DNA of 64,000 bases, from the NCBI RefSeq assembly GCF_900113225.1, contig NZ_FOZE01000001.1:1550001-1614000 (forward strand). Reading direction: 5' to 3'. How positions within the stretch are numbered: the stretch's first letter is position 1; the number at the start of each line of letters is the position of its first letter. The position numbers and the translations under genes are program-made. Source of the stretch: Mitsuaria sp. PDC51 (GTDB lineage Bacteria > Pseudomonadota > Gammaproteobacteria > Burkholderiales > Burkholderiaceae_C). The notes below the pieces were generated by a model that saw only the letters and a list, made by a program, of their open reading frames with translations, ran no database searches and had not been told where the DNA came from. This document shows, piece by piece, positions 1-64,000 of the stretch.

Positions 1-1
1 C

Positions 2-238
2 GAGGTCGCGCTCGCCGTCGCCGAGGCCAAGGTGCTGGCGCATCGCGCCAGCGTCGAGGTGGGCAGCCAGCTGTTCGAGTTGACCGGCGCGCGCAGCACC
101 GCCGCCGAGTTCGGCCTCGACCGCTTCTGGCGCAACGCGCGGGTGCACACGCTGCACGACCCGGTCGACTACAAGCTGCGCGACCTCGGCCGCTTCTTCC
201 TCGACGGCCGGATTCCCGATCCGACGGCCTACTCCTGA
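2..238 (+). CDS. Acyl-CoA dehydrogenase family flavoprotein, C-terminal end only
   Basis: The reading frame is open from the left edge and stops with TGA at 236-238, so only the last 78 or so residues are visible. They contain the family's C-terminal helix pattern, with QLFELTGARST, RFWRNARVHTLHDPV and YKLRDLGRFFLDG. The 'RNARVHTLHDP' motif is typical of the SfnB/DszC branch of acyl-CoA dehydrogenase-like flavin enzymes, which act on sulfur compounds (dimethylsulfone, dibenzothiophene) rather than acyl-CoA. It sits 5 nt before metN, on the same strand, at the head of a sulfur-scavenging cluster. A desulfurising monooxygenase or oxidoreductase role is therefore inferred. The flavin-binding N-terminus is outside the window, so the exact subfamily is open. 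Confidence 0.8.
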   Translation, partial: EVALAVAEAKVLAHRASVEVGSQLFELTGARSTAAEFGLDRFWRNARVHTLHDPVDYKLRDLGRFFLDGRIPDPTAYS

Positions 239-243
239 TCGAG

Positions 244-1095
244 ATGCCCATGAGCGAGCCGCTGATCCGCCTCGACGGCGTGTCCAAGTCCTTCGCGCTG
301 CCGGACGGCCGGCGCTTCGAGGCCGTGCGCGAGGCCAGCCTGTCGGTGCACGCCGGCGAGGTCCTCGGCCTGATCGGCCGCAGCGGCGCCGGCAAGTCGA
401 CGCTGCTGCGCCTGATCAACCTGCTGGAGCGTCCCGACGCCGGACGGGTGCATCTGGGCAGCCGCGAGCTGACGGCCCTGAAGCCGGTGGAGCTGCGGCG
501 CGAGCGCCAGCGGCTGGGGATGATCTTCCAGCACTTCAACCTGCTGCAGAACGCGACCGCGGCGGAGAACGTCGCCTTCCCGCTGCGGCTGCACGCGGGG
601 CACTCGCGCCGCGAGATCGATGCGCGCGTGGCCGAGAGCCTCGCGCTGGTGGGACTGGCCGACAAGGCCGACCACTACCCGGCGCAGCTGAGCGGCGGAC
701 AGAAACAGCGGGTCGCGATCGCGCGGGCGCTGGCGCCTCGACCCGACGTGCTGCTGTGCGACGAGCCGACGTCCGCGCTCGACGCGGCGACCACCGGCGA
801 GCTGCTCGCCACGCTGCGCGACATCAACACGCGGCTGGGCGTGACGATCGTGATCGTCACCCACGAGCTGGAGGTGGTGCAGGCGCTGTGCCAGCGCGCC
901 GCGGTGATCGCGGACGGGCGCCTGGTCGAGCAGTTCGACGTGGCCGACGCGTCGCGCCACGCGACATCGCCGCTCGGGCTCGAGCTGGTGCGGCTGCAGT
1001 GGCGCGAGGCCAGGCTGGCCGCGCTGGACCAGTCGGCGCTCGAGACCTCCGCGGTGATCGCCGCCCTCGGGCGCCGGGAGGTCCGCCATGCTTGA
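244..1095 (+). CDS. metN: Methionine-type ABC importer ATP-binding protein, lacking the regulatory NIL domain
   Basis: This is the cytoplasmic ATPase that powers the MetI permease. Walker A is GRSGAGKS (residues 45-52), the Q-loop is Q96, the signature is LSGGQ (149-153), the Walker B acidic pair is D173-E174, and the switch is IVTHE. The protein ends at 283 residues. Canonical MetN proteins are about 340 residues and carry a C-terminal NIL/ACT-like domain that binds methionine and inhibits transport. Here the nucleotide-binding domain is followed only by a short helical tail. The importer may therefore lack trans-inhibition by substrate, or may carry another sulfur compound. The gene overlaps metI by 8 nt, so translation is coupled. 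Family assignment is firm; methionine as substrate is inferred. Confidence 0.88.
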   Translation: MPMSEPLIRLDGVSKSFALPDGRRFEAVREASLSVHAGEVLGLIGRSGAGKSTLLRLINLLERPDAGRVHLGSRELTALKPVELRRERQRLGMIFQHFNLLQNATAAENVAFPLRLHAGHSRREIDARVAESLALVGLADKADHYPAQLSGGQKQRVAIARALAPRPDVLLCDEPTSALDAATTGELLATLRDINTRLGVTIVIVTHELEVVQALCQRAAVIADGRLVEQFDVADASRHATSPLGLELVRLQWREARLAALDQSALETSAVIAALGRREVRHA

Positions 1096-1762
1096 GAACC
1101 TCGTCGGCCTGCTGCCCGAGATCGGGATCGCGCTCGGCCAGACCGCGCTGATGCTGGCGATCGGCCTGAGCGCGGCGGTGCTGCTCGGCGGGCCGCTGGG
1201 CGTGCTGCTCTTCCTGCTGAGCCCGGGCCAGTCGCTGTCCGGCCATCGCGGCGCGGCGCTCGTGCACCGGATCGTCAACGCGCTGGTGAACACCGTGCGC
1301 AGCTTCCCGTTCATCATCCTGCTGGTCGCGCTGGTGCCGATCACGCGCGTCATCGCCGGCACCTCGATCGGACCGCTGGCGGCGGCGGTGCCGCTGTCCT
1401 TCGCCGCGATCCCGTACTTCGCGCGCCTGGTCGAGCAGTGCCTGCGCGAGGTGCCGCGCGGCGTCATCGAGGCGGCCCAGGCGATGGGCGCCTCGGAGAG
1501 CCAGATCGTGCTGCGCGTGCTGGTGCGCGAGGCCCGCGCCGGCCTGGTGGGCGCGCTGACGGTGCTGGCGATCAGCTTCCTGTCCTACTCGGCGGTGGCC
1601 GGCGTGGTCGGCGGCGGCGGCATCGGCGACCTCGCGATCCGCTACGGCTACTACCGCTTCCAGACCGACGTCATGGTGCTGACCGTGGCCATCCTCGTCG
1701 CGCTCGTGCAGCTGATCCAGTTCACTGGCCACCGCGTCGCGCGGCGGCTCGACAAGCGCTGA
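1088..1762 (+). CDS. metI: Methionine-type ABC importer permease
   Basis: This 224-residue inner-membrane permease has five or so hydrophobic segments and the binding-protein-dependent transport fold. The cytoplasmic coupling loop is visible as VIEAAQAMGASESQI, the EAA motif that contacts the ATPase. NTVRSFPFIILLVALVP near residue 60 and GGGGIGDLAIRYGYYRF near the C-terminus are characteristic of MetI. The length matches the family (about 217 residues). It starts inside the end of metN (8-nt overlap) and is followed 68 nt later by the binding protein, giving the usual N-I-Q order. The substrate is inferred to be methionine or a related sulfur compound. Confidence 0.9.
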   Translation: MLENLVGLLPEIGIALGQTALMLAIGLSAAVLLGGPLGVLLFLLSPGQSLSGHRGAALVHRIVNALVNTVRSFPFIILLVALVPITRVIAGTSIGPLAAAVPLSFAAIPYFARLVEQCLREVPRGVIEAAQAMGASESQIVLRVLVREARAGLVGALTVLAISFLSYSAVAGVVGGGGIGDLAIRYGYYRFQTDVMVLTVAILVALVQLIQFTGHRVARRLDKR

Positions 1763-1830
1763 GCGAGCCCGCGCCAGGGCGCGGCCGTCCCCATCCCCAT
1801 TCACTTCACGTCCACTTCCAAGGATTCCCG

Positions 1831-2640
1831 ATGACCGTTGCCCGCCGCACGCTGCTGGCCCTCGCGCTGAGCGCCGCCGCGCTGTCCACGCCCCTCGTCC
1901 ACGCGCAGGACAAGAAGGAACTGACGATCGGCGCCACCGCCGGCTCCAACATCGAGGTGCTGCGCCAGGGCATCAAGCCGCTGCTGGAGAAGCGCGGCTA
2001 CACCGTCAAGCTGGTCGAGTTCAACGACTACGTGCAGCCCAACATCGCGCTGGCCCAGGGCGCGCTGGACGCCAACTTCTTCCAGCACATCACCTACCTC
2101 AACCGCTTCCGCGAAGACCGCGGGCTGGACATCGTGGACGTGGTGCAGGGGCCGATGGCGCCGTTCGGGATCTATTCGAAGAAGCGCAAGAGCCTGGCCG
2201 AGGTGAAACCGGGCGACCGCATCACGCTGGCCAACGACCCGGCCAACCTGGCGCACGGCCTGGCACTGCTGGCCGAGCAGAAGCTGCTGACGCTGAAGCC
2301 GGGCGCCGATCCGATCCGGGTGACCGAGAAGGACATCGCCTCCAACCCGCTGCAACTGAAGCTGCAGCCCATCGAGGCCGCGCAGATCCCGCGCACGCTG
2401 GACGACGCGGAGTACGCGATCGTCAACGGCAACTTCGCGATCTCCAGCGGGCTCAAGCTGAGCGACGCGCTGCTGCTGGAGAAGACGCCCGACCACTACA
2501 TGCTGGTCGTCGCGGTGAAGGGCAAGGACAAGGGCCAGCCCTGGGCGAAGGCGCTGAACGACGCATTCCGCGCACCGGAGTTCAAGACGGTGCTGTTGCA
2601 GAAGTTCCCCGGTTACGCGCGGCCCGCGTTCCTGCAATGA
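1831..2640 (+). CDS. metQ: Periplasmic methionine-binding protein, MetQ/NlpA family
   Basis: This 269-residue solute receptor belongs to the MetNI importer. The N-terminus has a cleavable signal peptide (RRTLLALALSAAALS, cut after VHA). It has no lipobox cysteine, whereas many MetQ proteins are lipoproteins, so this one is probably soluble in the periplasm. The mature protein carries family hallmarks: LTIGATAGSNIEVL, NFFQHITYL, PMAPFGIYSKK and IVNGNFAISSGL. The ATG at 1831 was chosen because a longer frame upstream runs through metI and lacks a signal peptide. Its TGA overlaps the next start codon (ATGA, 2637-2640), so the monooxygenase that follows is translationally coupled to it. Confidence 0.92.
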   Translation: MTVARRTLLALALSAAALSTPLVHAQDKKELTIGATAGSNIEVLRQGIKPLLEKRGYTVKLVEFNDYVQPNIALAQGALDANFFQHITYLNRFREDRGLDIVDVVQGPMAPFGIYSKKRKSLAEVKPGDRITLANDPANLAHGLALLAEQKLLTLKPGADPIRVTEKDIASNPLQLKLQPIEAAQIPRTLDDAEYAIVNGNFAISSGLKLSDALLLEKTPDHYMLVVAVKGKDKGQPWAKALNDAFRAPEFKTVLLQKFPGYARPAFLQ

Positions 2641-4193
2641 GCGCGCACGCGAAGGGCGCCGCGCCGGACCCTGGCGCGCCCAAGCCGGTGCGCTTCAACG
2701 CCTTTGCGATGAACACGGTCGGGCACCAGTCCCCGGGCCTGTGGACGCATCCGCGCGACGAGTCCCATCGCTACACCGATCCGGACTACTGGCTCGAGCT
2801 GGCGCGCCTGCTCGAGCGCGGCGGCTTCGACAGCGTCTTCCTGGCCGATGTGCTGGGTGTCTACGACGTCCATGGCAACTCGCCCGACGCGGCGCTGCGC
2901 CATGCGGTGCAGGTGCCGCTGAACGATCCGCTGGCGCTGGTGCCGCTGATGGCCTCGGTGACGCGGCGGCTCGGTTTCGGCGTCACGGTCGCGCTCACCT
3001 ACGAGCCGCCGTACAGCTTCGCGCGGCGCATGTCGACGCTGGACCACCTGACCCGAGGGCGCATCGGCTGGAACATCGTCACCGGCTATCTCGACAGCGC
3101 GGCGCGCAACCTGGGGCAGGACGGCCAGCGCGCGCATGACGAGCGCTACGACCTGGCCGACGAGTACCTCGACGTCGTCTACAAGCTCTGGGAGCTGAGC
3201 TGGGCGGACGACGCGGTGCGGCGCGACAAGTTGGGGCGGGTCTACACCGACCCCTCCAAGGTCCGTGCGATCCACCACCGCGGCCCGCACTACCGCGTGC
3301 CCGGCGTGCACCTGTGCGAGCCGTCGCCGCAGCGCACGCCGGTGTTGTTCCAGGCCGGCACCTCGAGCCGCGGCCGCGCCTTCGCCGGCCGGCATGCGGA
3401 GTGCATCTTCGTCAGCGGCCCCAGCAAGGCGGTGGTGAAGGGCTACGTGGACGGCCTGCGCGAGGCCGTCGTGGCCGCCGGCCGTGCGCCGGGCGACGTG
3501 CTGATCTACGGACAGGCGCTGATCATCACCGCGCCGACGGCCGAAGCGGCGCAGGCCAAGCTCAAGGACCTGGAGCGCCATGTCGACATTGAGGCCGCGC
3601 TGGCGCTGCTGTCGGGCTGGACCGGCGTCGACTTCAGCCGCTATCCGCTGGACGCGACCATCGACTACCTCGACACGCAGGCGGGTCGCACGGCGCTGGC
3701 CTCGTTCAGCAGCGCGGACCCGACGCGGCGCTGGACCGTCGGCGAGGCCGCCGCGTTCATCGGGCTGGGCGGGCGGGGACCGGTGTTCGTCGGCGATCCG
3801 GCGCAGGTCGCCGATCAACTGCTCGACTGGCAGGCGGCCACCGGCCTCGACGGCTTCAACCTGACCTATGCGCTGGCGCATGAGACCTTCCGCGATGTCG
3901 TCGAGCTGGTGGTGCCCGAGCTGCGCCGGCGCGGGCGCTACCCACCCGAGCACGGGCCCGGTGCCGACGACGCCGACGCGACGGCGCCGACGCTGCGAGC
4001 CCGGCTCTTTGATCGTGGCGATCGGCTGCCGGCGAATCACGCGGGGCGGCAGGTCCGGATCGGTACGCCGCAGGACGCGCGCTCGACCGCGGGCCACGAC
4101 GCCGCCCGCCACGCCGCTGCCCCCGCTGTCGATGCCGCCACCGATCTGTCCCTCACTTCCCTGACCATTCCCTTGACGGAGCCTGCCGCATGA
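2637..4193 (+). CDS. NtaA/SnaA/DszA-family flavin-dependent monooxygenase
   Basis: This luciferase-like (LLM class) TIM-barrel enzyme uses FMNH2 from a separate reductase and O2 to oxidise its substrate. Family members include nitrilotriacetate monooxygenase A, dibenzothiophene-sulfone monooxygenase DszA and pristinamycin SnaA. Diagnostic stretches are FNAFAMNTVGHQSPGLW, SVFLADVLGVYDVHG, TYEPPYSFARRMSTLDHL, GWNIVTGYLDSAARN and LFQAGTSSRGRAFA. The barrel ends near residue 440. The remaining 75 or so residues are polar, alanine- and aspartate-rich and not typical of the family. Position inside a sulfonate/methionine transport cluster points to cleavage of an organosulfur compound. It overlaps metQ and the next binding-protein gene by 4 nt each. 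Substrate unknown. Confidence 0.88.
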   Translation: MSAHAKGAAPDPGAPKPVRFNAFAMNTVGHQSPGLWTHPRDESHRYTDPDYWLELARLLERGGFDSVFLADVLGVYDVHGNSPDAALRHAVQVPLNDPLALVPLMASVTRRLGFGVTVALTYEPPYSFARRMSTLDHLTRGRIGWNIVTGYLDSAARNLGQDGQRAHDERYDLADEYLDVVYKLWELSWADDAVRRDKLGRVYTDPSKVRAIHHRGPHYRVPGVHLCEPSPQRTPVLFQAGTSSRGRAFAGRHAECIFVSGPSKAVVKGYVDGLREAVVAAGRAPGDVLIYGQALIITAPTAEAAQAKLKDLERHVDIEAALALLSGWTGVDFSRYPLDATIDYLDTQAGRTALASFSSADPTRRWTVGEAAAFIGLGGRGPVFVGDPAQVADQLLDWQAATGLDGFNLTYALAHETFRDVVELVVPELRRRGRYPPEHGPGADDADATAPTLRARLFDRGDRLPANHAGRQVRIGTPQDARSTAGHDAARHAAAPAVDAATDLSLTSLTIPLTEPAA

Positions 4194-5218
4194 GCCGAAG
4201 GAACGATTCAAAGCAAGCGCTGCCGCCGACACGGCGCGACGCCCTGGCGCTGGGCGCGGGCCTGGCCGCTGGCCTCGCCGGGCTCACCAGCGTCGGCGCG
4301 CGCGCGCAGGGCACCGCGGCGCCGAAGGAGTTGCGGCTCGACTACGCGTATTACTCGCCCACCAGCCTGGTGCTCCGCCGCTTCGGCTGGCTGGAGGAAG
4401 ACCTGGCCAAGGACGGCACCGCGGTGCGCTGGGTGCTGAGCGCCGGCAGCAACCGCGCGCTGGAGTACCTGAACGCGGGCAGCCTGGACGTCGGCTCCAC
4501 CGCCGGCCTGGCCGCGCTGCTGGCGCGCGCGAACGGCAATCCGATCCGCACGCCCTATGTCTTTTCGCGGCCGGAATGGACGGCACTGGTGGTGCGCGGC
4601 GACTCCGGCATCCGGTCCCTCGCCGACTTGAAGGGACGCCGGATCGCGGCGACCAAAGGCACCGACCCCTATCTGTTCCTGCTGCGCGCGCTGCACACCG
4701 TCGGCCTCAAGCGCGGCGACATCGAGCATGTCGCCCTCCAGCATGCCGACGGCCGCGCGGCGCTGGAGCAGGGGCGCGTCGACGCCTGGGCCGGGCTGGA
4801 TCCGCTGATGGCGGCGAGCGAGCTCGACGCCGGCTCGAAGCTGCTGTACCGCAACGTCGGCTTCAACACCTATGGCTTCCTCAACGTGCGCGAGGAGTTC
4901 CTGGCCCGGCACCCGCAGACGGTGCGCCGCGTGATCGCCGCGTACGAACGCGCGCGGGCCTGGACGCTGGCGAATCCGTCGGATGCCGCGAAGATCCTGT
5001 CGGAGGAGGCCAAGGTCAGCCTGCCGGTGGCGTTGCTGCAGGTGAAGCTGCGCAGCGATTTCTCGCGTCCCCAGCCGTCGGACGAGCATCTGAAGGCGCT
5101 GCAGGCGGCGGCGCCGATCCTGACGGCGGAGCAGCTGGTCAAGCCGGGCGTGGACCTGAATCGCACGATCGCCGATCTGGTCGACACGCGCTTCGCCACC
5201 GGGCTGGTGAAGGCGTGA
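4190..5218 (+). CDS. Periplasmic aliphatic-sulfonate-type binding protein (first copy)
   Basis: This 342-residue solute receptor belongs to the SsuA/TauA (NMT1-like) group and should deliver a sulfonate-type ligand to the permease and ATPase that follow. The signal is Tat-like: TRRDALALGAGLAAGLAG, with an alanine-rich cut site near GARA. The mature protein has the two-lobe pattern with LDVGSTAGLAALLAR, SLADLKGRRIAATKGTD, YLFLLRALHTVGL and VDAWAGLDPLMAA. It overlaps the upstream monooxygenase by 4 nt and lies 20 nt before the permease. It is clearly distinct from the second SsuA copy at 7.7 kb, so the two systems probably recognise different ligands. Assignment to sulfonate rather than nitrate or taurine rests on context. 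Confidence 0.87.
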   Translation: MSRRNDSKQALPPTRRDALALGAGLAAGLAGLTSVGARAQGTAAPKELRLDYAYYSPTSLVLRRFGWLEEDLAKDGTAVRWVLSAGSNRALEYLNAGSLDVGSTAGLAALLARANGNPIRTPYVFSRPEWTALVVRGDSGIRSLADLKGRRIAATKGTDPYLFLLRALHTVGLKRGDIEHVALQHADGRAALEQGRVDAWAGLDPLMAASELDAGSKLLYRNVGFNTYGFLNVREEFLARHPQTVRRVIAAYERARAWTLANPSDAAKILSEEAKVSLPVALLQVKLRSDFSRPQPSDEHLKALQAAAPILTAEQLVKPGVDLNRTIADLVDTRFATGLVKA

Positions 5219-5238
5219 GCGGGCGCGAGCGGGCCGCG

Positions 5239-6135
5239 ATGAGCGCCGATCCCGACCTGATCGCGCGGGCCGTGGCCTCGCTCGGACCGGTGTTGCCGGA
5301 GCAGCCGGCGGCTGCGGCAGTTGCGGCGAATGTTGCGAATGCGGCGGGCGGGACGGATGCGGCCGCCGGCCGGTGGCCGGCCTGGCTGCTCGGCGCCTTG
5401 CCGCCCGTGGCGCTGCTGGTGCTGGCCGAGGCCGCGGTGCGGCTCGGCTGGATCGCGCCGCACCTGCTGCCCGCGCCGAGCGATGTCGGCGCCGCGCTGG
5501 CGCAGATGGCGCGCGATGGCCAGCTCGTCCCGCATGTGGTCGCCAGCAGCCTGCGCGTGGCTGGCGGCTTCGCACTGGGCGCGATCCTCGCGGTGCTGCT
5601 GGGCGCGCTGGTGGGCTTGTCGGCCACGGCGGCGGCGGTGCTGACGCCGAGCTTCCAGGCCCTGCGCGCGATCCCGTCGCTGGCCTGGGTGCCGCTGCTG
5701 CAGCTCTGGCTGGGCATCGACGAGGCGTCCAAGCTCGCGCTGATCGCGATCGGCGCGTTCTTCCCCGTCTACATGGGCGTGTCCGCGGGTTTCCGCGACG
5801 TGGACCGCAAGCTGGTCGAGGTCGCCCGGCTGCGCGGGTTCGGCCGAGCGGCGCTGGCGCGGCGCGTGCTGCTGCCCGCGGCGCTGCCGGCGCTGCTGAC
5901 CGGCCTGCGCAACGGGCTCAGCCTGGCGTGGATGTTCATGGTCGCGGCCGAGCTGATCGCGGCGAGCCGCGGCCTGGGCTACCTGCTGACCGACGGCCGC
6001 GAGACCGGACGGGCCGACCTGGTGCTGGCGGCGATCGTGCTGCTGGCCCTGCTGGGCAAGCTCACGGACAGCCTGATGGCCACGGTGGAACAACGCGCGC
6101 TGCACTGGCGCGACAGCTTTGGAGGCCCGGCATGA
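5239..6135 (+). CDS. Aliphatic-sulfonate-type ABC permease (first copy)
   Basis: This 298-residue inner-membrane permease belongs to the SsuC/TauC group. A polar, alanine-rich N-terminal extension (about 45 residues) precedes six hydrophobic segments. Diagnostic elements are HLLPAPSDVGAALAQM, FQALRAIPSLAWVPLLQLW, GIDEASKLALIAIGAFFPVY and the EAA loop VDRKLVEVARLRGFGR. The ATG at 5239 lies 20 nt after the preceding stop; the same frame is open much further upstream but overlaps the binding-protein gene, so the downstream start was chosen. It overlaps the ATPase gene by 4 nt (ATGA). It should form the membrane channel with the ATPase that follows. Confidence 0.9.
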   Translation: MSADPDLIARAVASLGPVLPEQPAAAAVAANVANAAGGTDAAAGRWPAWLLGALPPVALLVLAEAAVRLGWIAPHLLPAPSDVGAALAQMARDGQLVPHVVASSLRVAGGFALGAILAVLLGALVGLSATAAAVLTPSFQALRAIPSLAWVPLLQLWLGIDEASKLALIAIGAFFPVYMGVSAGFRDVDRKLVEVARLRGFGRAALARRVLLPAALPALLTGLRNGLSLAWMFMVAAELIAASRGLGYLLTDGRETGRADLVLAAIVLLALLGKLTDSLMATVEQRALHWRDSFGGPA

Positions 6136-6932
6136 GCGTGCTCGAAGTGCAGGTGAGGGCGAAGCGATTCGCCGGTGCGGCCAGCGTGGTGGGCTCGGCC
6201 GGCGAGGTTCGCGGGAATGGCCAAGGTGGCGGGGCACAGGCCTCGCGGCGCGAAACGCCGGTGCTGTCCGACGTCCGCTTCGCGTTGGCGGCGGGGGAGG
6301 TGCTCGCGCTGGTCGGCGCGAGCGGCTGCGGCAAGAGCACGCTGCTGCGCATCGTGGCGGGGCTGGACCCCGATTTCAGCGGCGAGGTCCGGCTCGGCGG
6401 GCGGGCGCGGCAGGGGCCGGATCGGGACATCGGGGTCGTCTTCCAGGAACCACGGCTGTTCCCGTGGCTGACCGTGGCGGAGAACGTCGGGTTCGATCTC
6501 GGGCAAGGGCATGACGAAGCCTGGGTGAGGCGGTTGCTCGAGGAGGTCGGACTGGCCGGACTGGAGGACGCGCTGCCGCGCCAGCTGTCCGGCGGTCAGG
6601 CGCAGCGGGCGGCGATCGCGAGGGCGCTCTACACGCGGCCGCGCGTGCTGCTGCTGGATGAGCCGTTCTCGGCGCTGGATGCGTTCACGCGAATGAAGCT
6701 GCAGGACCTGGTGCGGGAGGTGGCGCGGGCGCATGGCACCAGCCTGCTGCTCGTGACGCATGACATCGAGGAAGCGGTGCTGCTCGCCGATCGGGTGCTG
6801 GTGCTCGGGGCAGCGCCGGGGCGCATCGTGCGGGAGATTCCCGTCGGGGTGCCGCACCCCCGGGGGCGTGGGAGCGCCGAACTGGGGGCGCTGCGGGGGC
6901 AGGTGTTGTCGGCGTTGGCACCACCGGGGTGA
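6132..6932 (+). CDS. Aliphatic-sulfonate-type ABC ATP-binding protein (first copy)
   Basis: This 266-residue cytoplasmic ATPase belongs to the SsuB/TauB group. Walker A is GASGCGKS (62-69), the Q-loop lies within GVVFQEPRLFPWL, the signature is LSGGQ (152-156), Walker B ends in D176-E177, and the switch is LVTHDIEEA. The EPRLFPWLTVAENV stretch is typical of nitrate/sulfonate/taurine importers. An N-terminal insert of about 30 residues rich in G, A and S (roughly 13-42) separates the first strand from the nucleotide-binding fold and is unusual. It is the last gene of the first transporter set. A palindrome follows 17 nt after the stop. Confidence 0.9.
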   Translation: MSVLEVQVRAKRFAGAASVVGSAGEVRGNGQGGGAQASRRETPVLSDVRFALAAGEVLALVGASGCGKSTLLRIVAGLDPDFSGEVRLGGRARQGPDRDIGVVFQEPRLFPWLTVAENVGFDLGQGHDEAWVRRLLEEVGLAGLEDALPRQLSGGQAQRAAIARALYTRPRVLLLDEPFSALDAFTRMKLQDLVREVARAHGTSLLLVTHDIEEAVLLADRVLVLGAAPGRIVREIPVGVPHPRGRGSAELGALRGQVLSALAPPG

Positions 6933-6948
6933 TCGGCCCTCACCCCCA

Positions 6949-6974
6949 CCCCTCTCCCGCAAGCGGGCGAGGGG
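6949..6974. repeat. REP-like palindrome in the intergenic gap
   Basis: CCCCTCTCCCGC (6949-6960) and GCGGGCGAGGGG (6963-6974) form a 12-bp inverted repeat with one mismatch around an AA spacer, preceded by CCCTCACCCCCAC. This layout matches a family of short intergenic palindromes scattered through many gamma- and betaproteobacterial genomes. There is no T-run, so a simple intrinsic terminator is less likely, but the hairpin could still stabilise the 3' end of the upstream ABC transcript. I saw no second copy in this window. Confidence 0.6.
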
Positions 6975-7102
6975 CTTCGGTGCGTTGTGCCCGGGCGTCT
7001 GGCGATAGCCGTTTTACGCCTATCCATCGGCGTTCTGCTTCGTTCAGGGAATGACGGCCGATTCGCAGAATGACCCGGTCCCTGCTTCATCCCCCGACCG
7101 CC

Positions 7103-7672
7103 ATGTCCGTCCTGCTCATCGCCGCCAGTCCCAGTGTCCACTCGCGCTCCGGCGCCTTGCTGAGCGCCGCGGCGCAGCGCCTGCATCACCACGGGCTCCC
7201 GACCCGCACCCTCAAGCTGCGCGATCTGCCCGCGCAGGCGCTGCTTCATGCGGACATCGGGGATGCGACCCTGCGCGAGGCGCTCGCCTCGGTCGCCGAG
7301 GCGAAGACCATCGTCATCGCGACCCCCATCTACAAGGCGGCCTACAGCGGGCTGCTGAAGGTCTTCCTCGATCTGCTGCCGCAGGACGGCCTGGCCGGAA
7401 AGACGGTCTGGACGCTCGCGACGGGCGGCAGCCTCGCGCATCTGCTGGCGCTCGACTACGGCCTGCTGCCGGTGCTGTCCGCGCTCGGGGCGCGCTCGCA
7501 CATCGATGGCGTCTATGCCAGCGACGCGCAGATCGCCAAGGATGCCGCCGGCGAGTACCGCGTCGGCGACGACATCGCCCGCCGCCTGCTGGTGGGCGCC
7601 TCGCAGGTGATCGATCGCGTGCCCACGCCCGAGCGCGCGGCGCCCATCGCGCGTCCCGCCCTGGTCCTCTGA
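7103..7672 (+). CDS. ssuE: NADPH-dependent FMN reductase, SsuE type
   Basis: This 189-residue flavodoxin-fold reductase makes the free FMNH2 that SsuD-type two-component monooxygenases consume. The start MSVLLIAASPS gives the family's usual length and places the phosphate-binding loop (SPSVHSRSGAL) at the N-terminus. An in-frame ATG 33 nt upstream adds an unlikely polar leader. TPIYKAAYSGLLKVFLDLLP (72-91 or so) and ATGGSLAHLLALDYGLLPVL are hallmark SsuE segments. It lies between two sulfonate transporter sets and just before ssuA and ssuD, so it probably supplies reduced flavin to SsuD and perhaps to the NtaA-type enzyme at 2.6 kb. Confidence 0.93.
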   Translation: MSVLLIAASPSVHSRSGALLSAAAQRLHHHGLPTRTLKLRDLPAQALLHADIGDATLREALASVAEAKTIVIATPIYKAAYSGLLKVFLDLLPQDGLAGKTVWTLATGGSLAHLLALDYGLLPVLSALGARSHIDGVYASDAQIAKDAAGEYRVGDDIARRLLVGASQVIDRVPTPERAAPIARPALVL

Positions 7673-7724
7673 ACGTCGGCCTTGGCCGGCGCTCTCCAAC
7701 AACCTCCCACTCCGCGACCTCCTC

Positions 7725-8717
7725 ATGAAGCTCTTCCTCGATCGCCGCGCGGCGCTGATCCGCGCCGTCACCTTCTCTGCCGCGCTCGCCGCGACGCTCG
7801 GCCTGCATGCAGGCGCGCACGCGCAGGCGCCGGCCAATCCCACCGAGCTCCGCATCGGCTTCCAGAAGTACGGCACGCTGACCGTGCTGAAGGCCAAGGG
7901 CGACCTGGAGAAGCGCCTGGCGCCGCTGGGCATCACGGTGAAGTGGACCGAGTTCCCCGCCGGCCCGCAGCTGCTCGAGGGGCTGAACGTCGGTTCCGTC
8001 GACTTCGGCACCGTCGGCGAGGCGCCGCCGATCTTCGCGCAGGCGGCCGGCGCGGACCTGGTCTATGTCGCCAACCAGCCGCCCGCACCGGCGGCCGAGG
8101 CGCTGGTCGTGCCCAAGGACTCGCCGGTGCGCACGCTGGCCGATCTCAAGGGCCGCAAGGTGGTGCTGAACAAGGGCTCCAACGTCCACTACCTGCTGGT
8201 CAAGCTGCTGGAGAAGCAGGGCCTGAAGTACAGCGACATCCAGGTCGTCTACCTGCCGCCGGCCGACGCGCGCGCCGCCTTCGAACGCGGCGCCGTCGAC
8301 GCCTGGGTGATCTGGGATCCCTTCCTCGCCGCGGCCGAGCGGCAGCTCGGCGCGCGCGTGATCGCCGACGGCAAGGGCGTGGTCGCGAACCACCAGTTCT
8401 ACCTGGCCGCGCGCGGCTACGCGGAGAAGCATCCGCAGGTGGTGCAGGCGATCGTCGACGAACTGGCGCGGCTGGACCGCTGGTCCGAGGCCAACACCGC
8501 CGCCGTGGCGGCCTTGCTCGCGCCGCAGATCGGCCTGGACGTGGCGACCACCGAGCTCGCCGCCGCGCGCTTCGCCTACGGCATCCAGCCGATCACGCCG
8601 GCGATCGCCGCCGAGCAGCAGAAGATCGCCGACGCCTTCCATGCGCTGAAGCTGATCCCCAAGCCCATCCGCATCGCCGACGCGCTGCCGAAGTCGGTCC
8701 GCACCGCCGCCAAGTGA
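7725..8717 (+). CDS. ssuA: Sulfonate ABC transporter periplasmic binding protein
   Basis: This 330-residue sulfonate receptor has a Sec signal peptide (RAAL through LHAGAHA, cut before QAPANP) and the mature family pattern [73 protein letters not shown] and [18 protein letters not shown]. These match SsuA closely. It is the first gene of the classical ssuADCB order, 52 nt after ssuE and 26 nt before ssuD, so a single transcript E-A-D-C-B is likely. Expression would be expected under sulfate limitation through CysB/Cbl-like regulators, but I could not identify an operator. Confidence 0.94.
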
Positions 8718-8743
8718 GCGGCACGACGAGAGAAGGTCCCCCC

Positions 8744-9925
8744 ATGAAGATCCTCTGGTTCATCCCCACGCACGGCGACTCGCGCTACCTCGGCACCTCC
8801 AGGGGCGCCCGCGTCGCGGACTTCGACTACTACCGCCAGGTCGCGATCGCGGCCGACAGCCTCGGCTACGAGGGCGTGTTGCTGCCCACCGGCCGCAGCT
8901 GCGAGGACAGCTGGATCGTCGCGGCCAGCCTGATCGAGGCGACGCGGCGCCTGAAGTTCCTCGTCGCGCTGCGGCCGGGGCTGGTGCAGCCGGTGCAGTC
9001 CGCGCGCATGGCGGCGACGCTGGACCGGCTCTCCGGCGGGCGACTGCTGGTCAACCTGGTCACCGGCGGCGATCCGGACGAACTGGCCGGCGACGGCCTG
9101 TTCCTGCCGCATGAGGAGCGCTACGCGCTGTCCACCGAGTTCCTGACCGTGTGGCGCGAGGTGCTGCGCGCCAGCCACGAGGGCGAGGCCGTCGACTTCG
9201 ACGGCGACCAGCTGCGGGTGAAGGGCGGCAAGCTGCTGTACCCGCCGGTGAGCCGGCCCTATCCGCCGGTGTTCTTCGGCGGGTCATCGGGACCGGCGAT
9301 CGAGCTGGCGGCCGAGCAGGTCGACACCTACCTGACCTGGGGCGAGCCGCCCGCGGCCGTCGCCGAGAAGCTGGGCGAAGTGCGCCAACGCGCGCAGGCC
9401 AAGGGGCGCCGCCTCGAGTACGGCATCCGCCTGCATGTGATCGTCCGCGAGACCGAGGAGGAAGCCTGGGCCGCCGCCGGCGACCTGGTGAAGCACCTCG
9501 ACGAGGACGTGATCGCGGCGGCGCAGGCCAAGTTCGCCGCGATGGATTCGGTGGGGCAGCGCCGCATGGCCGAGCTGCACAAGGGTCGTTTCAACAAGGA
9601 CGACATCCGCAGCGGGCTGGAGATCTCGCCCAACCTGTGGGCCGGCGTCGGCCTGGTGCGTGGCGGTGCGGGCACGGCGCTGGTCGGCAATCCGCAGCAG
9701 GTGGCCGACCGGCTCCAGGAATACGCCGCGCTGGGCCTGGAGTACTTCGTGCTCAGCGGCTATCCGCACCTGGAGGAGGCCTACCGCTTCGCCGAGCTGG
9801 TGTTCCCGCTGCTGCCGCTGGCGCTGCGCGAGAAGCTCAGCGCGCCCAAGCTGACGGGCCCCTTCGGCGAGATCGTCGCCAACAGCTACGTCCCCGGTCC
9901 GGCCAAGCTGGCCGCCGCGAGCTGA
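8744..9925 (+). CDS. ssuD: FMNH2-dependent alkanesulfonate monooxygenase
   Basis: This enzyme cleaves C1 and longer alkanesulfonates to aldehyde and sulfite using FMNH2 and O2 in the cytoplasm. The 393-residue protein is close to the E. coli enzyme (381). It begins [18 protein letters not shown] and shows [74 protein letters not shown] and [20 protein letters not shown], all SsuD landmarks. The ATG at 8744 follows a purine-rich GAGAAGG site; the open frame extends far upstream but through ssuA. It is 1 nt from ssuC. Confidence 0.95.
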
Positions 9926-9926
9926 G

Positions 9927-10805
9927 ATGGGAACGGCCGTGATCGAGGCGCCACGCGCGCCGCGCATCGTGGGGACTGCGACCGGAGGGACCGCCCGCGA
10001 GCGGGAGGCGCCACGTCAACCGCAGGCGTGGCGAGCCGCGTCCGCCGCGGCGCTCCGGCGATTGGCCCCATGGCTGGTGCCGCTGGCGGTGCTGGCGCTT
10101 TGGCAAGTGAGCGCGCAGGCGGGCTGGCTGTCGACGCGGGTGCTGCCGGCGCCTTCGGCGGTGGCGCGGGCGGCGTGGGAGCTGGCGCTGTCGGGCGAGC
10201 TCTGGCGGCACCTGGTGGTGAGCACCGGCCGGGCCTTCCTCGGCTTCGCGATCGGTGGCGGCCTGGGGCTGCTGCTGGGCCTGCTGACCGGCTCGCAGCG
10301 CTGGGCCGAGACGGCGCTGGACACGACGCTGCAGATGCTGCGCAACATCCCGCCGCTGGCGCTGATCCCGCTGGTGATCCTGTGGTTCGGCATCGACGAG
10401 ACGGCCAAGCTGTTCCTGGTGGCGCTGGGCGTGTTCTTCCCGGTCTACCTGAACACCTTCCACGGCATCCGCGGCGTGGACCGCGACCTGATCGAGATGG
10501 CGCGCTCCTACGGCCTGCGCGGCGGGGCGCTGTACCGGCGGGTGATCCTGCCCGGGGCGACGGCCTCCATCCTCGTGGGGTTGCGCTTCTCGCTCGGGCT
10601 GATGTGGGTGCTGCTGATCGTGGCCGAGACCATCTCGGCGCAGAGCGGCATCGGCTACATGACGATGAACGCGCGCGAGTTCCTGCAGACGGACGTGGTG
10701 CTGGTGGGCATCCTGATCTACGCGCTGCTGGGCAAGCTGGCCGACGTCGCGGCGCAGGCGCTGGAGCGCGCCTGGCTGCGCTGGCATCCGGGCTATCAGA
10801 CATGA
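9927..10805 (+). CDS. ssuC: Sulfonate ABC transporter permease
   Basis: This 292-residue inner-membrane permease has a polar cytoplasmic leader of about 45 residues followed by six membrane segments. It shows [58 protein letters not shown], the EAA loop [20 protein letters not shown] and [20 protein letters not shown], which are SsuC hallmarks. The start codon is separated from the ssuD stop by one base, indicating translational coupling. It forms the channel with SsuB2 and receives substrate from SsuA. Confidence 0.94.
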
Positions 10806-10815
10806 CGGGCAAGAC

Positions 10816-11721
10816 ATGATGAGCGTCACCGAGATCGACCTCCTGGCCGATGCGCAGGACTCCCAGCCCGCGGCGCTGCCGGCCGAGGTGGATGCGCCGC
10901 TGCCGCCGCTCGCGCGCCGCGGCCTGGCCGGCCCGCGCGACGCCGCGGCCGGTGGCCAGGCGGTGACGCTGGCGGGCCTGGGCAAGTCCTTCGGCGAGCG
11001 CCAGGTCTTGCGCGGCGTGGACCTGCGGGTCGAGGCCGGCGAGTTCGTCGCGGTCATCGGCCGCAGCGGCTGCGGCAAGAGCACGCTGCTGCGGCTGCTC
11101 GCCGGGCTCGATCAGCCGAGCGCGGGGACGCTCGCGGCCGGCGAGGCGTCGGCCACGCGCTTCATGTTCCAGGAGGCGCGGCTGCTGCCGTGGGCCAAGG
11201 TGGTCGACAACGTCGCCCTCGGCCTGGAAGGCGAGGACGCCCGCGAGCGCGCGCTGAAGGCGCTCGCGCAGGTGGGTCTGGCCGACCGCGCCGGCGAATG
11301 GCCGGCCCGGCTGTCCGGCGGCCAACGCCAGCGCGTGGCGCTGGCCCGGGCGCTGGTGCACGCGCCGAAGCTGCTGCTGCTGGACGAGCCGCTGGGCGCG
11401 CTGGACGCGCTGACCCGCATCGACATGCAGCGGCTGATCGAGTCGCTGTGGACGCGGCACGGCTTCACCGCGCTGCTGGTGACGCATGACGTGGCCGAGG
11501 CGGTCGCGCTGGCGGACCGGGTGCTGCTGATCGAGGACGGCCGGCTGGCGCTGGACCTGCGCATCGACCTGCCGCGACCGCGCCGTCGCGATGCGGCCTT
11601 CGCGGCGCTGGAGCAGCGGCTGCTCGACCGCGTGCTGAGCGCGCCGGACCGCGAGCCCGAGACACCGCCCGACCACGCGGCGGTGCCGGTGCCCGCGCCG
11701 ATGTTGCGCTGGGCGGTGTAG
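10816..11721 (+). CDS. ssuB: Sulfonate ABC transporter ATP-binding protein
   Basis: This 301-residue ATPase powers SsuC. Walker A is GRSGCGKS (82-89), the Q-loop lies in [13 protein letters not shown], the signature is LSGGQ (166-170), the Walker B pair is D190-E191, and the switch is LVTHDVAEA. SsuB proteins are usually about 255 residues. Here roughly 45 extra residues at the N-terminus are acidic and proline/alanine-rich, and the tail is also longer. Translation could start at the second ATG, 3 nt downstream. It lies 10 nt after ssuC and ends the sulfur cluster. Confidence 0.93.
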
Positions 11722-11816
11722 GGTGCCGCGCGCATCACCGCCGTAGAGTTCCACGAGGCTTCCCTGAAGCGATTCGGAGCGAGGGTCCGCGAACACATGA
11801 CAGCGCGGCGGCGACC

Positions 11817-11852
11817 GGGCAAGGCGGCGGGGCAGGGCAAGGCGGCGGGGCA
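11817..11852. repeat. Two tandem copies of an 18-bp G-rich unit
   Basis: GGGCAAGGCGGCGGGGCA occurs twice back to back (11817-11834 and 11835-11852), in the 194-bp gap between ssuB and the MgtC-like gene. No further copies or flanking target duplications are seen. It looks like a small slippage duplication in the leader of the downstream gene. The rest of the gap (11722-11816, 11853-11915) shows no clear promoter or terminator. Confidence 0.7.
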
Positions 11853-11915
11853 GGGTGAGGCGGTCCCCGCGCTGGAGGCTTGAGGCCCGTTCAGTCCTTG
11901 GGGTACCCTGGCCCG

Positions 11916-13247
11916 ATGACACTGCCGCTGCCCATCGCCACGCCACTGCCCAACGCGGAGTGGCCTTACCTCGAGATCCTCCTGCGCCTGGCGCTGGCCC
12001 TGTCGCTGGGCCTGCTGCTGGGACTGGAGCGGGAGCGGCGCGGCAAGGAGGCCGGGCTGCGGACCTTCGGCTTCATCGCCTTGCTCGGCGCGCTGGGCGG
12101 CTCGCTGGGCGAGCATTACGCGCTGCTGAGCCTGATCCTGGCCGCCGGCCTGGCGATCCCGCTGAACGTGCACACGATGCGCGGCGGCCACGGGCCGGAG
12201 CTGACGACCTCCGCCGCGATGCTGGTGACCTGCATGGCGGGCGTGCTGTGCGGGCTCGGCCACACGGTGACGCCGGCGGCGGTGATGGTGAGCACGACCG
12301 CGCTGCTGGCCTGGAAGGAGCGGCTCTCGGGCCTGTCGATGGGCCTGACCGAGGGCGAGGTGCGCTCGGCCCTGCTGCTCGCGATCCTGGCCATCGTCAT
12401 CTACCCGGCGCTGCCGGCCGGCGCGGTCGGTCCGTGGCGGCTGATCGAGCCGCGCGCCGCCTGGGTCACGGTGATCCTGATCGCCAGCATCGGCTTCGTG
12501 AACTACATCCTGTGGAAGATGTATGGCTCCAAGGGCGCGGAGCTGTCGGCCTTCTTCGGTGGCCTGGTCAACAGCAACTTCACCGTCGTCGAGATGGCCA
12601 CGCGGGTCCGCGAGACCGCCGGCCGCTTCGCCGAAGGCGCGTACCGCGCGGTGCTGGTGGCGGTGGCCGCGATGGTGCTGCGCAACGCGGTGCTGCTGCT
12701 GATCCTCACGCCGCTGGCCTTCGTCAACGCGGCGGCGGCCTTCGGGATGATGGTGCTGTCGGCGGCGGGCTTCGTGGTGCTGAGCCTGCTGCAGCGCAAC
12801 GGCACGCCGACCGCGGATGTCTCGGACATCAAGCTGGAACTGCCGTTCTCGCTGCCGGTGGCGCTGCGCTACGGGCTGCTGTTCCTGGCGCTGCACATCG
12901 TGGGCCGGCTGATGCAGCGCGAGTTCGGCGAGGCCGGCTTCTATGCGGTCACCGTCATCGGCGGGCTGCTGTCCAGCGCCAGCGCGGTGGCCGCCGCGGC
13001 GAGCATGGCGGCGCAGGGCGCGATCGGCTTCGACGTCGCGGCCAACGGCGCGGTGCTGGCATCGCTCACCAGCCTGGTGTTCAGCCTGTCCTTCATCGTG
13101 CGCACCGGGCATCGGCCCCTGATCGCGCGCCTGGCGATCGCGATGGTGGGCATCGCGCTGGCGGGCGGACTGGGCCTGCTGCTGCGCGAGCTGGTCAAGC
13201 CGCTGGTCGAGGCCTTGCTGCCCTACGCCAACGGCAACGGACCCTGA
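11916..13247 (+). CDS. MgtC/SapB N-terminal plus DUF4010 integral membrane protein
   Basis: This 443-residue inner-membrane protein has about twelve hydrophobic segments. The first part carries the MgtC/SapB signature LRLALALSLGLLLGLERERR with KEAGLRTFGFIALLGALGG. The second half, from about residue 190, matches DUF4010, with SIGFVNYILWKMYG, FFGGLVNSNFTVVEMA and GFYAVTVIGGLLSSASAV. MgtC proteins modulate Mg2+ homeostasis or F-type ATPase in pathogens, but the MgtC-DUF4010 fusion class is uncharacterised, so no transport substrate is claimed. A TTG 36 nt upstream is in frame; the ATG is preferred. The gene converges on ybhN with only 13 nt between their stops. Confidence 0.85.
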   Translation: MTLPLPIATPLPNAEWPYLEILLRLALALSLGLLLGLERERRGKEAGLRTFGFIALLGALGGSLGEHYALLSLILAAGLAIPLNVHTMRGGHGPELTTSAAMLVTCMAGVLCGLGHTVTPAAVMVSTTALLAWKERLSGLSMGLTEGEVRSALLLAILAIVIYPALPAGAVGPWRLIEPRAAWVTVILIASIGFVNYILWKMYGSKGAELSAFFGGLVNSNFTVVEMATRVRETAGRFAEGAYRAVLVAVAAMVLRNAVLLLILTPLAFVNAAAAFGMMVLSAAGFVVLSLLQRNGTPTADVSDIKLELPFSLPVALRYGLLFLALHIVGRLMQREFGEAGFYAVTVIGGLLSSASAVAAAASMAAQGAIGFDVAANGAVLASLTSLVFSLSFIVRTGHRPLIARLAIAMVGIALAGGLGLLLRELVKPLVEALLPYANGNGP

Positions 13248-13260
13248 GCAGGGCGAGGGT

Positions 13261-14229
13261 TCAGCGCCGCGCCTTCGCCTCCAGCACGAAATACGCGATC
13301 GCCGCGACCGCCAGCGGCGCGAGGTAATACAGGGCGCGGTAGGCGATCAGCGCCGCCAGCACCTGGCCGTCGCCGAGCGTGGGTCCGAGGAAGGCGACGA
13401 ACACGCCTTCCAGCACGCCCAGCCCGGCCGGCACATGGGTGATGACGCCGGCCACCGCCGCGACCAGCAGCACCGCCAGCGTGTGGCCGTAGTCCACGTC
13501 CTGCTGCAACAGCACCCACAGCACCGCGCCGATGGTCAGCCAGTTGGCGGAGGCGATCAGCAGCTGCATCAGCGCGATGCGCAGGCTGGGGACGAAGAAG
13601 TCGTGGCCGCGCCAGCGGAACTCGCGGCGCGGCGAGAAGGCGCACAAGGCCAGATAGCCCAGCACGATGACCCACATCAGCGCGCCCAGCCCGCGCAGCG
13701 CCGCCGCGCCGATGCGCCAGTCCGCCGGCGGGGCCAGCCAGCCGAAGAGGAACAGGCCGCCCGCCAGCAGGCCATAACCGAGCCAGTTGGAGGCCATGCT
13801 GAGCGCCAGGACCTTGGCCGGGATGGGATGCCTCAAGCCCTCGCGGGCATAGAGCCGCAGCCGCATCGCGACGCCGCCGACCAGCGAGCCCAGGTTGAGA
13901 TTGAACGCATAGCTGATGAAGGTGATCAGCATGACGCGCCGCGTCGGCACCGGGTGCCGCGTCCAGCGCTTGCCGATCAGGTCGTAGCCGCTGTAGATCA
14001 GGTGGCTGAGCACGCACAGCGCGCCGCCCGCGACCAGCACGCCCACCGGCAACTGCCGCAGCGCGTCGCCGACCTCGTGCCAGTCGATCTGGCGCGCCGC
14101 CCAGGCCAGCAGCGCCACGACGGCGATCGCGAAGGCGGCGCTGAGCCAGCGCCCCCAGCCGCGCCAGCCGCCCAGGCCGCGCCAGCGACGGCGCGCCGGC
14201 GCCGCGTGGCCGCGGCCATTCCGGCTCAC
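13261..14229 (-). CDS. ybhN: YbhN/UPF0104 lysylphosphatidylglycerol-synthase-transmembrane-like protein
   Basis: This 322-residue protein has about eight membrane segments and the UPF0104/LPG_synthase_TM pattern. Landmarks are QIDWHEVGDALRQL, FNLNLGSLVGGVAMRLRLYA, GLRHPIPAKVLALSMASN, AGVITHVPAGLGVLEGVFVA and LIAYRALYYLAPLAVAAIAY. It resembles the flippase half of MprF without the synthase domain. I chose the GTG at 14229 because it overlaps the clsB stop (GTGA), because no ATG fits, and because clsB-ybhN coupling is the rule in this operon type. It is the last gene of the ybhP-clsB-ybhN unit. A role in moving or remodelling phospholipids is inferred from the family. Confidence 0.88.
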   Translation of the reverse strand: MSRNGRGHAAPARRRWRGLGGWRGWGRWLSAAFAIAVVALLAWAARQIDWHEVGDALRQLPVGVLVAGGALCVLSHLIYSGYDLIGKRWTRHPVPTRRVMLITFISYAFNLNLGSLVGGVAMRLRLYAREGLRHPIPAKVLALSMASNWLGYGLLAGGLFLFGWLAPPADWRIGAAALRGLGALMWVIVLGYLALCAFSPRREFRWRGHDFFVPSLRIALMQLLIASANWLTIGAVLWVLLQQDVDYGHTLAVLLVAAVAGVITHVPAGLGVLEGVFVAFLGPTLGDGQVLAALIAYRALYYLAPLAVAAIAYFVLEAKARR

Positions 14230-15578
14230 TCCGCGGTTTCCTTGCTCAACTGCTTCGTGGCGTGCCATTGCCAGGCCTCGATCGCCGGTGTCTGCGGCGC
14301 GCTGACCACCACCGGCGTTTCCGCCACCGGCAACAGCGGCTGCGTCTGTCGCGGCAGCCGCGCCAGCCAGCGCGGGAAATGCCGCATCACGTGAAAGACC
14401 AGCGCGCCCATGCCCAGTCGCCACCACCAACGGTGCGCGTTGGTCTCCTCCAGCTTCAGCAGCCGGCAGTGGCTGCGCATCAGCGGCTGCAGCTTGTCGC
14501 GCAGCGCGCGGTTGAACTCGCGGTCCTCGACGATGAGGTTGGCCTCCAGGTTCAGCGACAGGCTCAGCGGGTCCAGGTTGCTGGAGCCCACCGTCGCCCA
14601 GGCGCCGTCCACCAGCGCGACCTTGCCGTGCATCGGCCGCTCGCAGTACTCGTGGATGTGGACGCCGGCGCGCATCAGCTGGTCGTAGACCATGCGCGCG
14701 GCCCAGCGCGCCCAGGGGATGTCGGGCTGTCCCTGCAGGACCAGGTGGACCGCCACGCCGCGCCGCGCCGCGCGCTGCATGCTCCGCAGCAGCAGGAAGC
14801 CGGGGAAGAAATAGGCGTTGGCGATGATCACCTCGTGCCGCGCCGCATGCAGGGCCATGCGGTACATGCGCTCGATGTCGTCGCGATGGCGATGGTTGTC
14901 GCGGGTGACGACGACCGCCTTGGCCGAGCCCGCGCGCGCGGCTTGGTCCCCGGGCGCGACCGACGCCGTCGCGCGCGGCTCGCGGGCCCGGCCGGGCCAC
15001 CAGCGTCGCTGCGCGGCGGGGCCGGCCGAGGGCGCCGTCGTCGTCTCCGTTGTTGCAGTCTTCGTCGTCGTCGTGCCGAGGATCTCGAGCGTCGCTCGGC
15101 GCAGCTGCGTCACCACCGGGCCGTGGACGCGCACCGCGTAGTCCTGCTTGGCCTCGGGACCGAAATCGATCAGGTGGTCGGCCGAGAAATTGATGCCGCC
15201 GATGAAGCCGGTCGTCCCATCGACGACGACGATCTTGCGATGCAGCCGCCGGAACGGCTTCAGGCGGCGCGACAAGCGCGGTGGCGGATCGAAGACGTGC
15301 AGCCGCACGCCGGCCTCGGTGAGGCCGCGGACGAAGCCTTCGGACAGCTCCGGCGACCCGAAGCCGTCCACCGTCATGTCCACGCGCACGCCGCGCCGGG
15401 CGGCGGCGATCAGCACCTCGCGCAAGGCCAGGCCGACCTTGTCCTCGAACAGGATAAAGGTCTCGATCAGCACCTCCTCGCGGGCCGACTCGATCGCGGC
15501 GAAGACGGCGGGGAAGTACTCCTCGCCGTTCTCGAGCAGCTCGATGCGGTTGCCCTCGGTCCAGTCCGGACGCTTCAT
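14226..15578 (-). CDS. clsB: Cardiolipin synthase B-type phospholipase D enzyme
   Basis: This 450-residue member of the phospholipase D superfamily joins phospholipids at the inner membrane. It has two HKD motifs. The first is H113, K115 and D120 in [18 protein letters not shown], and the second is H317, K319 and D324 in [19 protein letters not shown], so both half-sites look intact. Between the halves, residues 168-228 form a Thr/Ala/Arg-rich low-complexity insert ([18 protein letters not shown]) absent from typical ClsB, making it longer than E. coli ClsB (413). The start overlaps the ybhP stop (ATGA) and its stop overlaps the ybhN GTG, so the three genes are coupled as in E. coli ybhP-ybhO-ybhN. 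Confidence 0.92.
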
Positions 15579-16312
15579 AGGCGGATCTCCGCGGCCAGCG
15601 GCGCATGGTCCGACAGGTGCGACCAGGGCCGGCGCGGCAGCACGATCGGATGCTGCACCGAGGCGCCGCGCACGTAGATGCGGTCCAGCGGCAGCAGCGG
15701 GAAGCGCGCCGGGAAGGTGCGCGCGGCCGCGCCGTAGGACTTCACGAAGACCTCGGCCAGTCCCGCGCAGCGGCTCAGCATGCGGTGGGCGCGCTGGCGC
15801 CAGTCGTTGAAGTCGCCGGCCACGACCACCGGGTCTTCAGGCGGCAGGCTGTCGATCAGCTGGCACAGGCGCTCGACCTGACGCTGGCGATGCGACTCGC
15901 GCAGGCCCAGGTGCACGCAGATCGCATGCAGCTGGCGGCCCCCCTCGAGCTTGAGCACGCTGTGCAGCAGGCCCCGGCGCTCCGGCCCCTCCACCGACAC
16001 GTCATGGTTGGTGTGATGGGTGATGGCGAACTTCGACAGCAGGGCATTGCCGTGATGCCCCTGCGGATAGACCGCGTTGCGGCCGTAGGCGAAGTCGCTC
16101 CAGAGGCTGTCGGCCAGGAACTCGTAGTGGGGCGCCTGGGGCCAGGTCGGGACGCGGGCCGCGTGCAGTTCATGCTCGCCGAGCACTTCCTGCAGGAAGA
16201 CGACGTCGGCGGACACGGCCCGCACCGCTTCCCGCAACTCGTGCAGGATGAAGCGGCGGTTGAAGAAACCGAAACCCTTGTGGAGATTGACGGTGAGGAC
16301 GGTGAACTTCAT
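15575..16312 (-). CDS. ybhP: Endonuclease/exonuclease/phosphatase-fold protein, YbhP
   Basis: This 245-residue protein has the DNase I-like (EEP) fold. Visible catalytic-type motifs are LTVNLHKG near the N-terminus, [13 protein letters not shown] (metal-binding Glu), [25 protein letters not shown] (Asn/Asp) and [11 protein letters not shown] (Asp-His) at the C-terminus, so the metallo-phosphodiesterase site is complete. There is no signal peptide, which suggests a cytoplasmic or membrane-associated enzyme. Its true substrate, nucleic acid or phosphodiester lipid, is unknown; constant linkage to clsB and ybhN favours a membrane-lipid role. The 4-nt overlap with clsB shows coupling. It follows a small membrane-peptide gene by 36 nt. 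Confidence 0.9.
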
Positions 16313-16348
16313 GGCCTGCCCAGCGGCAAGCCCTGTGCCCGTCAGGGT

Positions 16349-16447
16349 TTACTGGTCGTCAGACTGCAGCACCATGGGGCCCACGCACAGGACCCCGAAG
16401 GTGAGCGCGAAGGCGCCCACCAGAATCGCGCCGATCAGTTCAAGCAT
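16349..16447 (-). CDS. 32-residue single-pass membrane peptide
   Basis: This very short gene encodes 32 residues with one hydrophobic helix (MLELIGAILVGAFALTFGVL, residues 1-20, continuing CVGPMVL) and a polar acidic tail (QSDDQ). The ATG is preceded by a clean Shine-Dalgarno AGGAG seven bases upstream on the minus strand, better than most starts in this window. It ends 36 nt before ybhP on the same strand, so it is probably the first gene of the ybhP-clsB-ybhN operon. I do not recognise it. Its topology resembles small regulatory membrane peptides, but no function is claimed. Confidence 0.6.
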   Translation of the reverse strand: MLELIGAILVGAFALTFGVLCVGPMVLQSDDQ

Positions 16448-16938
16448 GGGGTGCTCCTGTTGGCGGTTGGCCGCGGCTCGCGGCGGGCTCCCGGCTCGGA
16501 GCGCGAGGCTCGCGGAGGCCGGGTGGGAGCGGCCAATACTAGACCCCTCGCGGCCGTCGTCGCAATCGCGCGGCGCGGAGTCCCACCGCTGATTCAGGGG
16601 ATTCCCCGGGCCCGGTTGCGCAACGCTGCACGCCGTGCTCAGGAACGCGCGGCGCTGATGACGACGCTCGCGCTGGCGAAGTGCCGCTTCAAGTCTTTCG
16701 TTCAAGTCATTGAACAGGCATGGCTTTTGCCGCCCGCCCGGGCAGGTGTCGATGCGCCTGGGGGCGCGGCGACGCTGTGGCGTGCGCGCGCAGGGCGGCG
16801 GTGCGACTTCCGCTGGCCCCCACGCCCCAAGCCCCGGATGACGTCGGGGTCATCGCACGGCGGCCGACGGCTCGCGACGCAAGACCCGGCCTAAACTCGT
16901 CGGGCGTTCGGCGACAGGTCACATCAGGGAGACGACAG
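16448..16938. other. Gene-free stretch between two divergent operons
   Basis: About 490 bases separate the minus-strand membrane-peptide/ybhP operon from the plus-strand HD-GYP regulator operon, so both promoters should lie here. I see no convincing coding frame, no strong sigma-70 pair and no repeat. A short dyad, ATGAC-N6-GTCAT, occurs at about 16839-16854, and a Shine-Dalgarno (CAGGGAG) immediately precedes the regulator start. Confidence 0.5.
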
Positions 16939-18336
16939 ATGACCGAAGAGACCGCGCAGCCCGTCGTCCTGTTCGTGGACGACGAGCCGTCGATCCTCAG
17001 CGCATTGCGCCGGCTGGTCCGGCCCCAGGGCTATCGCGTGCTGCTCGCGTCCGGCGGGGCGGCCGGGCTGGAGATCCTCGCCCAGGAACCCGTCGATGTC
17101 GTGGTGTCGGACATGCGCATGCCGGAGATGGACGGCGCGATGTTCCTCGAGCAGGTGCGGGAGCGCTGGCCCTCGGTGGGCCGCATCCTGCTGACCGGTT
17201 ATGCCGACATCCAGGCCACGGTCGCGGCCGTCAACCGCGGCCAGATCCAGCGCCACATCGCCAAGCCCTGGGACGACCGCGAGCTGCTCCTGGCGATCGA
17301 CGACGCGCTGGCGCGCCGCCGGCTCGAACTCGAGAATCGCGCGCTGCTGCAGCTGACCAAGACCCAGAACGCCGAGCTGCAGTCGCTCAACGCCGACCTC
17401 TCGCAGCGGGTGCGCGCCCGCACGCAGGAGATCGAGCAGGTCAACGCGATGCTGGAGAAATCCTTCGAGCAGGTGAAGGAGAACTTCCTGCTCTCCATCC
17501 AGGTCTTCTCCGGTCTGCTGGAGCTGCGCGAGGGCGGGCTGGCGGGCTACTCGCGCCAGGTCGCCGACCTGGCGCGGCGCACGGCGCGCCGCATGGGCCT
17601 GGGACCGCGAGTGGAGGAAGACGTCCACAGCGCCGGCCTGCTGCACGAGATCGGCAAGATCGGCTTCCCCGACGCGCTGCTGCGCAAGCCGGTGTCGACG
17701 ATGAACGCCGAGGAGATCGCGCGCTACCGCCGCCACACGCTCAACGGCGAGGCCGCGCTGCTGCCGCTGGGCCAGCTGCAGCATGTGGCGCGACTGGTGC
17801 GCTCGCAGCATGAGCGCATCGACGGCAAGGGCTTCCCCGACGGCCTGTCGGGCAACGCGGTGGGTCTGGCCTCGCAGGCGCTGAGCGTGGCCAGCGACTA
17901 CTGCGCCGCGCAGTCGGGCCGCATGGCCGAGCAGCACTTCTCCCCGGCGCAGGCGCTGCAGCTGATCCGCGGCGGCGCGGGCACGCGCTACGAGCCGGAG
18001 ATCGTCGAGGCCTTCGAGCTCGCCCTGACCGACGAGCCCGAGGACAAGCCGCGCGACCGCCAGGTCAGCCCGCAGGACGTCGAGCCCGGCATGGTGCTCG
18101 CGCGCGACCTGCTGACGCCCAAGGGCACGCTGCTGCTGGCGGCGGGGCATGTCTTCGACGCGCGCCTGGTGCGCCAGATCCGCGAGTTCGCCGGCCGCGA
18201 GGGCGTGCGGCTCGCGCTCTACATCCGGCTGCCGGATGAGGACGCCGGGCCGGTGCGCGCGCGGCCGGCCGCCGCGCCGAGCGCGCCGACCGCACCGAAT
18301 GCGCCGACCGTCCCGCAAGGAGCCTCCCATGGCTGA
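16939..18336 (+). CDS. Response regulator with receiver and divergent HD-GYP domain
   Basis: This 465-residue cytoplasmic regulator has three parts. A receiver domain (about 8-125) carries phospho-acceptor D58 in SDMRMPEMDG and K in IAKPWDD. A coiled coil spans about 130-195. An HD-GYP domain spans about 200-370. HD-GYP enzymes hydrolyse c-di-GMP, but here the metal motif reads H236-E237 (HEIGKIG) instead of HD, the first helix has Y204 where a histidine is expected (GYSRQVADLA), and the loop is DGKGFP (295-300). Activity is therefore uncertain and a binding role is possible. The start is the ATG after CAGGGAG. It overlaps the next regulator by 8 nt in a three-gene coupled operon. Confidence 0.88.
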   Translation: MTEETAQPVVLFVDDEPSILSALRRLVRPQGYRVLLASGGAAGLEILAQEPVDVVVSDMRMPEMDGAMFLEQVRERWPSVGRILLTGYADIQATVAAVNRGQIQRHIAKPWDDRELLLAIDDALARRRLELENRALLQLTKTQNAELQSLNADLSQRVRARTQEIEQVNAMLEKSFEQVKENFLLSIQVFSGLLELREGGLAGYSRQVADLARRTARRMGLGPRVEEDVHSAGLLHEIGKIGFPDALLRKPVSTMNAEEIARYRRHTLNGEAALLPLGQLQHVARLVRSQHERIDGKGFPDGLSGNAVGLASQALSVASDYCAAQSGRMAEQHFSPAQALQLIRGGAGTRYEPEIVEAFELALTDEPEDKPRDRQVSPQDVEPGMVLARDLLTPKGTLLLAAGHVFDARLVRQIREFAGREGVRLALYIRLPDEDAGPVRARPAAAPSAPTAPNAPTVPQGASHG

Positions 18337-18892
18337 ACGCATCCTGATCGTGGACGACGAGCCCGGCATCCTTCATGCGCTGCAGCGACTGCTGCGCCAT
18401 GGCCTGAGCGCGCCGGACGGCAGCCGCTACCAGGTCGACGAATGCGCCAACGGCGCGCTGGCGCTGGAGCAGGCGCGGCGCCAGGTCTACGCGCTGGCGA
18501 TCTCCGACTACCGCATGCCCGAGATGAATGGCGTGGACTTCCTGACGGCGCTGCGCACGCTGCAGCCCGACTGCGAGCGCATCATCCTGTCGGGCTACGC
18601 CGACCTGAACGCGCTGGTGCGGGCCGTCAACGAGGCCGCCATCGCGCGCTTCATCGCCAAGCCCTGGGCCGACTTCGAACTGCTCAGCGCGGTGCGGCAG
18701 GTGCTGCAGGTCCGCGATTTGGTCATCGAGAACCGCCGCCTGGCCGACCTGGTCCGCACCCAGCAGGGCCAGATCAGCGCGCAGGAGGCGGAGCTGCGCC
18801 GGCTCGAGCGCCTGGAGCCCGGCATCACCCATGTCAACTGGGCCGACGACGGATCCTTCATCCTGGAGGATCCGGGCGACGTGAAGCTATGA
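18329..18892 (+). CDS. Receiver-domain response regulator with a coiled-coil tail
   Basis: This 187-residue protein has an N-terminal receiver domain: DDEP acidic pocket, phospho-acceptor D60 in ISDYRMPEMNG, and switch Lys in FIAKPWADFE. A helical tail (about 130-165, LADLVRTQQGQISAQEAEL) follows, then a short unusual end, THVNWADDGSFILEDPGD. There is no DNA-binding or enzymatic output domain, so it probably acts as a phospho-relay or adaptor for the kinase. It starts within the end of the HD-GYP gene (8-nt overlap) after AAGGAG, and its stop overlaps the kinase start (ATGA), so stoichiometric co-expression is expected. Confidence 0.9.
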   Translation: MAERILIVDDEPGILHALQRLLRHGLSAPDGSRYQVDECANGALALEQARRQVYALAISDYRMPEMNGVDFLTALRTLQPDCERIILSGYADLNALVRAVNEAAIARFIAKPWADFELLSAVRQVLQVRDLVIENRRLADLVRTQQGQISAQEAELRRLERLEPGITHVNWADDGSFILEDPGDVKL

Positions 18893-21054
18893 GCGCCGCC
18901 ATCCCCGCGTCGATGCCCGCGCCGCTCGCCGAGCCGGCGGTGGCCGGCGAGCTGCCGGCCGACCTCTCTGCCGAGCTGGCCGCCGCCTGGGAAGCGGTGA
19001 CCACGCCGGTGCTCGTGCATGACCTGGCGGGCATCGTCCATGCCAACGCGGCGATGCTGCGGCTGCTGGGCTACGACGCGGCCACGATGGCGGCGATGCC
19101 GTTCGATGGCTGGGCCGCGCCCGAGCAGCGCGAGGCGCTGCGCCACTACGGCCTGCAGGCCATCGCGCAGGACGATCCGCCGCCGGCCATCGAGATCGAG
19201 GCGTTGACGGCGAGCGGCTCGACGCGGTCGCTGGAGCTGACCGCGCGACCGGTCAGTCTGCGCGGACGCCGGCTCAACGTGATGACGGTGCAGGACCTGA
19301 GCGACATGCGCCATGTGCAGACCAGCCTGCTCGACGTGGGGCGCGTGCTGCACCAGATCATCGAGAACAGTCCGGTCGCGAGCTTCGTGCTCGACGCCGA
19401 GCACCGGGTCACGCACTGGAACGCCGCCTGCGCCAAGCTCACCGGCCGCGACCGCTTCGACATGCTGGGGCGGCAGGACGCCTGGTCGGCCTTCTATCCG
19501 GACGAGCGCCCGCTGCTGGCCGACCTGATCATCGCCGGCACCATCGAGGCGGAGGGCGTCCCGCTGTACGAGGGCCGCTGCCGCCGCTCGGAGACCGTGG
19601 ACGACGCCTATGAGGTCGAGTCCTTCTTCCCGCAGATGGACGGCGGCGGGCGCTGGCTGTTCTTCACCGCCGCGCCGCTGCGGGATGCACATGGCAACGT
19701 CATCGGCGCGATCGAGACGCTGCAGGACGTCACCCAGCGGCGCCGCGCCGAGGAGGAACTGCGCCGCCATCGCGCCGAGCTCGAGGAGCTGGTCAGCGAG
19801 CGCACCGCCGAGCTGCTGCTCACGCACCATGAGTTGGAGGCCTTCCTGGAGAACGCGTCGGTGGGCATCGTCACCACGCTCAACCAGCGCATCGTGCGCG
19901 GCAACCGCAAGTTCAACGAGATGTTCGAGCTCGACGGTGCGTCGCCCAGCGGCATCCCGACGCGTTCCTTCTTCGCCAGCGACGAGGACTTCCAGTCGCT
20001 GGCGTCGATCGCCTATCCGGTGCTCACCCGCGGCGAGTCGCTGCAGCACGAGATGCCCATGGTCTCCGCGCGCGGCCGGCCGCTGTGGATCCAGATGATC
20101 GCCTACGTGGCCAATCCGCATGACCGCCTGGCCCAGACCTGGTGGCTGCTGCAGGACCGCAGCGAGGTGCGGCGCGTGCAGCGCGAGCTCGAGGAGAACT
20201 ACCAGCGCATCAAGTCGACCAACACCCGCCTTGAAGAGGCGCAGAACCAGCTGCTGCAGTCCGAGAAGATGGCGTCCATCGGCCAGCTCGCGGCCGGCGT
20301 GGCGCATGAGATCAACAACCCCATCGGCTTCGTCAGCTCCAACATGAGCACGCTGCGCGGCTACGTGGAGCCGCTGTTCGAGCTGCTCGACACCATGCAG
20401 GCGCAGGCGCCCGGCACGCTGCCCGAGGCCGTCGACCGCGCGCTGCGCGAGCTGGACCGGCGCATCGACCTGGCCTTCGTCAAGGAGGACCTGCCGCAGC
20501 TGCTCGACGAGAGCGACGACGGCCTGGTGCGGGTCAAGAAGATCGTGCACGACCTCAAGGACTTCTCGCGCGTGGACCATGCCGAGTGGCAGGACGCCGA
20601 CCTCAACGCGGGCCTCGAGTCGACGCTCAACGTCGTGATGAACGAGGTCAAGTACAAGGCCGACGTGAAGAAGGACTACGGCCAGCTGCCGCCGGTGCGC
20701 TGCATCGCGGCGCAACTGAACCAGGTCTTCATGAACCTGATCGTCAACGCGGCCCATGCCATCCCGCAGCGCGGCGAGATCCGCCTGCGCACGCGGGCCG
20801 AGGGCGATTGGGTCCGCGTCGAGGTGCAGGACACCGGCACCGGCATGAGCGAGGAGGTGCGGCGCCGCATCTTCGAGCCCTTCTTCACGACCAAGCCGGT
20901 GGGCAAGGGCACCGGGCTGGGGCTGTCGCTGTCCTACTCCATCGTGCAGAAGCATGCGGGGCGGATCGAGGTGCGCAGCGTGCCCGGCGAAGGCACGACC
21001 TTCGAGGTCTGGATTCCCGTCAAGCCACCGGAAGACGTGGCCGCGCCGGCCTGA
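18889..21054 (+). CDS. Soluble multi-PAS sensor histidine kinase
   Basis: This 721-residue kinase lacks membrane segments. It shows three PAS-like regions (about 30-140, 150-290 with MRHVQTSLLDVGRVLHQI before the second, and 310-440), a coiled coil, the dimerisation/phospho-acceptor helix with H473 in AAGVAHEINNPIGFVSSNM, and a full ATPase domain. In the ATPase domain the N-box is VFMNLIVNAAHAIP, the G1 box is DTGTGMS, the F-box is FEPFFTTKP, and the G2 box is GKGTGLGLSLSYSIV. The HEINNPIG H-box places it with the kinases that often work with receiver-only or HD-GYP partners. It is translationally coupled to the two upstream regulators, its likely targets. The cytoplasmic signal is unknown. 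Confidence 0.93.
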   Translation: MSAAIPASMPAPLAEPAVAGELPADLSAELAAAWEAVTTPVLVHDLAGIVHANAAMLRLLGYDAATMAAMPFDGWAAPEQREALRHYGLQAIAQDDPPPAIEIEALTASGSTRSLELTARPVSLRGRRLNVMTVQDLSDMRHVQTSLLDVGRVLHQIIENSPVASFVLDAEHRVTHWNAACAKLTGRDRFDMLGRQDAWSAFYPDERPLLADLIIAGTIEAEGVPLYEGRCRRSETVDDAYEVESFFPQMDGGGRWLFFTAAPLRDAHGNVIGAIETLQDVTQRRRAEEELRRHRAELEELVSERTAELLLTHHELEAFLENASVGIVTTLNQRIVRGNRKFNEMFELDGASPSGIPTRSFFASDEDFQSLASIAYPVLTRGESLQHEMPMVSARGRPLWIQMIAYVANPHDRLAQTWWLLQDRSEVRRVQRELEENYQRIKSTNTRLEEAQNQLLQSEKMASIGQLAAGVAHEINNPIGFVSSNMSTLRGYVEPLFELLDTMQAQAPGTLPEAVDRALRELDRRIDLAFVKEDLPQLLDESDDGLVRVKKIVHDLKDFSRVDHAEWQDADLNAGLESTLNVVMNEVKYKADVKKDYGQLPPVRCIAAQLNQVFMNLIVNAAHAIPQRGEIRLRTRAEGDWVRVEVQDTGTGMSEEVRRRIFEPFFTTKPVGKGTGLGLSLSYSIVQKHAGRIEVRSVPGEGTTFEVWIPVKPPEDVAAPA

Positions 21055-21155
21055 CCGGCGCGGTCCCTGGACATCGCGCGGGCTTGGGCCTCTAATCGTC
21101 GCTGTCCGAGAGGGGCGTCGATCCCCCGGGACCTTCGAGACGCAGGGGGGCTGCG

Positions 21156-22256
21156 ATGTCCGATGCAAACAGGATGACCGCGACGGCGGCGCCTTGGCGC
21201 CTGGCCGTCGTGGGCCGCATGGTTGGCCGCGTGGTTGGCCGCATGAGGCGGCTCGCCGCGTGCGCCGTGTGCGTCGCGCTTGCCGCGGCGCTGACCGGCT
21301 GTGACCGCGCCGCGGCACCGCCGGCTGACGCGCCGGCCGAGGCGCCGGGCGCGCGCCAGGCCGTGGTGCTCGCGGTGACGCCGTATGCCGGCGCGGCGCC
21401 CGCCTTCGTGGCCCATGCGCGGGGCTACTTCGAACGCCAGGGGCTGGCCGTGACCGTGCAGCCGCACGGCTCGGGCAAGGAGGCGCTGGACGCGGTCCTC
21501 GACGGCCGGGCCGACGTGGCCACCGTCGCCGAGTTGCCGGTCGCTCTGGCGGTGGTCAAGGGCCATCCGGTCACCATCCTGGCCACCCTGTCCACCCAGA
21601 GCGACCATGCCATCGTCGCCCGCACCGATCGGGGCATCTGGTCCGCCGATGCGCTGCGCGGCAAGCGCATCGGCGTCAGCGCCGGCACCAGCGGCGATTT
21701 CGTCCTGGACGTGCTGCTGGTGCGCGAGCGCCTGTCGCGGGCCGATGTCCAGGTGGTCGACCGCAAGCCGCGCGAGCTGGCCGACGCGCTCGCCAGCGGC
21801 GAGGTCGATGCGATCGCGACCTGGGAGCCCTACGTCGCCGACGCGCGCCGGCGCCTGGGGGACCGCGCGTCGGTCTTTCCGAGCGAGGGCGTCTACGACT
21901 CCAGCTTCAACCTGGCCTCGCTGCGCGGTTTCGTGCTCCAGCGCGGCGAGACGGCGCGCCGTCTGCTCGCCGCGCTGCTGCAGGCCGAGGAACTGCTCAA
22001 GCGCGACCGCGCCGCCTGCGAGCCCATCGTCGCGCAGGCGCTGGGCAAGCCGCCGGAGGAGATCCGCGAGCTGCTCGCGCGCAGCCGCTTCTCGATGTCG
22101 CTGGAGCAGCACCTGCTGGTGGTGCTGGAGGACGAGGGGCGCTGGGCGATGAAGCACCGCATGGTGGACGCCGGGCGGGCGCCCAACTTCCTCGATGCCG
22201 TCTACCTGGACGGCCTGGCCGCGGTCAAGCCGCGCGCGGTCACGATCATCCACTAG
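21156..22256 (+). CDS. NMT1/SsuA-like substrate-binding lipoprotein
   Basis: This 366-residue protein has a lipoprotein signal (MRRLAACAVCVALAAALTGC, lipobox LTGC), followed by an Ala/Pro-rich linker and a two-lobe binding domain: VTPYAGAAPAFVAHARGYFE, GRADVATVAELPVALAVVKG, LRGKRIGVSAGTSGDFVLDV and SGEVDAIATWEPYVADARR. This is the nitrate/sulfonate/taurine-type receptor family. The ATG at 21156 has a G-rich ribosome site, but an ATG at 21243 would give a more normal signal peptide. No permease or ATPase is nearby. Instead it sits 3 nt from a membrane sensor gene, so it may hand ligand occupancy to that sensor rather than to a transporter; this is inference. Confidence 0.85.
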   Translation: MSDANRMTATAAPWRLAVVGRMVGRVVGRMRRLAACAVCVALAAALTGCDRAAAPPADAPAEAPGARQAVVLAVTPYAGAAPAFVAHARGYFERQGLAVTVQPHGSGKEALDAVLDGRADVATVAELPVALAVVKGHPVTILATLSTQSDHAIVARTDRGIWSADALRGKRIGVSAGTSGDFVLDVLLVRERLSRADVQVVDRKPRELADALASGEVDAIATWEPYVADARRRLGDRASVFPSEGVYDSSFNLASLRGFVLQRGETARRLLAALLQAEELLKRDRAACEPIVAQALGKPPEEIRELLARSRFSMSLEQHLLVVLEDEGRWAMKHRMVDAGRAPNFLDAVYLDGLAAVKPRAVTIIH

Positions 22257-22259
22257 GCC

Positions 22260-24557
22260 ATGAAGATCTCGACCCGCCTCGCGATCGTCGGCTCGACCTG
22301 CGTGCTGGTCGCGCTGGCCATCGCGGTGTCGCTGGGGCTGTCCGGCCAGCAGGTCGCCGAGGGCGTGCGCAAGAACCGCGCCGCCGCCGACCTGGTCGAG
22401 TCGGTGGCCGGCCTGCGCCACCTGACGCTGGAATACGCGCGCCAGCCCGAGGCACGCGTCGAGGTCCAGTGGCACAGCGCCTACCGCACGCTGGGCGCCG
22501 CGCTGGAGCGCGCCCAGGGCTTCGACGCGCGCGACGAGCAGGAAGGCATCGCGCAGATCCGCGCCGCCTACGACAAGTCGCCGGCCGTCTTCGCGGAACT
22601 GGTGCGGGCCCAGCGGGCGCGGCAGGCCGGCGACGGCGACCGGCAGGTGCTGGACGAGTTGGCCGGGCGACTGGCCGCCGCCATGGCGCGCAAGACGCTA
22701 CTCATGATGAGCGAAGCCTTCCGGCTGCAGGACCTCAGCCGCGAGGAGGTCGCCGCGGCGCAGCGGCGCGCGTTCGCCATCGTGCTGGCGCTGTCGGCGA
22801 CGCTGGCCGTGGTGGTGGCGGGCAGCATGGTGCTGGTCTTCCGCGACATCGCCCGGCCGCTGGCCCGGCTGCGCGAGGGCATGCTGCGCGTCGGCGCGGG
22901 CGACCTGGAGCACGCCGTGGGCGGCACGGGATCGGACGAGATTGCTGAGCTGGCGCGCGAGTTCGACGGTATGAGCGCGCTGCTGCGGACCACCACCGTC
23001 TCGCGCGACCGGCTCGCGGAGAGCGAGGCCCGCACGCGGCTCATCCTCGACGCGGCGCTGGACGCGGTCGTCGGCATCGATGGCGACGGACGCATCACGC
23101 ACTGGAATCCGCAGGCGGAAGCGGTGTTCGGCTGGCCCGCGGCCGAGGCGACCGGCCAGTCGCTGGCCGACCTGATCGTGCCCGAGCGCTTCCGGGAGGC
23201 GCACCTCGCGGGCCTGCGGCGCTACCTCGACACCGGCGTGGCGACGGTGCTGGACCGGCGCGTGGAGCTGCGCGCGGTGCGCCGCGATGGCGGGGAGTTC
23301 CCGATCGAGCTGGCGATCACCGCGATCCGCGCCAACGGCGTGGTGAGCTTCAACGCCTTCCTGCGCGACATCACCAGCCGCAAGCTTGGCGAGATGCGGC
23401 TCAAGGAACAGCTGGCGCGGCTGAACCTGCTCCACCAGATCACGCGGGCGGTCGGCGAGCGCCAGGACCTGCGCAGCATCTTCCAGGCGGTGATCCGCGG
23501 CCTGGAGGACGACGCGCCGGTCGACTTCAGCTGCATCTGCCTGCGCGACGCCGCCAGCGACACGCTGCGAGTGACCGGCGTCGGCGTGAAGAGCGCGCCG
23601 CTGGCGCTGTCGCTCGCGCTGTCCGAGCAGGCCGACCTGTCGATCGACGGCAACGGCCTGTCGCAGTGCCTGGCCGGCCGGCTGGTCTACGAGCCCGATG
23701 CGACGCAGGTGCCGTTTCCCTTCGCGCAGCGGCTGGCGGGGGGCGGGCTGCGCTCGCTGGTGATCGCGCCGCTGCAGTCGGAGAACCGCGTGTTCGGTGT
23801 CCTCGTGGCGGCGCGGCGGGACCCGCAGGCCTTCAGCAGCAGCGATTGCGAATTCCTGCAGCAGCTCAGCGAGCACGTCAGCCTGGCCAGCCACCAGGCG
23901 CAGCTCCATGGCGCGCTGCAGCAGGCCTACGAGGACCTGCGCCAGACGCAGCAGGCGATCCTGCAGCAGGAGCGGCTGCAGGTGCCGGGGCAGGGCGCCT
24001 GCGTGTCGCTGCGCTTCGCGGCGCTGGCGCCGGAGGAGGGCCTCGCCGCGCCGCAGTCCGATCCGGACGAGAAGCCGCCGCCGCTGCGGATCCTGCTGGT
24101 CGACGACGACCCGCTGCTGCTGCGCTCGCTGCAGGAGACGCTGGAGGCGGAGGGTCACGCGGTGACGGCGGCCCATGCGGGGCGGGAGGGCATCGAGGCG
24201 TTCGAGGCGGCGTTCCACGCGGAGCGGGCGATGGCGCAGGGCGATGCGGTCGATGCCGACGAGGCGGAGGAAGGCGGTCCATCGGGCCGCGGCTTCCAGG
24301 TCGTCGTGACCGACCTGGGCATGCCGCATGTCGACGGTCGCCAGGTCGCGGCGGCGGTGAAGGCCTTGTCGCCGGACACGCCGGTGATCCTGCTCACTGG
24401 CTGGGGTCAGCGGCTGGTGGACGACGGCGAGAAGCCGCGGCATGTCGACCAGGTGCTCGGCAAGCCGCCGAAGCTGCGCGAGGTCCGGGCCGCGCTGGCG
24501 AGGCTGGTCGAGCGCCCCATCAGTGTTTCAACTGGTAATACCGAAACTTCCTATTGA
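22260..24557 (+). CDS. Membrane HAMP-PAS-GAF-receiver protein with the kinase core missing
   Basis: This 765-residue protein has an N-terminal membrane segment, a periplasmic helical domain, a second membrane segment (about 175-195), HAMP (IARPLARLREGMLRVGAGDL), PAS (AALDAVVGIDGDGRITHWNP), GAF (about 395-560) and a receiver domain with D685 in TDLGMPHVDG. Homologous hybrid kinases have a complete phospho-acceptor and ATPase core between GAF and receiver. Here YEDLRQTQQAILQQERL runs straight into VPGQGACVSLRF, which resembles the last strand of a HATPase domain. No H-box or N/G boxes remain, so it cannot autophosphorylate. It is coupled to the upstream lipoprotein (3-nt gap). Confidence 0.85.
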   Translation: MKISTRLAIVGSTCVLVALAIAVSLGLSGQQVAEGVRKNRAAADLVESVAGLRHLTLEYARQPEARVEVQWHSAYRTLGAALERAQGFDARDEQEGIAQIRAAYDKSPAVFAELVRAQRARQAGDGDRQVLDELAGRLAAAMARKTLLMMSEAFRLQDLSREEVAAAQRRAFAIVLALSATLAVVVAGSMVLVFRDIARPLARLREGMLRVGAGDLEHAVGGTGSDEIAELAREFDGMSALLRTTTVSRDRLAESEARTRLILDAALDAVVGIDGDGRITHWNPQAEAVFGWPAAEATGQSLADLIVPERFREAHLAGLRRYLDTGVATVLDRRVELRAVRRDGGEFPIELAITAIRANGVVSFNAFLRDITSRKLGEMRLKEQLARLNLLHQITRAVGERQDLRSIFQAVIRGLEDDAPVDFSCICLRDAASDTLRVTGVGVKSAPLALSLALSEQADLSIDGNGLSQCLAGRLVYEPDATQVPFPFAQRLAGGGLRSLVIAPLQSENRVFGVLVAARRDPQAFSSSDCEFLQQLSEHVSLASHQAQLHGALQQAYEDLRQTQQAILQQERLQVPGQGACVSLRFAALAPEEGLAAPQSDPDEKPPPLRILLVDDDPLLLRSLQETLEAEGHAVTAAHAGREGIEAFEAAFHAERAMAQGDAVDADEAEEGGPSGRGFQVVVTDLGMPHVDGRQVAAAVKALSPDTPVILLTGWGQRLVDDGEKPRHVDQVLGKPPKLREVRAALARLVERPISVSTGNTETSY

Positions 24558-24681
24558 AGTATTGGTTAGACCAATTCAGACTTGCCGACTGACGCGAGCC
24601 AAGGTCGTTCCACTTCGTTCCGCGTCGAGCGGGCGCGCCGGTCCGGGCGCTCATCCGTGCAGAAATCCAAGAGGGGACAAC

Positions 24682-26853
24682 ATGGCAACTGGAAAGGGAC
24701 TGCTGCTGGCAGCGGTCATCGTCGGCGCGCCCGCCTGGGCGCAGAACTGTCAACCGAGCGCGGTCACGCCGTATCTCAACGTCAACGGCACGACGTCCTG
24801 GGTGGCGAAGGCCTCCGCCTCGCTGAACGCGGGGGCGAAGGTCGTGCTCGGACCGCAACCTGTGTCCGGCAACTGGTCGTGGAGCGGCTGCGGCGCCTCG
24901 GGCACGGCCCGCGAGCAGACGCTCAAGCTCACCGCGACCTGCACCGCCACGGCGACCTACACCAACAGCTGCGGGGCCAAGACCACGCAGGCCTTCAACT
25001 TCACGGTGTGGCCAGCCATGGCCGCCAATGCCGGCAAGTTCATCATGGTCGACCAGTTCGGCTATCTGCCCGGCATGAAGAAGGTGGCCGTGCTGCGCCT
25101 GCCCAAGGTCGGCTTCGACAGCAACCAGAGCTACTGGCCCCAGCAGCTGCAGGTGGTCGACGCGGCGACCGGCGCCGTCGTGTACACCGCGTGGCCCCAG
25201 GACTGGAACGGGCTCAAGACCGACGAGTCCTCGGGCGACCAGGTGTGGCACTTCGACTTCAGCCAGGTCACCGCGCCCGGCACCTACGAGATCGTCGATC
25301 CCACCGCCAACCAGCGCTCGGCGCGCTTCGAGATCGGCGACAACGTCTACCGCAACGTGCTGATCCAGGCGGTGCGGATGTTCTATTACCAACGCGCCGG
25401 TCAGGAGAAGACCGTGGCCAACGCCGGCGTGGGCTGGGCCGACGGGGCCAGCCATCTCAAGGGCGGACAGGACCCGCAGGCGCGGCGCTTCCTCGATCCC
25501 AACAACGCCGGCACGGCGCGCGACCTGCGCGGCGGCTGGTTCGATGCGGGCGATCCCAACAAGTACACCAGCTGGGCGGCCGCGTACATCCAGGACCTGC
25601 TGGACGCCTACATCCAGAATCCAACGGTCTGGACCGACGACTTCAATCTGCCCGAGTCCTACAACGGCATTCCCGACCTGCTCGACGAGGTGAAGTGGGG
25701 CACGGACTGGCTGGCGCGCATGCAGAACAGCGATGGCTCGGTGCTGTCGATCGTGGGTCTGGCCGATGGCAGCCCGCCGTCGGCGTCCACCGGTCCCAGC
25801 TACTACGGCGACGCCAGCACGACCGCCACGCTCGCGGCGGCCGCGGCCTACGCGGAGGCGGCCAAGGTCTTCGGCGGCCTCAACAACACGGCGATGAAGA
25901 CGTACGCCGCGGACCTGCTCGCGCGCGCCAAGCGGGCCTGGGCCTGGGCGCAGGCCAATCCCAACGTCCTCTTCTACAACAACGATGCCACCCGCGGCAC
26001 CGGCGGCCTGGGCGCGGGCCAGCAGGAGACCGACGACGCGGGCCGCGCGGAGCTGCGCCTGTTCGCGGCGATCAAGCTGTTCGCCGCCACCGGCGACGCC
26101 ACCTACCGCAGCTACGTCGACACGCATTACACCGAGGCGCCGATGTTCTCGCAGTGGTACGTGTCGGCCTTCAATGCCGGCAACGCGCGCAACCTGCTGT
26201 ACTACGCCTCGTTGCCCGGCGCGACGGCGGACGTCGCCACGGCGATCCGCACCCGCTTCCTCGACCTGTGGGGCCGCAGCGACTACGGCGGCTGGGGCGC
26301 CATCGACGCGCAGACCGATCCCTACCGCGCGTACATCTCGTCCTACACCTGGGGCAGCAACGGGGTGAAGGCCAACGCCGGCACGCTGTTCACGGAGGAG
26401 GGCTACTACGGCATCAGCCGCCACACGCCCGAGCAGGTGGCCACCGCCGCGGCCGACTACCTGCATTACCTGCATGGCGTGAACCCGCTGGGCAAGGCCT
26501 ACCTGACCAACATGACCAGCTTTGGCGCCGAGAACTCGGTGAACCAGATCTTCCACATGTGGTTCGCCGACGGCAGCGCGAAGTGGGATGACGCCAGGAC
26601 CTCGACCTACGGGCCGGCGCCCGGCTACCTCGTGGGCGGGCCCAACTACAACCAGTGGGACTGGGACTCGCGCTGCCCCGGCATTTCTTCGGCCTGCGGT
26701 TCGAGCCGGCCGACGCCGCCCTACGGCCAGCCGCCGCAGAAGTCCTACCTGGACTTCAATACCGGCTGGCCGTTGAACTCCTGGCCCATCAGCGAGCCGT
26801 CCAACGGCTACCAGACCGCCTACATCCGGCTGCTGGCCCGCTTCGTGAAGTAA
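24682..26853 (+). CDS. Secreted glycoside hydrolase family 9 (cellulase-type) enzyme
   Basis: This 723-residue exported enzyme is predicted to hydrolyse beta-1,4-glucan. It has a signal peptide (KGLLLAAVIVGAPAWA), then a short Cys-containing domain (about 20-110) of uncertain type, an Ig-like CelD_N module (KFIMVDQFGYLPGMKKVAVL onward) and the GH9 catalytic barrel. Catalytic base candidates are D288 and D291 in GGWFDAGDPNKY. A conserved C-terminal His region reads LHGVNPLGKAYLTNM. The probable acid is E705 in SEPSNGYQTAYI. No separate cellulose-binding module is recognised unless the N-terminal domain serves. The ATG at 24682 follows GAGGGG and gives the signal peptide; the frame is open further upstream. 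It stands alone and converges on the lectin-fused enzyme. Confidence 0.9.
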   Translation: MATGKGLLLAAVIVGAPAWAQNCQPSAVTPYLNVNGTTSWVAKASASLNAGAKVVLGPQPVSGNWSWSGCGASGTAREQTLKLTATCTATATYTNSCGAKTTQAFNFTVWPAMAANAGKFIMVDQFGYLPGMKKVAVLRLPKVGFDSNQSYWPQQLQVVDAATGAVVYTAWPQDWNGLKTDESSGDQVWHFDFSQVTAPGTYEIVDPTANQRSARFEIGDNVYRNVLIQAVRMFYYQRAGQEKTVANAGVGWADGASHLKGGQDPQARRFLDPNNAGTARDLRGGWFDAGDPNKYTSWAAAYIQDLLDAYIQNPTVWTDDFNLPESYNGIPDLLDEVKWGTDWLARMQNSDGSVLSIVGLADGSPPSASTGPSYYGDASTTATLAAAAAYAEAAKVFGGLNNTAMKTYAADLLARAKRAWAWAQANPNVLFYNNDATRGTGGLGAGQQETDDAGRAELRLFAAIKLFAATGDATYRSYVDTHYTEAPMFSQWYVSAFNAGNARNLLYYASLPGATADVATAIRTRFLDLWGRSDYGGWGAIDAQTDPYRAYISSYTWGSNGVKANAGTLFTEEGYYGISRHTPEQVATAAADYLHYLHGVNPLGKAYLTNMTSFGAENSVNQIFHMWFADGSAKWDDARTSTYGPAPGYLVGGPNYNQWDWDSRCPGISSACGSSRPTPPYGQPPQKSYLDFNTGWPLNSWPISEPSNGYQTAYIRLLARFVK

Positions 26854-26871
26854 GGCGCCCGAGCGCCTCTC

Positions 26872-26900
26872 GCGGCCACGTGCCCTCGGGTCGTGGCCGC
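26872..26900. terminator. Hairpin between convergent genes, probable shared terminator
   Basis: GCGGCCACG (26872-26880) and CGTGGCCGC (26892-26900) form a perfect 9-bp stem with an 11-base loop in the 85-bp gap between two convergent stop codons. There is no T-run on either strand, so it is a weak intrinsic terminator at best. Its position suits a bidirectional 3'-end structure. Confidence 0.4.
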
Positions 26901-26938
26901 TGCCTCGTCGTGGGCGAGCGCTCGAGCGCCTCGGGCGC

Positions 26939-28645
26939 TCAGGGCTTCTGTTTCCAGAGCTGGTTGCCGGCGCCCCGGTAGCGGCTGGTCTTGAGCGCGC
27001 TGCCCGCCGTGCCGGCGCCATCCACCGCCTGGTCGGGCGCGGTGCGCAGCGTGAAGCGGCCGCTCGCGGCATCGAAGCTGAAGCGCTGGTTGGCGCTGCC
27101 GGTGCACTGCGCCACCACGAGGGCGGCGCCGTCGGCATAGCCGCCGCCGTTGTCCAGGCAGATGTGCGGATCGAGCATGCTGCGCACCAGGCCCGTGGTG
27201 GCGTCGTAGTTCCAGGTCTGGCTGACGCTGCCGCTGCAGCTGGCCTGCAGCACGGCGTTGCCGTCCGCGGCCCGCGACTGGTTCAGGTCCATGCACAGGC
27301 CCGACTGGACGTTCACCAGGCGCGTGGCCACGGCCTTGGCGCCGGTGTTCGAGACCACCGGCGCGTAGACCACGCCCAGCTTGTCCACCTCATCGCCGTC
27401 GCGGCCATGGAAGCCGACGATGGCCCAGCCCGACGGCGCGGTGAAGGTGGTGCAGCTGCCGCTCGTGCTGCCGCCGGCCAGCGTGCGGTGCGCGCTGGTG
27501 GTGAAGGCGGCCGAGAAGATGCGGGTCTGGCCCTTGTACTGGTCGGCGCACAGGCTGGCCGAGGTCAGCACCTCGCCATCGGCCAGCGTGAGCGCCTGCT
27601 CGTTGCCGCCGGTGCCGCCGTGTCCGAGCGGGAAGCCGTTGGACAGCACCACCTCGATCCGGTCCACGCGGCTGCCGCTGCGGATCTTGAGCTGGCGCAC
27701 CGCCGGGCTGACGGGCAGCAGGTTCACGTCGTTGAAGCTGGTGCCGTGCGGGCCGCCGACGGTGTCGCTCAGGCGGCGGTTGTCGGCGGCGCTCCACTTC
27801 CATTGCGTGGAGACCGGACGATGGTCCGACAGCTCGGTGCCGTTCGAGTCCACGGCGTCGGTGCGCACCGCATAGCCGGACGGCGTGAGCGTGATCACGC
27901 CATTGCCGCGGAACAGCACCTTGTCCACGACCTCGCAGCTGGCGCTGGTGAAGGCCGGCTCGCACAGGAGCGCGTCGCCCACCGGCGGCACGCTGCCACC
28001 ACGCACGCCCTGGATCCAGGCGTCGGTGAAGCCATGGCGCAGGAACTGGCCCATGTTGTCGCCACTGCGCGTGTAGCGGGTGTTGGTGTCGCCGAACACG
28101 ATCACCGCGTTGCCGGCCGATTCCGACTCGATGTAGGCGAGCATCTGCTCGACGTTCTTGCGGCGCGCGGTCAGGTCCGCGGTCTCCACCTGGGCCTGCG
28201 CGTGCAGGTTGTAGATGTCGACGTAGACGCCTTCGGCCAGGCGCGTGCGCGCCATCGTGAAGCCCTTGGGCGTGAGGCAGTCCACGCCGTTGCAGTCGCT
28301 CCAGCGCACGCGCGCCAGGTCGTCGAACGGGAAGCGGCTCATCGTGTTGAGACCGCTGCCGACGCCGGCGCCGCCGCTGGTCGGGGTGCGGAAGGCGTGG
28401 TCGTCGCAGGCGTCGTACAGGTCGGCGTGGTAGTTGAAGTCCTCCTCCACGTTGACGATGTCGAAGGCCTTGACGTAGCAGCTGATCTTCCTGGTCGCGG
28501 TGGCGCGGTCGCCCGCCGCGCTGGAGGCGCCCTGGGGCAGGCCCGCGACGTTGTAGGCGAGGGTGCTGAAGCTGCCGCTGGCGGCGAAGGCGCCGCCGCA
28601 GGCGAGCAGCGAGGCGAGGGCGAGGGGAAGCAGACGAAGGTGCAT
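26939..28645 (-). CDS. Secreted endonuclease/phosphodiesterase-fold protein with jacalin-like and ricin B lectin domains
   Basis: This 568-residue exported protein has a signal peptide (LRLLPLALASLLACGGAFA). The first 280 or so residues form an endonuclease/exonuclease/phosphatase fold with STLAYNVAGLP, VNVEEDFNYHADLYDAC, YNLHAQAQ, VIVFGDTNTRYTR and LSDHRPVS, so the metal site is intact. A jacalin-type beta-prism spans about 290-420 (GGPHGTSFNDVN, GWAIVGFHGRDGDEVDKLGV). A ricin B-type trefoil spans about 430-568 (LVNVQSGLCMDLNQS, QTWNYD, ANQRFSFD). It could be a sphingomyelinase-like or DNase-like enzyme targeted to glycans. AAGGA precedes the start. Confidence 0.86.
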   Translation of the reverse strand: MHLRLLPLALASLLACGGAFAASGSFSTLAYNVAGLPQGASSAAGDRATATRKISCYVKAFDIVNVEEDFNYHADLYDACDDHAFRTPTSGGAGVGSGLNTMSRFPFDDLARVRWSDCNGVDCLTPKGFTMARTRLAEGVYVDIYNLHAQAQVETADLTARRKNVEQMLAYIESESAGNAVIVFGDTNTRYTRSGDNMGQFLRHGFTDAWIQGVRGGSVPPVGDALLCEPAFTSASCEVVDKVLFRGNGVITLTPSGYAVRTDAVDSNGTELSDHRPVSTQWKWSAADNRRLSDTVGGPHGTSFNDVNLLPVSPAVRQLKIRSGSRVDRIEVVLSNGFPLGHGGTGGNEQALTLADGEVLTSASLCADQYKGQTRIFSAAFTTSAHRTLAGGSTSGSCTTFTAPSGWAIVGFHGRDGDEVDKLGVVYAPVVSNTGAKAVATRLVNVQSGLCMDLNQSRAADGNAVLQASCSGSVSQTWNYDATTGLVRSMLDPHICLDNGGGYADGAALVVAQCTGSANQRFSFDAASGRFTLRTAPDQAVDGAGTAGSALKTSRYRGAGNQLWKQKP

Positions 28646-28780
28646 GGGAAGTCCTTGGTGGATGCTCGGAAAGCCGGCGCATCTTCTTCACGCCAGGTGA
28701 CGCCCCAGTGGCGGAATCCTCTCCAGGACATCACCGATGCCCGCCGCGTCGCCATGTGGGCAGAGTGGCGGGTCCCCGAC

Positions 28781-29275
28781 TCATCGATCGAGCCGCGAGG
28801 CCTTGGCGATGCCCGCCAGGGCGCATTGCTCGTCCAATTGGCCGCCGGGGGCGCCCCCCACGCCCACGGCGCCGATGACCTCGTCGCCCACCTTCACGGG
28901 CACGCCGCCGCCCAGCAGCAGGAAGCCGGGGATGTGCGCGAGGTTCGCTGCCGCGGGGACCCGTTGCGCGCGCTCCATCATCGTCAGCGTGTTTTCCCGG
29001 GCCGACGCCGCGGTGTAGGCCTTCAGGCGGCTGGAATCGATCGTGTGAGGGCCGCTGCCGTCGGCGCGCTGGACGGCGCGCACGGTGCCCGCGCGGTCCA
29101 CCACCGTGGCGCTCACGGCATAGCCGTTGGCGCTGCAGGTGGCCACGGCCTGCGCCGCGATCTGCGTCGCGAGCTCCAGCGACATGTCCTTGCGATCGCG
29201 CAGGCCTTCGGCATGGGCGGCGCCGACGGCGATCAGCGACAGGGTGACGGCGACTTTGGCGAGGGAATGCTGCAT
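28781..29275 (-). CDS. HbpS/GlcG-family heme-binding protein, exported
   Basis: This 164-residue protein has a signal peptide (SLAKVAVTLSLIAVGAAHA) and the compact GlcG/HbpS domain. Visible motifs are ELATQIAAQAVATCSANGY, SATVVDRAGTVRAVQRADG, DSSRLKAYTAASARENT, HIPGFLLLGGGVPVKVGDEV and IGAVGVGGAPGGQLDEQCA, all family landmarks. In Streptomyces, HbpS binds heme outside the cell and modulates the SenS-SenR two-component system. Here it lies divergent from a histidine kinase/FixJ-type pair, with 162 bp of shared upstream region, which suggests a similar accessory sensor role. The minus-strand frame stays open far upstream, but the ATG at 29275 gives the signal peptide. Confidence 0.85.
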   Translation of the reverse strand: MQHSLAKVAVTLSLIAVGAAHAEGLRDRKDMSLELATQIAAQAVATCSANGYAVSATVVDRAGTVRAVQRADGSGPHTIDSSRLKAYTAASARENTLTMMERAQRVPAAANLAHIPGFLLLGGGVPVKVGDEVIGAVGVGGAPGGQLDEQCALAGIAKASRLDR

Positions 29276-29437
29276 ATGTTTTCCGGTAACGACCTTCTGC
29301 GGTGGGGGCCGGCACCACCCGTTGTGGCGCCGTGAGCGGACTGTAGAAAGGCCGCCTCTTCCCGCCCATTCGGTCGGCCACGCGCGCGCCTCCGTACAAC
29401 TACGCAGTGCGCGACGGCGGCCGCCGCCGGCCCCAGA

Positions 29438-30961
29438 ATGCCGGCCATGATCGGAACTGGACGCGGTGGTCCCGCAAGGCTTGGTGTGGCGGCCCTGCTC
29501 GTGTGGGTGGTGGTGGCGTGCGCGGGCGCGGCCTTCCTCGCCCATGCGCGCCTGCAGGAGCTGCGGGCCGATTTCGAGACCGACGGGCGGATCGCACACC
29601 GCCGGATCAGCCAGCGGGTGGTCCAGTACGACGCGGTGATGGCCACGCTGACCCTGCTGCAGCCCACGGCCGTCGAAGGCGGGGCGCCGGTCACGCGCCT
29701 CGCGTCGGTGTATCCGCAGATCCTGACCGTCCTGCAGCGGACCGCCGCCGGTGCCTGGCCCACCCTGCTGGCGGCCCCGCTGGCGGCCGCGGAGGCGGCT
29801 TCGCGCGCGTCGGGCCGGCCCGAGATGGCCTTGGCCGATCTGCGCGCGGGCCGTTATTACCTGGTGATGGCGGGGTCCCCGGCGAGCTACGCGCTGCAGA
29901 TCGACCTGAAGGCCACGGTGCCCTATGACGAGTGGCCCATGGATGTCGCCTCCAGCCCGGTCCGCGTCACGCTGGAACTGGGGGACGCGGCCTTCGTGGT
30001 GCAGCCGGGCCGCCCTCGGCAGGCCAGCGTGGGATGGACCTACGACTTCCACAAGCGCCTCATGGTGCGGAGCCAGCCCCTGGACGTCGTGGCCCACCGC
30101 ACGGTTGAACTGCGCGAGCTGCCCTGGCTGGCCATCCTGGCCTGGTGCGCGCTGACGGCGGGCGCGGGGGCCGGCGGCCTGGCCGCATGGCGCCAACGCG
30201 CATCGCGTCGGCGGATGGAGGAGCTGCTGCGCCTGGGCCAGGTCGCCCGCCTCAATGCGCTGGGCGAGCTGGCGGCGGGGATGGCGCATGAGCTGAACCA
30301 GCCGCTGACGGCGCTGCTGTCCAGCACGCAGGCGGCGAAACGGCTGCTGGTCGAAGATCCGCCCGAACTCGACGCCGCCCGGACCGCCATGGTCCGCGCC
30401 GTGGAGCAGGCCCATCGCGCCTCGGCGGTGGTGGGGCGGCTGCGCCGGCTGGTGGAACGCCCGGACCTGGCGGCCGACGTGCAGCCCTTGTCGCTGGCCG
30501 CCGCCACGCAGGACGTGCTGCGCCTGCTCGAGCCCGACCTGGCGGAGCGCCGGATCGCGACCACGGTCTCCACCGACCCCGGGCTGCCTTCGGTGCTCGC
30601 GGAGCCGATCTCGCTGCAGCAGATCATCCACAACCTGCTGATGAACGCGCTGCAGGCGCTGGAGCAGGTGCCGCCTGGCGAGCGTCGTCTGAGCATCGCC
30701 ATGACGGCGGCGGAGCACGGACAGGCCACGCTGTCGGTGCGCGATCAAGGTCCCGGCATCGCGCCGGAGGCGCGTCGGCGCCTGTTCGAGCCGTTCTACT
30801 CCACGCGTCCGGGCGGCCTCGGGCTGGGCCTGACGCTGTGCGAAAGCCTGGCGCAGGCCATGGGCGCGCGCCTGACCCTGGCGCCCCAGGCGCCGTCGGC
30901 ACCGCGCGGGGCCGAGTTCATCCTGACCCTGTCCAGCGTCGCGGCTAGCCATGACCGATAA
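29438..30961 (+). CDS. Membrane sensor histidine kinase, DctB/FixL-like core
   Basis: This 507-residue inner-membrane kinase has a first membrane segment (LGVAALLVWVVVACAGAAFL), a periplasmic domain of about 190 residues that may be CHASE-like, and a second membrane segment near residue 235. The phospho-acceptor is H284 in AAGMAHELNQPLTALLSST, and the ATPase domain has IIHNLLMNALQAL, DQGPGIAP, FEPFYSTRPGGLGLGLTL. The HELNQPL H-box is typical of kinases paired with FixJ-type regulators. It overlaps the FixJ-like gene by 11 nt, so they form a pair. The divergent HbpS-like gene suggests heme, iron or redox as the signal; this is inference. Translation might start 9 nt downstream at a second ATG. 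Confidence 0.9.
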   Translation: MPAMIGTGRGGPARLGVAALLVWVVVACAGAAFLAHARLQELRADFETDGRIAHRRISQRVVQYDAVMATLTLLQPTAVEGGAPVTRLASVYPQILTVLQRTAAGAWPTLLAAPLAAAEAASRASGRPEMALADLRAGRYYLVMAGSPASYALQIDLKATVPYDEWPMDVASSPVRVTLELGDAAFVVQPGRPRQASVGWTYDFHKRLMVRSQPLDVVAHRTVELRELPWLAILAWCALTAGAGAGGLAAWRQRASRRRMEELLRLGQVARLNALGELAAGMAHELNQPLTALLSSTQAAKRLLVEDPPELDAARTAMVRAVEQAHRASAVVGRLRRLVERPDLAADVQPLSLAAATQDVLRLLEPDLAERRIATTVSTDPGLPSVLAEPISLQQIIHNLLMNALQALEQVPPGERRLSIAMTAAEHGQATLSVRDQGPGIAPEARRRLFEPFYSTRPGGLGLGLTLCESLAQAMGARLTLAPQAPSAPRGAEFILTLSSVAASHDR

Positions 30962-31577
30962 CGCCTCGTCCCTCTCGCCGCTGATCCATCTGGTGGACGA
31001 CGATGCCGCGGTGCGCGACGGCCTGAGCCAGCTCATCGGCACGGTGGGACTGCGCGTGCGGGCCTGGGCGGATCCGCAGGTGTTCCTGGCGGAGTTCGAT
31101 CGCGCGGGCATCGGCGCCATCGTCCTGGACCTGCGCATGCCGGTGATCGGCGGGATGACGGTGCTGGAGCGCTTGCTGGCGGGCGGCGTGGACCATCCGG
31201 TCATCCTGCTGACCGGCCACGGCACCGTGGAGATGTGCCGGCGTGCCTTCAAGGCCGGTGCCGCCGAGTTCCTGGAGAAACCCGTCGACGACGAGGTGCT
31301 GATCGAGGCTTTGCAGAGTGCCGTCCGGCAGCACGTGCGCTCGCGCGAGCGGCACCGGGCCGATCGGCAGGCGCGCGAGTGCTACGCCCAGTTGTCGCCG
31401 CGCGAGCGCGAGGTGCTCGGTTTCATCGTCGAAGGCCTGACCAACAAGGAGATCGGGCGCGCGTTGACCCTGTCGCCGCGCACGGTGGAGACCCACCGGG
31501 CCAACCTGTTCGCCAAGCTCGGGATGGACTCGCTGGCGCAACTGATACGGCGGTTCGCGTCCATCGCGCAAGCCTGA
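30951..31577 (+). CDS. FixJ-type response regulator (receiver plus LuxR HTH)
   Basis: This 208-residue transcription factor has a receiver domain with DD acidic pocket, phospho-acceptor D60 in VLDLRMPVIGGMTV and Lys in FLEKPVDDE. A FixJ/NarL-type helix-turn-helix follows: LSPREREVLGFIVEGLTNKE and SPRTVETHRANLFAKLGMDS. Its length matches FixJ (about 205). It is cotranscribed with the upstream kinase (11-nt overlap). Targets are not visible; autoregulation and control of the divergent heme-binding protein are plausible. The large propeller kinase downstream also belongs to a class that phosphorylates HTH regulators, so cross-signalling is possible. Confidence 0.93.
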   Translation: MTDNASSLSPLIHLVDDDAAVRDGLSQLIGTVGLRVRAWADPQVFLAEFDRAGIGAIVLDLRMPVIGGMTVLERLLAGGVDHPVILLTGHGTVEMCRRAFKAGAAEFLEKPVDDEVLIEALQSAVRQHVRSRERHRADRQARECYAQLSPREREVLGFIVEGLTNKEIGRALTLSPRTVETHRANLFAKLGMDSLAQLIRRFASIAQA

Positions 31578-31768
31578 TCCGCGCCGGATCCTGACGACGT
31601 CCTGTCCAAGGCATCACCAATGAATCACGCAGGATCGGCCGTCGCTGAATGGCCGACAACGATGCCAAGTTCAGGCGCAGGATTGAAGGTTTTCGCGCTT
31701 CTTCGTCCATGCGACCCCCGGATTCCTGCAGCCGTTCCGTCAGCCCGGACCCGTCCAAGGCCCCCGCG

Positions 31769-34700
31769 ATGCGCAGGCGCATCGCGGGGTGGGCCCTTGC
31801 CGCCCTGGCCGCGGGGCTCGTGCTGGCCGGCGCGGGCGCGCGGGCCGAGCGCATCGTGCTCGAGTCCTACCAGGAAGACCAGGGCCTGACCAACCTCACC
31901 TCGCAGTGCCTGGTGCAGGACCCGCGGGCGAGGCTGTGGATCTGCACCGCCAACGGGCTGTTCAGGTTCGACGGTTTCCGCATCCATGCGGAACCGCTGC
32001 CGAAGGAGGCGGGAGGGTATTCATACGGGGCTCGCGTGGACGTCAGCGGCCGCCTCTGGCTCCTGACGGAAGGGGGCGTGTTCGTGCGCGACGACGGGCG
32101 CAAGGACGGGCAGGACGGCCCCGCCTGGACGGAGCTGCTCAAGCCCGACGGCAAGCACCTGCACGTCACCTCCGGCCAGCAGCTGGAACTGGACCGGCAG
32201 GGCAGGGTCTACGCCATCGATGAAGACCGGCTCCTCTGGACCGCCACCGCCGCGGGTGCGCTGGGCAGCTCGCTGATGGTTCAGCGGATGGCCATTCCCC
32301 AGCTGCAGTCCCGCCCCGAGCAACTGCTCCCGATGCGGCAACGCGGCGAGGCGCTCTGGTTCGGCTGCGGCTCGCAGCTGTGCGAGTGGCGCGATGGCCG
32401 CGTGCAGCAGTGGGGGCCGGCGCAGGGTCTGCCGCAAGACGTGTGGGGCCAGCTCCTCGTGTCGCGCGATGGCAGTCTCTGGACGCGCAGCAGCCGGCGC
32501 CTGGCCCGGCTGGCGCCCGGCTCGACGCGCTTCGCCGTCGTGGCGGCGCCACCGCGGCAGTGGGTGTATGGCGACAACGGCCTGGCCGAGGACGAGCACG
32601 GCCTCATCCTCGTCCTGACGACCCGCGGCCTTGCCGCCTGGAACGGCGAACGCTGGCGCGAGTGGACCCAGGACGACGGCCTGCCGGAGACACCGCTGCG
32701 CGGGCTGATGTTCGACGCGGAAGGGTCGTTGTGGCTGGGCACCAATGCGCGCGGCGTCCATCGCTGGATCGGCTACGGCCGGGCGGAGCATTGGACCGGC
32801 GCCTCGGGCCTGCCCGCGCCGGCCGTGCTCGACGTGGCGCGCGACGGAAAGGGCCGGCTCTGGGCGGCGACCGCGAACGGCGTGGCCTGGTTCGACGCCG
32901 CGGCCCGCAGGTTCCGCAAGGTGAAGCTGCCGACGACCCGGCCGTCCGGCCTGGTCCATCGCCTGGCGGTGGACCAGGCGGGGGACCTGTGGTGGGTGGA
33001 CGCCGGCCAGGTGATCCGCGTGAAGGCCGGAGAGGACCAGGGGCGCGTCGTTGCCAGCGATACCGGACTGCAGACGATCTCGCAGGGGGCCGGTCGGGTC
33101 TACGCGTCCGGCAGCGACGGCCTCGAGCTGATCGAGCTGTCCGAGGGGCGCCTGCGCCGCCACAAGATCGGCGCCGGGCGCTTCGATCCGCGTTATGACA
33201 TCCGCGTCCTGTCGGACGGCGCGCGGGAGGACTTCGTCGTCAGCGGACGGGATCTCTGGCGGTACCAGCCGGAGGGCTGGACCCCCGTGGCGGACGCGCA
33301 GGGCGATTGGATCGACGCGCTGCAGGCGATGGTGCTGGACCACACGGTGTGGGCGGGAGGCACGTCGGGACTGGGCATCCACGCGCTGTCGGGGGCCACG
33401 GCGCGCCAGTTGCAGTTCCTGCCCAAGTCCGCCTTCGGGGGCGCGGCCGCGGCCAGCCTCCATGCCGACCTCGACGGGCGGCTGTGGATGGGCACCGACC
33501 AGGGGGTCTTCATCCGCTCAACCGGGGGCGACTGGTCGCGGCTGGATCGCCGCACCGGCCTGGTCTGGAACGATGTGACGCCGGCTTTCCTGGCCGACGC
33601 CGACGGCAGCATCTGGATCGGCACCGGCGCCGGGTTGACGCACCTGCTGCCGGGGAACACGCAAGCGCCATTGCCCGCGCTGCGGCTGGAGGACATGGTG
33701 TTCGGCAGCACGAGCACCCGGGTGCCGCCGTTGGAGCCGGTGCCGTGGCGGGACCGCACGCTGCGCATCGCGGTGGGGACGGCTGGTTTCTCCCGGGCGC
33801 GTTCGCTGCGGATCGAATACCGCCTTGGCGCGGAGTCGCCCTGGCGGACCTCGCAGAGCGCCGTGATCGACCTGGGCGCGCTCGAGTCCGGCGAGCACAC
33901 GCTGGAGGTGCGCGCCGGCGGGCTGACGAGCGTGGAAGCACCGGGGCCGGTGATGCGCCTTGCGTTCGACGTGCTTCCTCCCTGGTGGAACTCGCGCGAG
34001 GCACGCGCCGCGGCCGCCGTGTCCTTGATGCTGCTGTGGTGGCTGTCCATCCGATGGTCGCGCCGGCGCGATCGCGAGCGGCAACGGCAACTGGAAGCCG
34101 CCGTCGCGGAACGCACCGCGGCCCTGGCGGACTCGGAGGCGGCGCTGCTCCGTCTGGGCGAGTACAACGCGCATGCCCTGGAGGAGGAGCGATTGCGCGT
34201 CTCCCGCGAGCTGCATGACGAGCTGGGCCAGCAACTGGCCGCGCTGAAGATGGAAGTGTCCGTGGCGAAGATGCGGCAGAACGCCGGCGGTTCGGCGCAT
34301 TCCCTGGATCCGGACCTGTTGCTGGGTCGTGTCGACCGGCTGGTGAGCACGGTGCGCGGTCTGGTGTCGCAGTTGCGGCCTTCGGCGCTGGATGGCGGCC
34401 TCGAAGCGGCGCTGCAATGGCTGGCGGCTGAGTTCACGTCCAACACCGCGTTGCCTTGCAGCCTGCAGGTGGACCCGGACACGCGCGAGATCCCGTTGCC
34501 GATGGCCACGATGGTGTTCCGCATCGCCCAGGAGTCGCTCACCAACGTGCGACGCCATGCCCAAGCCAGCCGCGCCTCCCTGCGCTTGGCGCGCGAAGGC
34601 GCCGGCTGGCTGTTGAGCATCGGCGACGACGGCATCGGCTTCGATCCGCTCGCCCGCCGGGACGGCTTCGGAGTGCTGGGCATGCAGGAGCGCGCCCGGC

Positions 34701-34789
34701 TGCTCGGTGGCAGCCTTCAGGTGCAGAGCGAGCCGGGGGCGGGGACGCGGGTGGTGCTGGGCTTTGCGGCGGGGACGGTGGTGGGTTGA
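31769..34789 (+). CDS. Propeller-type (Reg_prop/Y_Y_Y) sensor histidine kinase, NarX-like core
   Basis: This is a giant inner-membrane sensor of 1006 residues from the ATG at 31769 (in-frame ATGs at 31649 and 31709 would add 40 or 20). After a signal segment (GWALAALAAGLVLAGAGARA), the periplasmic part is built of two-component-regulator propeller repeats, such as ARLWICTANGLFRFDG, GRLWLLTEGGVFVR, GSLWLGTNARGVHRW and GRLWMGTDQGVFIRS, then a Y_Y_Y strand domain. A membrane helix (VSLMLLWWLSIRW) precedes a HisKA_3 core with H816 in RVSRELHDELGQQLA and a HATPase with GDDGIGFDP and GFGVLGMQERARLLGG. Such cores signal to NarL/FixJ-type regulators; the nearest is 191 nt upstream. Confidence 0.9.
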   Translation: MRRRIAGWALAALAAGLVLAGAGARAERIVLESYQEDQGLTNLTSQCLVQDPRARLWICTANGLFRFDGFRIHAEPLPKEAGGYSYGARVDVSGRLWLLTEGGVFVRDDGRKDGQDGPAWTELLKPDGKHLHVTSGQQLELDRQGRVYAIDEDRLLWTATAAGALGSSLMVQRMAIPQLQSRPEQLLPMRQRGEALWFGCGSQLCEWRDGRVQQWGPAQGLPQDVWGQLLVSRDGSLWTRSSRRLARLAPGSTRFAVVAAPPRQWVYGDNGLAEDEHGLILVLTTRGLAAWNGERWREWTQDDGLPETPLRGLMFDAEGSLWLGTNARGVHRWIGYGRAEHWTGASGLPAPAVLDVARDGKGRLWAATANGVAWFDAAARRFRKVKLPTTRPSGLVHRLAVDQAGDLWWVDAGQVIRVKAGEDQGRVVASDTGLQTISQGAGRVYASGSDGLELIELSEGRLRRHKIGAGRFDPRYDIRVLSDGAREDFVVSGRDLWRYQPEGWTPVADAQGDWIDALQAMVLDHTVWAGGTSGLGIHALSGATARQLQFLPKSAFGGAAAASLHADLDGRLWMGTDQGVFIRSTGGDWSRLDRRTGLVWNDVTPAFLADADGSIWIGTGAGLTHLLPGNTQAPLPALRLEDMVFGSTSTRVPPLEPVPWRDRTLRIAVGTAGFSRARSLRIEYRLGAESPWRTSQSAVIDLGALESGEHTLEVRAGGLTSVEAPGPVMRLAFDVLPPWWNSREARAAAAVSLMLLWWLSIRWSRRRDRERQRQLEAAVAERTAALADSEAALLRLGEYNAHALEEERLRVSRELHDELGQQLAALKMEVSVAKMRQNAGGSAHSLDPDLLLGRVDRLVSTVRGLVSQLRPSALDGGLEAALQWLAAEFTSNTALPCSLQVDPDTREIPLPMATMVFRIAQESLTNVRRHAQASRASLRLAREGAGWLLSIGDDGIGFDPLARRDGFGVLGMQERARLLGGSLQVQSEPGAGTRVVLGFAAGTVVG

Positions 34790-34818
34790 GGTCGAACGAA
34801 TTGTGAGCGGAGGGAGGT

Positions 34819-35128
34819 ATGCCATGGCGAAGGATGAGGCGAGTCAGCATGGCCTCAACGCCCTCCGATTCAAGTACGCCGAGCGGCCGACATTTGATCG
34901 TCTTGTCGATCACTCGAAAGCGGTGGGACGGGCCCGATCCGGACAAAGCATGCGGCCAACCGCGACCGCGCCCGTGAGATCGTCAGTCATTTGTTTGCGG
35001 GTAGCACCCACATCGTCCGACGCAGCGTCAGCGAGGCGATAGATGCAGGCGGGCTGAGCATGTTGGACCCTAATGTGCGAAGCGCAGCGTTCGCCGATTT
35101 CCATCGAGCCTGCGACAAGAGCAGGTAG
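34819..35128 (+). pseudogene. Short gene remnant with a probable one-base frameshift
   Basis: A strong ribosome site (GGAGGGAGG) precedes ATG 34819, whose frame gives HLIVLSITRKRWDGPDPDK before losing sense. One base over, the frame continues as KHAANRDRAREIVSHLFAGS and THIVRRSVSEAIDAGGLSM to a TAG at 35126-35128, with protein-like composition and G/C-rich third positions. The shift falls in an AAA run at 34945-34947, where one extra A would explain it. A third frame from ATG 34824 (MAKDEASQHGLNALRFKYAE) also looks plausible for the N-terminus. I do not recognise the product. The remaining bases to 35497 show no supported gene. Confidence 0.35.
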
Positions 35129-35497
35129 ACGCCGCATGTCATGAACAGCCCTGCACCCACTGCTCCCTGTTGCCATACTCCGGCGTAGAACATCGGCAGC
35201 CGGCGTGCAACGACTTCCAGAACATGCGATCGCATCTTGGGTCGACGACGGGTCGCGCAGCCATGGCCAGGGCCCGCATGATCGCTACCAGCGCCGGGCA
35301 ACGGGTCCTTCGTCAAAGCCACGAAGCTGATGGCAAAGAATGCGTCGGTGGGCCGGCCGGCAGGGCGGTAGTGAACAAGGAGACGCTGAGCGGGCACGCT
35401 GTGGCTTCGAAGGCTCACGCAAAGCCGACCGCCTAGAAAGCGCCTAGCTCGAAGTAGGCCAGCTAGCCCAGCCTCACGTCGAAAACGCGGCTAAGCT

Positions 35498-36961
35498 TCA
35501 CGGGAGATCGCGAAGAATGATATCCAACTGATGTGCTGCGACGCCCACCTCAGGAACGAAGGCACTGTCTGGCCGATATGCCTTTATGCAAACACCGGGA
35601 TGGATTAGGTTTCGCCACTCTCGCAAGTTCTCGGGGATGTCCAGCGTTCCAAGATTCAACAGGCCGCGAGCGCCTCGCATTAGGTTGTTGAGGTTCCACG
35701 ACGTCGGATCAGTGGAAACCTCAAAATTCTTTGGATTCAGGCGAGCGGCCGCTGCTACGGCCAGATCAGCGGCTGTCTGCCGCTTGAGGAAGTCCATAAG
35801 CACTGCCTCAAGGGCGGTGCCGAATCCTGCCAGGGCAATACGACAACTTCCGTTCCGGTAGGCGCCCACTGCGCCCTTCTGTGCAGCGTAGGCAATTTCC
35901 CGGAGCTGCGTGTCGGTGACGTTCTGGAAGCGGGTCAACTCCAGTGGAAATAGCACAGCACGACGCGCTACAGGCGCTGCGACCTGTGAGAACTGGGGGC
36001 TGCTGGTAGCCATGTGCGCGTAGAGCCGATTGCGGAAATGCAAATTACCCGCCCTTCGCTCCATCACTCCAAGGACGACAAGAAATCGTTGATCCTCGTT
36101 GCCGGCCGCAAGAGGTACTGGCTGACCGGTAGCAGCAGATGACACGATGCCGCTCAGCGCCGCGTCGCCCAACACGCGACGGAAGAGGTTGCTGATGTGG
36201 TCGCTCGTCGAAAGGCGGTCGGCTTCAGCGGCAATGGCTGCTTGCGGATCGTCGGTCCCAAGAATCGCTTGTATCAGCCGCTGGACCAAATACGGTTGGC
36301 CGCCGACTGCCTCATGGATCATCGTCGCGACCTCAGGCGGGTTTGCAAGGCCGCCCCTTTCGGCCAGACGCTGAATGTCGTTGACCACCAAATCAGCGGT
36401 GTCGATCCGTTCGCAGATGTTGAACGGCGAGTTGGCTTCCGCGACTAGGCGCTCAGGACGGAACGTGCCGGCGAACACGAAGCGCAGTCGCTTCGCGATA
36501 TGACCATCATCCGCAGCCGCGCGTTCACTTGAAATGGCGCGCAATTGGCCGAAGAAGGAGTTGCGCCACTGATCGTTGTCGATGGTGGACGCCTCATCGA
36601 TCAGGACCACCACTGGGCCCGCCCCGGCTGGCAACGCGCAGGTAAGGGCCGCCGACAAGTCATCGGTCTCGTCAATCACGACGTCATGTCTCAACGCCGA
36701 GGCCACTTTTCGAGCAAACCACGTCGTCAGCTGCGCATAGGCGGTGAATGGCGGCTGGGCCTGAAGGTCCACCATGGCAGTTGGCGTCGCATTCTCATTG
36801 AGCGTCCGCCGCAGGCGCAACAGCGCAGAAGTCTTGCCGTGTTGACGTGGGCCGAGCAGCAGCACCCACCGGCCGGCCTGGATTTGTCGGACAAGGTCTA
36901 GCTCGAACGGACGTTCTGCATAGTCGCCGTCATCAAGTGGAACTGGTCCCTGCAGATGCAT
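35498..36961 (-). CDS. AAA-like (AAA_35-type) P-loop ATPase with a C-terminal RNxIHP domain
   Basis: This 487-residue cytoplasmic protein starts with GPVPLDDGDYAERPFE, then P-loop GPRQHGKTS (37-45, K43), a strand MVDLQAQPP and Walker B VVVLIDEAS (D122-E123). Sensor-like RFVFAGTFRPERL and a helical lid with GGQPYLVQRLIQAIL follow. This order is typical of AAA-like ATPases of the STAND-related AAA_35 group. The C-terminal 150 residues end in LREWRNLIHPGVCIKAY (R450 to H454). That motif recalls helical HEPN-type domains but with non-canonical R-x3-H spacing. It is the second gene of an operon, 14 nt after the larger ATPase with AGAAGGAAG before its ATG. Function unknown; defence is a hypothesis. 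Confidence 0.75.
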   Translation of the reverse strand: MHLQGPVPLDDGDYAERPFELDLVRQIQAGRWVLLLGPRQHGKTSALLRLRRTLNENATPTAMVDLQAQPPFTAYAQLTTWFARKVASALRHDVVIDETDDLSAALTCALPAGAGPVVVLIDEASTIDNDQWRNSFFGQLRAISSERAAADDGHIAKRLRFVFAGTFRPERLVAEANSPFNICERIDTADLVVNDIQRLAERGGLANPPEVATMIHEAVGGQPYLVQRLIQAILGTDDPQAAIAAEADRLSTSDHISNLFRRVLGDAALSGIVSSAATGQPVPLAAGNEDQRFLVVLGVMERRAGNLHFRNRLYAHMATSSPQFSQVAAPVARRAVLFPLELTRFQNVTDTQLREIAYAAQKGAVGAYRNGSCRIALAGFGTALEAVLMDFLKRQTAADLAVAAAARLNPKNFEVSTDPTSWNLNNLMRGARGLLNLGTLDIPENLREWRNLIHPGVCIKAYRPDSAFVPEVGVAAHQLDIILRDLP

Positions 36962-36975
36962 GCGGCTTCCTTCTA

Positions 36976-39498
36976 TTAGTCGTTGTAGTGGCTTAAGGCT
37001 TGGCTGAACCAGGAGGCCCGCATTTGCAATTGCCCATCACGCTCCTCTACGACGCCGTAGAGCCTGAGCATGCGTAGAGCGCCCGCCAACGTGTTTTCAC
37101 CCCATGCGGTTTCGTCGCCAGGTAGACGCTCAATGATTTCGGCTGAGGTGGTGGCACCAGCGGCTACGGCGCGACTAACTGCCTTCTCGAATGGCGTGGC
37201 TTGGCCCCAGTAGGTCGTGAGGTAGTGTTCTGCAAACTCAAACGTCTCTGTCGTGTCGACAACGTCCTCTGCGGACAAAGTCAGATTTCGCCGGTCTGCG
37301 CGATCGTCTAGTGAACGAATCAGTCGATCGCCAAGGTATTGAACGATTTGCGGGTGCCCACTAGTCCGAGACCAAGCTTCGTTCTCGAAGGCTGATCCGT
37401 CCACGATCTGGATGTTCATGGCTCGTAGGGGGTCGATCAACAAGGATAGCGCATCGCTCCTATCAAGCTGAGCCAGTTGGACCTCACGACAGAAGTTCCA
37501 ATGAGGAGAGAGCGGGTCCCATAGGCGATTTGCGATACGCCGCTCGCCCGAGAAGACGAAGTGTGCTGCGCCTTCTTGTGATAGTGACCGGCAAGCCCTG
37601 AAGAAGCCCTCCGGCACTGAATCGTTCGAAGGGGTGCTGTCCCAGTCCAGCAACTGATCAATCTCGTCCAGGATGATGACGACTTGCCCTTCGCCTCTCT
37701 CGCCAAGTTTCGCGACGAGGTCTGCCATATGGTCTGGTCGAAAATCTGCCTGCAGGTCAACTCCCCACTTGCGCCGCGCAAGATCGCCGAAATCTGCCCA
37801 CGTGCGGACTGTCTGGCAGTCTCCAAAGTAGGTCTGGAACCGCATATTGCTGAGTTCTAGTTGCAGTCGTCTGATGAGGGACGTCTTTCCGATACGCCGG
37901 CTTCCAAGAATGGCCACGCTGTTGGTTGCAATAGTCTGCAGAACGGTCGCCGCTTCCCTCTCCCGCCCGTAAAACATGCGCGCCGGTGTGGCGTTGTTGA
38001 GGATGTACGGGCTGACCTTGGTTAGGTCCGACTGCGTCAATACAAAGTCCATCAACGGCAAAATCGGACGCCGGCGTTCGGCCATGCTTTCCAAATGATC
38101 CGGGCTAAGCACGACCACATTGGTTGGCAAGAAGATCTGACTTTTTCGATGGGCTTGAAGCTGCTCAGCATCAAGCTGATGGGGCGCCAGATAGATGGCA
38201 ACAGGTGACCCCGGCGCCTGTTCAATCGACTGCTGTGCCACCGTTCGTGCTCGCTCAGGCGTCAAGGGCGCAGAGTTCGACGCCACATGAAGCCGGGATG
38301 CGAACGGTTGGATCTGAGGGGCAACAAGGTCTGCAGTCGTATCGAGCAAGCCAATGCTCGAACGCGGATCCCCGACCATCTCGGCGAACAGAGCAATTGC
38401 CTGGCCAGTGCTGAAGTTCCGTTTCAGTGTCCGGGCGCGCTCAACCCATGGACGACGCCCCCAGCTCACAGACTGTGCACCGTCCCCCAGCTCCAACGCG
38501 ATTTGGTGTCGTCCTTCCGCATAGCTTGCAAGAGCGAGCCTTGCCTGGTTAGGGCCAACCGGAAGGTCTTCTGCACGAACCTCCAATCGTGTCCTAAGGC
38601 CTTCTTCGATGATCTTGTCGAGGGCCACCCTCTCGACGGTCCTTGGCGCGTCAACGGTGGCTGCTTGTTTAATTGCCTCAGCCAAGCTGCCACTCTCAGC
38701 TTGAGCCAGGCTCATTGGATAGCGAACCGCCTCGAACAGGGTCGACAGCGTGCGATCAGAAACTTCCTTCAAACCCTGACCGTCGGCGAGCAGGATCAGA
38801 GCCATGCCGAGCTCAGTCATGCGCTCTTGCAGATTGGGGTAGGTAAAGGCAAGGTCTCGTTGCTGTCGTCCGCCGGATTGATTCTGAAAGACGGTAGCCA
38901 CACCGGCGACAGGCCTGTTGCCCACTGCAAGGACATGGGTCAAGCTGCGACGTAGGCCGGCATCGACGAGTGCCGCTGAATTGACAGATACCTTGACTTG
39001 CAGGCTCGCGTTGGCGGCACCTACGGCGGCATGAACCAGCCGATGAGTCCGCGTTTCCATCTCGCCCGCGGACCTGAACCTACGCTTGTAGCTGTCTTTG
39101 TAGACCTCAGCCACACGCAGCAGGGCTTCGACAGGTGTGTCGGTTCGAAGAATTCGACCCAGTCCGACATGGAGCAGCTGGCCCGCGACCCAGTCCGCTC
39201 GGTTGGACCCATGTGAAAGGAACTGTGGTAGCCCCCATTTCTCGACCTGGCTGCCACTCGTGTTGAAGGCGATCAAATCGAGAAACAGGGGATATGACAG
39301 AGGCTTCGTTCGAAGAAATTCTGCCAATCGGTCACGACTCAGATCACCCTCGTTGACCAGTAGCTGAATCTCATGGACGGCGTTTGCAGTGTTTCGCTGC
39401 TGCAGCTCGATAGCTGGCCAATCAATGAAGTCCCTCTCTGCTAGGAGGTTCGGTGATACCGACGAGCGAAAGGCAGCAATTGTTTCTTCGATGGTCAT
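36976..39498 (-). CDS. Large protein with a REase-like N-terminus, AAA ATPase and winged-helix end
   Basis: This 840-residue cytoplasmic protein has several regions. Residues 175-262 (VDAGLRRSL, QSGGRQQRDLAFTYPNLQER, LADGQGLKEVSDRTL) resemble the core of DpnII/MboI-type endonucleases, but the usual catalytic Glu position reads Ala201. Residues 280-490 are unassigned. An ATPase domain (about 505-700) has FYGRER, P-loop GSRRIGKTS (532-540, K538), Walker B VVIILDEIDQLL (D611-E612) and FVFSGERRIANRLWDPLSPH. The end (about 745-840) looks like a winged helix. This suggests an ATP-gated effector. The ATG at 39498 is preferred over a TTG one codon earlier. It is co-transcribed with the downstream ATPase. 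Product not recognised as a named system. Confidence 0.75.
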   Translation of the reverse strand: MTIEETIAAFRSSVSPNLLAERDFIDWPAIELQQRNTANAVHEIQLLVNEGDLSRDRLAEFLRTKPLSYPLFLDLIAFNTSGSQVEKWGLPQFLSHGSNRADWVAGQLLHVGLGRILRTDTPVEALLRVAEVYKDSYKRRFRSAGEMETRTHRLVHAAVGAANASLQVKVSVNSAALVDAGLRRSLTHVLAVGNRPVAGVATVFQNQSGGRQQRDLAFTYPNLQERMTELGMALILLADGQGLKEVSDRTLSTLFEAVRYPMSLAQAESGSLAEAIKQAATVDAPRTVERVALDKIIEEGLRTRLEVRAEDLPVGPNQARLALASYAEGRHQIALELGDGAQSVSWGRRPWVERARTLKRNFSTGQAIALFAEMVGDPRSSIGLLDTTADLVAPQIQPFASRLHVASNSAPLTPERARTVAQQSIEQAPGSPVAIYLAPHQLDAEQLQAHRKSQIFLPTNVVVLSPDHLESMAERRRPILPLMDFVLTQSDLTKVSPYILNNATPARMFYGREREAATVLQTIATNSVAILGSRRIGKTSLIRRLQLELSNMRFQTYFGDCQTVRTWADFGDLARRKWGVDLQADFRPDHMADLVAKLGERGEGQVVIILDEIDQLLDWDSTPSNDSVPEGFFRACRSLSQEGAAHFVFSGERRIANRLWDPLSPHWNFCREVQLAQLDRSDALSLLIDPLRAMNIQIVDGSAFENEAWSRTSGHPQIVQYLGDRLIRSLDDRADRRNLTLSAEDVVDTTETFEFAEHYLTTYWGQATPFEKAVSRAVAAGATTSAEIIERLPGDETAWGENTLAGALRMLRLYGVVEERDGQLQMRASWFSQALSHYND

Positions 39499-39602
39499 CA
39501 AATCAAGTTTCGCTTCGCCTCGTGATCTTGTCCACGGCTCCTTAGCTACATGTGCGGTTCGAATGGATATGCGGAGCCTGCAGTGGGCTCACCTTTGAGG
39601 GC

Positions 39603-39631
39603 AAAAAAAAAACAGCCCCAGTGGGCTGTTT
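39603..39631 (-). terminator. Intrinsic terminator downstream of tRNA-Ala
   Basis: AAACAGCCC (39610-39618) and GGGCTGTTT (39623-39631) form a 9-bp stem with a CAGT loop. On the minus strand the stem is followed by ten T residues (A-run 39603-39612 on the plus strand). It lies about 100 bases past the tRNA 3' end and just before the ATPase operon, so it should stop tRNA read-through into that operon. Confidence 0.88.
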
Positions 39632-39728
39632 AAATTTAGAGATGCAATCGGCCCATGGACATACGGTCTGCACCACTGCAAGCGGATGCTTATAAAGTGG
39701 CAGATTTCCCTCTGAGGCCTGGATGTGT

Positions 39729-39804
<76 letters not shown>

Positions 39805-39817
39805 AACGAAGACTTGA

Positions 39818-39848
39818 ACTATAGCAGAGATTCTTGCGCCGACGGCAA
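39818..39848 (-). promoter_or_regulatory. Candidate promoter of tRNA-Ala
   Basis: On the minus strand a -10-like TATAGT (39823-39818) lies about 14 bases before the tRNA 5' end. A -35-like TTGCCG (39848-39843) sits 19 bases further upstream. The spacing is slightly long, so the -35 assignment is tentative. Confidence 0.4.
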
Positions 39849-39895
39849 GTGGGCGGGGACTGGCGCGGCATTCGCACCGCCGCTGGTTGCGGAGG

Positions 39896-41305
39896 TCACC
39901 AGCGGCACCCCTTGTCGCGCGCAGCGTCGCGGACCAGCGGGACGACCGCCAGCAGCCCCTTGTCCGCGTAAGCCTTGCGGCAGTCCTGCTGCCCAGCCTT
40001 GCGCATCTCCTCGGCCAACGGGTCCTTGTCCTCGGGCGGCTTGGGCAGCGCCTGGATCACGCCGGACGGCGAGCCGCGCGGTCGCATCGGGCCGCGCGAA
40101 GGATTCATGTCGAGGTTCAGCTTGGGAGCGTTCGGCGGCGTCGAGGCGGGCGTCGCCACGTCGTGACCGACGCGCGCGCCAGCGTCCGGCGCGCCGACGC
40201 TGGGCTGCGTCGTCGTCGCTGTGGTCGAGCCGTCCAGCGAGACGCGGTTGGCCGGAGTGGGCGACGGCGTGGTCGCCGCTGTTGGCTGTGGAGGCGTCGT
40301 CTGGGCCGACGGCGTGGACGTTGCCGCGGGCGCCGGGGTCGGCGTGGGCGTGGTCGTGGTCGTGGGCGTGGGCGGGGCCGTCGGCGCAGGAGTCGGCGGT
40401 GCGGGCGCGGGGCTGGGTGCCGGTCGCGGGACCGGCGCTGGCGCGGCGGTCAAGGGCGGCAGTTCGGCAGGTGCCTTCAGTTCCGGCGGGAGCGGCGCGG
40501 GCGCCGAGCGCTCGATCGGCGCGCGCTCGATCCGCCGCACCGTGGTCGGCGTCTCGCTGAGGATCGGGGCCGGCCGCTCTGGCAGCTGCAAGGTCGGCGA
40601 GGGCGCCTGGAGTGCGTCCGTCGGTGCCGCTGGGCGTAGTGGCGCGGCTTCGCGGGCCGGCGCGATCGGCGTCGGTGCCGCGGTCATCGCCTCGCCGGGC
40701 GTCGTGAGCGTGGTGATCGCCGGGGGCAGCTCGGGCGAAGGCGCTGGCGCCGCCGCCGGAGAGGGCGCCGGAGCGGGCGGCGGGGCCGGTGTGGGCGAGG
40801 GCGTCGGCACCCGCGCTGGAGCCGGTGCGGGCGTCGTGAGCGCGGGCGGCGGTGGGGCAGGTGTCGGTGTCGGAGCGGGCTTTGGCGTCGGCGTCGTTGC
40901 CGCCGGCGGTGCCCTGCGATCCGCGGGCGCGTCCCCCGTCAATTCATCGCCGGGCTGTTGCCGCCACTGGCCCTGGCGAGCGGCGCCCGGGGCTTTCCGC
41001 TGCTCGGGCGTCGGTGGCGTCTCCCGGACCGCGCCGCCGGAGCGCGGCTGCTTCGCATCGCCGACCGGGCCCCGCTCGGGCAGCACGACCGCGGGCGCGC
41101 CGGAGCCCGGCTCGTAGCGGTCGCCCTGCAGGCGCACGTTCAGCGGGCCCCAGACGCCTTCGCCGGGCTTGGCGGCGCCGCCCGGCGCATTGCCCACGAC
41201 CAGCAGCACCAGCACGTGCAGCAGCACGGCCAGCAGCAGGGCCTGCCCCATCTGGTCGGGTGCTCGCAGCAGCGGTGTCGAGGCGGGATCGAGGACGGCG
41301 GACAA
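39896..41305 (-). CDS. Proline/threonine-rich, single-pass, TonB-like envelope protein
   Basis: This protein of up to 469 residues has one N-terminal membrane helix (QALLLAVLLHVLVLLVVG) and then more than 330 residues dominated by Pro, Ala and Thr (PTPTPAP-type repeats), consistent with an extended span across the periplasm as in TonB. The C-terminal 50 residues are compact and charged, with AEEMRKAGQQDCRKAYADKG and a final cluster DKGCRW containing two cysteines. It lacks a recognisable TonB C-terminal domain. The start is a TTG at 41305 without a clear ribosome site; an ATG at 41251 just before the helix is an alternative. No exbB/exbD is nearby, so an energy-transducing role is not established. 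Confidence 0.7.
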   Translation of the reverse strand: MSAVLDPASTPLLRAPDQMGQALLLAVLLHVLVLLVVGNAPGGAAKPGEGVWGPLNVRLQGDRYEPGSGAPAVVLPERGPVGDAKQPRSGGAVRETPPTPEQRKAPGAARQGQWRQQPGDELTGDAPADRRAPPAATTPTPKPAPTPTPAPPPPALTTPAPAPARVPTPSPTPAPPPAPAPSPAAAPAPSPELPPAITTLTTPGEAMTAAPTPIAPAREAAPLRPAAPTDALQAPSPTLQLPERPAPILSETPTTVRRIERAPIERSAPAPLPPELKAPAELPPLTAAPAPVPRPAPSPAPAPPTPAPTAPPTPTTTTTPTPTPAPAATSTPSAQTTPPQPTAATTPSPTPANRVSLDGSTTATTTQPSVGAPDAGARVGHDVATPASTPPNAPKLNLDMNPSRGPMRPRGSPSGVIQALPKPPEDKDPLAEEMRKAGQQDCRKAYADKGLLAVVPLVRDAARDKGCRW

Positions 41306-41449
41306 GGTGGATCGCGGCGGTCGGCGCTGGGGCGCAGCATAGCCGGGATCCCCAGGGCGCCGTGTCAGGGCTTGCCTTCGGAGAGGTGTCGTCGCGAGGG
41401 GCGCGGCGCGAAGACCGCCGTGACCACGGCGGCTGCGGCGCGAGCGGGC

Positions 41450-42652
41450 TCAGGTGCCCGCGTTGGCCTGGTTCAGGTCGGCGCGACGGGCGCCGGTGAA
41501 GCGTTTGGCCCAGTAGGCCTCGCGCATGTCCTCGACGCGGACCGCGCCGCCGACGCGCGGCGAGTGGATGAACTTGCCCTCGCCGACATAGATGCCGACA
41601 TGCGAGAAGGTCGCGCGCATCGTGTTGAAGAACACCAGGTCGCCCGGCTTCAGGTCTTCCTTCTTGATCGGGACCAGGCTGGACAGCTTGGCCTGCTCGT
41701 CGGCGCGGCGCGGCAGCACCAGGCCCACGCTCATCTCGAAGATGTGGCGGGTGAAGCCGCTGCAATCGAAGCCGTTGCTGACCGAGTTGCCGCCGCGCTT
41801 GTACGGCACGCCCAGGAAATTCATCGCCGACAGGACCAGGTCGGAGGCCTTGTCGCGCACCTGGTTCAGCAGGCCCGGCGCGGCCGGATCGGCGCTCGGC
41901 GACAGCTGCTGCGCCTGCGCGACGATGCCGCGCTGCTGCAGGAAGCGGGCGACCGAGTCGCTGGCATTGGCGTTGGCATTGCCGACCGCGGCGCCCATCA
42001 AGGCGGTGGGTGGCAGCGCGGACGCGTTGGTGGTGGCGACGGGGGCAGGTGTTGCCGGTGCGGCGGCGACCAGCGCCGCGGTCGCGCCGGCGACGGCGGT
42101 CGTGGCGGCGGCGGTGCCTGCCGGCGTGCGCATCAGGCTCTGGCCGTAGGCGCCCATCATCGTGCCGGCCGGCGGCGCGGCTTCGGCGCGGGCATCGGCC
42201 TTGGCGTCCGGCGTCTTCGCCTCGGACCTGGCCGGCGCGGTTTTCTCCGAAGTCTTCTCTGCGGCTTTGTCTGCGGTCTTTTCCGCGACCTTCGCCTCCG
42301 GTTTGGCCGCGACGGCCTTGTCCGTGACGGCTTCCGCGGCGGTCGACGCCTTGTCGTCGTCGGCCTTGGCCTTGGAATCCTTGGCGCCGTTCTTCGACGC
42401 GACCGGCTTGGCGGCCTTCGTGTCCTTCGAGGCCTTGGCGGTCTTCGCGGTCTTCGCTTCGGGCTTCTTCTTCGCGGCCGGCTTGGCCGGCGCGGCCTTG
42501 GCTTGCGCTTTGGGCTTGTCGGTGGTGGACGACGTCGACTGTTGCGCCCAGCAACTTCCGCTCGCCAGGACGCAGATCAGCCCCAGTGCGGCCATGGCGC
42601 GCTGGAGCGAATTGCGAGAGGGGGCCGAGCGGGAGGGACGAACAGTTCTCAT
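41450..42652 (-). CDS. NlpC/P60 cell-wall endopeptidase with Lys/Ala-rich linker
   Basis: This 400-residue exported peptidoglycan hydrolase is predicted to cut D-Glu-diamino acid bonds in stem peptides. It has a signal peptide (LQRAMAALGLICVLASGSCWA), then a Lys/Ala-rich low-complexity linker (about 40-215), then the NlpC/P60 domain. The catalytic triad is visible as C297 in NGFDCSGFTRHIF, H351 in FSHVGIYVGEG and a third polar residue near H363 in KFIHSPRVGG. LGVPYKRGG and DLKPGDLVFF are standard family motifs. The basic linker could bind the negatively charged wall. It is divergent from prpE with a 227-bp shared upstream region in which I see no clear operator. Confidence 0.92.
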   Translation of the reverse strand: MRTVRPSRSAPSRNSLQRAMAALGLICVLASGSCWAQQSTSSTTDKPKAQAKAAPAKPAAKKKPEAKTAKTAKASKDTKAAKPVASKNGAKDSKAKADDDKASTAAEAVTDKAVAAKPEAKVAEKTADKAAEKTSEKTAPARSEAKTPDAKADARAEAAPPAGTMMGAYGQSLMRTPAGTAAATTAVAGATAALVAAAPATPAPVATTNASALPPTALMGAAVGNANANASDSVARFLQQRGIVAQAQQLSPSADPAAPGLLNQVRDKASDLVLSAMNFLGVPYKRGGNSVSNGFDCSGFTRHIFEMSVGLVLPRRADEQAKLSSLVPIKKEDLKPGDLVFFNTMRATFSHVGIYVGEGKFIHSPRVGGAVRVEDMREAYWAKRFTGARRADLNQANAGT

Positions 42653-42879
42653 CGTTGTTGGGCGCGGAGACTAGGCACCATCTCCGTACCGGTCAAGCGC
42701 GAATGCCCGTGGGGCGGCGCCTGGCTAGGGAAAGTCCGGGCGTGGCCACGAGACCCTTCCCAGGAAAAACCCGGATTGGACCACAGGCCCTCCGCCAAAC
42801 GTTGTGAACGAAAGTTTCAGCAAAGCTCGCGGTGCGAGGATCCGTGCGGAAGTCGCGCATTCGACATGAGGAGACCCCG

Positions 42880-44784
42880 ATGACCGACAGCTATGCGGCG
42901 ATGTACCGGCGCTCGATCGACGACCCGGACGGCTTCTGGGCCGAGCAGGCCAGGCGCATCGACTGGGAACGCCCGTTCGACCAGGTCTGCGACACCAGCC
43001 ACCCGCCCTTCGCGCGCTGGTTCGTCGGCGGGCGGACCAACCTGTGCCACAACGCGGTCGATCGCCATGCCGCCACGCGGCCGGGCGACGCGGCGCTGAT
43101 CTGGGTCTCCAGCGAGGTCGGGCAGGAGCGCGTCTACACCTTCTCCGAGCTCCAGGCCGAGGTCGAGGTGATGGCCGCGATCCTGGCCGGGCAGGGCGTG
43201 CGCGCCGGCGATCGGGTGCTGATCTACCTGCCGATGATTCCCGAGGCGGCGTTCGCGATGCTGGCCTGCGCCCGCCTCGGCGCGGTCCATTCTGTGGTGT
43301 TCGGCGGCTTCGCGAGTCATGCGCTGGCCAACCGCATCGACGACGCCGAGCCGGTGCTGATCGTCAGTGCCGACGCCGGCAGCCGCAACGGGCGCATCGT
43401 GCCCTACAAGCCGCTGCTGGACGAGGCGATCCGCCTGGCCGCGCACAAGCCGGCGAAGGTGCTGATGATCGACCGCGGCCTGAGCCCGTTCGGGCGCGTC
43501 GCGGACCGTGACCTGGATCACGCCGCGCTGCGGGAGCGCCTGTGGGGCACGCGCGTGCCCTGTGAATGGCTGCCGTCGGACGCGATCAGCTACACGCTCT
43601 ACACCAGCGGCACGACCGGGCGGCCCAAGGGCGTGCAGCGCGATGTCGGCGGCCATGCGGTCGCGCTGGCCACCAGCATGGCGCTCATCTACGACGGCCG
43701 CGCGGGCGAGACCTTCTTCTCGACCAGCGACATCGGCTGGGTCGTCGGCCACAGCTACATCGTCTACGGGCCCTTGATCGCCGGCATGGCGACGCTCATG
43801 TACGAGGGCACGCCGGTCAGCCCCGACGCGGCGGTCTGGTGGCGGCTGGTCGAGCAATACCGGGTGACGGTGATGTTCAGCGCGCCCACCGCGGTGCGGG
43901 TGCTCAAGAAACAGGACCCGGCCTGCCTGACGCGGCACGACCTGTCCTCGCTGCGGGCGCTGTTCCTGGCCGGCGAGCCGCTGGACGAGCCCACCGCGCG
44001 CTGGATCGCCGACGCCATCGGCAAGCCCGTCATCGACAACTACTGGCAGACCGAGACCGGCTGGCCGATCCTGACGCTGGCGCGCGGCGTCGAGCCGGCG
44101 GCGCCGAAGTTCGGCTCGCCGGGCGTGCCGATGCCCGGCTACCGCGTGCAGCTGCTGGACGAGCAGACCGGCGCGGTGCTGGAGGCGCCGAATCAGAAGG
44201 GCCTGCTCGCGATCGCGTATCCGCTGCCGCCGGGCTGCATGCAGACCGTCTGGCGCGACGACGAGCGCTTCGTGCGCACCTACTGGTCGAGCGTGCCCGG
44301 CCGGCAGGTCTACTCGACCTTCGACTGGGCGCTGCGCGACGAGGACGGCTACTACTTCATCCTCGGCCGCAGCGACGACGTGATCAATGTCGCGGGCCAT
44401 CGCCTCGGCACGCGCGAGATCGAGGAGTGCATCGCCGGCCATCCGGCGGTGGCCGAGGTCGCGGTGGTCGGGGTGGCCGATGCGCTCAAGGGCCAGGTCG
44501 CGATGGCCTTCGCGGTGCTGAAGGATCCGGCGCGCGCCGCGACGCCGCAGGCAGCGCTGGCCCTCGAGGGCGAGATCCTCAAGCGCGTCGACCAGCAGCT
44601 CGGCGCGGTGGCGCGGCCCTCGCGGGTGCGCTTCGTCCAGCTGCTGCCCAAGACCCGCTCGGGCAAGCTGCTGCGGCGCGCGATCCAGGCGGTGTGCGAG
44701 CAGCGCGATCCGGGCGACCTCATCACGCTGGACGATCCAGCCGCCCTGCAGCAGATCCGCGAGCTGGTCGCGGGCGCCGGCTGA
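42880..44784 (+). CDS. prpE: Propionate-CoA ligase (acetyl-CoA synthetase family)
   Basis: This 634-residue AMP-forming ligase activates propionate (or acetate) to its CoA thioester in the cytoplasm. It has the ACS N-terminal domain (YAAMYRRSIDDPDGFWAEQA), the A3 P-loop TLYTSGTTGRPKGV, GWVVGHSYIVYGPL, the A5 motif DNYWQTETGWP, the hinge GRSDDVINVAGHRLGTREIE and the acetylatable lysine in KTRSGKLLRR. The overall sequence, including FFSTSDIGWVVGHSYIVYGP, fits PrpE better than Acs. The ATG at 42880 follows GAGGAG; the frame opens 48 nt earlier. No prpBCD genes lie in the window, so it acts as a stand-alone propionate activator here. Confidence 0.9.
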   Translation: MTDSYAAMYRRSIDDPDGFWAEQARRIDWERPFDQVCDTSHPPFARWFVGGRTNLCHNAVDRHAATRPGDAALIWVSSEVGQERVYTFSELQAEVEVMAAILAGQGVRAGDRVLIYLPMIPEAAFAMLACARLGAVHSVVFGGFASHALANRIDDAEPVLIVSADAGSRNGRIVPYKPLLDEAIRLAAHKPAKVLMIDRGLSPFGRVADRDLDHAALRERLWGTRVPCEWLPSDAISYTLYTSGTTGRPKGVQRDVGGHAVALATSMALIYDGRAGETFFSTSDIGWVVGHSYIVYGPLIAGMATLMYEGTPVSPDAAVWWRLVEQYRVTVMFSAPTAVRVLKKQDPACLTRHDLSSLRALFLAGEPLDEPTARWIADAIGKPVIDNYWQTETGWPILTLARGVEPAAPKFGSPGVPMPGYRVQLLDEQTGAVLEAPNQKGLLAIAYPLPPGCMQTVWRDDERFVRTYWSSVPGRQVYSTFDWALRDEDGYYFILGRSDDVINVAGHRLGTREIEECIAGHPAVAEVAVVGVADALKGQVAMAFAVLKDPARAATPQAALALEGEILKRVDQQLGAVARPSRVRFVQLLPKTRSGKLLRRAIQAVCEQRDPGDLITLDDPAALQQIRELVAGAG

Positions 44785-44863
44785 ACCCGAGAGCGGCCGT
44801 TCGATGGCGTGCTGAGGGCGAGGGCGCCGGCGCGCCGTTCGCGCGATGCGAGCCCCGCCGCCG

Positions 44864-45712
44864 TCAGCGGCCCAGCAGGGCGCGCCAGTCCTCGCGGATG
44901 AAATGCACCACGGCGTCCTCGTGATGCGCGCCGATGATGCGGTGGGCGGCCAGCTTCACGTCGTCGCTGGCATTCGACACCGCGATCGCATGGTGCGCCG
45001 ATCGCAGCATCGTCAGGTCGTTGACCTGGTCGCCGAAGACCACCAGCTCGCGCTCATGCAGCGCGTAGCGCTGCGCCAGCGACGCGATCGCCTGGTCCTT
45101 GCTGGCGCGGCGGTCGTGCACGTTCAGCCAGGGCCAGCCCGGCATGTAGATGTCCTCGGCCAGGTGCGTCGTCACCAGGTCGCCGCAGGTGGCGAGGATC
45201 TCGGCCTGCAGCGCCTCCAGGGGCTCCGCGCGGCCGACGACGAGCAGCGTCACCAGCGGGTCCGCCAACTGGTCCTGCAGCCGGTCCACATGGCGCAGCC
45301 GCGGGTCGGCGTTGCGCTGGCGCTCGGTGACGAAGCGCTGCTGGCCCTCGTTCTGGACCTCCTGCCAGAACAGCTGGTCGCCCTTGGCGCCGTGCGTCGC
45401 GATGAAGGGCATCAGGCCGTGGCGGCGCACCAGCGCGAAGATCGCCTGGCCGAGCGCCGGCTCCATCGCGTTGACCAGCTCATGCCGGCCGGTGCGCAGG
45501 TCGCTGATGTAGGCGCCGTTGGACGAGACCACCGGCAGCGAGATCGGCAGCCCCTCGAGGATGCGGGCGATCGAGACCACGTGCCGCGCGCTGGCGACGG
45601 TGAAGGCCAGGCCTTCGGCCAGCAGCTCGGTCAGGCCGGCCCGGGTGGTGTCGGAGAGCCGGGCCTGCGGATCGAGCAGGGTGCCGTCGAGATCGGAAAC
45701 GTAGAAGCGCAT
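44864..45712 (-). CDS. Cof-type HAD-superfamily phosphatase
   Basis: This 282-residue cytoplasmic phosphatase belongs to the Cof/YbjI-like HAD group. Motif I is FYVSDLDGTLLD at the N-terminus, motif II is VVSSNGAYI, and the conserved lysine lies in RASKDQAIASLAQRY. Motif IV is VVFGDQVNDLTMLRSAHHAI, and IAVSNASDDVKLAAHRI completes the core. The large cap domain lies between. Such enzymes hydrolyse sugar phosphates or the pyrimidine cofactor intermediates; the substrate is not predictable. The ATG at 45712 removes 13 unlikely Arg-rich residues from the longest frame. It is divergent from the MFS gene, with 71 bp between starts. Confidence 0.9.
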   Translation of the reverse strand: MRFYVSDLDGTLLDPQARLSDTTRAGLTELLAEGLAFTVASARHVVSIARILEGLPISLPVVSSNGAYISDLRTGRHELVNAMEPALGQAIFALVRRHGLMPFIATHGAKGDQLFWQEVQNEGQQRFVTERQRNADPRLRHVDRLQDQLADPLVTLLVVGRAEPLEALQAEILATCGDLVTTHLAEDIYMPGWPWLNVHDRRASKDQAIASLAQRYALHERELVVFGDQVNDLTMLRSAHHAIAVSNASDDVKLAAHRIIGAHHEDAVVHFIREDWRALLGR

Positions 45713-45783
45713 GGGTCGTGGGCGGCTGGATGAGCGCCGCGATAGGCGCACATCCTACGCTGGCCCGGTTCGATACTTGCCGG

Positions 45784-47256
45784 ATGCCGCCCATGCCTCC
45801 CACCTCGACGACACCGCTGGACGCGCTCGGCCGACCGGTCCTTGACGACGCCACGCGCCGCTGGCTGCCGTGGGTCGTCGCGCTCGCGTTCTTCATGCAG
45901 ACGCTGGACACGACCATCCTCAACACCGCGTTGCCCGGCATGGCGCGCGACCTCGGCGAGGACCCGCTGCGGATGCAATCCGCCGTCGTGGCCTACCTGC
46001 TGACGGTGGCCTTGCTGATCCCCGCTTCGGGGTGGCTGGCTGACCGCTTCGGGACGAGGACGGTGTTCCTGTGGGCGATCGGGCTGTTCAGCCTGGGCTC
46101 GCTGGCCTGCGCGGTGTCGCCCAGCCTGCACGTGCTGGTCGCGGCGCGGGTGGTGCAGGGCATCGGCGGCGCGCTGCTGGTGCCGGTGGGGCGGCTGGTG
46201 GTGCTGCGGGCCTTCCCCAAAGGCGAGTTCCTCGCGGTGATGACCTTCATCAGCCTGCCGGGGCTGGTGGGGCCGCTGCTGGGTCCGACGCTGGGCGGCG
46301 TGCTGACCCAGTACGCCAGCTGGCACTGGATCTTCCTGATCAACCTGCCGGTCGGTGTGGCGGGCGCCTGGGCCTGCCAGCGCTACATGCCGCAGATCAA
46401 GGGGCCGCTGGGCCGGCGCTTCGACTGGGGCGGCTACGGGCTGTTCAGCGTGGGGCTGATGCTGTTGTCGCTGGCGCTGCAGGGCTTTGGCGAGCACGTG
46501 GTCAGCGTGGCCGTGTGCTTCGTGATGCTGGTGGCGGGCGTGGCCTGCATGATGGCCTACTGGCTGCATGCGTCGCGCGCCGACGAGCCGCTGTTCTCGC
46601 CCGCGCTCTTCGCCGTGCCGACCTTCCGCATCGGGCTGCTGGGCAATGTGTTCGCGCGGCTGGGCAGCGGCGCGACGCCTTTCCTGACGCCGCTGTTCCT
46701 GCAGGTGGGGCTGGGCTTTTCGCCCAGCGAGGCCGGCTTGTCGATGATCCCCTCGGTGCTGGGCGCGATGTTCACCAAGACGCTGGCCATCCGCCTGATC
46801 AAGCGCGCCGGCTACCGCCGCGTGCTGATCGTCAACACGCTGCTGCTGGGCGTGCTGATCGCCAGCTTCGCGCTGATCCCGCGCGGCGTGGGGCATGTCT
46901 GGCTGGCGATCCACCTGGGCCTGTTCGGCATGGTCAACAGCATGCAGTTCACCGCGATGAACACGCTGACGCTGGGTGACCTCGACGAGCGCACCGCCAG
47001 CGCGGGCAACAGCCTGCTGGCGGTGGTGATGCAGCTGTCGATGAGCCTGGGCGTGGCGACCTCCAGCGCCTTCCTGCTGCTGTTCTCGCACGGCCTGGCG
47101 CGCACCGAGGGCGCCGCCATCGTGCCGGCCTTCCACGGCACCTACCTGGCGCTGGGCGCGATGGCCGCGATGGCGGCGTTCATCTTCCACCAGCTGCGCC
47201 GCGACGAGGGCGCGGCCGAGGAGACCGTGCGGTCCAAGCTCACGCCCGAGGACTGA
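45784..47256 (+). CDS. DHA2-family (MdtD-like) major facilitator drug exporter
   Basis: This 490-residue inner-membrane antiporter has about fourteen hydrophobic segments. Diagnostic motifs are ALAFFMQTLDTTILNTALPG in helix 1 (motif D1), GWLADRFGTRTVF (motif A), LVAARVVQGIGGALLVPVGR and GPTLGGVLTQYASWHWIFLI (motif C). This pattern matches MdtD/EmrB-like multidrug exporters. The ATG at 45784 is followed by another at 45793, and either would do; the helix-1 region is unaffected. No membrane-fusion partner is adjacent, so export is probably only to the periplasm. Convergent with phoH across a terminator. Confidence 0.9.
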   Translation: MPPMPPTSTTPLDALGRPVLDDATRRWLPWVVALAFFMQTLDTTILNTALPGMARDLGEDPLRMQSAVVAYLLTVALLIPASGWLADRFGTRTVFLWAIGLFSLGSLACAVSPSLHVLVAARVVQGIGGALLVPVGRLVVLRAFPKGEFLAVMTFISLPGLVGPLLGPTLGGVLTQYASWHWIFLINLPVGVAGAWACQRYMPQIKGPLGRRFDWGGYGLFSVGLMLLSLALQGFGEHVVSVAVCFVMLVAGVACMMAYWLHASRADEPLFSPALFAVPTFRIGLLGNVFARLGSGATPFLTPLFLQVGLGFSPSEAGLSMIPSVLGAMFTKTLAIRLIKRAGYRRVLIVNTLLLGVLIASFALIPRGVGHVWLAIHLGLFGMVNSMQFTAMNTLTLGDLDERTASAGNSLLAVVMQLSMSLGVATSSAFLLLFSHGLARTEGAAIVPAFHGTYLALGAMAAMAAFIFHQLRRDEGAAEETVRSKLTPED

Positions 47257-47286
47257 TCGCGCGCCCTCCATCCCCGATTCGCGGGC

Positions 47287-47312
47287 AAGAAAAAGCCACC
47301 CTGGAGGGTGGC
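47287..47312 (-). terminator. Intrinsic terminator of phoH
   Basis: GCCACCCT (47295-47302) and AGGGTGGC (47305-47312) form an 8-bp stem around GG. On the minus strand it is followed by TTTTTC (A-run 47290-47294 on the plus strand). It lies 27 bases past the phoH stop and may also slow transcription from the convergent MFS gene. Confidence 0.85.
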
Positions 47313-47338
47313 TTCGTCGTCATGGGGCGGGGAAGGGC

Positions 47339-49063
47339 TCAGAGCACCTCGGACGCGAAGTCCGCGAGTCTGGAGCGCTCGCCACGGGCCAGCGTCACAT
47401 GGCCGCTGTGGGCCCAGCCCTTGAACTTGTCGACCGCGAAGGTCAGGCCGGAGCTGCCTTCGGTGAGGTAGGGCGTGTCGATCTGCGCCAGGTTGCCCAG
47501 GCAGACGATCTTGGTGCCCGGACCCGCGCGCGTGATCAGCGTCTTCATCTGCTTGGGCGTCAGGTTCTGGGCCTCGTCGATGATCACGTACTTGTTGAGG
47601 AAGGTACGCCCGCGCATGAAGTTCAGGCTCTTGATCTTGATCTTGCTGCGCACCAGGTCGTTGGTGGCCGCGCGACCCCACTCGCCGGCGGTGCTGTCGC
47701 CGCGCGCCAGCACTTCCAGGTTGTCGTCGAGCGCGCCCATCCACGGGCCCATCTTTTCCTCTTCCGTGCCCGGCAGGAAGCCGATGTCCTCACCGACCGG
47801 CACGGTCACGCGGGTGACGATGATCTCGCTGTAGCGGCGTTCGTCGAGCACCTGCGACAGGCCGGCGGCCAGCGTCATCAGCGTCTTGCCGGTGCCGGCC
47901 GAGCCGGTCAGCGTGACGAAGTCGCAGTCCGGATCCATCAGCAGGTTAAGCGCGAAGTTCTGCTCGCGATTGCGCGCGGTCACGCCCCACACCGAATGCT
48001 TCTGGTGGCCGTAGTCCTTCAGCGTGCGCAGCACCGCGGTCTTGCCGGTGATCTCCTGCACCTTGGCGTACAGCGGCGCGGCGCCGGGCGCCTCCAGGTA
48101 GATGAGCTGGTTCACGAGCAGCGTCGGCACCAGCGGGCCGCTGATCCGGTAGAAGGTGGTGCCGCCTTGCTGCCAGCTCTCCATCGTCTTGCCGTGGCGC
48201 TCCCAGAAGTCCGCCGGCAGCGCCTGCACGCCGGTGTAGAGGAGGTCGGAGTCCTCGAGCGTCTTGTCGTTGCGGTAGTCCTCCGCCGGCAGGCCCAGCG
48301 CGCGGGCCTTGATGCGCATGTTGATGTCCTTGGACACCAGCACCACCTCGCGGCCGGGTTGCTGCGCCTTGAGCGCCTGCACGACGCCCAGGATCTGGTT
48401 GTCCGCCTTGCCTTGCGGCAGGCCCTGGGGCAGCGGGGTGTCGAACAGCGTGGTCTGGAAGAAGAGCTTGCCGCCGGCCTCGCGGTGGCCGGTCTGGTCC
48501 AGCGGCAGGCCCTTGGACATCTCCTCGATCGAACTCGACTTCAGCGAGGCGGCCAGCGCGTCCAGGTCGCGGCTGACCTGGCGCACGTTGCGGGCGACCT
48601 CGGTCATGCCCTTCTTGTGGCCGTCCAGTTCCTCGAGCGTGATCATCGGCAGGTAGATGTCGTGCTCCTCGAAACGGAACAGCGACATCGGGTCGTGCAT
48701 CAGCACGTTGGTGTCGAGCACGAACAGCTTGGCCTCACCCGCCGGCTTGCGCGCCTTGGCGCGGCCGGTGGCGGTCTTCCTGGTGGGGGCCTTGGCCGGC
48801 GCCGGCGGCACCAGCGCCAGCGACGGCGATCCGCCGCCGCGGGCCTCGACCGGCTCGGCGCGCGAGCGCGCGGCGGCGGGCGGCAGGGCCGGGGCGGTGG
48901 CCGGCAGGGCGGTCTCGGCGATGCTCGCCGCGCTGTGGGCGGTGATGGTGGCGGACGGTTTGGCCTCGAGCGCGGGAGGGCGTTTGCTGGGCGACAGGTC
49001 GGTCGCGTAGGCGTCGGAATCTAGGCGGCTGGCGCGCTTGGTCGGAGGCTTGGGCAGTGGCAT
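47339..49063 (-). CDS. PhoH-family protein with PIN ribonuclease domain
   Basis: This 574-residue cytoplasmic protein joins a PIN-type nuclease domain to a PhoH ATPase (the YlaK/PhoH2 architecture). After a disordered basic/proline-rich leader of about 110 residues, the PIN domain shows LFVLDTNVLMHDP, ITLEELDGHKKG and VVLVSKDINMRIKA. The PhoH part has VTLTGSAGTGKTLMTLAAGL (Walker A), IIVTRVTVPVGEDIGFLPGT, KYVIIDEAQNLTPKQMKTLI (Walker B) and VCLGNLAQIDTPYLTEGSSG. Related proteins act as ATP-driven RNA-unwinding and cleaving enzymes. The ATG at 49063 was chosen because the longer frame begins with an implausible Arg/His-rich leader. Confidence 0.93.
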   Translation of the reverse strand: MPLPKPPTKRASRLDSDAYATDLSPSKRPPALEAKPSATITAHSAASIAETALPATAPALPPAAARSRAEPVEARGGGSPSLALVPPAPAKAPTRKTATGRAKARKPAGEAKLFVLDTNVLMHDPMSLFRFEEHDIYLPMITLEELDGHKKGMTEVARNVRQVSRDLDALAASLKSSSIEEMSKGLPLDQTGHREAGGKLFFQTTLFDTPLPQGLPQGKADNQILGVVQALKAQQPGREVVLVSKDINMRIKARALGLPAEDYRNDKTLEDSDLLYTGVQALPADFWERHGKTMESWQQGGTTFYRISGPLVPTLLVNQLIYLEAPGAAPLYAKVQEITGKTAVLRTLKDYGHQKHSVWGVTARNREQNFALNLLMDPDCDFVTLTGSAGTGKTLMTLAAGLSQVLDERRYSEIIVTRVTVPVGEDIGFLPGTEEEKMGPWMGALDDNLEVLARGDSTAGEWGRAATNDLVRSKIKIKSLNFMRGRTFLNKYVIIDEAQNLTPKQMKTLITRAGPGTKIVCLGNLAQIDTPYLTEGSSGLTFAVDKFKGWAHSGHVTLARGERSRLADFASEVL

Positions 49064-49202
49064 GTGCGGGGGTGGCGGGCTTGCGTGATGAGCCTGGGTC
49101 CACGCGGACCAGGGGTCATGCCCCAGGCCTGACGGGCGGTGGCGATGCCGGAGGTATCGGCGGCATCGGGGGCCTCGAACTCGCCAGCGGACCCCAGAAG
49201 AC

Positions 49203-49230
49203 AAAAAGCCGCACCGGGGGCGGTGCGGCT
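49203..49230 (-). terminator. Intrinsic terminator, probably of bcp
   Basis: AGCCGCACC (49207-49215) and GGTGCGGCT (49222-49230) form a 9-bp stem with a six-base loop, followed on the minus strand by a short T-run (A-run 49203-49207). It lies about 205 bases past the bcp stop in a 372-bp gene-free interval (49064-49435) that otherwise shows nothing I can support. Confidence 0.75.
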
Positions 49231-49435
49231 CGTCCTTGGGGATTCAATCGCTGCGATCAGGCACAGGGGCATGCGGCCGATTATGCACAACTCGCCGCGC
49301 GTGCCCATGACGGACAGATGGCGGCGTTGCTGTCAGACGGCGCCTCGCGCGAGTCAGCGCAAACCCGGGATGCGAGGCAGCGGAATCGGTGGTCCGATGC
49401 GAGATTCCGCGACCCTGGCCGGATCGCGGCGTCGA

Positions 49436-49915
49436 TCAGGCGGCTTCCTTCTTCAGCGCCTTGACGGCCTTGAGCACTTCGTCGACGTGGCCGGCGACCT
49501 TGATGCCGCGCCATTCCTCGCGCAGGATGCCCTGGGCATCGATCAGGAAGGTCGAGCGCTCGATGCCCTTGACCTTCTTGCCGTACATGATCTTGTTCTT
49601 CACCACACCGAACATGTGGCAGAGCTTTTCCTCGGTGTCGGCGATCAGTTCGAAGGGCAGTTCCAGGTTCTGCTTGAACTTGTCATGCGAGGCCATGTTG
49701 TCGCGGGACACCCCCAGCACGACGGCGCCGGCCTTCACGAAGTCCTTGTGATGGTCGCGGAACTGCATCGCTTCGGTGGTGCAGCCCGGGGTGTTGTCCT
49801 TCGGGTAGAAGTACAGCACCACGACCTTGCCCAGAAAGGCTTGGGGTGTGAACTTCACGCCTCCCGTGGCAAGAGCTTCAATGTCCGGGAGGGGTTTGTT
49901 GAGCGCTGGCGTCAT
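49436..49915 (-). CDS. bcp: Thiol peroxidase of the Bcp/PrxQ family
   Basis: This 159-residue cytoplasmic peroxiredoxin reduces peroxides. The peroxidatic Cys is C45 in YPKDNTPGCTTEAMQFRD. The resolving Cys found five residues later in E. coli Bcp is absent (A49 region), and the only other Cys is C99 in EEKLCHMFGV, so it probably works as a 1-Cys enzyme or with another thiol. VVLYFYPKD, VLGVSRDNMASHDKF and STFLIDAQGILREEWRGI are family landmarks. The ATG at 49915 is preferred over an in-frame ATG 36 nt upstream. A perfect TATAAT lies upstream. Confidence 0.93.
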   Translation of the reverse strand: MTPALNKPLPDIEALATGGVKFTPQAFLGKVVVLYFYPKDNTPGCTTEAMQFRDHHKDFVKAGAVVLGVSRDNMASHDKFKQNLELPFELIADTEEKLCHMFGVVKNKIMYGKKVKGIERSTFLIDAQGILREEWRGIKVAGHVDEVLKAVKALKKEAA

Positions 49916-49959
49916 GTGGCGTTCTTCAGAGAGATGTGCCCGGGCGGGCATAGCCAGCG

Positions 49960-49965
49960 ATTATA
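49960..49965 (-). promoter_or_regulatory. Perfect -10 element upstream of bcp
   Basis: TATAAT reads on the minus strand at 49965-49960, about 45 bases before the bcp start, giving a leader of roughly 38 bases. No good -35 hexamer is found at 16-18 bases further upstream (sequence is GA-rich), so an activator or a weak basal promoter is likely. In this G/C-rich region a perfect TATAAT is unlikely to be accidental. Confidence 0.5.
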
Positions 49966-50071
49966 CGTTGAATGGGTCGTCTCTCTCCCCGGCTGACCTG
50001 GACGAGCCAATGCGCTCCCAGAGAGAGGGAGGTCGGACGGGGAGCCGCGGGCGGTCGCGGCCGGCGGGCGC

Positions 50072-50446
50072 TCAGGGCTCGATGAGCAGCGCGGCCAACA
50101 CGGCGCGGCCTTCGCTCGCCAGCACGTTGTAGGTGCGGCAGGCGGCGCCGATGTCCATGGTCTCCATGCCGATGCGGGCGTCGATCAGCGCACGATACAG
50201 CGCCGGCCGCGCGAAGCGGATCTTCGACCCGCTGCCGAAGATCACCAGCTCGGGCTTGCGTTTGAGGATGCGCTCGAAGTGCGCTTCGGTCAGGTCCTCG
50301 AAGCGGGTGACGTCCCAGTCCTCGGGCTGCCCTTGCCAAGGGACGAGCACGCTGTGCGCCTGCTCGACACCGTTGACCCACACGTGGTGCAGGTCGTGCT
50401 TGGAGATCATGTTGCCGCCCAGCGGCTGGTCGGGTTGAAATTTCAT
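50072..50446 (-). CDS. Mth938-like domain (DUF498/NDUFAF3 family) protein
   Basis: This 124-residue protein has the Mth938 fold. It begins MKFQPDQPLGGNMISKHDLH and carries WDVTRFEDLTEAHFERIL, KPELVIFGSGSKIRF and GMETMDIGAACRTYNVLASE, the family core. The human relative NDUFAF3 helps assemble respiratory complex I, while the bacterial role is unknown. There is no signal peptide or membrane segment. It is divergent from alaA across a 116-bp gap and 156 bp upstream of bcp on the same strand. Confidence 0.9.
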   Translation of the reverse strand: MKFQPDQPLGGNMISKHDLHHVWVNGVEQAHSVLVPWQGQPEDWDVTRFEDLTEAHFERILKRKPELVIFGSGSKIRFARPALYRALIDARIGMETMDIGAACRTYNVLASEGRAVLAALLIEP

Positions 50447-50562
50447 TGAGGCTGATTCTGGCAGCGACGGAGGGTGGCGCCGCGCGGCCGTGCGATTACC
50501 CGCGATAACCCTGTGTTTAAATCGACGGTCCCGATTTTCCCCTGTGTATTCCAGGAGCCATC

Positions 50563-51789
50563 TTGAGAACCGTCACCAAGTCCAGCAAATTGGCCAATGT
50601 CTGTTATGACATCCGCGGACCCGTGCTGGACAAGGCCCGGCAGATGGAGGAAGAGGGCCAGAAGATCATCAAGCTGAACATCGGCAATATCGCCGCCTTC
50701 GGCCTGATGCCGCCGGACGAAATTGTCCAGGACATGATCCGCAACCTGCCCGACGCGGCCGGCTACACGGATTCCAAGGGCCTGTTCGCGCCGCGCAAGG
50801 CGGTGGTCCATTACTGCCAGGAAAAGGGGATTCGCGGCGTCGCGGTCGACGACGTGTACCTGGGCAACGGCGCGTCCGAGCTGATCGTGATGGCGCTCAA
50901 CGCGATGCTGGACAACGGCGACGAGGTGCTGCTGCCGGCGCCCGACTACCCGCTGTACACCGCCGCGGTCGCGCTCTCGGGCGGCAATCCGGTGCATTAC
51001 GTCTGCGACGAATCCAGCGACTGGTTTCCCGACATCGCCGACATCAAGTCCAAGATCACGCCGCGCACGAAGGCGATCGTCGTGATCAACCCGAACAACC
51101 CGACCGGCGCGCTCTATCCGGAGCCGCTGCTGCGCGAGATCGTCGAGATCGCGCGCCAGCACCAACTGATCATCCTGGCCGACGAGATCTACGACAAGAC
51201 GCTGTACGACGGCAACCTGCACACCAGCATCGCGGCGCTGTCCGACGACGTGCTGACGCTGACCTTCAACGGCTTGTCCAAGAACTACCGCAGCTGCGGC
51301 TACCGCGCCGGGTGGATGGTGGTCTCCGGCGACAAGCGCCATGCGCTGGACTACATCACCGGCCTGAACATGCTGGCCTCGATGCGGCTGTGCGCCAACA
51401 CGCCGGGCCAGCTCGCGATCCAGACCGCGCTGGGCGGCTACCAGTCGATCAAGGACCTGGTGGCGCCGGGCGGCCGCCTGGCGCGCCAGCGCGACCTCGC
51501 CTACGAGCTGCTGACGCAGATCCCGGGCGTGAGCGTCGTCAAGCCCAAGGCCGCGCTCTACATGTTCCCCCGCCTCGACCCCAAGATCTATCCGATCGAG
51601 GACGACCAGCAGTTCGCCTACGAGCTGCTGGCCGAGGAGAAGGTGCTGATCGTCCAGGGGACGGGCTTCAACTGGAAGTCTCCCGATCATTTCCGGCTCG
51701 TGTTCCTGCCCAACACCGACGACCTGCGTGAAGCCGTCGGCCGCATCGAGCGCTTCCTGGGCACCTATCGCAAACGCCACGGCCGCTGA
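50563..51789 (+). CDS. alaA: Glutamate-pyruvate aminotransferase, AlaA type
   Basis: This 408-residue pyridoxal-phosphate enzyme makes alanine from pyruvate and glutamate. PLP lysine K240 lies in TFNGLSKNYRSCG; NPNNPTGALYP, LADEIYDKTLYDG and GYRAGWMVVSG are class I hallmarks. The N-terminus KSSKLANVCYDIRGPVLDKA matches AlaA/YfbQ closely. The start is a TTG at 50563 placed seven bases after AGGAG; no ATG fits the family's N-terminus, so TTG is well supported. It leads an alaA-hom-thrC-moeA-moaD run on one strand, a common betaproteobacterial order. Confidence 0.95.
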   Translation: MRTVTKSSKLANVCYDIRGPVLDKARQMEEEGQKIIKLNIGNIAAFGLMPPDEIVQDMIRNLPDAAGYTDSKGLFAPRKAVVHYCQEKGIRGVAVDDVYLGNGASELIVMALNAMLDNGDEVLLPAPDYPLYTAAVALSGGNPVHYVCDESSDWFPDIADIKSKITPRTKAIVVINPNNPTGALYPEPLLREIVEIARQHQLIILADEIYDKTLYDGNLHTSIAALSDDVLTLTFNGLSKNYRSCGYRAGWMVVSGDKRHALDYITGLNMLASMRLCANTPGQLAIQTALGGYQSIKDLVAPGGRLARQRDLAYELLTQIPGVSVVKPKAALYMFPRLDPKIYPIEDDQQFAYELLAEEKVLIVQGTGFNWKSPDHFRLVFLPNTDDLREAVGRIERFLGTYRKRHGR

Positions 51790-51812
51790 CCCCTCGACCT
51801 CCTGAAAGACAC

Positions 51813-53129
51813 ATGACGATGAACCCGATCAAAGTTGGCCTGCTGGGCATTGGTACCGTCGGCGGCGGCACGTTCCAGGTGCTGCGCCGCAACCAGGAAG
51901 AGATCCGCGGCCGCGCGGGTCGCGGCATCGAGATCGCGATGGTGGCCGACCTGGACGTCGAGCGCGCCAGGAGCATCGTCGGCGACGCCTGCACTGTGGT
52001 GGCGGACGCGCGCGAGGTGATCGCGAATCCGGAGATCGACATCGTCGTCGAGCTGATCGGCGGCTACGGCATCGCGCGCACGCTGGTGCTGGACGCGATC
52101 AAGGCCGGCAAGCACGTGGTGACGGCCAACAAGGCGTTGCTGGCGGTGCATGGCAGCGAGATCTTCGCCGCCGCGCGGGAGCAGGGCGTGATGGTCGCCT
52201 TCGAGGCGGCGGTGGCCGGCGGCATCCCCATCATCAAGGCGCTGCGCGAGGGCCTGACCGCCAACCGCATCGAGTGGATCGCCGGGATCATCAACGGCAC
52301 GACCAACTTCATCCTGTCGGAGATGCGCTCCAAGGGCCTGGACTTCGCGACGGTGCTGAAGGAGGCGCAGCGGCTGGGTTATGCCGAGGCCGATCCGACC
52401 TTCGACATCGAGGGCGTGGATGCCGCGCACAAGGCCACGATCATGAGCGCGATCGCGTTCGGCATTCCGGTGCAGTTCGAGCAGGCCCATGTCGAAGGCA
52501 TCACCGCGCTACAGGCCACCGACATCAAGTACGCCGAGCAGCTGGGCTACCGCATCAAGCTGCTGGGCATCGCGCGCCGCCGCGACCGTGGCATCGAGCT
52601 GCGCGTGCATCCGACGCTGATCCCGGCGAACCGCCTGATCGCCAACGTCGAGGGCGCGATGAACGCGGTGCTGGTGCAGGCCGACGCGGTCGGCACGACG
52701 CTGTACTACGGCAAGGGCGCGGGCGCGGAGCCGACGGCTTCGGCCGTGATCGCCGACCTGGTCGACATCACGCGCCTGGCGACGGCCGATCCGGACCACC
52801 GCGTGCCCCACCTGGCCTTCCAGCCGGACGCGATGAACGACACGCCGATCCTGCCGATGGAGCAGGTGCAGACCGCGTTCTACCTGCGCCTGCGCGTGGC
52901 GGACCAGGCGGGCGTGCTGTCGCGCATCACCACCATCCTGGCCGAGCACGAGATCAGCATTGACGCGGTGCTGCAGCGCGAGTCGGCCGAAGGCGAGAGC
53001 CAGACCGACCTGATCATCCTGACGCACGACACGCAGGAAGGCCGCATGAGCGAGGCGCTGGCGAAGATGCAGGCGCTGGAGACGGTGCTCGCGCCGATCG
53101 TGAAGCTGCGCAAGGAAGAGCTGGCGTGA
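51813..53129 (+). CDS. hom: Homoserine dehydrogenase
   Basis: This 438-residue enzyme converts aspartate semialdehyde to homoserine with NAD(P)H, the branch point to threonine and methionine. The nucleotide-binding loop is VGLLGIGTVGGGTF. Catalytic-domain motifs are TANKALLAVHG, FEAAVAGGIPIIKALREGL, IIGINGTTNF-like GIINGTTNFILSEM and GYAEADPTFDIEGVDAAHK. A C-terminal ACT domain (VADQAGVLSRITTILAEHEI) suggests feedback by threonine. Either ATG (51813 or 51819) could initiate. It lies 23 nt after alaA, and its TGA overlaps the thrC GTG (GTGA), so threonine genes are coupled. Confidence 0.96.
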   Translation: MTMNPIKVGLLGIGTVGGGTFQVLRRNQEEIRGRAGRGIEIAMVADLDVERARSIVGDACTVVADAREVIANPEIDIVVELIGGYGIARTLVLDAIKAGKHVVTANKALLAVHGSEIFAAAREQGVMVAFEAAVAGGIPIIKALREGLTANRIEWIAGIINGTTNFILSEMRSKGLDFATVLKEAQRLGYAEADPTFDIEGVDAAHKATIMSAIAFGIPVQFEQAHVEGITALQATDIKYAEQLGYRIKLLGIARRRDRGIELRVHPTLIPANRLIANVEGAMNAVLVQADAVGTTLYYGKGAGAEPTASAVIADLVDITRLATADPDHRVPHLAFQPDAMNDTPILPMEQVQTAFYLRLRVADQAGVLSRITTILAEHEISIDAVLQRESAEGESQTDLIILTHDTQEGRMSEALAKMQALETVLAPIVKLRKEELA

Positions 53130-54535
53130 AGTACCTGAGCACCCGCGGCGACAAGACCGAGCGCCACTTCTGCGACATCCTGCTGGAGGGCCTGGCGCCC
53201 GACGGCGGGCTGTACCTGCCGACCGCCTATCCGCGGATCGACGCCGCGACGCTCGCGCGCTGGCGCGGGCTGTCGTACGCCGACCTGGCCTTCGAGATCC
53301 TGTCGCTCTACATCGACGACATCCCGGCCGCGGACCTGAAGGCGATCGTGCATCGCACCTACACCGAGGCCGTCTTCGGCACGCCGCAGATCACGCCGCT
53401 GAAGCCGCTGGCGCCAGGGCTGGCGCTGGTCGCGCTGTCCAACGGGCCGACGCTGGCCTTCAAGGACATGGCGATGCAGCTGCTGGGCCAGCTGTTCGAG
53501 TACGAACTGGGCCGCCGCGGCGAGACGCTGAACATCCTGGGCGCGACCTCGGGCGACACCGGCAGCGCGGCCGAGTACGCGATGCGCGGCAAGGCCGGCA
53601 TCCAGGTCTTCATGCTCAGCCCGCACGGTCGCATGAGCCCGTTCCAGCAGGCGCAGATGTTCAGCCTGCAGGAAGCCAACATCCACAACATCGCCGTGCA
53701 GGGCGTGTTCGACGACTGCCAGGACATCGTCAAGGCGGTCTCGAACGACCTCGCGTTCAAGCGCGGCCACCGCATCGGCACGGTCAACTCGATCAACTGG
53801 GCGCGGCTGCTGGCGCAGGTCGTCTACTACTTCGCGGCCTACTTCCAGGCGACGAAGACCGACGCGGAGCGGGTCAGCTTCACCGTGCCCTCGGGCAACT
53901 TCGGCAATGTCTGCGCGGGCCACGTGGCGCGCATGATGGGCCTGCCGATCGAGCAACTGGTCGTCGCGACCAACGAGAACGACGTGCTCGACGAGTTCTT
54001 CCGCACCGGCGTCTATCGCCCGCGCGGCGCCGAGCACACGCTGGAGACCTCCAGCCCGTCGATGGACATCTCCAAGGCCAGCAACTTCGAGCGCTTCGTG
54101 TTCGACCTGCTGGACCGCGACGCGGCGCGCGTGAACCGCCTGTTCGGCGAGGAGCTGGCGGCCAAGGGCTGCTTCGAGATCACCGCCGAGGAGCGCGCGC
54201 GCATCGGCGAGCGCTACGGCTTCGTCTCGGGCCGCAGCACCCATGAAGACCGGGTCGCGACGATCCGCCAATGCCATGCGCAGTACGGCGTGATCATCGA
54301 CACGCACACCGCCGACGGCCTGAAGGTGGCGCTCGACAAGCGTCAGCCCGGCGTGCCGATGCTGGTGCTGGAGACGGCGCTGCCGGCCAAGTTCGCCGCG
54401 ACCATCGAGGAAGCGCTGGGCCTGGTCCCGCCGCGGCCCGCCGCGCTGGACGACCTCGAGTCGCGCCCCAAGCGCGTGACCGTGCTGCCGGTCTCCGTCG
54501 ACCAGGTCAAGCAGTTCATCGTCGACCATGTCTGA
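53126..54535 (+). CDS. thrC: Threonine synthase
   Basis: This 469-residue PLP enzyme turns O-phosphohomoserine into threonine. The N-terminal KYLSTRGDKTERHFCDILLE is a clear ThrC mark; PLP lysine K113 lies in NGPTLAFKDMAMQLLG. The phosphate/cofactor loop is LGATSGDTGSAAEYAM, and SGNFGNVCAGHVARMMGLP follows. Length fits the long, fungal/enterobacterial-like class. The start is GTG at 53126, overlapping the hom stop by 4 nt, with no competing ATG near. The last 8 nt overlap moeA. Confidence 0.96.
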   Translation: MKYLSTRGDKTERHFCDILLEGLAPDGGLYLPTAYPRIDAATLARWRGLSYADLAFEILSLYIDDIPAADLKAIVHRTYTEAVFGTPQITPLKPLAPGLALVALSNGPTLAFKDMAMQLLGQLFEYELGRRGETLNILGATSGDTGSAAEYAMRGKAGIQVFMLSPHGRMSPFQQAQMFSLQEANIHNIAVQGVFDDCQDIVKAVSNDLAFKRGHRIGTVNSINWARLLAQVVYYFAAYFQATKTDAERVSFTVPSGNFGNVCAGHVARMMGLPIEQLVVATNENDVLDEFFRTGVYRPRGAEHTLETSSPSMDISKASNFERFVFDLLDRDAARVNRLFGEELAAKGCFEITAEERARIGERYGFVSGRSTHEDRVATIRQCHAQYGVIIDTHTADGLKVALDKRQPGVPMLVLETALPAKFAATIEEALGLVPPRPAALDDLESRPKRVTVLPVSVDQVKQFIVDHV

Positions 54536-55811
54536 CGCCAAGCCCGCTCCGACCGCTGGCGCCGCGGCGCAGCGCGCGCCGATGCTGCCGATGGAGGACG
54601 CGCTGCAGCGTCTGCTGTCGCAGGTGACGCCGTTGGGGCGGACCGAATCCGTGTCGACGCCGCTGGCGCGCGGGCGCGTGCTGGCGCAGGCCCTGGTGTC
54701 GCCGCTGGACGTGCCGCCTTACGACAACAGCGCGATGGACGGCTACGCGATGCACGCGGCCGACGTGGCCGCGCTGGGCGGCGAAGGCGCGGTGCTGCCG
54801 GTGTCGCAGCGCGTGGCGGCGGGCTCGGTGCCGTCACCGCTGCAGCCCGGCACGGCGGCGCGGATCTTCACCGGCGCGACAGTGCCGGAAGGCGCCGACG
54901 CGGTGCTGATGCAGGAGATGTGCGAGGCCTTGCCCGAGAGCGGCGCCGGCCTCGGCCGGGTGCGTATCAACGCGCCACTCGTCGCGGGCCTGCACATCCG
55001 CCGCCGTGGCGAGGACCTGCGCGTCGGCCAGCCGGTGCTGGGCGCCGGCATGCGGCTCAATGCCGCCTCGCTGGGCCTGGCCGCGACCGCCGGCGCGGCG
55101 GCGCTGACGGTGGCGTCCCGGCCGCGCGTCGCGCTGTTCTCCACCGGCGACGAGCTGGTGCTGCCCGGCGAGCCGCTCGGCCCCGGCCAGATCTACAACT
55201 CCAACCGCACGACGCTGCATGCGCTGCTGCTGGCGATGGGCTGCGAGGTGCGCGACCTGGGCATCGTGCCCGATTCGCTCGAGGCGACCTGCGCGGCGCT
55301 GCGCGACGCGGCCCGGGACGCCGACCTCATCCTCAGCTCGGGCGGCGTCTCCGTCGGCGAGGAGGACCACCTCAAGCCCGCGCTGGAGCGCGAAGGCCGG
55401 CTGGACCTGTGGCAGATCGCGATCAAGCCGGGCAAGCCGCTGGCCTTCGGCGAGGTGACCAGCCAGGGCGGCCGTACCTGGTTCATGGGCCTGCCCGGCA
55501 ATCCGGTGTCGAGCTTCGTGACCTTCCTGCTGTTCGTGCGGCCGGTGCTCCTGCGCCTGCAGGGAGCGACGCAGCTGACGCCGCGCGGTTTCCTGCTGCC
55601 GGCCGAGTTCACCTGGACCAAGGCCGACAAGCGCCGCGAGTTCCTGCGCGCGAAGCTCAGCGACGCGGGCGGGTTGCAGTTGTTCGGCAACCAGAGCTCC
55701 GGCGTGATGAGTTCGGCCGCCTGGGCCGACGGTCTGATCGACCTGCCGCCGGGCAGCACCGTCGAGCCCGGACAGCTGCTGCGCTTCCTGCCGTTCAACG
55801 AGCTGTTCTGA
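54528..55811 (+). CDS. moeA: Molybdopterin molybdenumtransferase
   Basis: This 427-residue cytoplasmic enzyme inserts molybdate into adenylylated molybdopterin. It shows the MoeA order: LDVPPYDNSAMDGYAMHAAD near the N-terminus, TGATVPEGADAVLMQE, IRRRGEDLRVGQPVLGAG, ALFSTGDELVLPGEPL, GQIYNSNRTTLHALLLAMG, LILSSGGVSVGEEDH, IKPGKPLAFGEV and FMGLPGNPVSSFVTFLLFV. All catalytic segments appear intact. It overlaps thrC by 8 nt, so it is translated from a threonine-operon transcript, and it is followed 52 nt later by moaD. Confidence 0.95.
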   Translation: MSDAKPAPTAGAAAQRAPMLPMEDALQRLLSQVTPLGRTESVSTPLARGRVLAQALVSPLDVPPYDNSAMDGYAMHAADVAALGGEGAVLPVSQRVAAGSVPSPLQPGTAARIFTGATVPEGADAVLMQEMCEALPESGAGLGRVRINAPLVAGLHIRRRGEDLRVGQPVLGAGMRLNAASLGLAATAGAAALTVASRPRVALFSTGDELVLPGEPLGPGQIYNSNRTTLHALLLAMGCEVRDLGIVPDSLEATCAALRDAARDADLILSSGGVSVGEEDHLKPALEREGRLDLWQIAIKPGKPLAFGEVTSQGGRTWFMGLPGNPVSSFVTFLLFVRPVLLRLQGATQLTPRGFLLPAEFTWTKADKRREFLRAKLSDAGGLQLFGNQSSGVMSSAAWADGLIDLPPGSTVEPGQLLRFLPFNELF

Positions 55812-55863
55812 CCAACCGCGCTGCTGCGGCCGGACCGCGATTTCCTTCGACAAGCTGACCGAA

Positions 55864-56115
55864 ATGACGATCACCGTGCGCTACTTCGCTTCGCTGCGCG
55901 AGGCCCTGGGGACCGACGAGCGCATCGCGCATCACGCCGGCGCGACGCTGGGCTCGATCCGCGACGCGCTGATCGCGAGCGACGCGGCGCATGCCGAGGC
56001 GCTGGCGCGCGGGCGGGCGATCCGCTGCGCGCTGAACCAGCAGATCCTGCCGGAGGACACGCCGGTGAAGGACGGGTCGGAGGTCGCGTTCTTCCCGCCG
56101 GTGACGGGCGGGTGA
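55864..56115 (+). CDS. moaD: Molybdopterin synthase sulfur-carrier subunit
   Basis: This 83-residue ubiquitin-fold protein carries the thiocarboxylate sulfur used to form molybdopterin. The C-terminus is the essential Gly-Gly (FFPPVTGG), preceded by the typical VKDGSEVAFFPP. The N-terminal ITVRYFASLREALGTDE is a MoaD mark. The larger partner MoaE is not in the window: the next gene is on the opposite strand 7 nt past the stop, so moaE must lie elsewhere. Confidence 0.95.
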   Translation: MTITVRYFASLREALGTDERIAHHAGATLGSIRDALIASDAAHAEALARGRAIRCALNQQILPEDTPVKDGSEVAFFPPVTGG

Positions 56116-56122
56116 TCCGCGC

Positions 56123-57769
56123 TCAGCGCGACGCCCCGGCCTGGATCCGCGCCGCCACCGCCTCGCCCTGCGTGAACGCCTCCTCGAAGACGGAATAGCC
56201 GGCGAGGTCCGCATGCGCGAACTGCAGCCGGCCCTGCGCCCGCTCGCGCAGCGCGGCCAGCGCGGGTGAGCCGCGCAGGCCCGGATGCGGGATGCTCATC
56301 GCGTGGCCATAACGCATCAGCTCGATGCGCTGCAGCCGTTCCGGCAGATCGGGGTGCAGCGGCGCGAGATCCGCCAGCACGCGACCGGCCCAGGCGCGCC
56401 AGTCGCCCTGCAGCAGGTCGCGGCGCTGCGACTCGCGCAGTGCGCGGTAGGCGGTCAGCACCAGCGGTCCGCGGCTGGGATCCAGGTCCTGCTGGCCGGC
56501 ATTGACGTAGCCCAGCGCCTCGCCGCCATAAGCGACGTTGTCCCAGGACAGGGGCGCGCCCAGCCGCTCCAGCGGCGGCGCGTCGAGCAGCAGGTTGGCG
56601 ACCAGCCACGGCGCGTAGCGCATGCCGCGCGCGGCCTCGGTCAGCGCGGCCGGCGGCTGCTCCACCAGCCGCGCGGCGATGAACAGCGGCATCGCCATCA
56701 CGACCTGGTCGGCCTCCCACCGCTCCGCGCGTCGCGCCGCCTCGTTCCAGGCCAGCACCTGCACGCCGTGCCGTTCCTCGCGCACGCGCAGCGCCGTCCG
56801 GCCGCCGTGGAAGGCCTCGGCCAGCGGCGCGGCCAGGCGCTCCGACAACCAGCCGTTGCCTTGCGGCCAGGTCAGCACGGCCTCGCGCTCCTCGCCGCTC
56901 ATGAAGCCATGGCGGCTGCCGAAGTAATGCAGGCCGGCCCAGGCCGACACCTGCGTGGCGTCCGCGCCGTAGTCGTCGCGGCAACAGTAGTCGAGGTACC
57001 AGCGCAGCGGCGCCGCGGTCAGCTGGTGTTCGTCGAGCCACGTGGCGAAGGTCCTGGCATCCAGAGACCGGTGCGCCGCGGTCCAGGCGTGATGGGTGCT
57101 GGGCATCGCGAAGCCGACCTCGCGTCGCGCCTGCTCGACCAGCTCGCCGAAGCGGCGGTACTGCGCCTGGACCTCGGGCGACTCCGCGGGCGGCAGCAGG
57201 CCGTCGACCCATTGGTCCCGCCACCACAGCCGCTCCTGCGGGCTGTGGCACAGCCAGCGCTCCTCATAAACCCAGCGGCCGTGTTCCTCGCGGGCGAGGC
57301 CCAGGTCCTCCAGCAGCGCCCGCACCTCGACGGCCTCGGGCCCGGGCGTGGGCAGGTAGTGCGCGCCGAGCGGGCAACGCAGGCCCTCGCCGAGCGCCGC
57401 TCCGGCGCCGATGCGGTGGCCGCGGCTGTTGCCGCCGGGGACGTCCTCCACGTCCAGCAGCGCGACGTCAACGCCGCGCAGTCGCAGCCGCCGCGCGCAG
57501 GCCAGGCCGGCGATGCCGGCGCCCAGCACCAGCACCTGCGCGCGCCGGGGCGGTGCGGTGGCGGTCGACCAGTCGGGCAGGGCGCCGCGCAGCCGATGGC
57601 CGCGTTCCCAGTTCGCGCCGGTCCAGCCGCCGGGCAGCCCGGCCAGCCGCTCGGCCAGGCGATCGGCGACGGGGCGCGCATCGCGCCCGCAGGCGGACAG
57701 CATCGGGAGCAGCGCGGCCGCCGTCGCGCGCACGAGCAGGTCGCGCCGCTTCAATGCAGCTTGCCCCAT
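56123..57769 (-). CDS. Exported FAD-dependent amine oxidase-like lipoprotein
   Basis: This 548-residue flavoprotein starts with a Tat-type signal (LKRRDLLVRATAAALLPML) ending in lipobox LSAC (C27), so it is probably exported folded and lipid-anchored. The dinucleotide loop is QVLVLGAGIAGLACARRLRL (GAGIAG 83-88), followed by VPGGNSRGHRIG, as in amine oxidase/phytoene desaturase folds. RWYLDYCCRDDYGADATQVS is a striking conserved block. It overlaps the aminopropyltransferase-like gene by 19 nt and is downstream of it, suggesting that it oxidises a product or polyamine-like compound made there. Substrate unknown. Confidence 0.82.
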   Translation of the reverse strand: MGQAALKRRDLLVRATAAALLPMLSACGRDARPVADRLAERLAGLPGGWTGANWERGHRLRGALPDWSTATAPPRRAQVLVLGAGIAGLACARRLRLRGVDVALLDVEDVPGGNSRGHRIGAGAALGEGLRCPLGAHYLPTPGPEAVEVRALLEDLGLAREEHGRWVYEERWLCHSPQERLWWRDQWVDGLLPPAESPEVQAQYRRFGELVEQARREVGFAMPSTHHAWTAAHRSLDARTFATWLDEHQLTAAPLRWYLDYCCRDDYGADATQVSAWAGLHYFGSRHGFMSGEEREAVLTWPQGNGWLSERLAAPLAEAFHGGRTALRVREERHGVQVLAWNEAARRAERWEADQVVMAMPLFIAARLVEQPPAALTEAARGMRYAPWLVANLLLDAPPLERLGAPLSWDNVAYGGEALGYVNAGQQDLDPSRGPLVLTAYRALRESQRRDLLQGDWRAWAGRVLADLAPLHPDLPERLQRIELMRYGHAMSIPHPGLRGSPALAALRERAQGRLQFAHADLAGYSVFEEAFTQGEAVAARIQAGASR

Positions 57770-59367
57770 TCGCGTTCGAACTCGTGGACCAGCACCTGGT
57801 TGGACAGCCGGTTCACCTCCAGGCCCGAGGGGCGCGCCATGTCCGGCGGGAAGCTCATCAGCGCGGGCAGGCTCTCCAGGCTCAGGAAGCGCAGGCCCGG
57901 CGGCAGTTGCCGGGGCATGGACCAGGGCCGGCGGCTCGCCAGCACATAGCCCCATTCGCCGAAGCTCGGCACATGCGCGTGGTACGGCGTCGCCGTCAGG
58001 CCCACCGACTCCACCGTGGTCACCACGGTCCAGTAGGCGCGCGGCGCCACCAGCGGCGAGGTCGCCTGGATCACCGCATAGCCGGAGGCCGCCAGGTGCT
58101 GGTCCACCAGCCGGTAGAAGCTGGCCGTGTACAGCTTGCCCAGCGCGAAGTTGCTGGGGTCGGGGAAGTCGATGACGATGACGTCGAAGCTCGCCTGCGA
58201 GGCCTCGAGCCAGCCGAAGGCGTCGGCGTTGACGATCTCCAGCTTGGGGCTGCGCAGCGCGTCCTGGTTGAGCTGGCGCAGCAGCGGCATTGTCGAGAAC
58301 AGCGTGGTCATGTGCGGGTCCAGTTCGACCAGCGTGACGTGCTCGACGCTCGGGTAGCGCAGGATCTCGCGCACCGCCATGCCGTCGCCGCCACCCAGCA
58401 CCAGCACGCGGCGGGGCGCGCCCTGCGCGGCCATCGCGGGATGGACCAGGGCCTCGTGATAGCGGTACTCGTCGCGCGAGTGGAACTGCAGGTTGCCGTT
58501 GAGGAACAGCCGCGTGCCGCCGGCCCCCTGCGTGACGACGATGCGCTGGTAGCTGCTGCTTTCCTTGAACACGATCTGCTCGCCGTAGAAGCGGTCCTCG
58601 GCCCAGGTGCTGAGGCGGTCGGCGCCGGCCATCGCGGCGGCCAGCAGCGCGATGGCCACGGCGCAGGTCAGCGCATGGGAGCGCCAGGCTCGCAGCTCGG
58701 CGCGGAACAGCCACAGCGCCCACACCGCCACGGCGACGTTGAGCAGCCCGAAGAACAGGCCGGTGCGCACCAGGCCCAGCTGCGGCACCAGCAGCAGCGG
58801 GAAGGCGACGGCCACCAGCAGCGCGCCGAGGTAGTCGAAGGTCAGCACCTGCGAGACCAGTTCCTTGAGCGCGTAGCGCTGGCGGAAGTGGCGCTTGAGG
58901 ATGCGCATGACCAGCGGGATCTCCAGCCCGACCAGCGTGCCCACCAGCAGCACCAGGCCGTAGAGCAGCACGCGGAAGGCCAGCGCCTGCGAGGGCGGCA
59001 GCAGGCTGTGCACGGTGAACAGCGCCGCCGGCATCAGGCCGCCGATGACGCCCACCAGCAGCTCCAGGCGCAGGAAGTGCGCGACCAGCTGGCGGTCGAT
59101 GTAGCGCGACAGCCAGGAGCCCAGGCCCATCGCGAAGAGGTAGGCGCCGATGATGGTCGAGAACTGCAGCACCGAATCGCCGAGCAGGTAGCTGGCGAGC
59201 GCGCCGGCGGCGAGCTCGTAGACCAGCCCGCAGGCCGCGATGACGAAGACGCTGGCCAGCAGCAGGACCTCGGCCATCGAGGCGCGGGCGCGCGTGCTGC
59301 CGGAGAGCTCGGTGTCGCCGGCGGCGTCCGACGGGGACGCCGCGTCGGCGGTGGGGTCTTGGGACAT
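57751..59367 (-). CDS. Membrane-bound spermidine synthase-like protein
   Basis: This 538-residue protein couples seven or so membrane helices (about 30-235, ELAAGALASYLLGDSVLQFS, GLEIPLVMRILKRHFRQRY) to a cytoplasmic SpeE-like domain. The latter has YQRIVVTQG, FLNGNLQFHSRDEYRYHEAL, VLVLGGGDGMAVREIL (the decarboxylated-SAM loop), VELDP and VIDFPDPSNFALGKLYT, so the aminopropyltransferase fold is complete. Family members with this layout are poorly characterised. The ATG at 59367 is chosen over one 18 nt upstream. It is coupled to the FAD lipoprotein downstream. True polyamine substrates are not established. Confidence 0.87.
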   Translation of the reverse strand: MSQDPTADAASPSDAAGDTELSGSTRARASMAEVLLLASVFVIAACGLVYELAAGALASYLLGDSVLQFSTIIGAYLFAMGLGSWLSRYIDRQLVAHFLRLELLVGVIGGLMPAALFTVHSLLPPSQALAFRVLLYGLVLLVGTLVGLEIPLVMRILKRHFRQRYALKELVSQVLTFDYLGALLVAVAFPLLLVPQLGLVRTGLFFGLLNVAVAVWALWLFRAELRAWRSHALTCAVAIALLAAAMAGADRLSTWAEDRFYGEQIVFKESSSYQRIVVTQGAGGTRLFLNGNLQFHSRDEYRYHEALVHPAMAAQGAPRRVLVLGGGDGMAVREILRYPSVEHVTLVELDPHMTTLFSTMPLLRQLNQDALRSPKLEIVNADAFGWLEASQASFDVIVIDFPDPSNFALGKLYTASFYRLVDQHLAASGYAVIQATSPLVAPRAYWTVVTTVESVGLTATPYHAHVPSFGEWGYVLASRRPWSMPRQLPPGLRFLSLESLPALMSFPPDMARPSGLEVNRLSNQVLVHEFEREWGKLH

Positions 59368-59448
59368 GGGGCGCGAGGCTATCACGCGCCCGAGGCTCGC
59401 CCGGCCTCGGCGTGCGGTGCCGGCCGGCGGGTTCCGCAGGGCCCGGGC

Positions 59449-59955
59449 TCAGGCGGCGGGAGGGATCTCGAAGAGATCGCGCCTCTCGCCATCGGGGAAG
59501 GCGCGTCGCTCGACCAGGCGTCCGCCCAGACGGGCCACCAGGGCGCGGGCGGCGTGGTTGTCGTCGCGCATGTAGGTCTGCACCGAAGGCCACTGCCAGA
59601 CGCGATGGGCGTGGGCGACGACCAGCCGGGAAGCTTCCAGCGCGAGCCCTTGTCCACGCGCCTCGGGCAGCAGCCACCAGGTGAGTTCGACCGGCCATCC
59701 CGGCCCCTGCCAGAAACCGCACATGCCGAGCACCGCGTCCTCGTCGCGGCGGCGGATCGCCCACACGCCGAAGCCTTGCAGCGTCCAGACGCCGATGTCG
59801 AAGGCCAGCCGCGACCAGATGGCCGCCGGCGCCAGCGGGCCGCCGTAGGCGCCCGACGCGTCGGCATCGGCATAGAAGCGCCGGTAGGCGTCCTCGCAGC
59901 GGCGGTCCGGGGGCGACAGGACCAGTCGTTCCGATTCGAGGGTGGGAATGTGCAT
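59449..59955 (-). CDS. GNAT-family N-acetyltransferase, RimJ/RimL-like
   Basis: This 168-residue cytoplasmic acetyltransferase begins MHIPTLESERLVLSPPDR, the standard RimJ/RimL-like opening. The acetyl-CoA region is LTWWLLPEARGQGLALEASR (the R/Q-x-x-G-x-A loop), followed by VQTYMRDDNHAARALVARLG and GRLVERR. It probably acetylates a protein amino terminus or a small amine; the substrate is unknown. The frame is open upstream of 59955, but this ATG gives the family's normal N-terminus. It is divergent from the diguanylate cyclase, with 243 bp between starts and no clear promoter seen. Confidence 0.9.
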   Translation of the reverse strand: MHIPTLESERLVLSPPDRRCEDAYRRFYADADASGAYGGPLAPAAIWSRLAFDIGVWTLQGFGVWAIRRRDEDAVLGMCGFWQGPGWPVELTWWLLPEARGQGLALEASRLVVAHAHRVWQWPSVQTYMRDDNHAARALVARLGGRLVERRAFPDGERRDLFEIPPAA

Positions 59956-60198
59956 CGTGAGTTTTCTCCTGGTGCTCCGTGGCCGCCGGCGCTCGGGACG
60001 GGACAGGGGCGGAAGCGGGGGAGGGAGCGGGCGGAAATGGACGGCGAACGGAGGCGAAAGGGTACCGCCCGTCGTGGATCGACCTACACGAGGTTCATCC
60101 GGTGCTGGATGGCGCACCGATCGAGACGCCCGTACAACGGCGATACGGACCCGCCGGCCTGGATCGCCATGCCCGGGGCTCCGCCCCAAAGGACCCTC

Positions 60199-62136
60199 AT
60201 GCTCAAGCGACGCACGATTGGAACGACTTCCCCGGCCCGGCTGCGCCGCTGGCTGGTGGCGGGCAACCTGGCGTTGGCGCTGACCCTGAGCGCGGCCGCC
60301 TGGCTGAGCCTGCGCAATGCCCGGGAAGGCGATGAAAGCGCGGCGCAGCTGACCGCGGAGAACCTGGCCGCGAGCATGAGCGGCGAGGTCGCCGCCGAGC
60401 TGCGCCTGATCGACAACGCGCTGGCCACGGTGGCCGAGCGCTATGCGAAGACGGCGCACGCCGCCGACCGGACCCGCGTCCTGGCGCAGATGCTCGACGA
60501 GCAGCGCGAGCTCCTCAGGCACGTCAGCGCCCTGCGGGTGGCGGATGCGACGGGCGAGGTGCTGGTCCACGGCGAGGCGCCGCCCACGACGCCGATCCGC
60601 CTGGGCGACCGCAGCTACTTCGACCGGGCGCGCGCCCGCGACGCCACCGTGGTGTCGGAGCCGCTGCGCTGCCGCGTCACCGGCGAGTGGTGCATCGTGG
60701 CCGCCCGTCGCCTGATCAACGCGGACGGCCAGTTCGACGGCATCGTGCTGACCGAGCTGACCTCGGCCCACTTCGTCCAGCTTTTCTCCGGCATGGAACT
60801 CGGCCGCTCGGGCGCGATGGCGATGCGCACGAACGACAGCTTCCTGCTGGTCGCGCGCCACTCCGTGTCGGAGCCCGGCTCAGTCAAGGGCCTGGGGGAG
60901 GCCATCGTCTCCGACGCCCTGCGCGCCAACCTCAAGCGCAGTCCCGACCGCGGCTGGTACGTGACGCCCACCGCGCTGGACCGCGTCGAGCGCATCACCG
61001 CCTACCGCCGCGTGCCGGGCTACGCGTTCACGATGTACGCCGGCCTGAGCACCGGGGAGTACCTCGGCGCCTGGTACCGGCAGTGCGCGGAACTCGCCGG
61101 GCTGGTCGCGCTGATGGTGGGTCTGATCGGCGGCATCTCGGTGCTGCTCTACCGCGGCCAGAAGCGCGAGCATGACGGCCGGCTGGCCGCCGACCGCACC
61201 GCCCGCGAGCAGGCGCTGATGCTGGAGAACGACCTGATCGGCATGGCGCGGCTGAAGGACCGCGTGGTGCTCTGGGACAACCGGGCGCTGGGCCGGATCT
61301 TGGGCTATGCGCCGGGCGAGCTGCGCGGCCAGTCGATGCGCGAGCTCTACCTGGACGAGGCCACTTTCGACCACATCGGCCGGGTCGGCTACGCGGCGCT
61401 GCGGGCCGGCGGCCGCTTCCGCACGCAGGTGCAGATGCGCCGCAAGGACGGCACGCCGCTGTGGATCGACCTGAGCGGCAGCCTGGTCTCCGAGGACGAG
61501 AGCCTGTGGATGCTGGTCGACATCGACGCGCTCAAGCAGAGCGAGGAGAAGGCCTACGGCATGGCCTTCCGCGATGCGCTGACCGGGCTGCCGAACCGGC
61601 GGCTCTTCGAGGAGAAGCTCGTGGACGCCCAGGCCGCCGCGCTGCGGGCGGACCGGGGACTGGCGGTCTGCTACCTCGACCTGGACGGCTTCAAGCCGGT
61701 CAACGACCGCCATGGGCACGAGGCCGGCGACGAGGTGCTCCGGCAGGTGGCCGAGCGGCTGCAGCAGACGCTGCGCGCCAACGACATCGTGGCCCGCCTG
61801 GGCGGCGACGAGTTCGCGATCGTGCTGCCCGCCAGCGGCGACACGGCCGGCGCGCGCGCGGTGCTGCAGCGCTGCCTGGCGGAGATCGAGCGGCCGATCG
61901 CGATCGGCGGCGGACACCGGGTGACCATCAGCGCCAGTATCGGCATCGTGCTGGCCCTCGGCACCTGCGACACGGCGGCGGTGATGCGCGGCGCGGACGA
62001 GGCGATGTATGCGGCCAAGCGGGCCGGCAAGGGCCGTCTCCATTTCGGCGTGGCCGCAGGGCCGGCGGGCGGTCCGCGGCGCGTCGCGTCGGCATCAGCG
62101 CCGGCGCCGGCCGCCCGCGCGCTGTGGGTGGCATAG
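60199..62136 (+). CDS. Membrane diguanylate cyclase with Cache-like sensor, PAS and GGDEF domains
   Basis: This 645-residue inner-membrane enzyme makes c-di-GMP. It has a first membrane helix (LVAGNLALALTLSAAAWLSL), a periplasmic Cache-like sensor (about 45-285, LGDRSYFDRARARDATVVSE), a second helix (LAGLVALMVGLIGGISVLLY), a PAS domain (about 340-445) and a GGDEF domain. The active site is intact: GGDEF at 535-539. The inhibitory RxxD site is R526-D529, five residues upstream, so product inhibition is expected. DALTGLPNRRLFEEKL starts the catalytic domain. AAAGGA before ATG 60199 decides the start; an ATG 30 nt upstream is weaker. Confidence 0.94.
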   Translation: MLKRRTIGTTSPARLRRWLVAGNLALALTLSAAAWLSLRNAREGDESAAQLTAENLAASMSGEVAAELRLIDNALATVAERYAKTAHAADRTRVLAQMLDEQRELLRHVSALRVADATGEVLVHGEAPPTTPIRLGDRSYFDRARARDATVVSEPLRCRVTGEWCIVAARRLINADGQFDGIVLTELTSAHFVQLFSGMELGRSGAMAMRTNDSFLLVARHSVSEPGSVKGLGEAIVSDALRANLKRSPDRGWYVTPTALDRVERITAYRRVPGYAFTMYAGLSTGEYLGAWYRQCAELAGLVALMVGLIGGISVLLYRGQKREHDGRLAADRTAREQALMLENDLIGMARLKDRVVLWDNRALGRILGYAPGELRGQSMRELYLDEATFDHIGRVGYAALRAGGRFRTQVQMRRKDGTPLWIDLSGSLVSEDESLWMLVDIDALKQSEEKAYGMAFRDALTGLPNRRLFEEKLVDAQAAALRADRGLAVCYLDLDGFKPVNDRHGHEAGDEVLRQVAERLQQTLRANDIVARLGGDEFAIVLPASGDTAGARAVLQRCLAEIERPIAIGGGHRVTISASIGIVLALGTCDTAAVMRGADEAMYAAKRAGKGRLHFGVAAGPAGGPRRVASASAPAPAARALWVA

Positions 62137-62165
62137 CGGCTCGTCGACGCGTGACGCGTGACGAG

Positions 62166-63026
62166 TCAATGCGCCTTCGCACTGGTCGAGCCCATCGTGA
62201 ACATCACCCACTCCGGCCGCACGTTGATCCGGATCGGGTAGATGCTCACGCCCAGGCCGCTGGTGATGTAGACCGGCTGCCGGCCGACGTCGACCCATCC
62301 CCGCGTCTTGTCCTTCGGCCACCCGTGGGGCGCGACGACGGAGCCGTAGAACGGCACGCGCACCTGACCCCCATGGGTGTGGGCCGCGACCGTGAGGCCG
62401 GGGAGTGCCGGCAGGTCGAGCGCGCTGGCCGGGTCGTGCATCAGGACGAGGGCCTGCGCGCCGCGCGGCAGGCCGCGCACGGCGCGACGCGGGTCGCTGT
62501 GCCCGGACATGCGGTCGCCGACGCCCACCACCCACACCGCCGTGCCCGGCAGCGGCACGGCCTCGTTGAGCAGCACCCGGATGCCGACGGCGCGCAGCGC
62601 ACGCGTGAAGCGCGGGCCGTCGGTCCACCAGTCGTGGTTGCCGAGCACCGCGTACACGCCATGCCGGGCGCGTAGCCGTCCAAGGATCGCGGCGATCTGC
62701 TCCGGCGTGGTGCCGTCCTCGCCGCGGCCGTGGATGAAGTCGCCGGGCAGCAGCACGACGTCCGGCGCCGCGGCATTGATCGCGTCGACCACCGCCTGGG
62801 CGCGCGCCATCGTCATGACGTGGCGGAACTCGTGAGCGATGTGCCAGTCCGAGGCGACGGCGACTTTCAGCCCCGGAGGGCCTTGCCAATCGGGCACCGC
62901 AACCTGGACTTCCCGGGCGGCCACCCAGCGGGGTTCGATCAACAGGCCCCAGGCGGCCAGCAGCGCGGCGGCGAGAAGCAGGGACAGCAGCAAGGTCAGG
63001 AACTGGCGCAGCGCGGACAACAGCAT
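62166..63026 (-). CDS. Membrane-anchored metallophosphoesterase, YkuE/YaeI-like
   Basis: This 286-residue calcineurin-like phosphoesterase has an N-terminal membrane anchor (FLTLLLSLLLAAALLAAWGL). The dimetal site is visible in order: ASDWHIAHEF (D-x-H), LLPGDFIHGRG (G-D), VLGNHDWW (GNHD), LVLMHDP and AAHTHGGQVRVPF (H-x-H). Relatives YkuE and YaeI act on UDP-diacylglucosamine-like lipids or other phosphoesters outside the cytoplasmic membrane. The ATG at 63026 gives the membrane anchor, although the frame is open upstream. It is convergent with the diguanylate cyclase, with 29 nt between stops. Confidence 0.92.
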   Translation of the reverse strand: MLLSALRQFLTLLLSLLLAAALLAAWGLLIEPRWVAAREVQVAVPDWQGPPGLKVAVASDWHIAHEFRHVMTMARAQAVVDAINAAAPDVVLLPGDFIHGRGEDGTTPEQIAAILGRLRARHGVYAVLGNHDWWTDGPRFTRALRAVGIRVLLNEAVPLPGTAVWVVGVGDRMSGHSDPRRAVRGLPRGAQALVLMHDPASALDLPALPGLTVAAHTHGGQVRVPFYGSVVAPHGWPKDKTRGWVDVGRQPVYITSGLGVSIYPIRINVRPEWVMFTMGSTSAKAH

Positions 63027-63275
63027 CGAGGGGCTTGGAAGCGGCGGACGGTGGCGAGTATGCGGTGCAAACGACGGAAAGAATCGCAACGCGTCGCAAC
63101 GCGTGGACGGTCCGCGGGCGCCGCGGCGGACGCCGGCGCGCCCGGGCGTGCCCATGCGGAAGGTCACCCCTTGGCGGCGCCGTCGCGCTGGCGTGCCGGC
63201 CGCTGGTGACTTTCGTCGCTTTACCCCCTCGGGGGGCGCTGCCTCTAATGCAGGCCCCACCGAGCACCGCGCGAC

Positions 63276-64000
63276 ATGACCGCTTCCCTCCGGCTTGAAT
63301 CCCCCTTGCCCGACGGCACCTTCCGCGTGCACGAGTGCCACGCCACCGAGGCCTTGAGCGAGCTCGGCGAGATCCAGCTCCGCCTGCTCAGCGAGCGGCT
63401 GGACATCGCCGCCGGCGACCTGCTCGGCAAGCCGGTGGCCGTCGTCATCGCGCTGCGCGATGCGGCGCCACGCCGGCTGAGCGGGCATGTCGCGCGCTTC
63501 GCGCAGGGCGGCTTCGAGGGCCGCCACGCCGTCTACGAAATGACGCTCAGGCCCTGGCCGTGGCTGCTCACGCGCACCGCGGACTGCCGCATCTTCCAGG
63601 ACATGAGCGTGCCCGACATCGTGGCCGCGGTGTTCCAGGACCATGCGGCGGCGCGCTTCGAGTTCAAGCTGATGCGGCCGTACCGGCCCTGGACCTATTG
63701 CGTGCAGTACCGCGAGACGGACTTCAACTTCGTCGCGCGGCTGCTGGAGCACGAAGGCATCTACTGGCACGTCGAGCATGACGAGCGCGGCCACAAGCTG
63801 GTGCTCTGCGACGCGGCCAGCGCGCACGACAGCGCGCCGGGGTGCGAGTCGCTGCCGTTCTACGGCAACGTGGAGCAGGCGCCGCCGCTGCTGGAGCACA
63901 TCGGCCGCTGGACCAGCGAGCAGCGCATGCCGCCCGGCAAGGTCGTCCTCACCGACTACGACTTCGAGCGGCCCTCGACCTCGCTGCTGACCGAGCAGTC
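63276..64000 (+). CDS. Type VI secretion spike protein VgrG, N-terminal part only
   Basis: The first 241 residues of a VgrG/gp27-like spike protein run off the right edge. Diagnostic segments are FRVHECHATEALSELGEIQL, LLGKPVAVVIAL, HVARFAQGGFEGRHAVYEMT, RPWPWLLTRTADCRIFQDMS, VPDIVAAVF, YCVQYRETDFNFVARLLEHE and GIYWHVEHDERGHKLVLCD. VgrG trimers cap the Hcp tube and are fired into target cells, often carrying effector domains or adjacent effectors, which would lie beyond this window. The ATG at 63276 gives the normal N-terminus. No other type VI gene is in the window, so this is probably an orphan vgrG-effector module. Confidence 0.93.
   Translation, partial: MTASLRLESPLPDGTFRVHECHATEALSELGEIQLRLLSERLDIAAGDLLGKPVAVVIALRDAAPRRLSGHVARFAQGGFEGRHAVYEMTLRPWPWLLTRTADCRIFQDMSVPDIVAAVFQDHAAARFEFKLMRPYRPWTYCVQYRETDFNFVARLLEHEGIYWHVEHDERGHKLVLCDAASAHDSAPGCESLPFYGNVEQAPPLLEHIGRWTSEQRMPPGKVVLTDYDFERPSTSLLTEQ

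Follow-up and report, generated by a model that had tools for sequence, protein, structure and literature searches.

What are the two large ATPase genes that lie side by side near a tRNA gene in Mitsuaria sp. PDC51? They were analysed in a window of 64,000 nucleotides, the whole stretch of DNA to which all positions refer. Both genes are on the minus strand, have intact frames and are spaced by 14 nt, exactly where the original prediction had placed them: the P1 gene at positions 36976–39498 (840 aa, counted from the ATG) and the P2 gene at 35498–36961 (487 aa). An in-frame TTG is found one codon 5′ of the P1 ATG. The alignment of P1 with two homologues starts at the Met of the window's protein, and in the homologous ORFs a start may lie three codons upstream of the aligned Met. 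The distinct base composition noticed earlier was confirmed. The segment has 57–60% GC against about 70% in its surroundings (0.573–0.605 per kb at 35–40 kb versus 0.686–0.777 at 28–35 and 40–46 kb), and the GC3 values of the two genes are 0.62 and 0.66 versus 0.895–0.945 in three neighbouring genes. P1 combines a degenerate DpnII-like domain, a Rossmann-like segment, an AAA/STAND-like ATPase and a probable winged helix, and P2 an AAA_35 ATPase and an unnamed C-terminal domain. To judge from sequence comparison, the pair is probably a horizontally spread defence operon with P1 as the sensor and P2 as the effector.

The tRNA-Ala(CGC) gene (39729–39804, minus strand) is an integration hotspot: downstream of it, the DNA was unlike that of the window in all 10 same-genus loci fetched. 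In five of these, similarity to relatives extended leftwards to position 39702 at most, inside the hairpin after the tRNA, and in the other five it ended at 39721–39726; this limit would place the acquired segment's right edge at 39701/39702. A terminator with a 9-bp stem and a T run (39610–39631, minus strand) lies within this segment, oriented as if to end transcription from the tRNA upstream of it. The predicted strong terminator between the genes and the tRNA is present, but the scan found three sites where shuffled sequence would give 4.7, and it is remarkable for its strength alone. To the left, P2 is adjoined by decayed-looking DNA with no long ORF and intermediate GC (34790–35497), and similarity to G010, the closest relative examined, resumes only at 24.5 kb. 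A search of the window for another copy of the tRNA end found none, so no att pair is available to delimit the island. At the same tRNA site, G010 carries a repeat-flanked island with a TIR-ATPase gene (TIR_2, 7.9e-9; PADLOC PDC-S59, 4.4e-24). ThiF/YcaO/MFS genes are among the cargo that a relative carries at the hotspot.

A single scan across 84,980 species genomes, using exact short patterns with P1 as the query, found two further P1 loci, in a Mesorhizobium MAG and in Aurantimonas. P2 lies directly downstream of P1 at all three loci with a full-length P1 (window included), and the conserved co-occurrence proposed as a check in the original prediction is therefore seen in every known case. 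The homologues are co-linear with the window's genes and 58–63% identical to them, each of the two genomes has one P2, and both pairs are likewise low in GC in high-GC hosts. P1 was found in none of the 15 same-genus genomes and not in plasmid and phage records, and pattern scans of IMG/VR returned nothing. The patchy occurrence and the base composition together strongly suggest a horizontal gain of the operon. There was no tRNA at the 12.9-kb Mesorhizobium locus (L026, which begins 410 nt before P1) or at the 22.5-kb Aurantimonas locus. The proposed tRNA-proximal siting is borne out in that the tRNA is a hotspot where G010 carries a candidate defence gene, but the tRNA link is limited to the window's genome. 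Between the three loci, no significant similarity was detected outside the two genes, and no common promoter or terminal repeats were found. The matches L002, L004, L005, L006, L008 and weaker ones were rejected as homologues of the system: their likeness to P1 covers the ATPase core with some of the sequence around it, and their N-termini differ.

As the original prediction held, the pair is not a named system: neither protein had a full-length match in Pfam, NCBIfam or PADLOC 2.0.0. The PADLOC matches were weak and concerned the ATPase parts only (best PDC-S27, 2.7e-5, residues 508–613), and a literature search found no description of the pair. At the three loci, flanking genes from a simple longest-ORF list were scanned (10 against PADLOC and 10 against Pfam). 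They were housekeeping or regulatory where the match was clear, with generic PADLOC matches (ABC ATPase, Hsp70, LuxR). The expected enrichment in defence islands was not borne out, as the scanned genes form none.

P2 starts with an AAA_35 ATPase domain (residues 4–315; 36017–36952, minus strand; Pfam AAA_35, 1.7e-21) with intact Walker A and B motifs (GPRQHGKTS/VLIDEAS), related to the P1 ATPase (35% identity, E 8.9e-5). It ends in a putative effector domain (residues 346–487; 35501–35926, minus strand). In the seven-sequence alignment A7, window included, E385, W422, R450, N451, I453, H454 and P455 are invariant; the RNLIHPG noted at the end of P2 is present, and its R, N, I, H and P hold in 7/7 tails. 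The relatives of the tail are other proteins of about 273–300 aa, and among the matches listed, restriction or nuclease genes adjoin them in five of seven other contexts examined. This count leaves out H44 (a plasmid match over 88% of the tail protein), H46 and H47 (both from the species of L084) and 52 further matches. The tail protein lies between hsdS and hsdR in L052, adjoins an ORF judged by eye to be hsdS in L021, and overlaps an MmeI-type IIG enzyme in L055, a helicase in L082 and a PIN nuclease in L084; its neighbours in L053/L054 included no recognisable restriction gene. Six of the seven tail proteins examined have one N-terminal domain in common, which is joined to Abi_C in L083 and to an Mrr nuclease in L085, indicating that the P2 tail occupies an effector position. 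Pfam and NCBIfam matched none of the tail proteins scanned, and the only PADLOC match was a weak one to a single carrier (0.0066).

The HEPN motif, as given in PMC3710099, is R-x4-6-H with a polar residue after R. P2 has three residues between R450 and H454 (R450-N-x-x-H454), which departs from the usual spacing; with R447-x6-H454 the motif would be matched in six of the seven aligned tails, L021 having K. Profile comparisons lent no support to a HEPN assignment of the tail: with profiles of 2–7 sequences, hhalign gave E 0.062 with Abi_C and 0.28 with DUF4145, and the HEPN HMM scores were inside the shuffle range. AlphaFold2 with three-sequence alignments gave poor models (mean pLDDT 43.5 for P1 and 45.2 for P2; below 50 over residues 247–487 of P2), and a search by sequence for solved relatives of both proteins found none useful.

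It could be argued that the two signalling ATPases form a module for regulation or stress outside defence, carried as neutral or niche cargo. In line with this, the neighbouring genes at the three loci are housekeeping or regulatory where they match clearly, the other P1 ATPase-core matches have different N-termini and no evident defence role, and a relative carries ThiF/YcaO/MFS cargo. However, the restriction or nuclease genes around the tail, its exchange of position with Abi_C and Mrr, and the rarity and patchy occurrence of the pair argue against it, and we regard such a module as rather unlikely.

The original prediction described the N-terminus of P1 as endonuclease-like. Residues 10–277 (38668–39471, minus strand), about 268 residues, matched an eight-member DpnII HMM with 17.1 bits for whole P1. 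The N-terminal regions of the three P1s scored 23.2–24.9 bits, and the best of 3000 shuffles 8.5. Pfam DpnII gave 22.0 bits (E 1.1e-4) on the N-terminal 300 residues, 1 bit short of the cut-off of 23, and 18.2 bits on whole P1. A three-member HMM gave 11.2–12.4 bits versus 4.1 for shuffles, BLASTP from P1 to L042 gave 3e-7, and the reverse HMM test placed L042 and L049 on top, with L051 absent from the best 12 matches. In hhalign, shallow DpnII and P1 alignments were not significant (E 0.055); the deeper set of eight gave the clear match. By sequence, homology of the P1 N-terminus to the DpnII family (PF04556) over the domain length is firm. The conserved D, E, N and K (D...ExN...SK), which we take to be catalytic, are present in 8/8 DpnII enzymes and none is kept in the three P1s. 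Hence, the family likeness in the original description stands and the conserved residues of the enzyme are gone, so that a sensor role for P1 is likelier than a nuclease role.

P1 might still be a DNA-cutting effector, active via a rearranged active site, with P2 as its regulator. The degenerate domain is retained among the P1s (57% identity to the window), with FQNQSGGRQQRDL invariant and ADGQG strongly conserved in 3/3, and the acidic residues E148 (D in the other two), D179, D215 and D239 remain. Nevertheless, the loss of all four residues conserved in 8/8 enzymes leaves this a quite improbable role. A type II restriction pair was rejected as well. No methyltransferase of Dam type was recognised among the ORFs adjoining the pair at the three loci (410 nt upstream in L026), while annotated plasmid DpnII genes had one next door in 5/5 fetched.

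A beta-alpha Rossmann-like segment (residues 385–475; 38074–38346, minus strand) precedes the P1 ATPase; pLDDT was 50–84 per ten-residue block over residues 351–490, and the segment is partly aligned in L002 and L006. The predicted AAA ATPase (residues 497–735; 37294–38010, minus strand) has AAA_22 as its best match (7.9e-11) and intact Walker A and B motifs (GSRRIGKTS/IILDEID); ATPase_2 (3.3e-5) and nSTAND1 (2.2e-4) were each below the cut-off. Residues 736–840 (36979–37293, minus strand) are probably a winged helix. The proposed winged-helix-like end fits the helix and hairpin order of the weak model (pLDDT 61–80 per block over 761–830).

TniB/ExeA-type ATPases belong to the AAA_22 family. 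The AAA_22 match of P1, the REase-like fold and the adjoining tRNA would suit transposition or integration machinery, with TnsC/TniB-like ATPases and a TnsA-like nuclease fold. Such machinery is very unlikely and a Tn7-like element was rejected, because no transposase or integrase ORF was recognised next to the pair, the three loci show no significant similarity outside the two genes, and no exact repeats flank the pair in the stretches tested (12 nt for Aurantimonas, 11 nt for the window). That the operon is a decaying, non-functional remnant of a larger island, as the worn DNA at 34.8–35.5 kb and the missing second tRNA end might hint, is hardly credible given full-length frames that are co-linear with their roughly 60% identical homologues and given the retained Walker and RNxIHP motifs.

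For the favoured sensor–effector defence operon, we infer the following order of action, with phage as the target. The degenerate DpnII-type domain of P1 would bind nucleic acid or some phage structure attached to DNA, the winged helix probably sharing in binding, and this would switch on the P1 ATPase. P1 may then recruit or signal to the related ATPase of P2, which would release its C-terminal domain, most likely an RNase-type (HEPN-like) toxin using R450/N451/H454, and abortive infection may follow. Of the sensor/effector defence reading in the original prediction, the pair, the hotspot and the company of the tail speak for it, but the conserved DpnII residues are absent, and neither an AVAST-type repeat sensor nor, among the flanking genes scanned, a defence island was found. 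More tentatively, an ATP-driven immune switch may have a cutting-dead restriction enzyme as its recognition part, which would read DNA, perhaps GATC or its methylation state; the second ATPase would then fire an RNase-like domain without a name, which restriction operons also use as a removable module.

If true, an unnamed two-ATPase immune system would be added, and a restriction-enzyme fold would be re-employed as a sensor. A worn-out DNA-cutting enzyme may have turned into a guard that senses and then activates a partner protein with a toxin-like tail. The system would also flag an effector-like domain in restriction operons (E...W...RNxIHP), for which Pfam and NCBIfam gave no match and which can be searched for and assayed separately. 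That the pair is rare and stands alone may be a reason why screens based on islands could overlook it.

Among known systems, the DpnII/MboI-family type II enzymes are homologous along residues 10–277, whereas P1 lacks their D, E, N and K, is fused to an ATPase and has no recognised methyltransferase neighbour. Avs/AVAST and other STAND-type defence proteins combine a nuclease-like module with a STAND/AAA-type ATPase, a logic common to the pair. However, Avs has a C-terminal repeat sensor within one large protein, whereas the pair consists of two smaller proteins with a degenerate nuclease-like domain. A Pfam search of P1 and P2 for a repeat sensor domain found none (TPR_14, E 0.98), and the AVAST-like architecture first proposed is not upheld. 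In Abi_C (PF14355) abortive infection proteins and related restriction-operon proteins, Abi_C or the Mrr nuclease takes the position of the P2 tail on an N-terminal domain common to them, in whose place P2 has AAA_35. PrrC and RloC, described in PMC3710099 as HEPN anticodon nucleases with an ATPase, resemble P2 in joining an ATPase to a C-terminal RNase-type domain and in their link to restriction systems. They differ in that their ATPase is of the ABC type, whereas P2 has AAA_35 and a putatively HEPN-like tail, and in that their partner is an hsd operon, whereas the partner of P2 is P1.

The original prediction described two large ORFs of one operon, and the sequence bears out the ORFs with their sizes, the 14-nt gap, the adjacent tRNA-Ala and the drop in GC content. 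P1 (840 aa) occupies positions 36976–39498 of the window on the minus strand and is directly followed by P2 (487 aa, 35498–36961, minus strand). The tRNA-Ala(CGC) gene lies at 39729–39804 on the same strand, and the terminator at 39610–39631 has the same direction as the tRNA. Third-position GC was 0.62 in P1 and 0.66 in P2 versus 0.895–0.945 in three neighbouring genes. Based on Pfam annotation, P1 contains AAA_22 (7.9e-11), and residues 4–315 of P2 are AAA_35 (1.7e-21), beyond which P2 had no Pfam match. The two ATPase domains are related (35% identity, E 8.9e-5). Computation shows a conserved operon of related, intact ATPases, with a degenerate DpnII domain in P1 and a C-terminal domain of P2 (residues 346–487, the tail) in effector position.

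A single scan of 84,980 species genomes with exact 8-residue P1 patterns, which detects close relatives only, gave 29 matches, two of which encode a P1 relative: a Mesorhizobium MAG (L026, 63% identity) and the alphaproteobacterium Aurantimonas endophytica (L027, 62%), both spanning residues 1–840. P2 starts 22 nt past P1 in L026 (58% identity) and 27 nt past it in L027 (61%), and is the only P2 match in either genome. Both genes of these pairs have a GC content of about 51–58%, and the surrounding DNA about 60–76%. Since the three loci share no significant similarity beyond P1 and P2, the two genes themselves look like the transferred unit. Horizontal gain of the operon is strongly suggested. 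All counts that follow include the window's own genome wherever it was sampled. P1 had matches in 2 of 100 genomes of relatives (the 15 other members of the genus in this set had none) and in 9 of 398 from a phylum sample; with a three-sequence P1 profile, 3 of 385 genomes from another class of the same phylum gave a match. Apart from the window, these matches are confined to the ATPase core and the parts adjoining it. In the order, 4 of 399 genomes had a P2 match, at full length only in the window. P1 had no match in 72,556 plasmid and 50,697 phage records; for P2 there were 30 matching plasmid records, chiefly cyanobacterial, and the matches listed fall within residues 1–338. IMG/VR pattern scans gave no match, nor did searching complete E. 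coli genomes at the DNA level. Other ATPases related to P1 (L002, L005, L006, L008 and L004; open frames of 560–933 aa) have a membrane-like segment, as judged by eye, and a RISPYQTRGG-like motif ahead of Walker A.

The tRNA-Ala site was compared in 10 of the 15 same-genus genomes (G001–G010; 6.4–14.8 kb past the tRNA from each). Similarity starts at window 39702–39726, and none of the ten loci resembles window 28.0–39.7 kb past the tRNA. In G010, the closest by DNA flanking the tRNA, a repeat-flanked 3.3-kb island occupies the same site (L031 (G010:C256), 2326–5712), with the tRNA-Ala 3′ end repeated 3.4 kb off (L031, 5665–5712). Inside it are a 501-aa ATPase–TIR gene of 48% GC (TIR_2, 7.9e-9; PADLOC PDC-S59, 4.4e-24) and, recognized by eye, a fragment resembling an integrase and an ORF resembling an endolysin. 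A second repeat copy is likewise present in G008 (L039); in the window the tRNA end has no second copy. About 10 kb past the same tRNA, G008 encodes an AAA_21 ATPase with AriA/PtuA-type PADLOC matches (L039:13889–15346). G002 (L033) carries ThiF, YcaO and MFS genes at this site. On the left side of the operon, similarity to G010 resumes at window 24.5 kb. A high-GC block at 24500–34800, encoding a response regulator and also a large sensor kinase, is not beside this tRNA in G010; this could reflect either a second insertion specific to the window's lineage or a deletion in G010.

Beyond its DpnII domain, P1 has a Rossmann-like segment, then the ATPase, and ends in a probable winged helix. The Pfam DpnII match (residues 22–272) is below the cut-off of 23, scoring 18.2 bits with whole P1 and 22.0 with its N-terminal 300 residues. 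An HMM was built from eight DpnII members: L042 (genome), L049 and L051 (viral contigs; L050, identical to L049, was excluded) and five annotated plasmid enzymes, each adjoined by a methyltransferase gene. Against it, the N-termini of the three P1s scored 23.2–24.9 bits (shuffle maximum 8.5, n=3000), and whole P1 17.1 bits (residues 10–277). An earlier three-member HMM gave 11.2–12.4 bits (shuffle maximum 4.1). In the reverse test, L042 (13.2) and L049 (8.6) exceeded the shuffle maximum of 4.5, with L051 outside the best 12 rows; hhalign of the shallow DpnII and P1 profiles was not significant (E 0.055), and a P1 N-terminal profile search found no solved relative. D, E, N and SK-pair columns, the presumed active site in view of their conservation, are conserved in 8/8 DpnII enzymes, and the three P1s have none of these residues there; of the (S/T)DGxGW motif further along, they retain the DG.

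The P2 tail also matched a 273-aa protein adjoining an ORF read by eye as hsdS (L021). A profile including this protein matched 5 of 299 genomes, the window's own among them; the other four (L045–L048) were read in context as L052–L055. The L052 protein is flanked by hsdS and hsdR (both by Pfam), with a 587-aa ORF past hsdS that, by position alone, is read as hsdM. The L055 gene overlaps an MmeI-type IIG enzyme, that of viral contig L082 a helicase, and that of plasmid L084 a PIN protein, with an integrase nearby; no restriction gene was spotted by eye near the tail proteins of L053 and L054, both from one genus. Of the seven non-P2 contexts inspected, five thus contain restriction or nuclease genes, further plasmid matches lying outside this count. 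An unnamed family of about 275 aa, with the tail as its C-terminal domain, is located inside or beside restriction operons (L052:8502–9326, L055:3747–4574, L021:1432–2250 and L082:276–1106); these four members have no Pfam match. The N-terminal domain of six of the seven tail proteins (L084 excepted) recurs joined to Abi_C in L083 (2.3e-13) and to Mrr_cat in L085 (3.1e-9), so the P2 tail takes the place of an abortive-infection or nuclease effector; mainly for this position it is called an effector. The N-terminal domain–Mrr nuclease fusion of L085 (L085:3073–3876, Agrobacterium tumefaciens pAt) lies beside genes for a HamA protein and a DEAD helicase, and its neighbours also include genes annotated as AbiEi/AbiEii. 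Columns invariant in 7/7 aligned tails (three P2s, L021, L052, L053 and L055) include E385, W422, R450, N451, I453, H454 and P455. From the E...RN..H pattern, our best guess is that the tail is a HEPN domain, although profile tests failed to show this identity.

The neighbours of the three loci count against a defence island and against the sensor–effector defence reading. Ten flanking genes were compared with PADLOC and ten with Pfam (nine shared), a subset of neighbours from a simple longest-ORF list. Pfam matches were GNAT, Hsp70, HbpS-like, ABC transporter, hydrolase–LuxR, SnoaL-like, response regulator, NlpC/P60 and AMP-binding, one of the ten genes having none; PADLOC matches were generic: ABC ATPase (best mad3, 2.9e-31), Hsp70 (PDC-M61B, 2.6e-10) and LuxR (3.5e-6). 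We nevertheless suggest that P1–P2 is probably a sensor–effector defence operon. P1 would sense nucleic acid via the degenerate DpnII domain and/or the winged helix and assemble with P2, driven by ATP; the P2 tail would then act as a nuclease toxin, with abortive infection as the outcome. The specific form, a dead restriction enzyme as sensor and an RNase-like tail, is a tentative and rather unlikely proposal.

No description of the P1–P2 pair or of a DpnII–ATPase fusion was found in the literature searched, which is weak evidence of absence, as most subscription papers were outside its scope. The pair is not described in the accessible portions of PMC12839542, PMC4081073 and PMC13092281; in that of PMC12839542, DpnII is mentioned solely in the title of a reference. 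The available part of PMC3710099 defines the HEPN motif, reports links of HEPN genes with restriction systems and mentions a DpnII/MboI N-terminal helical domain joined to HEPN, an architecture other than that of P1–P2.
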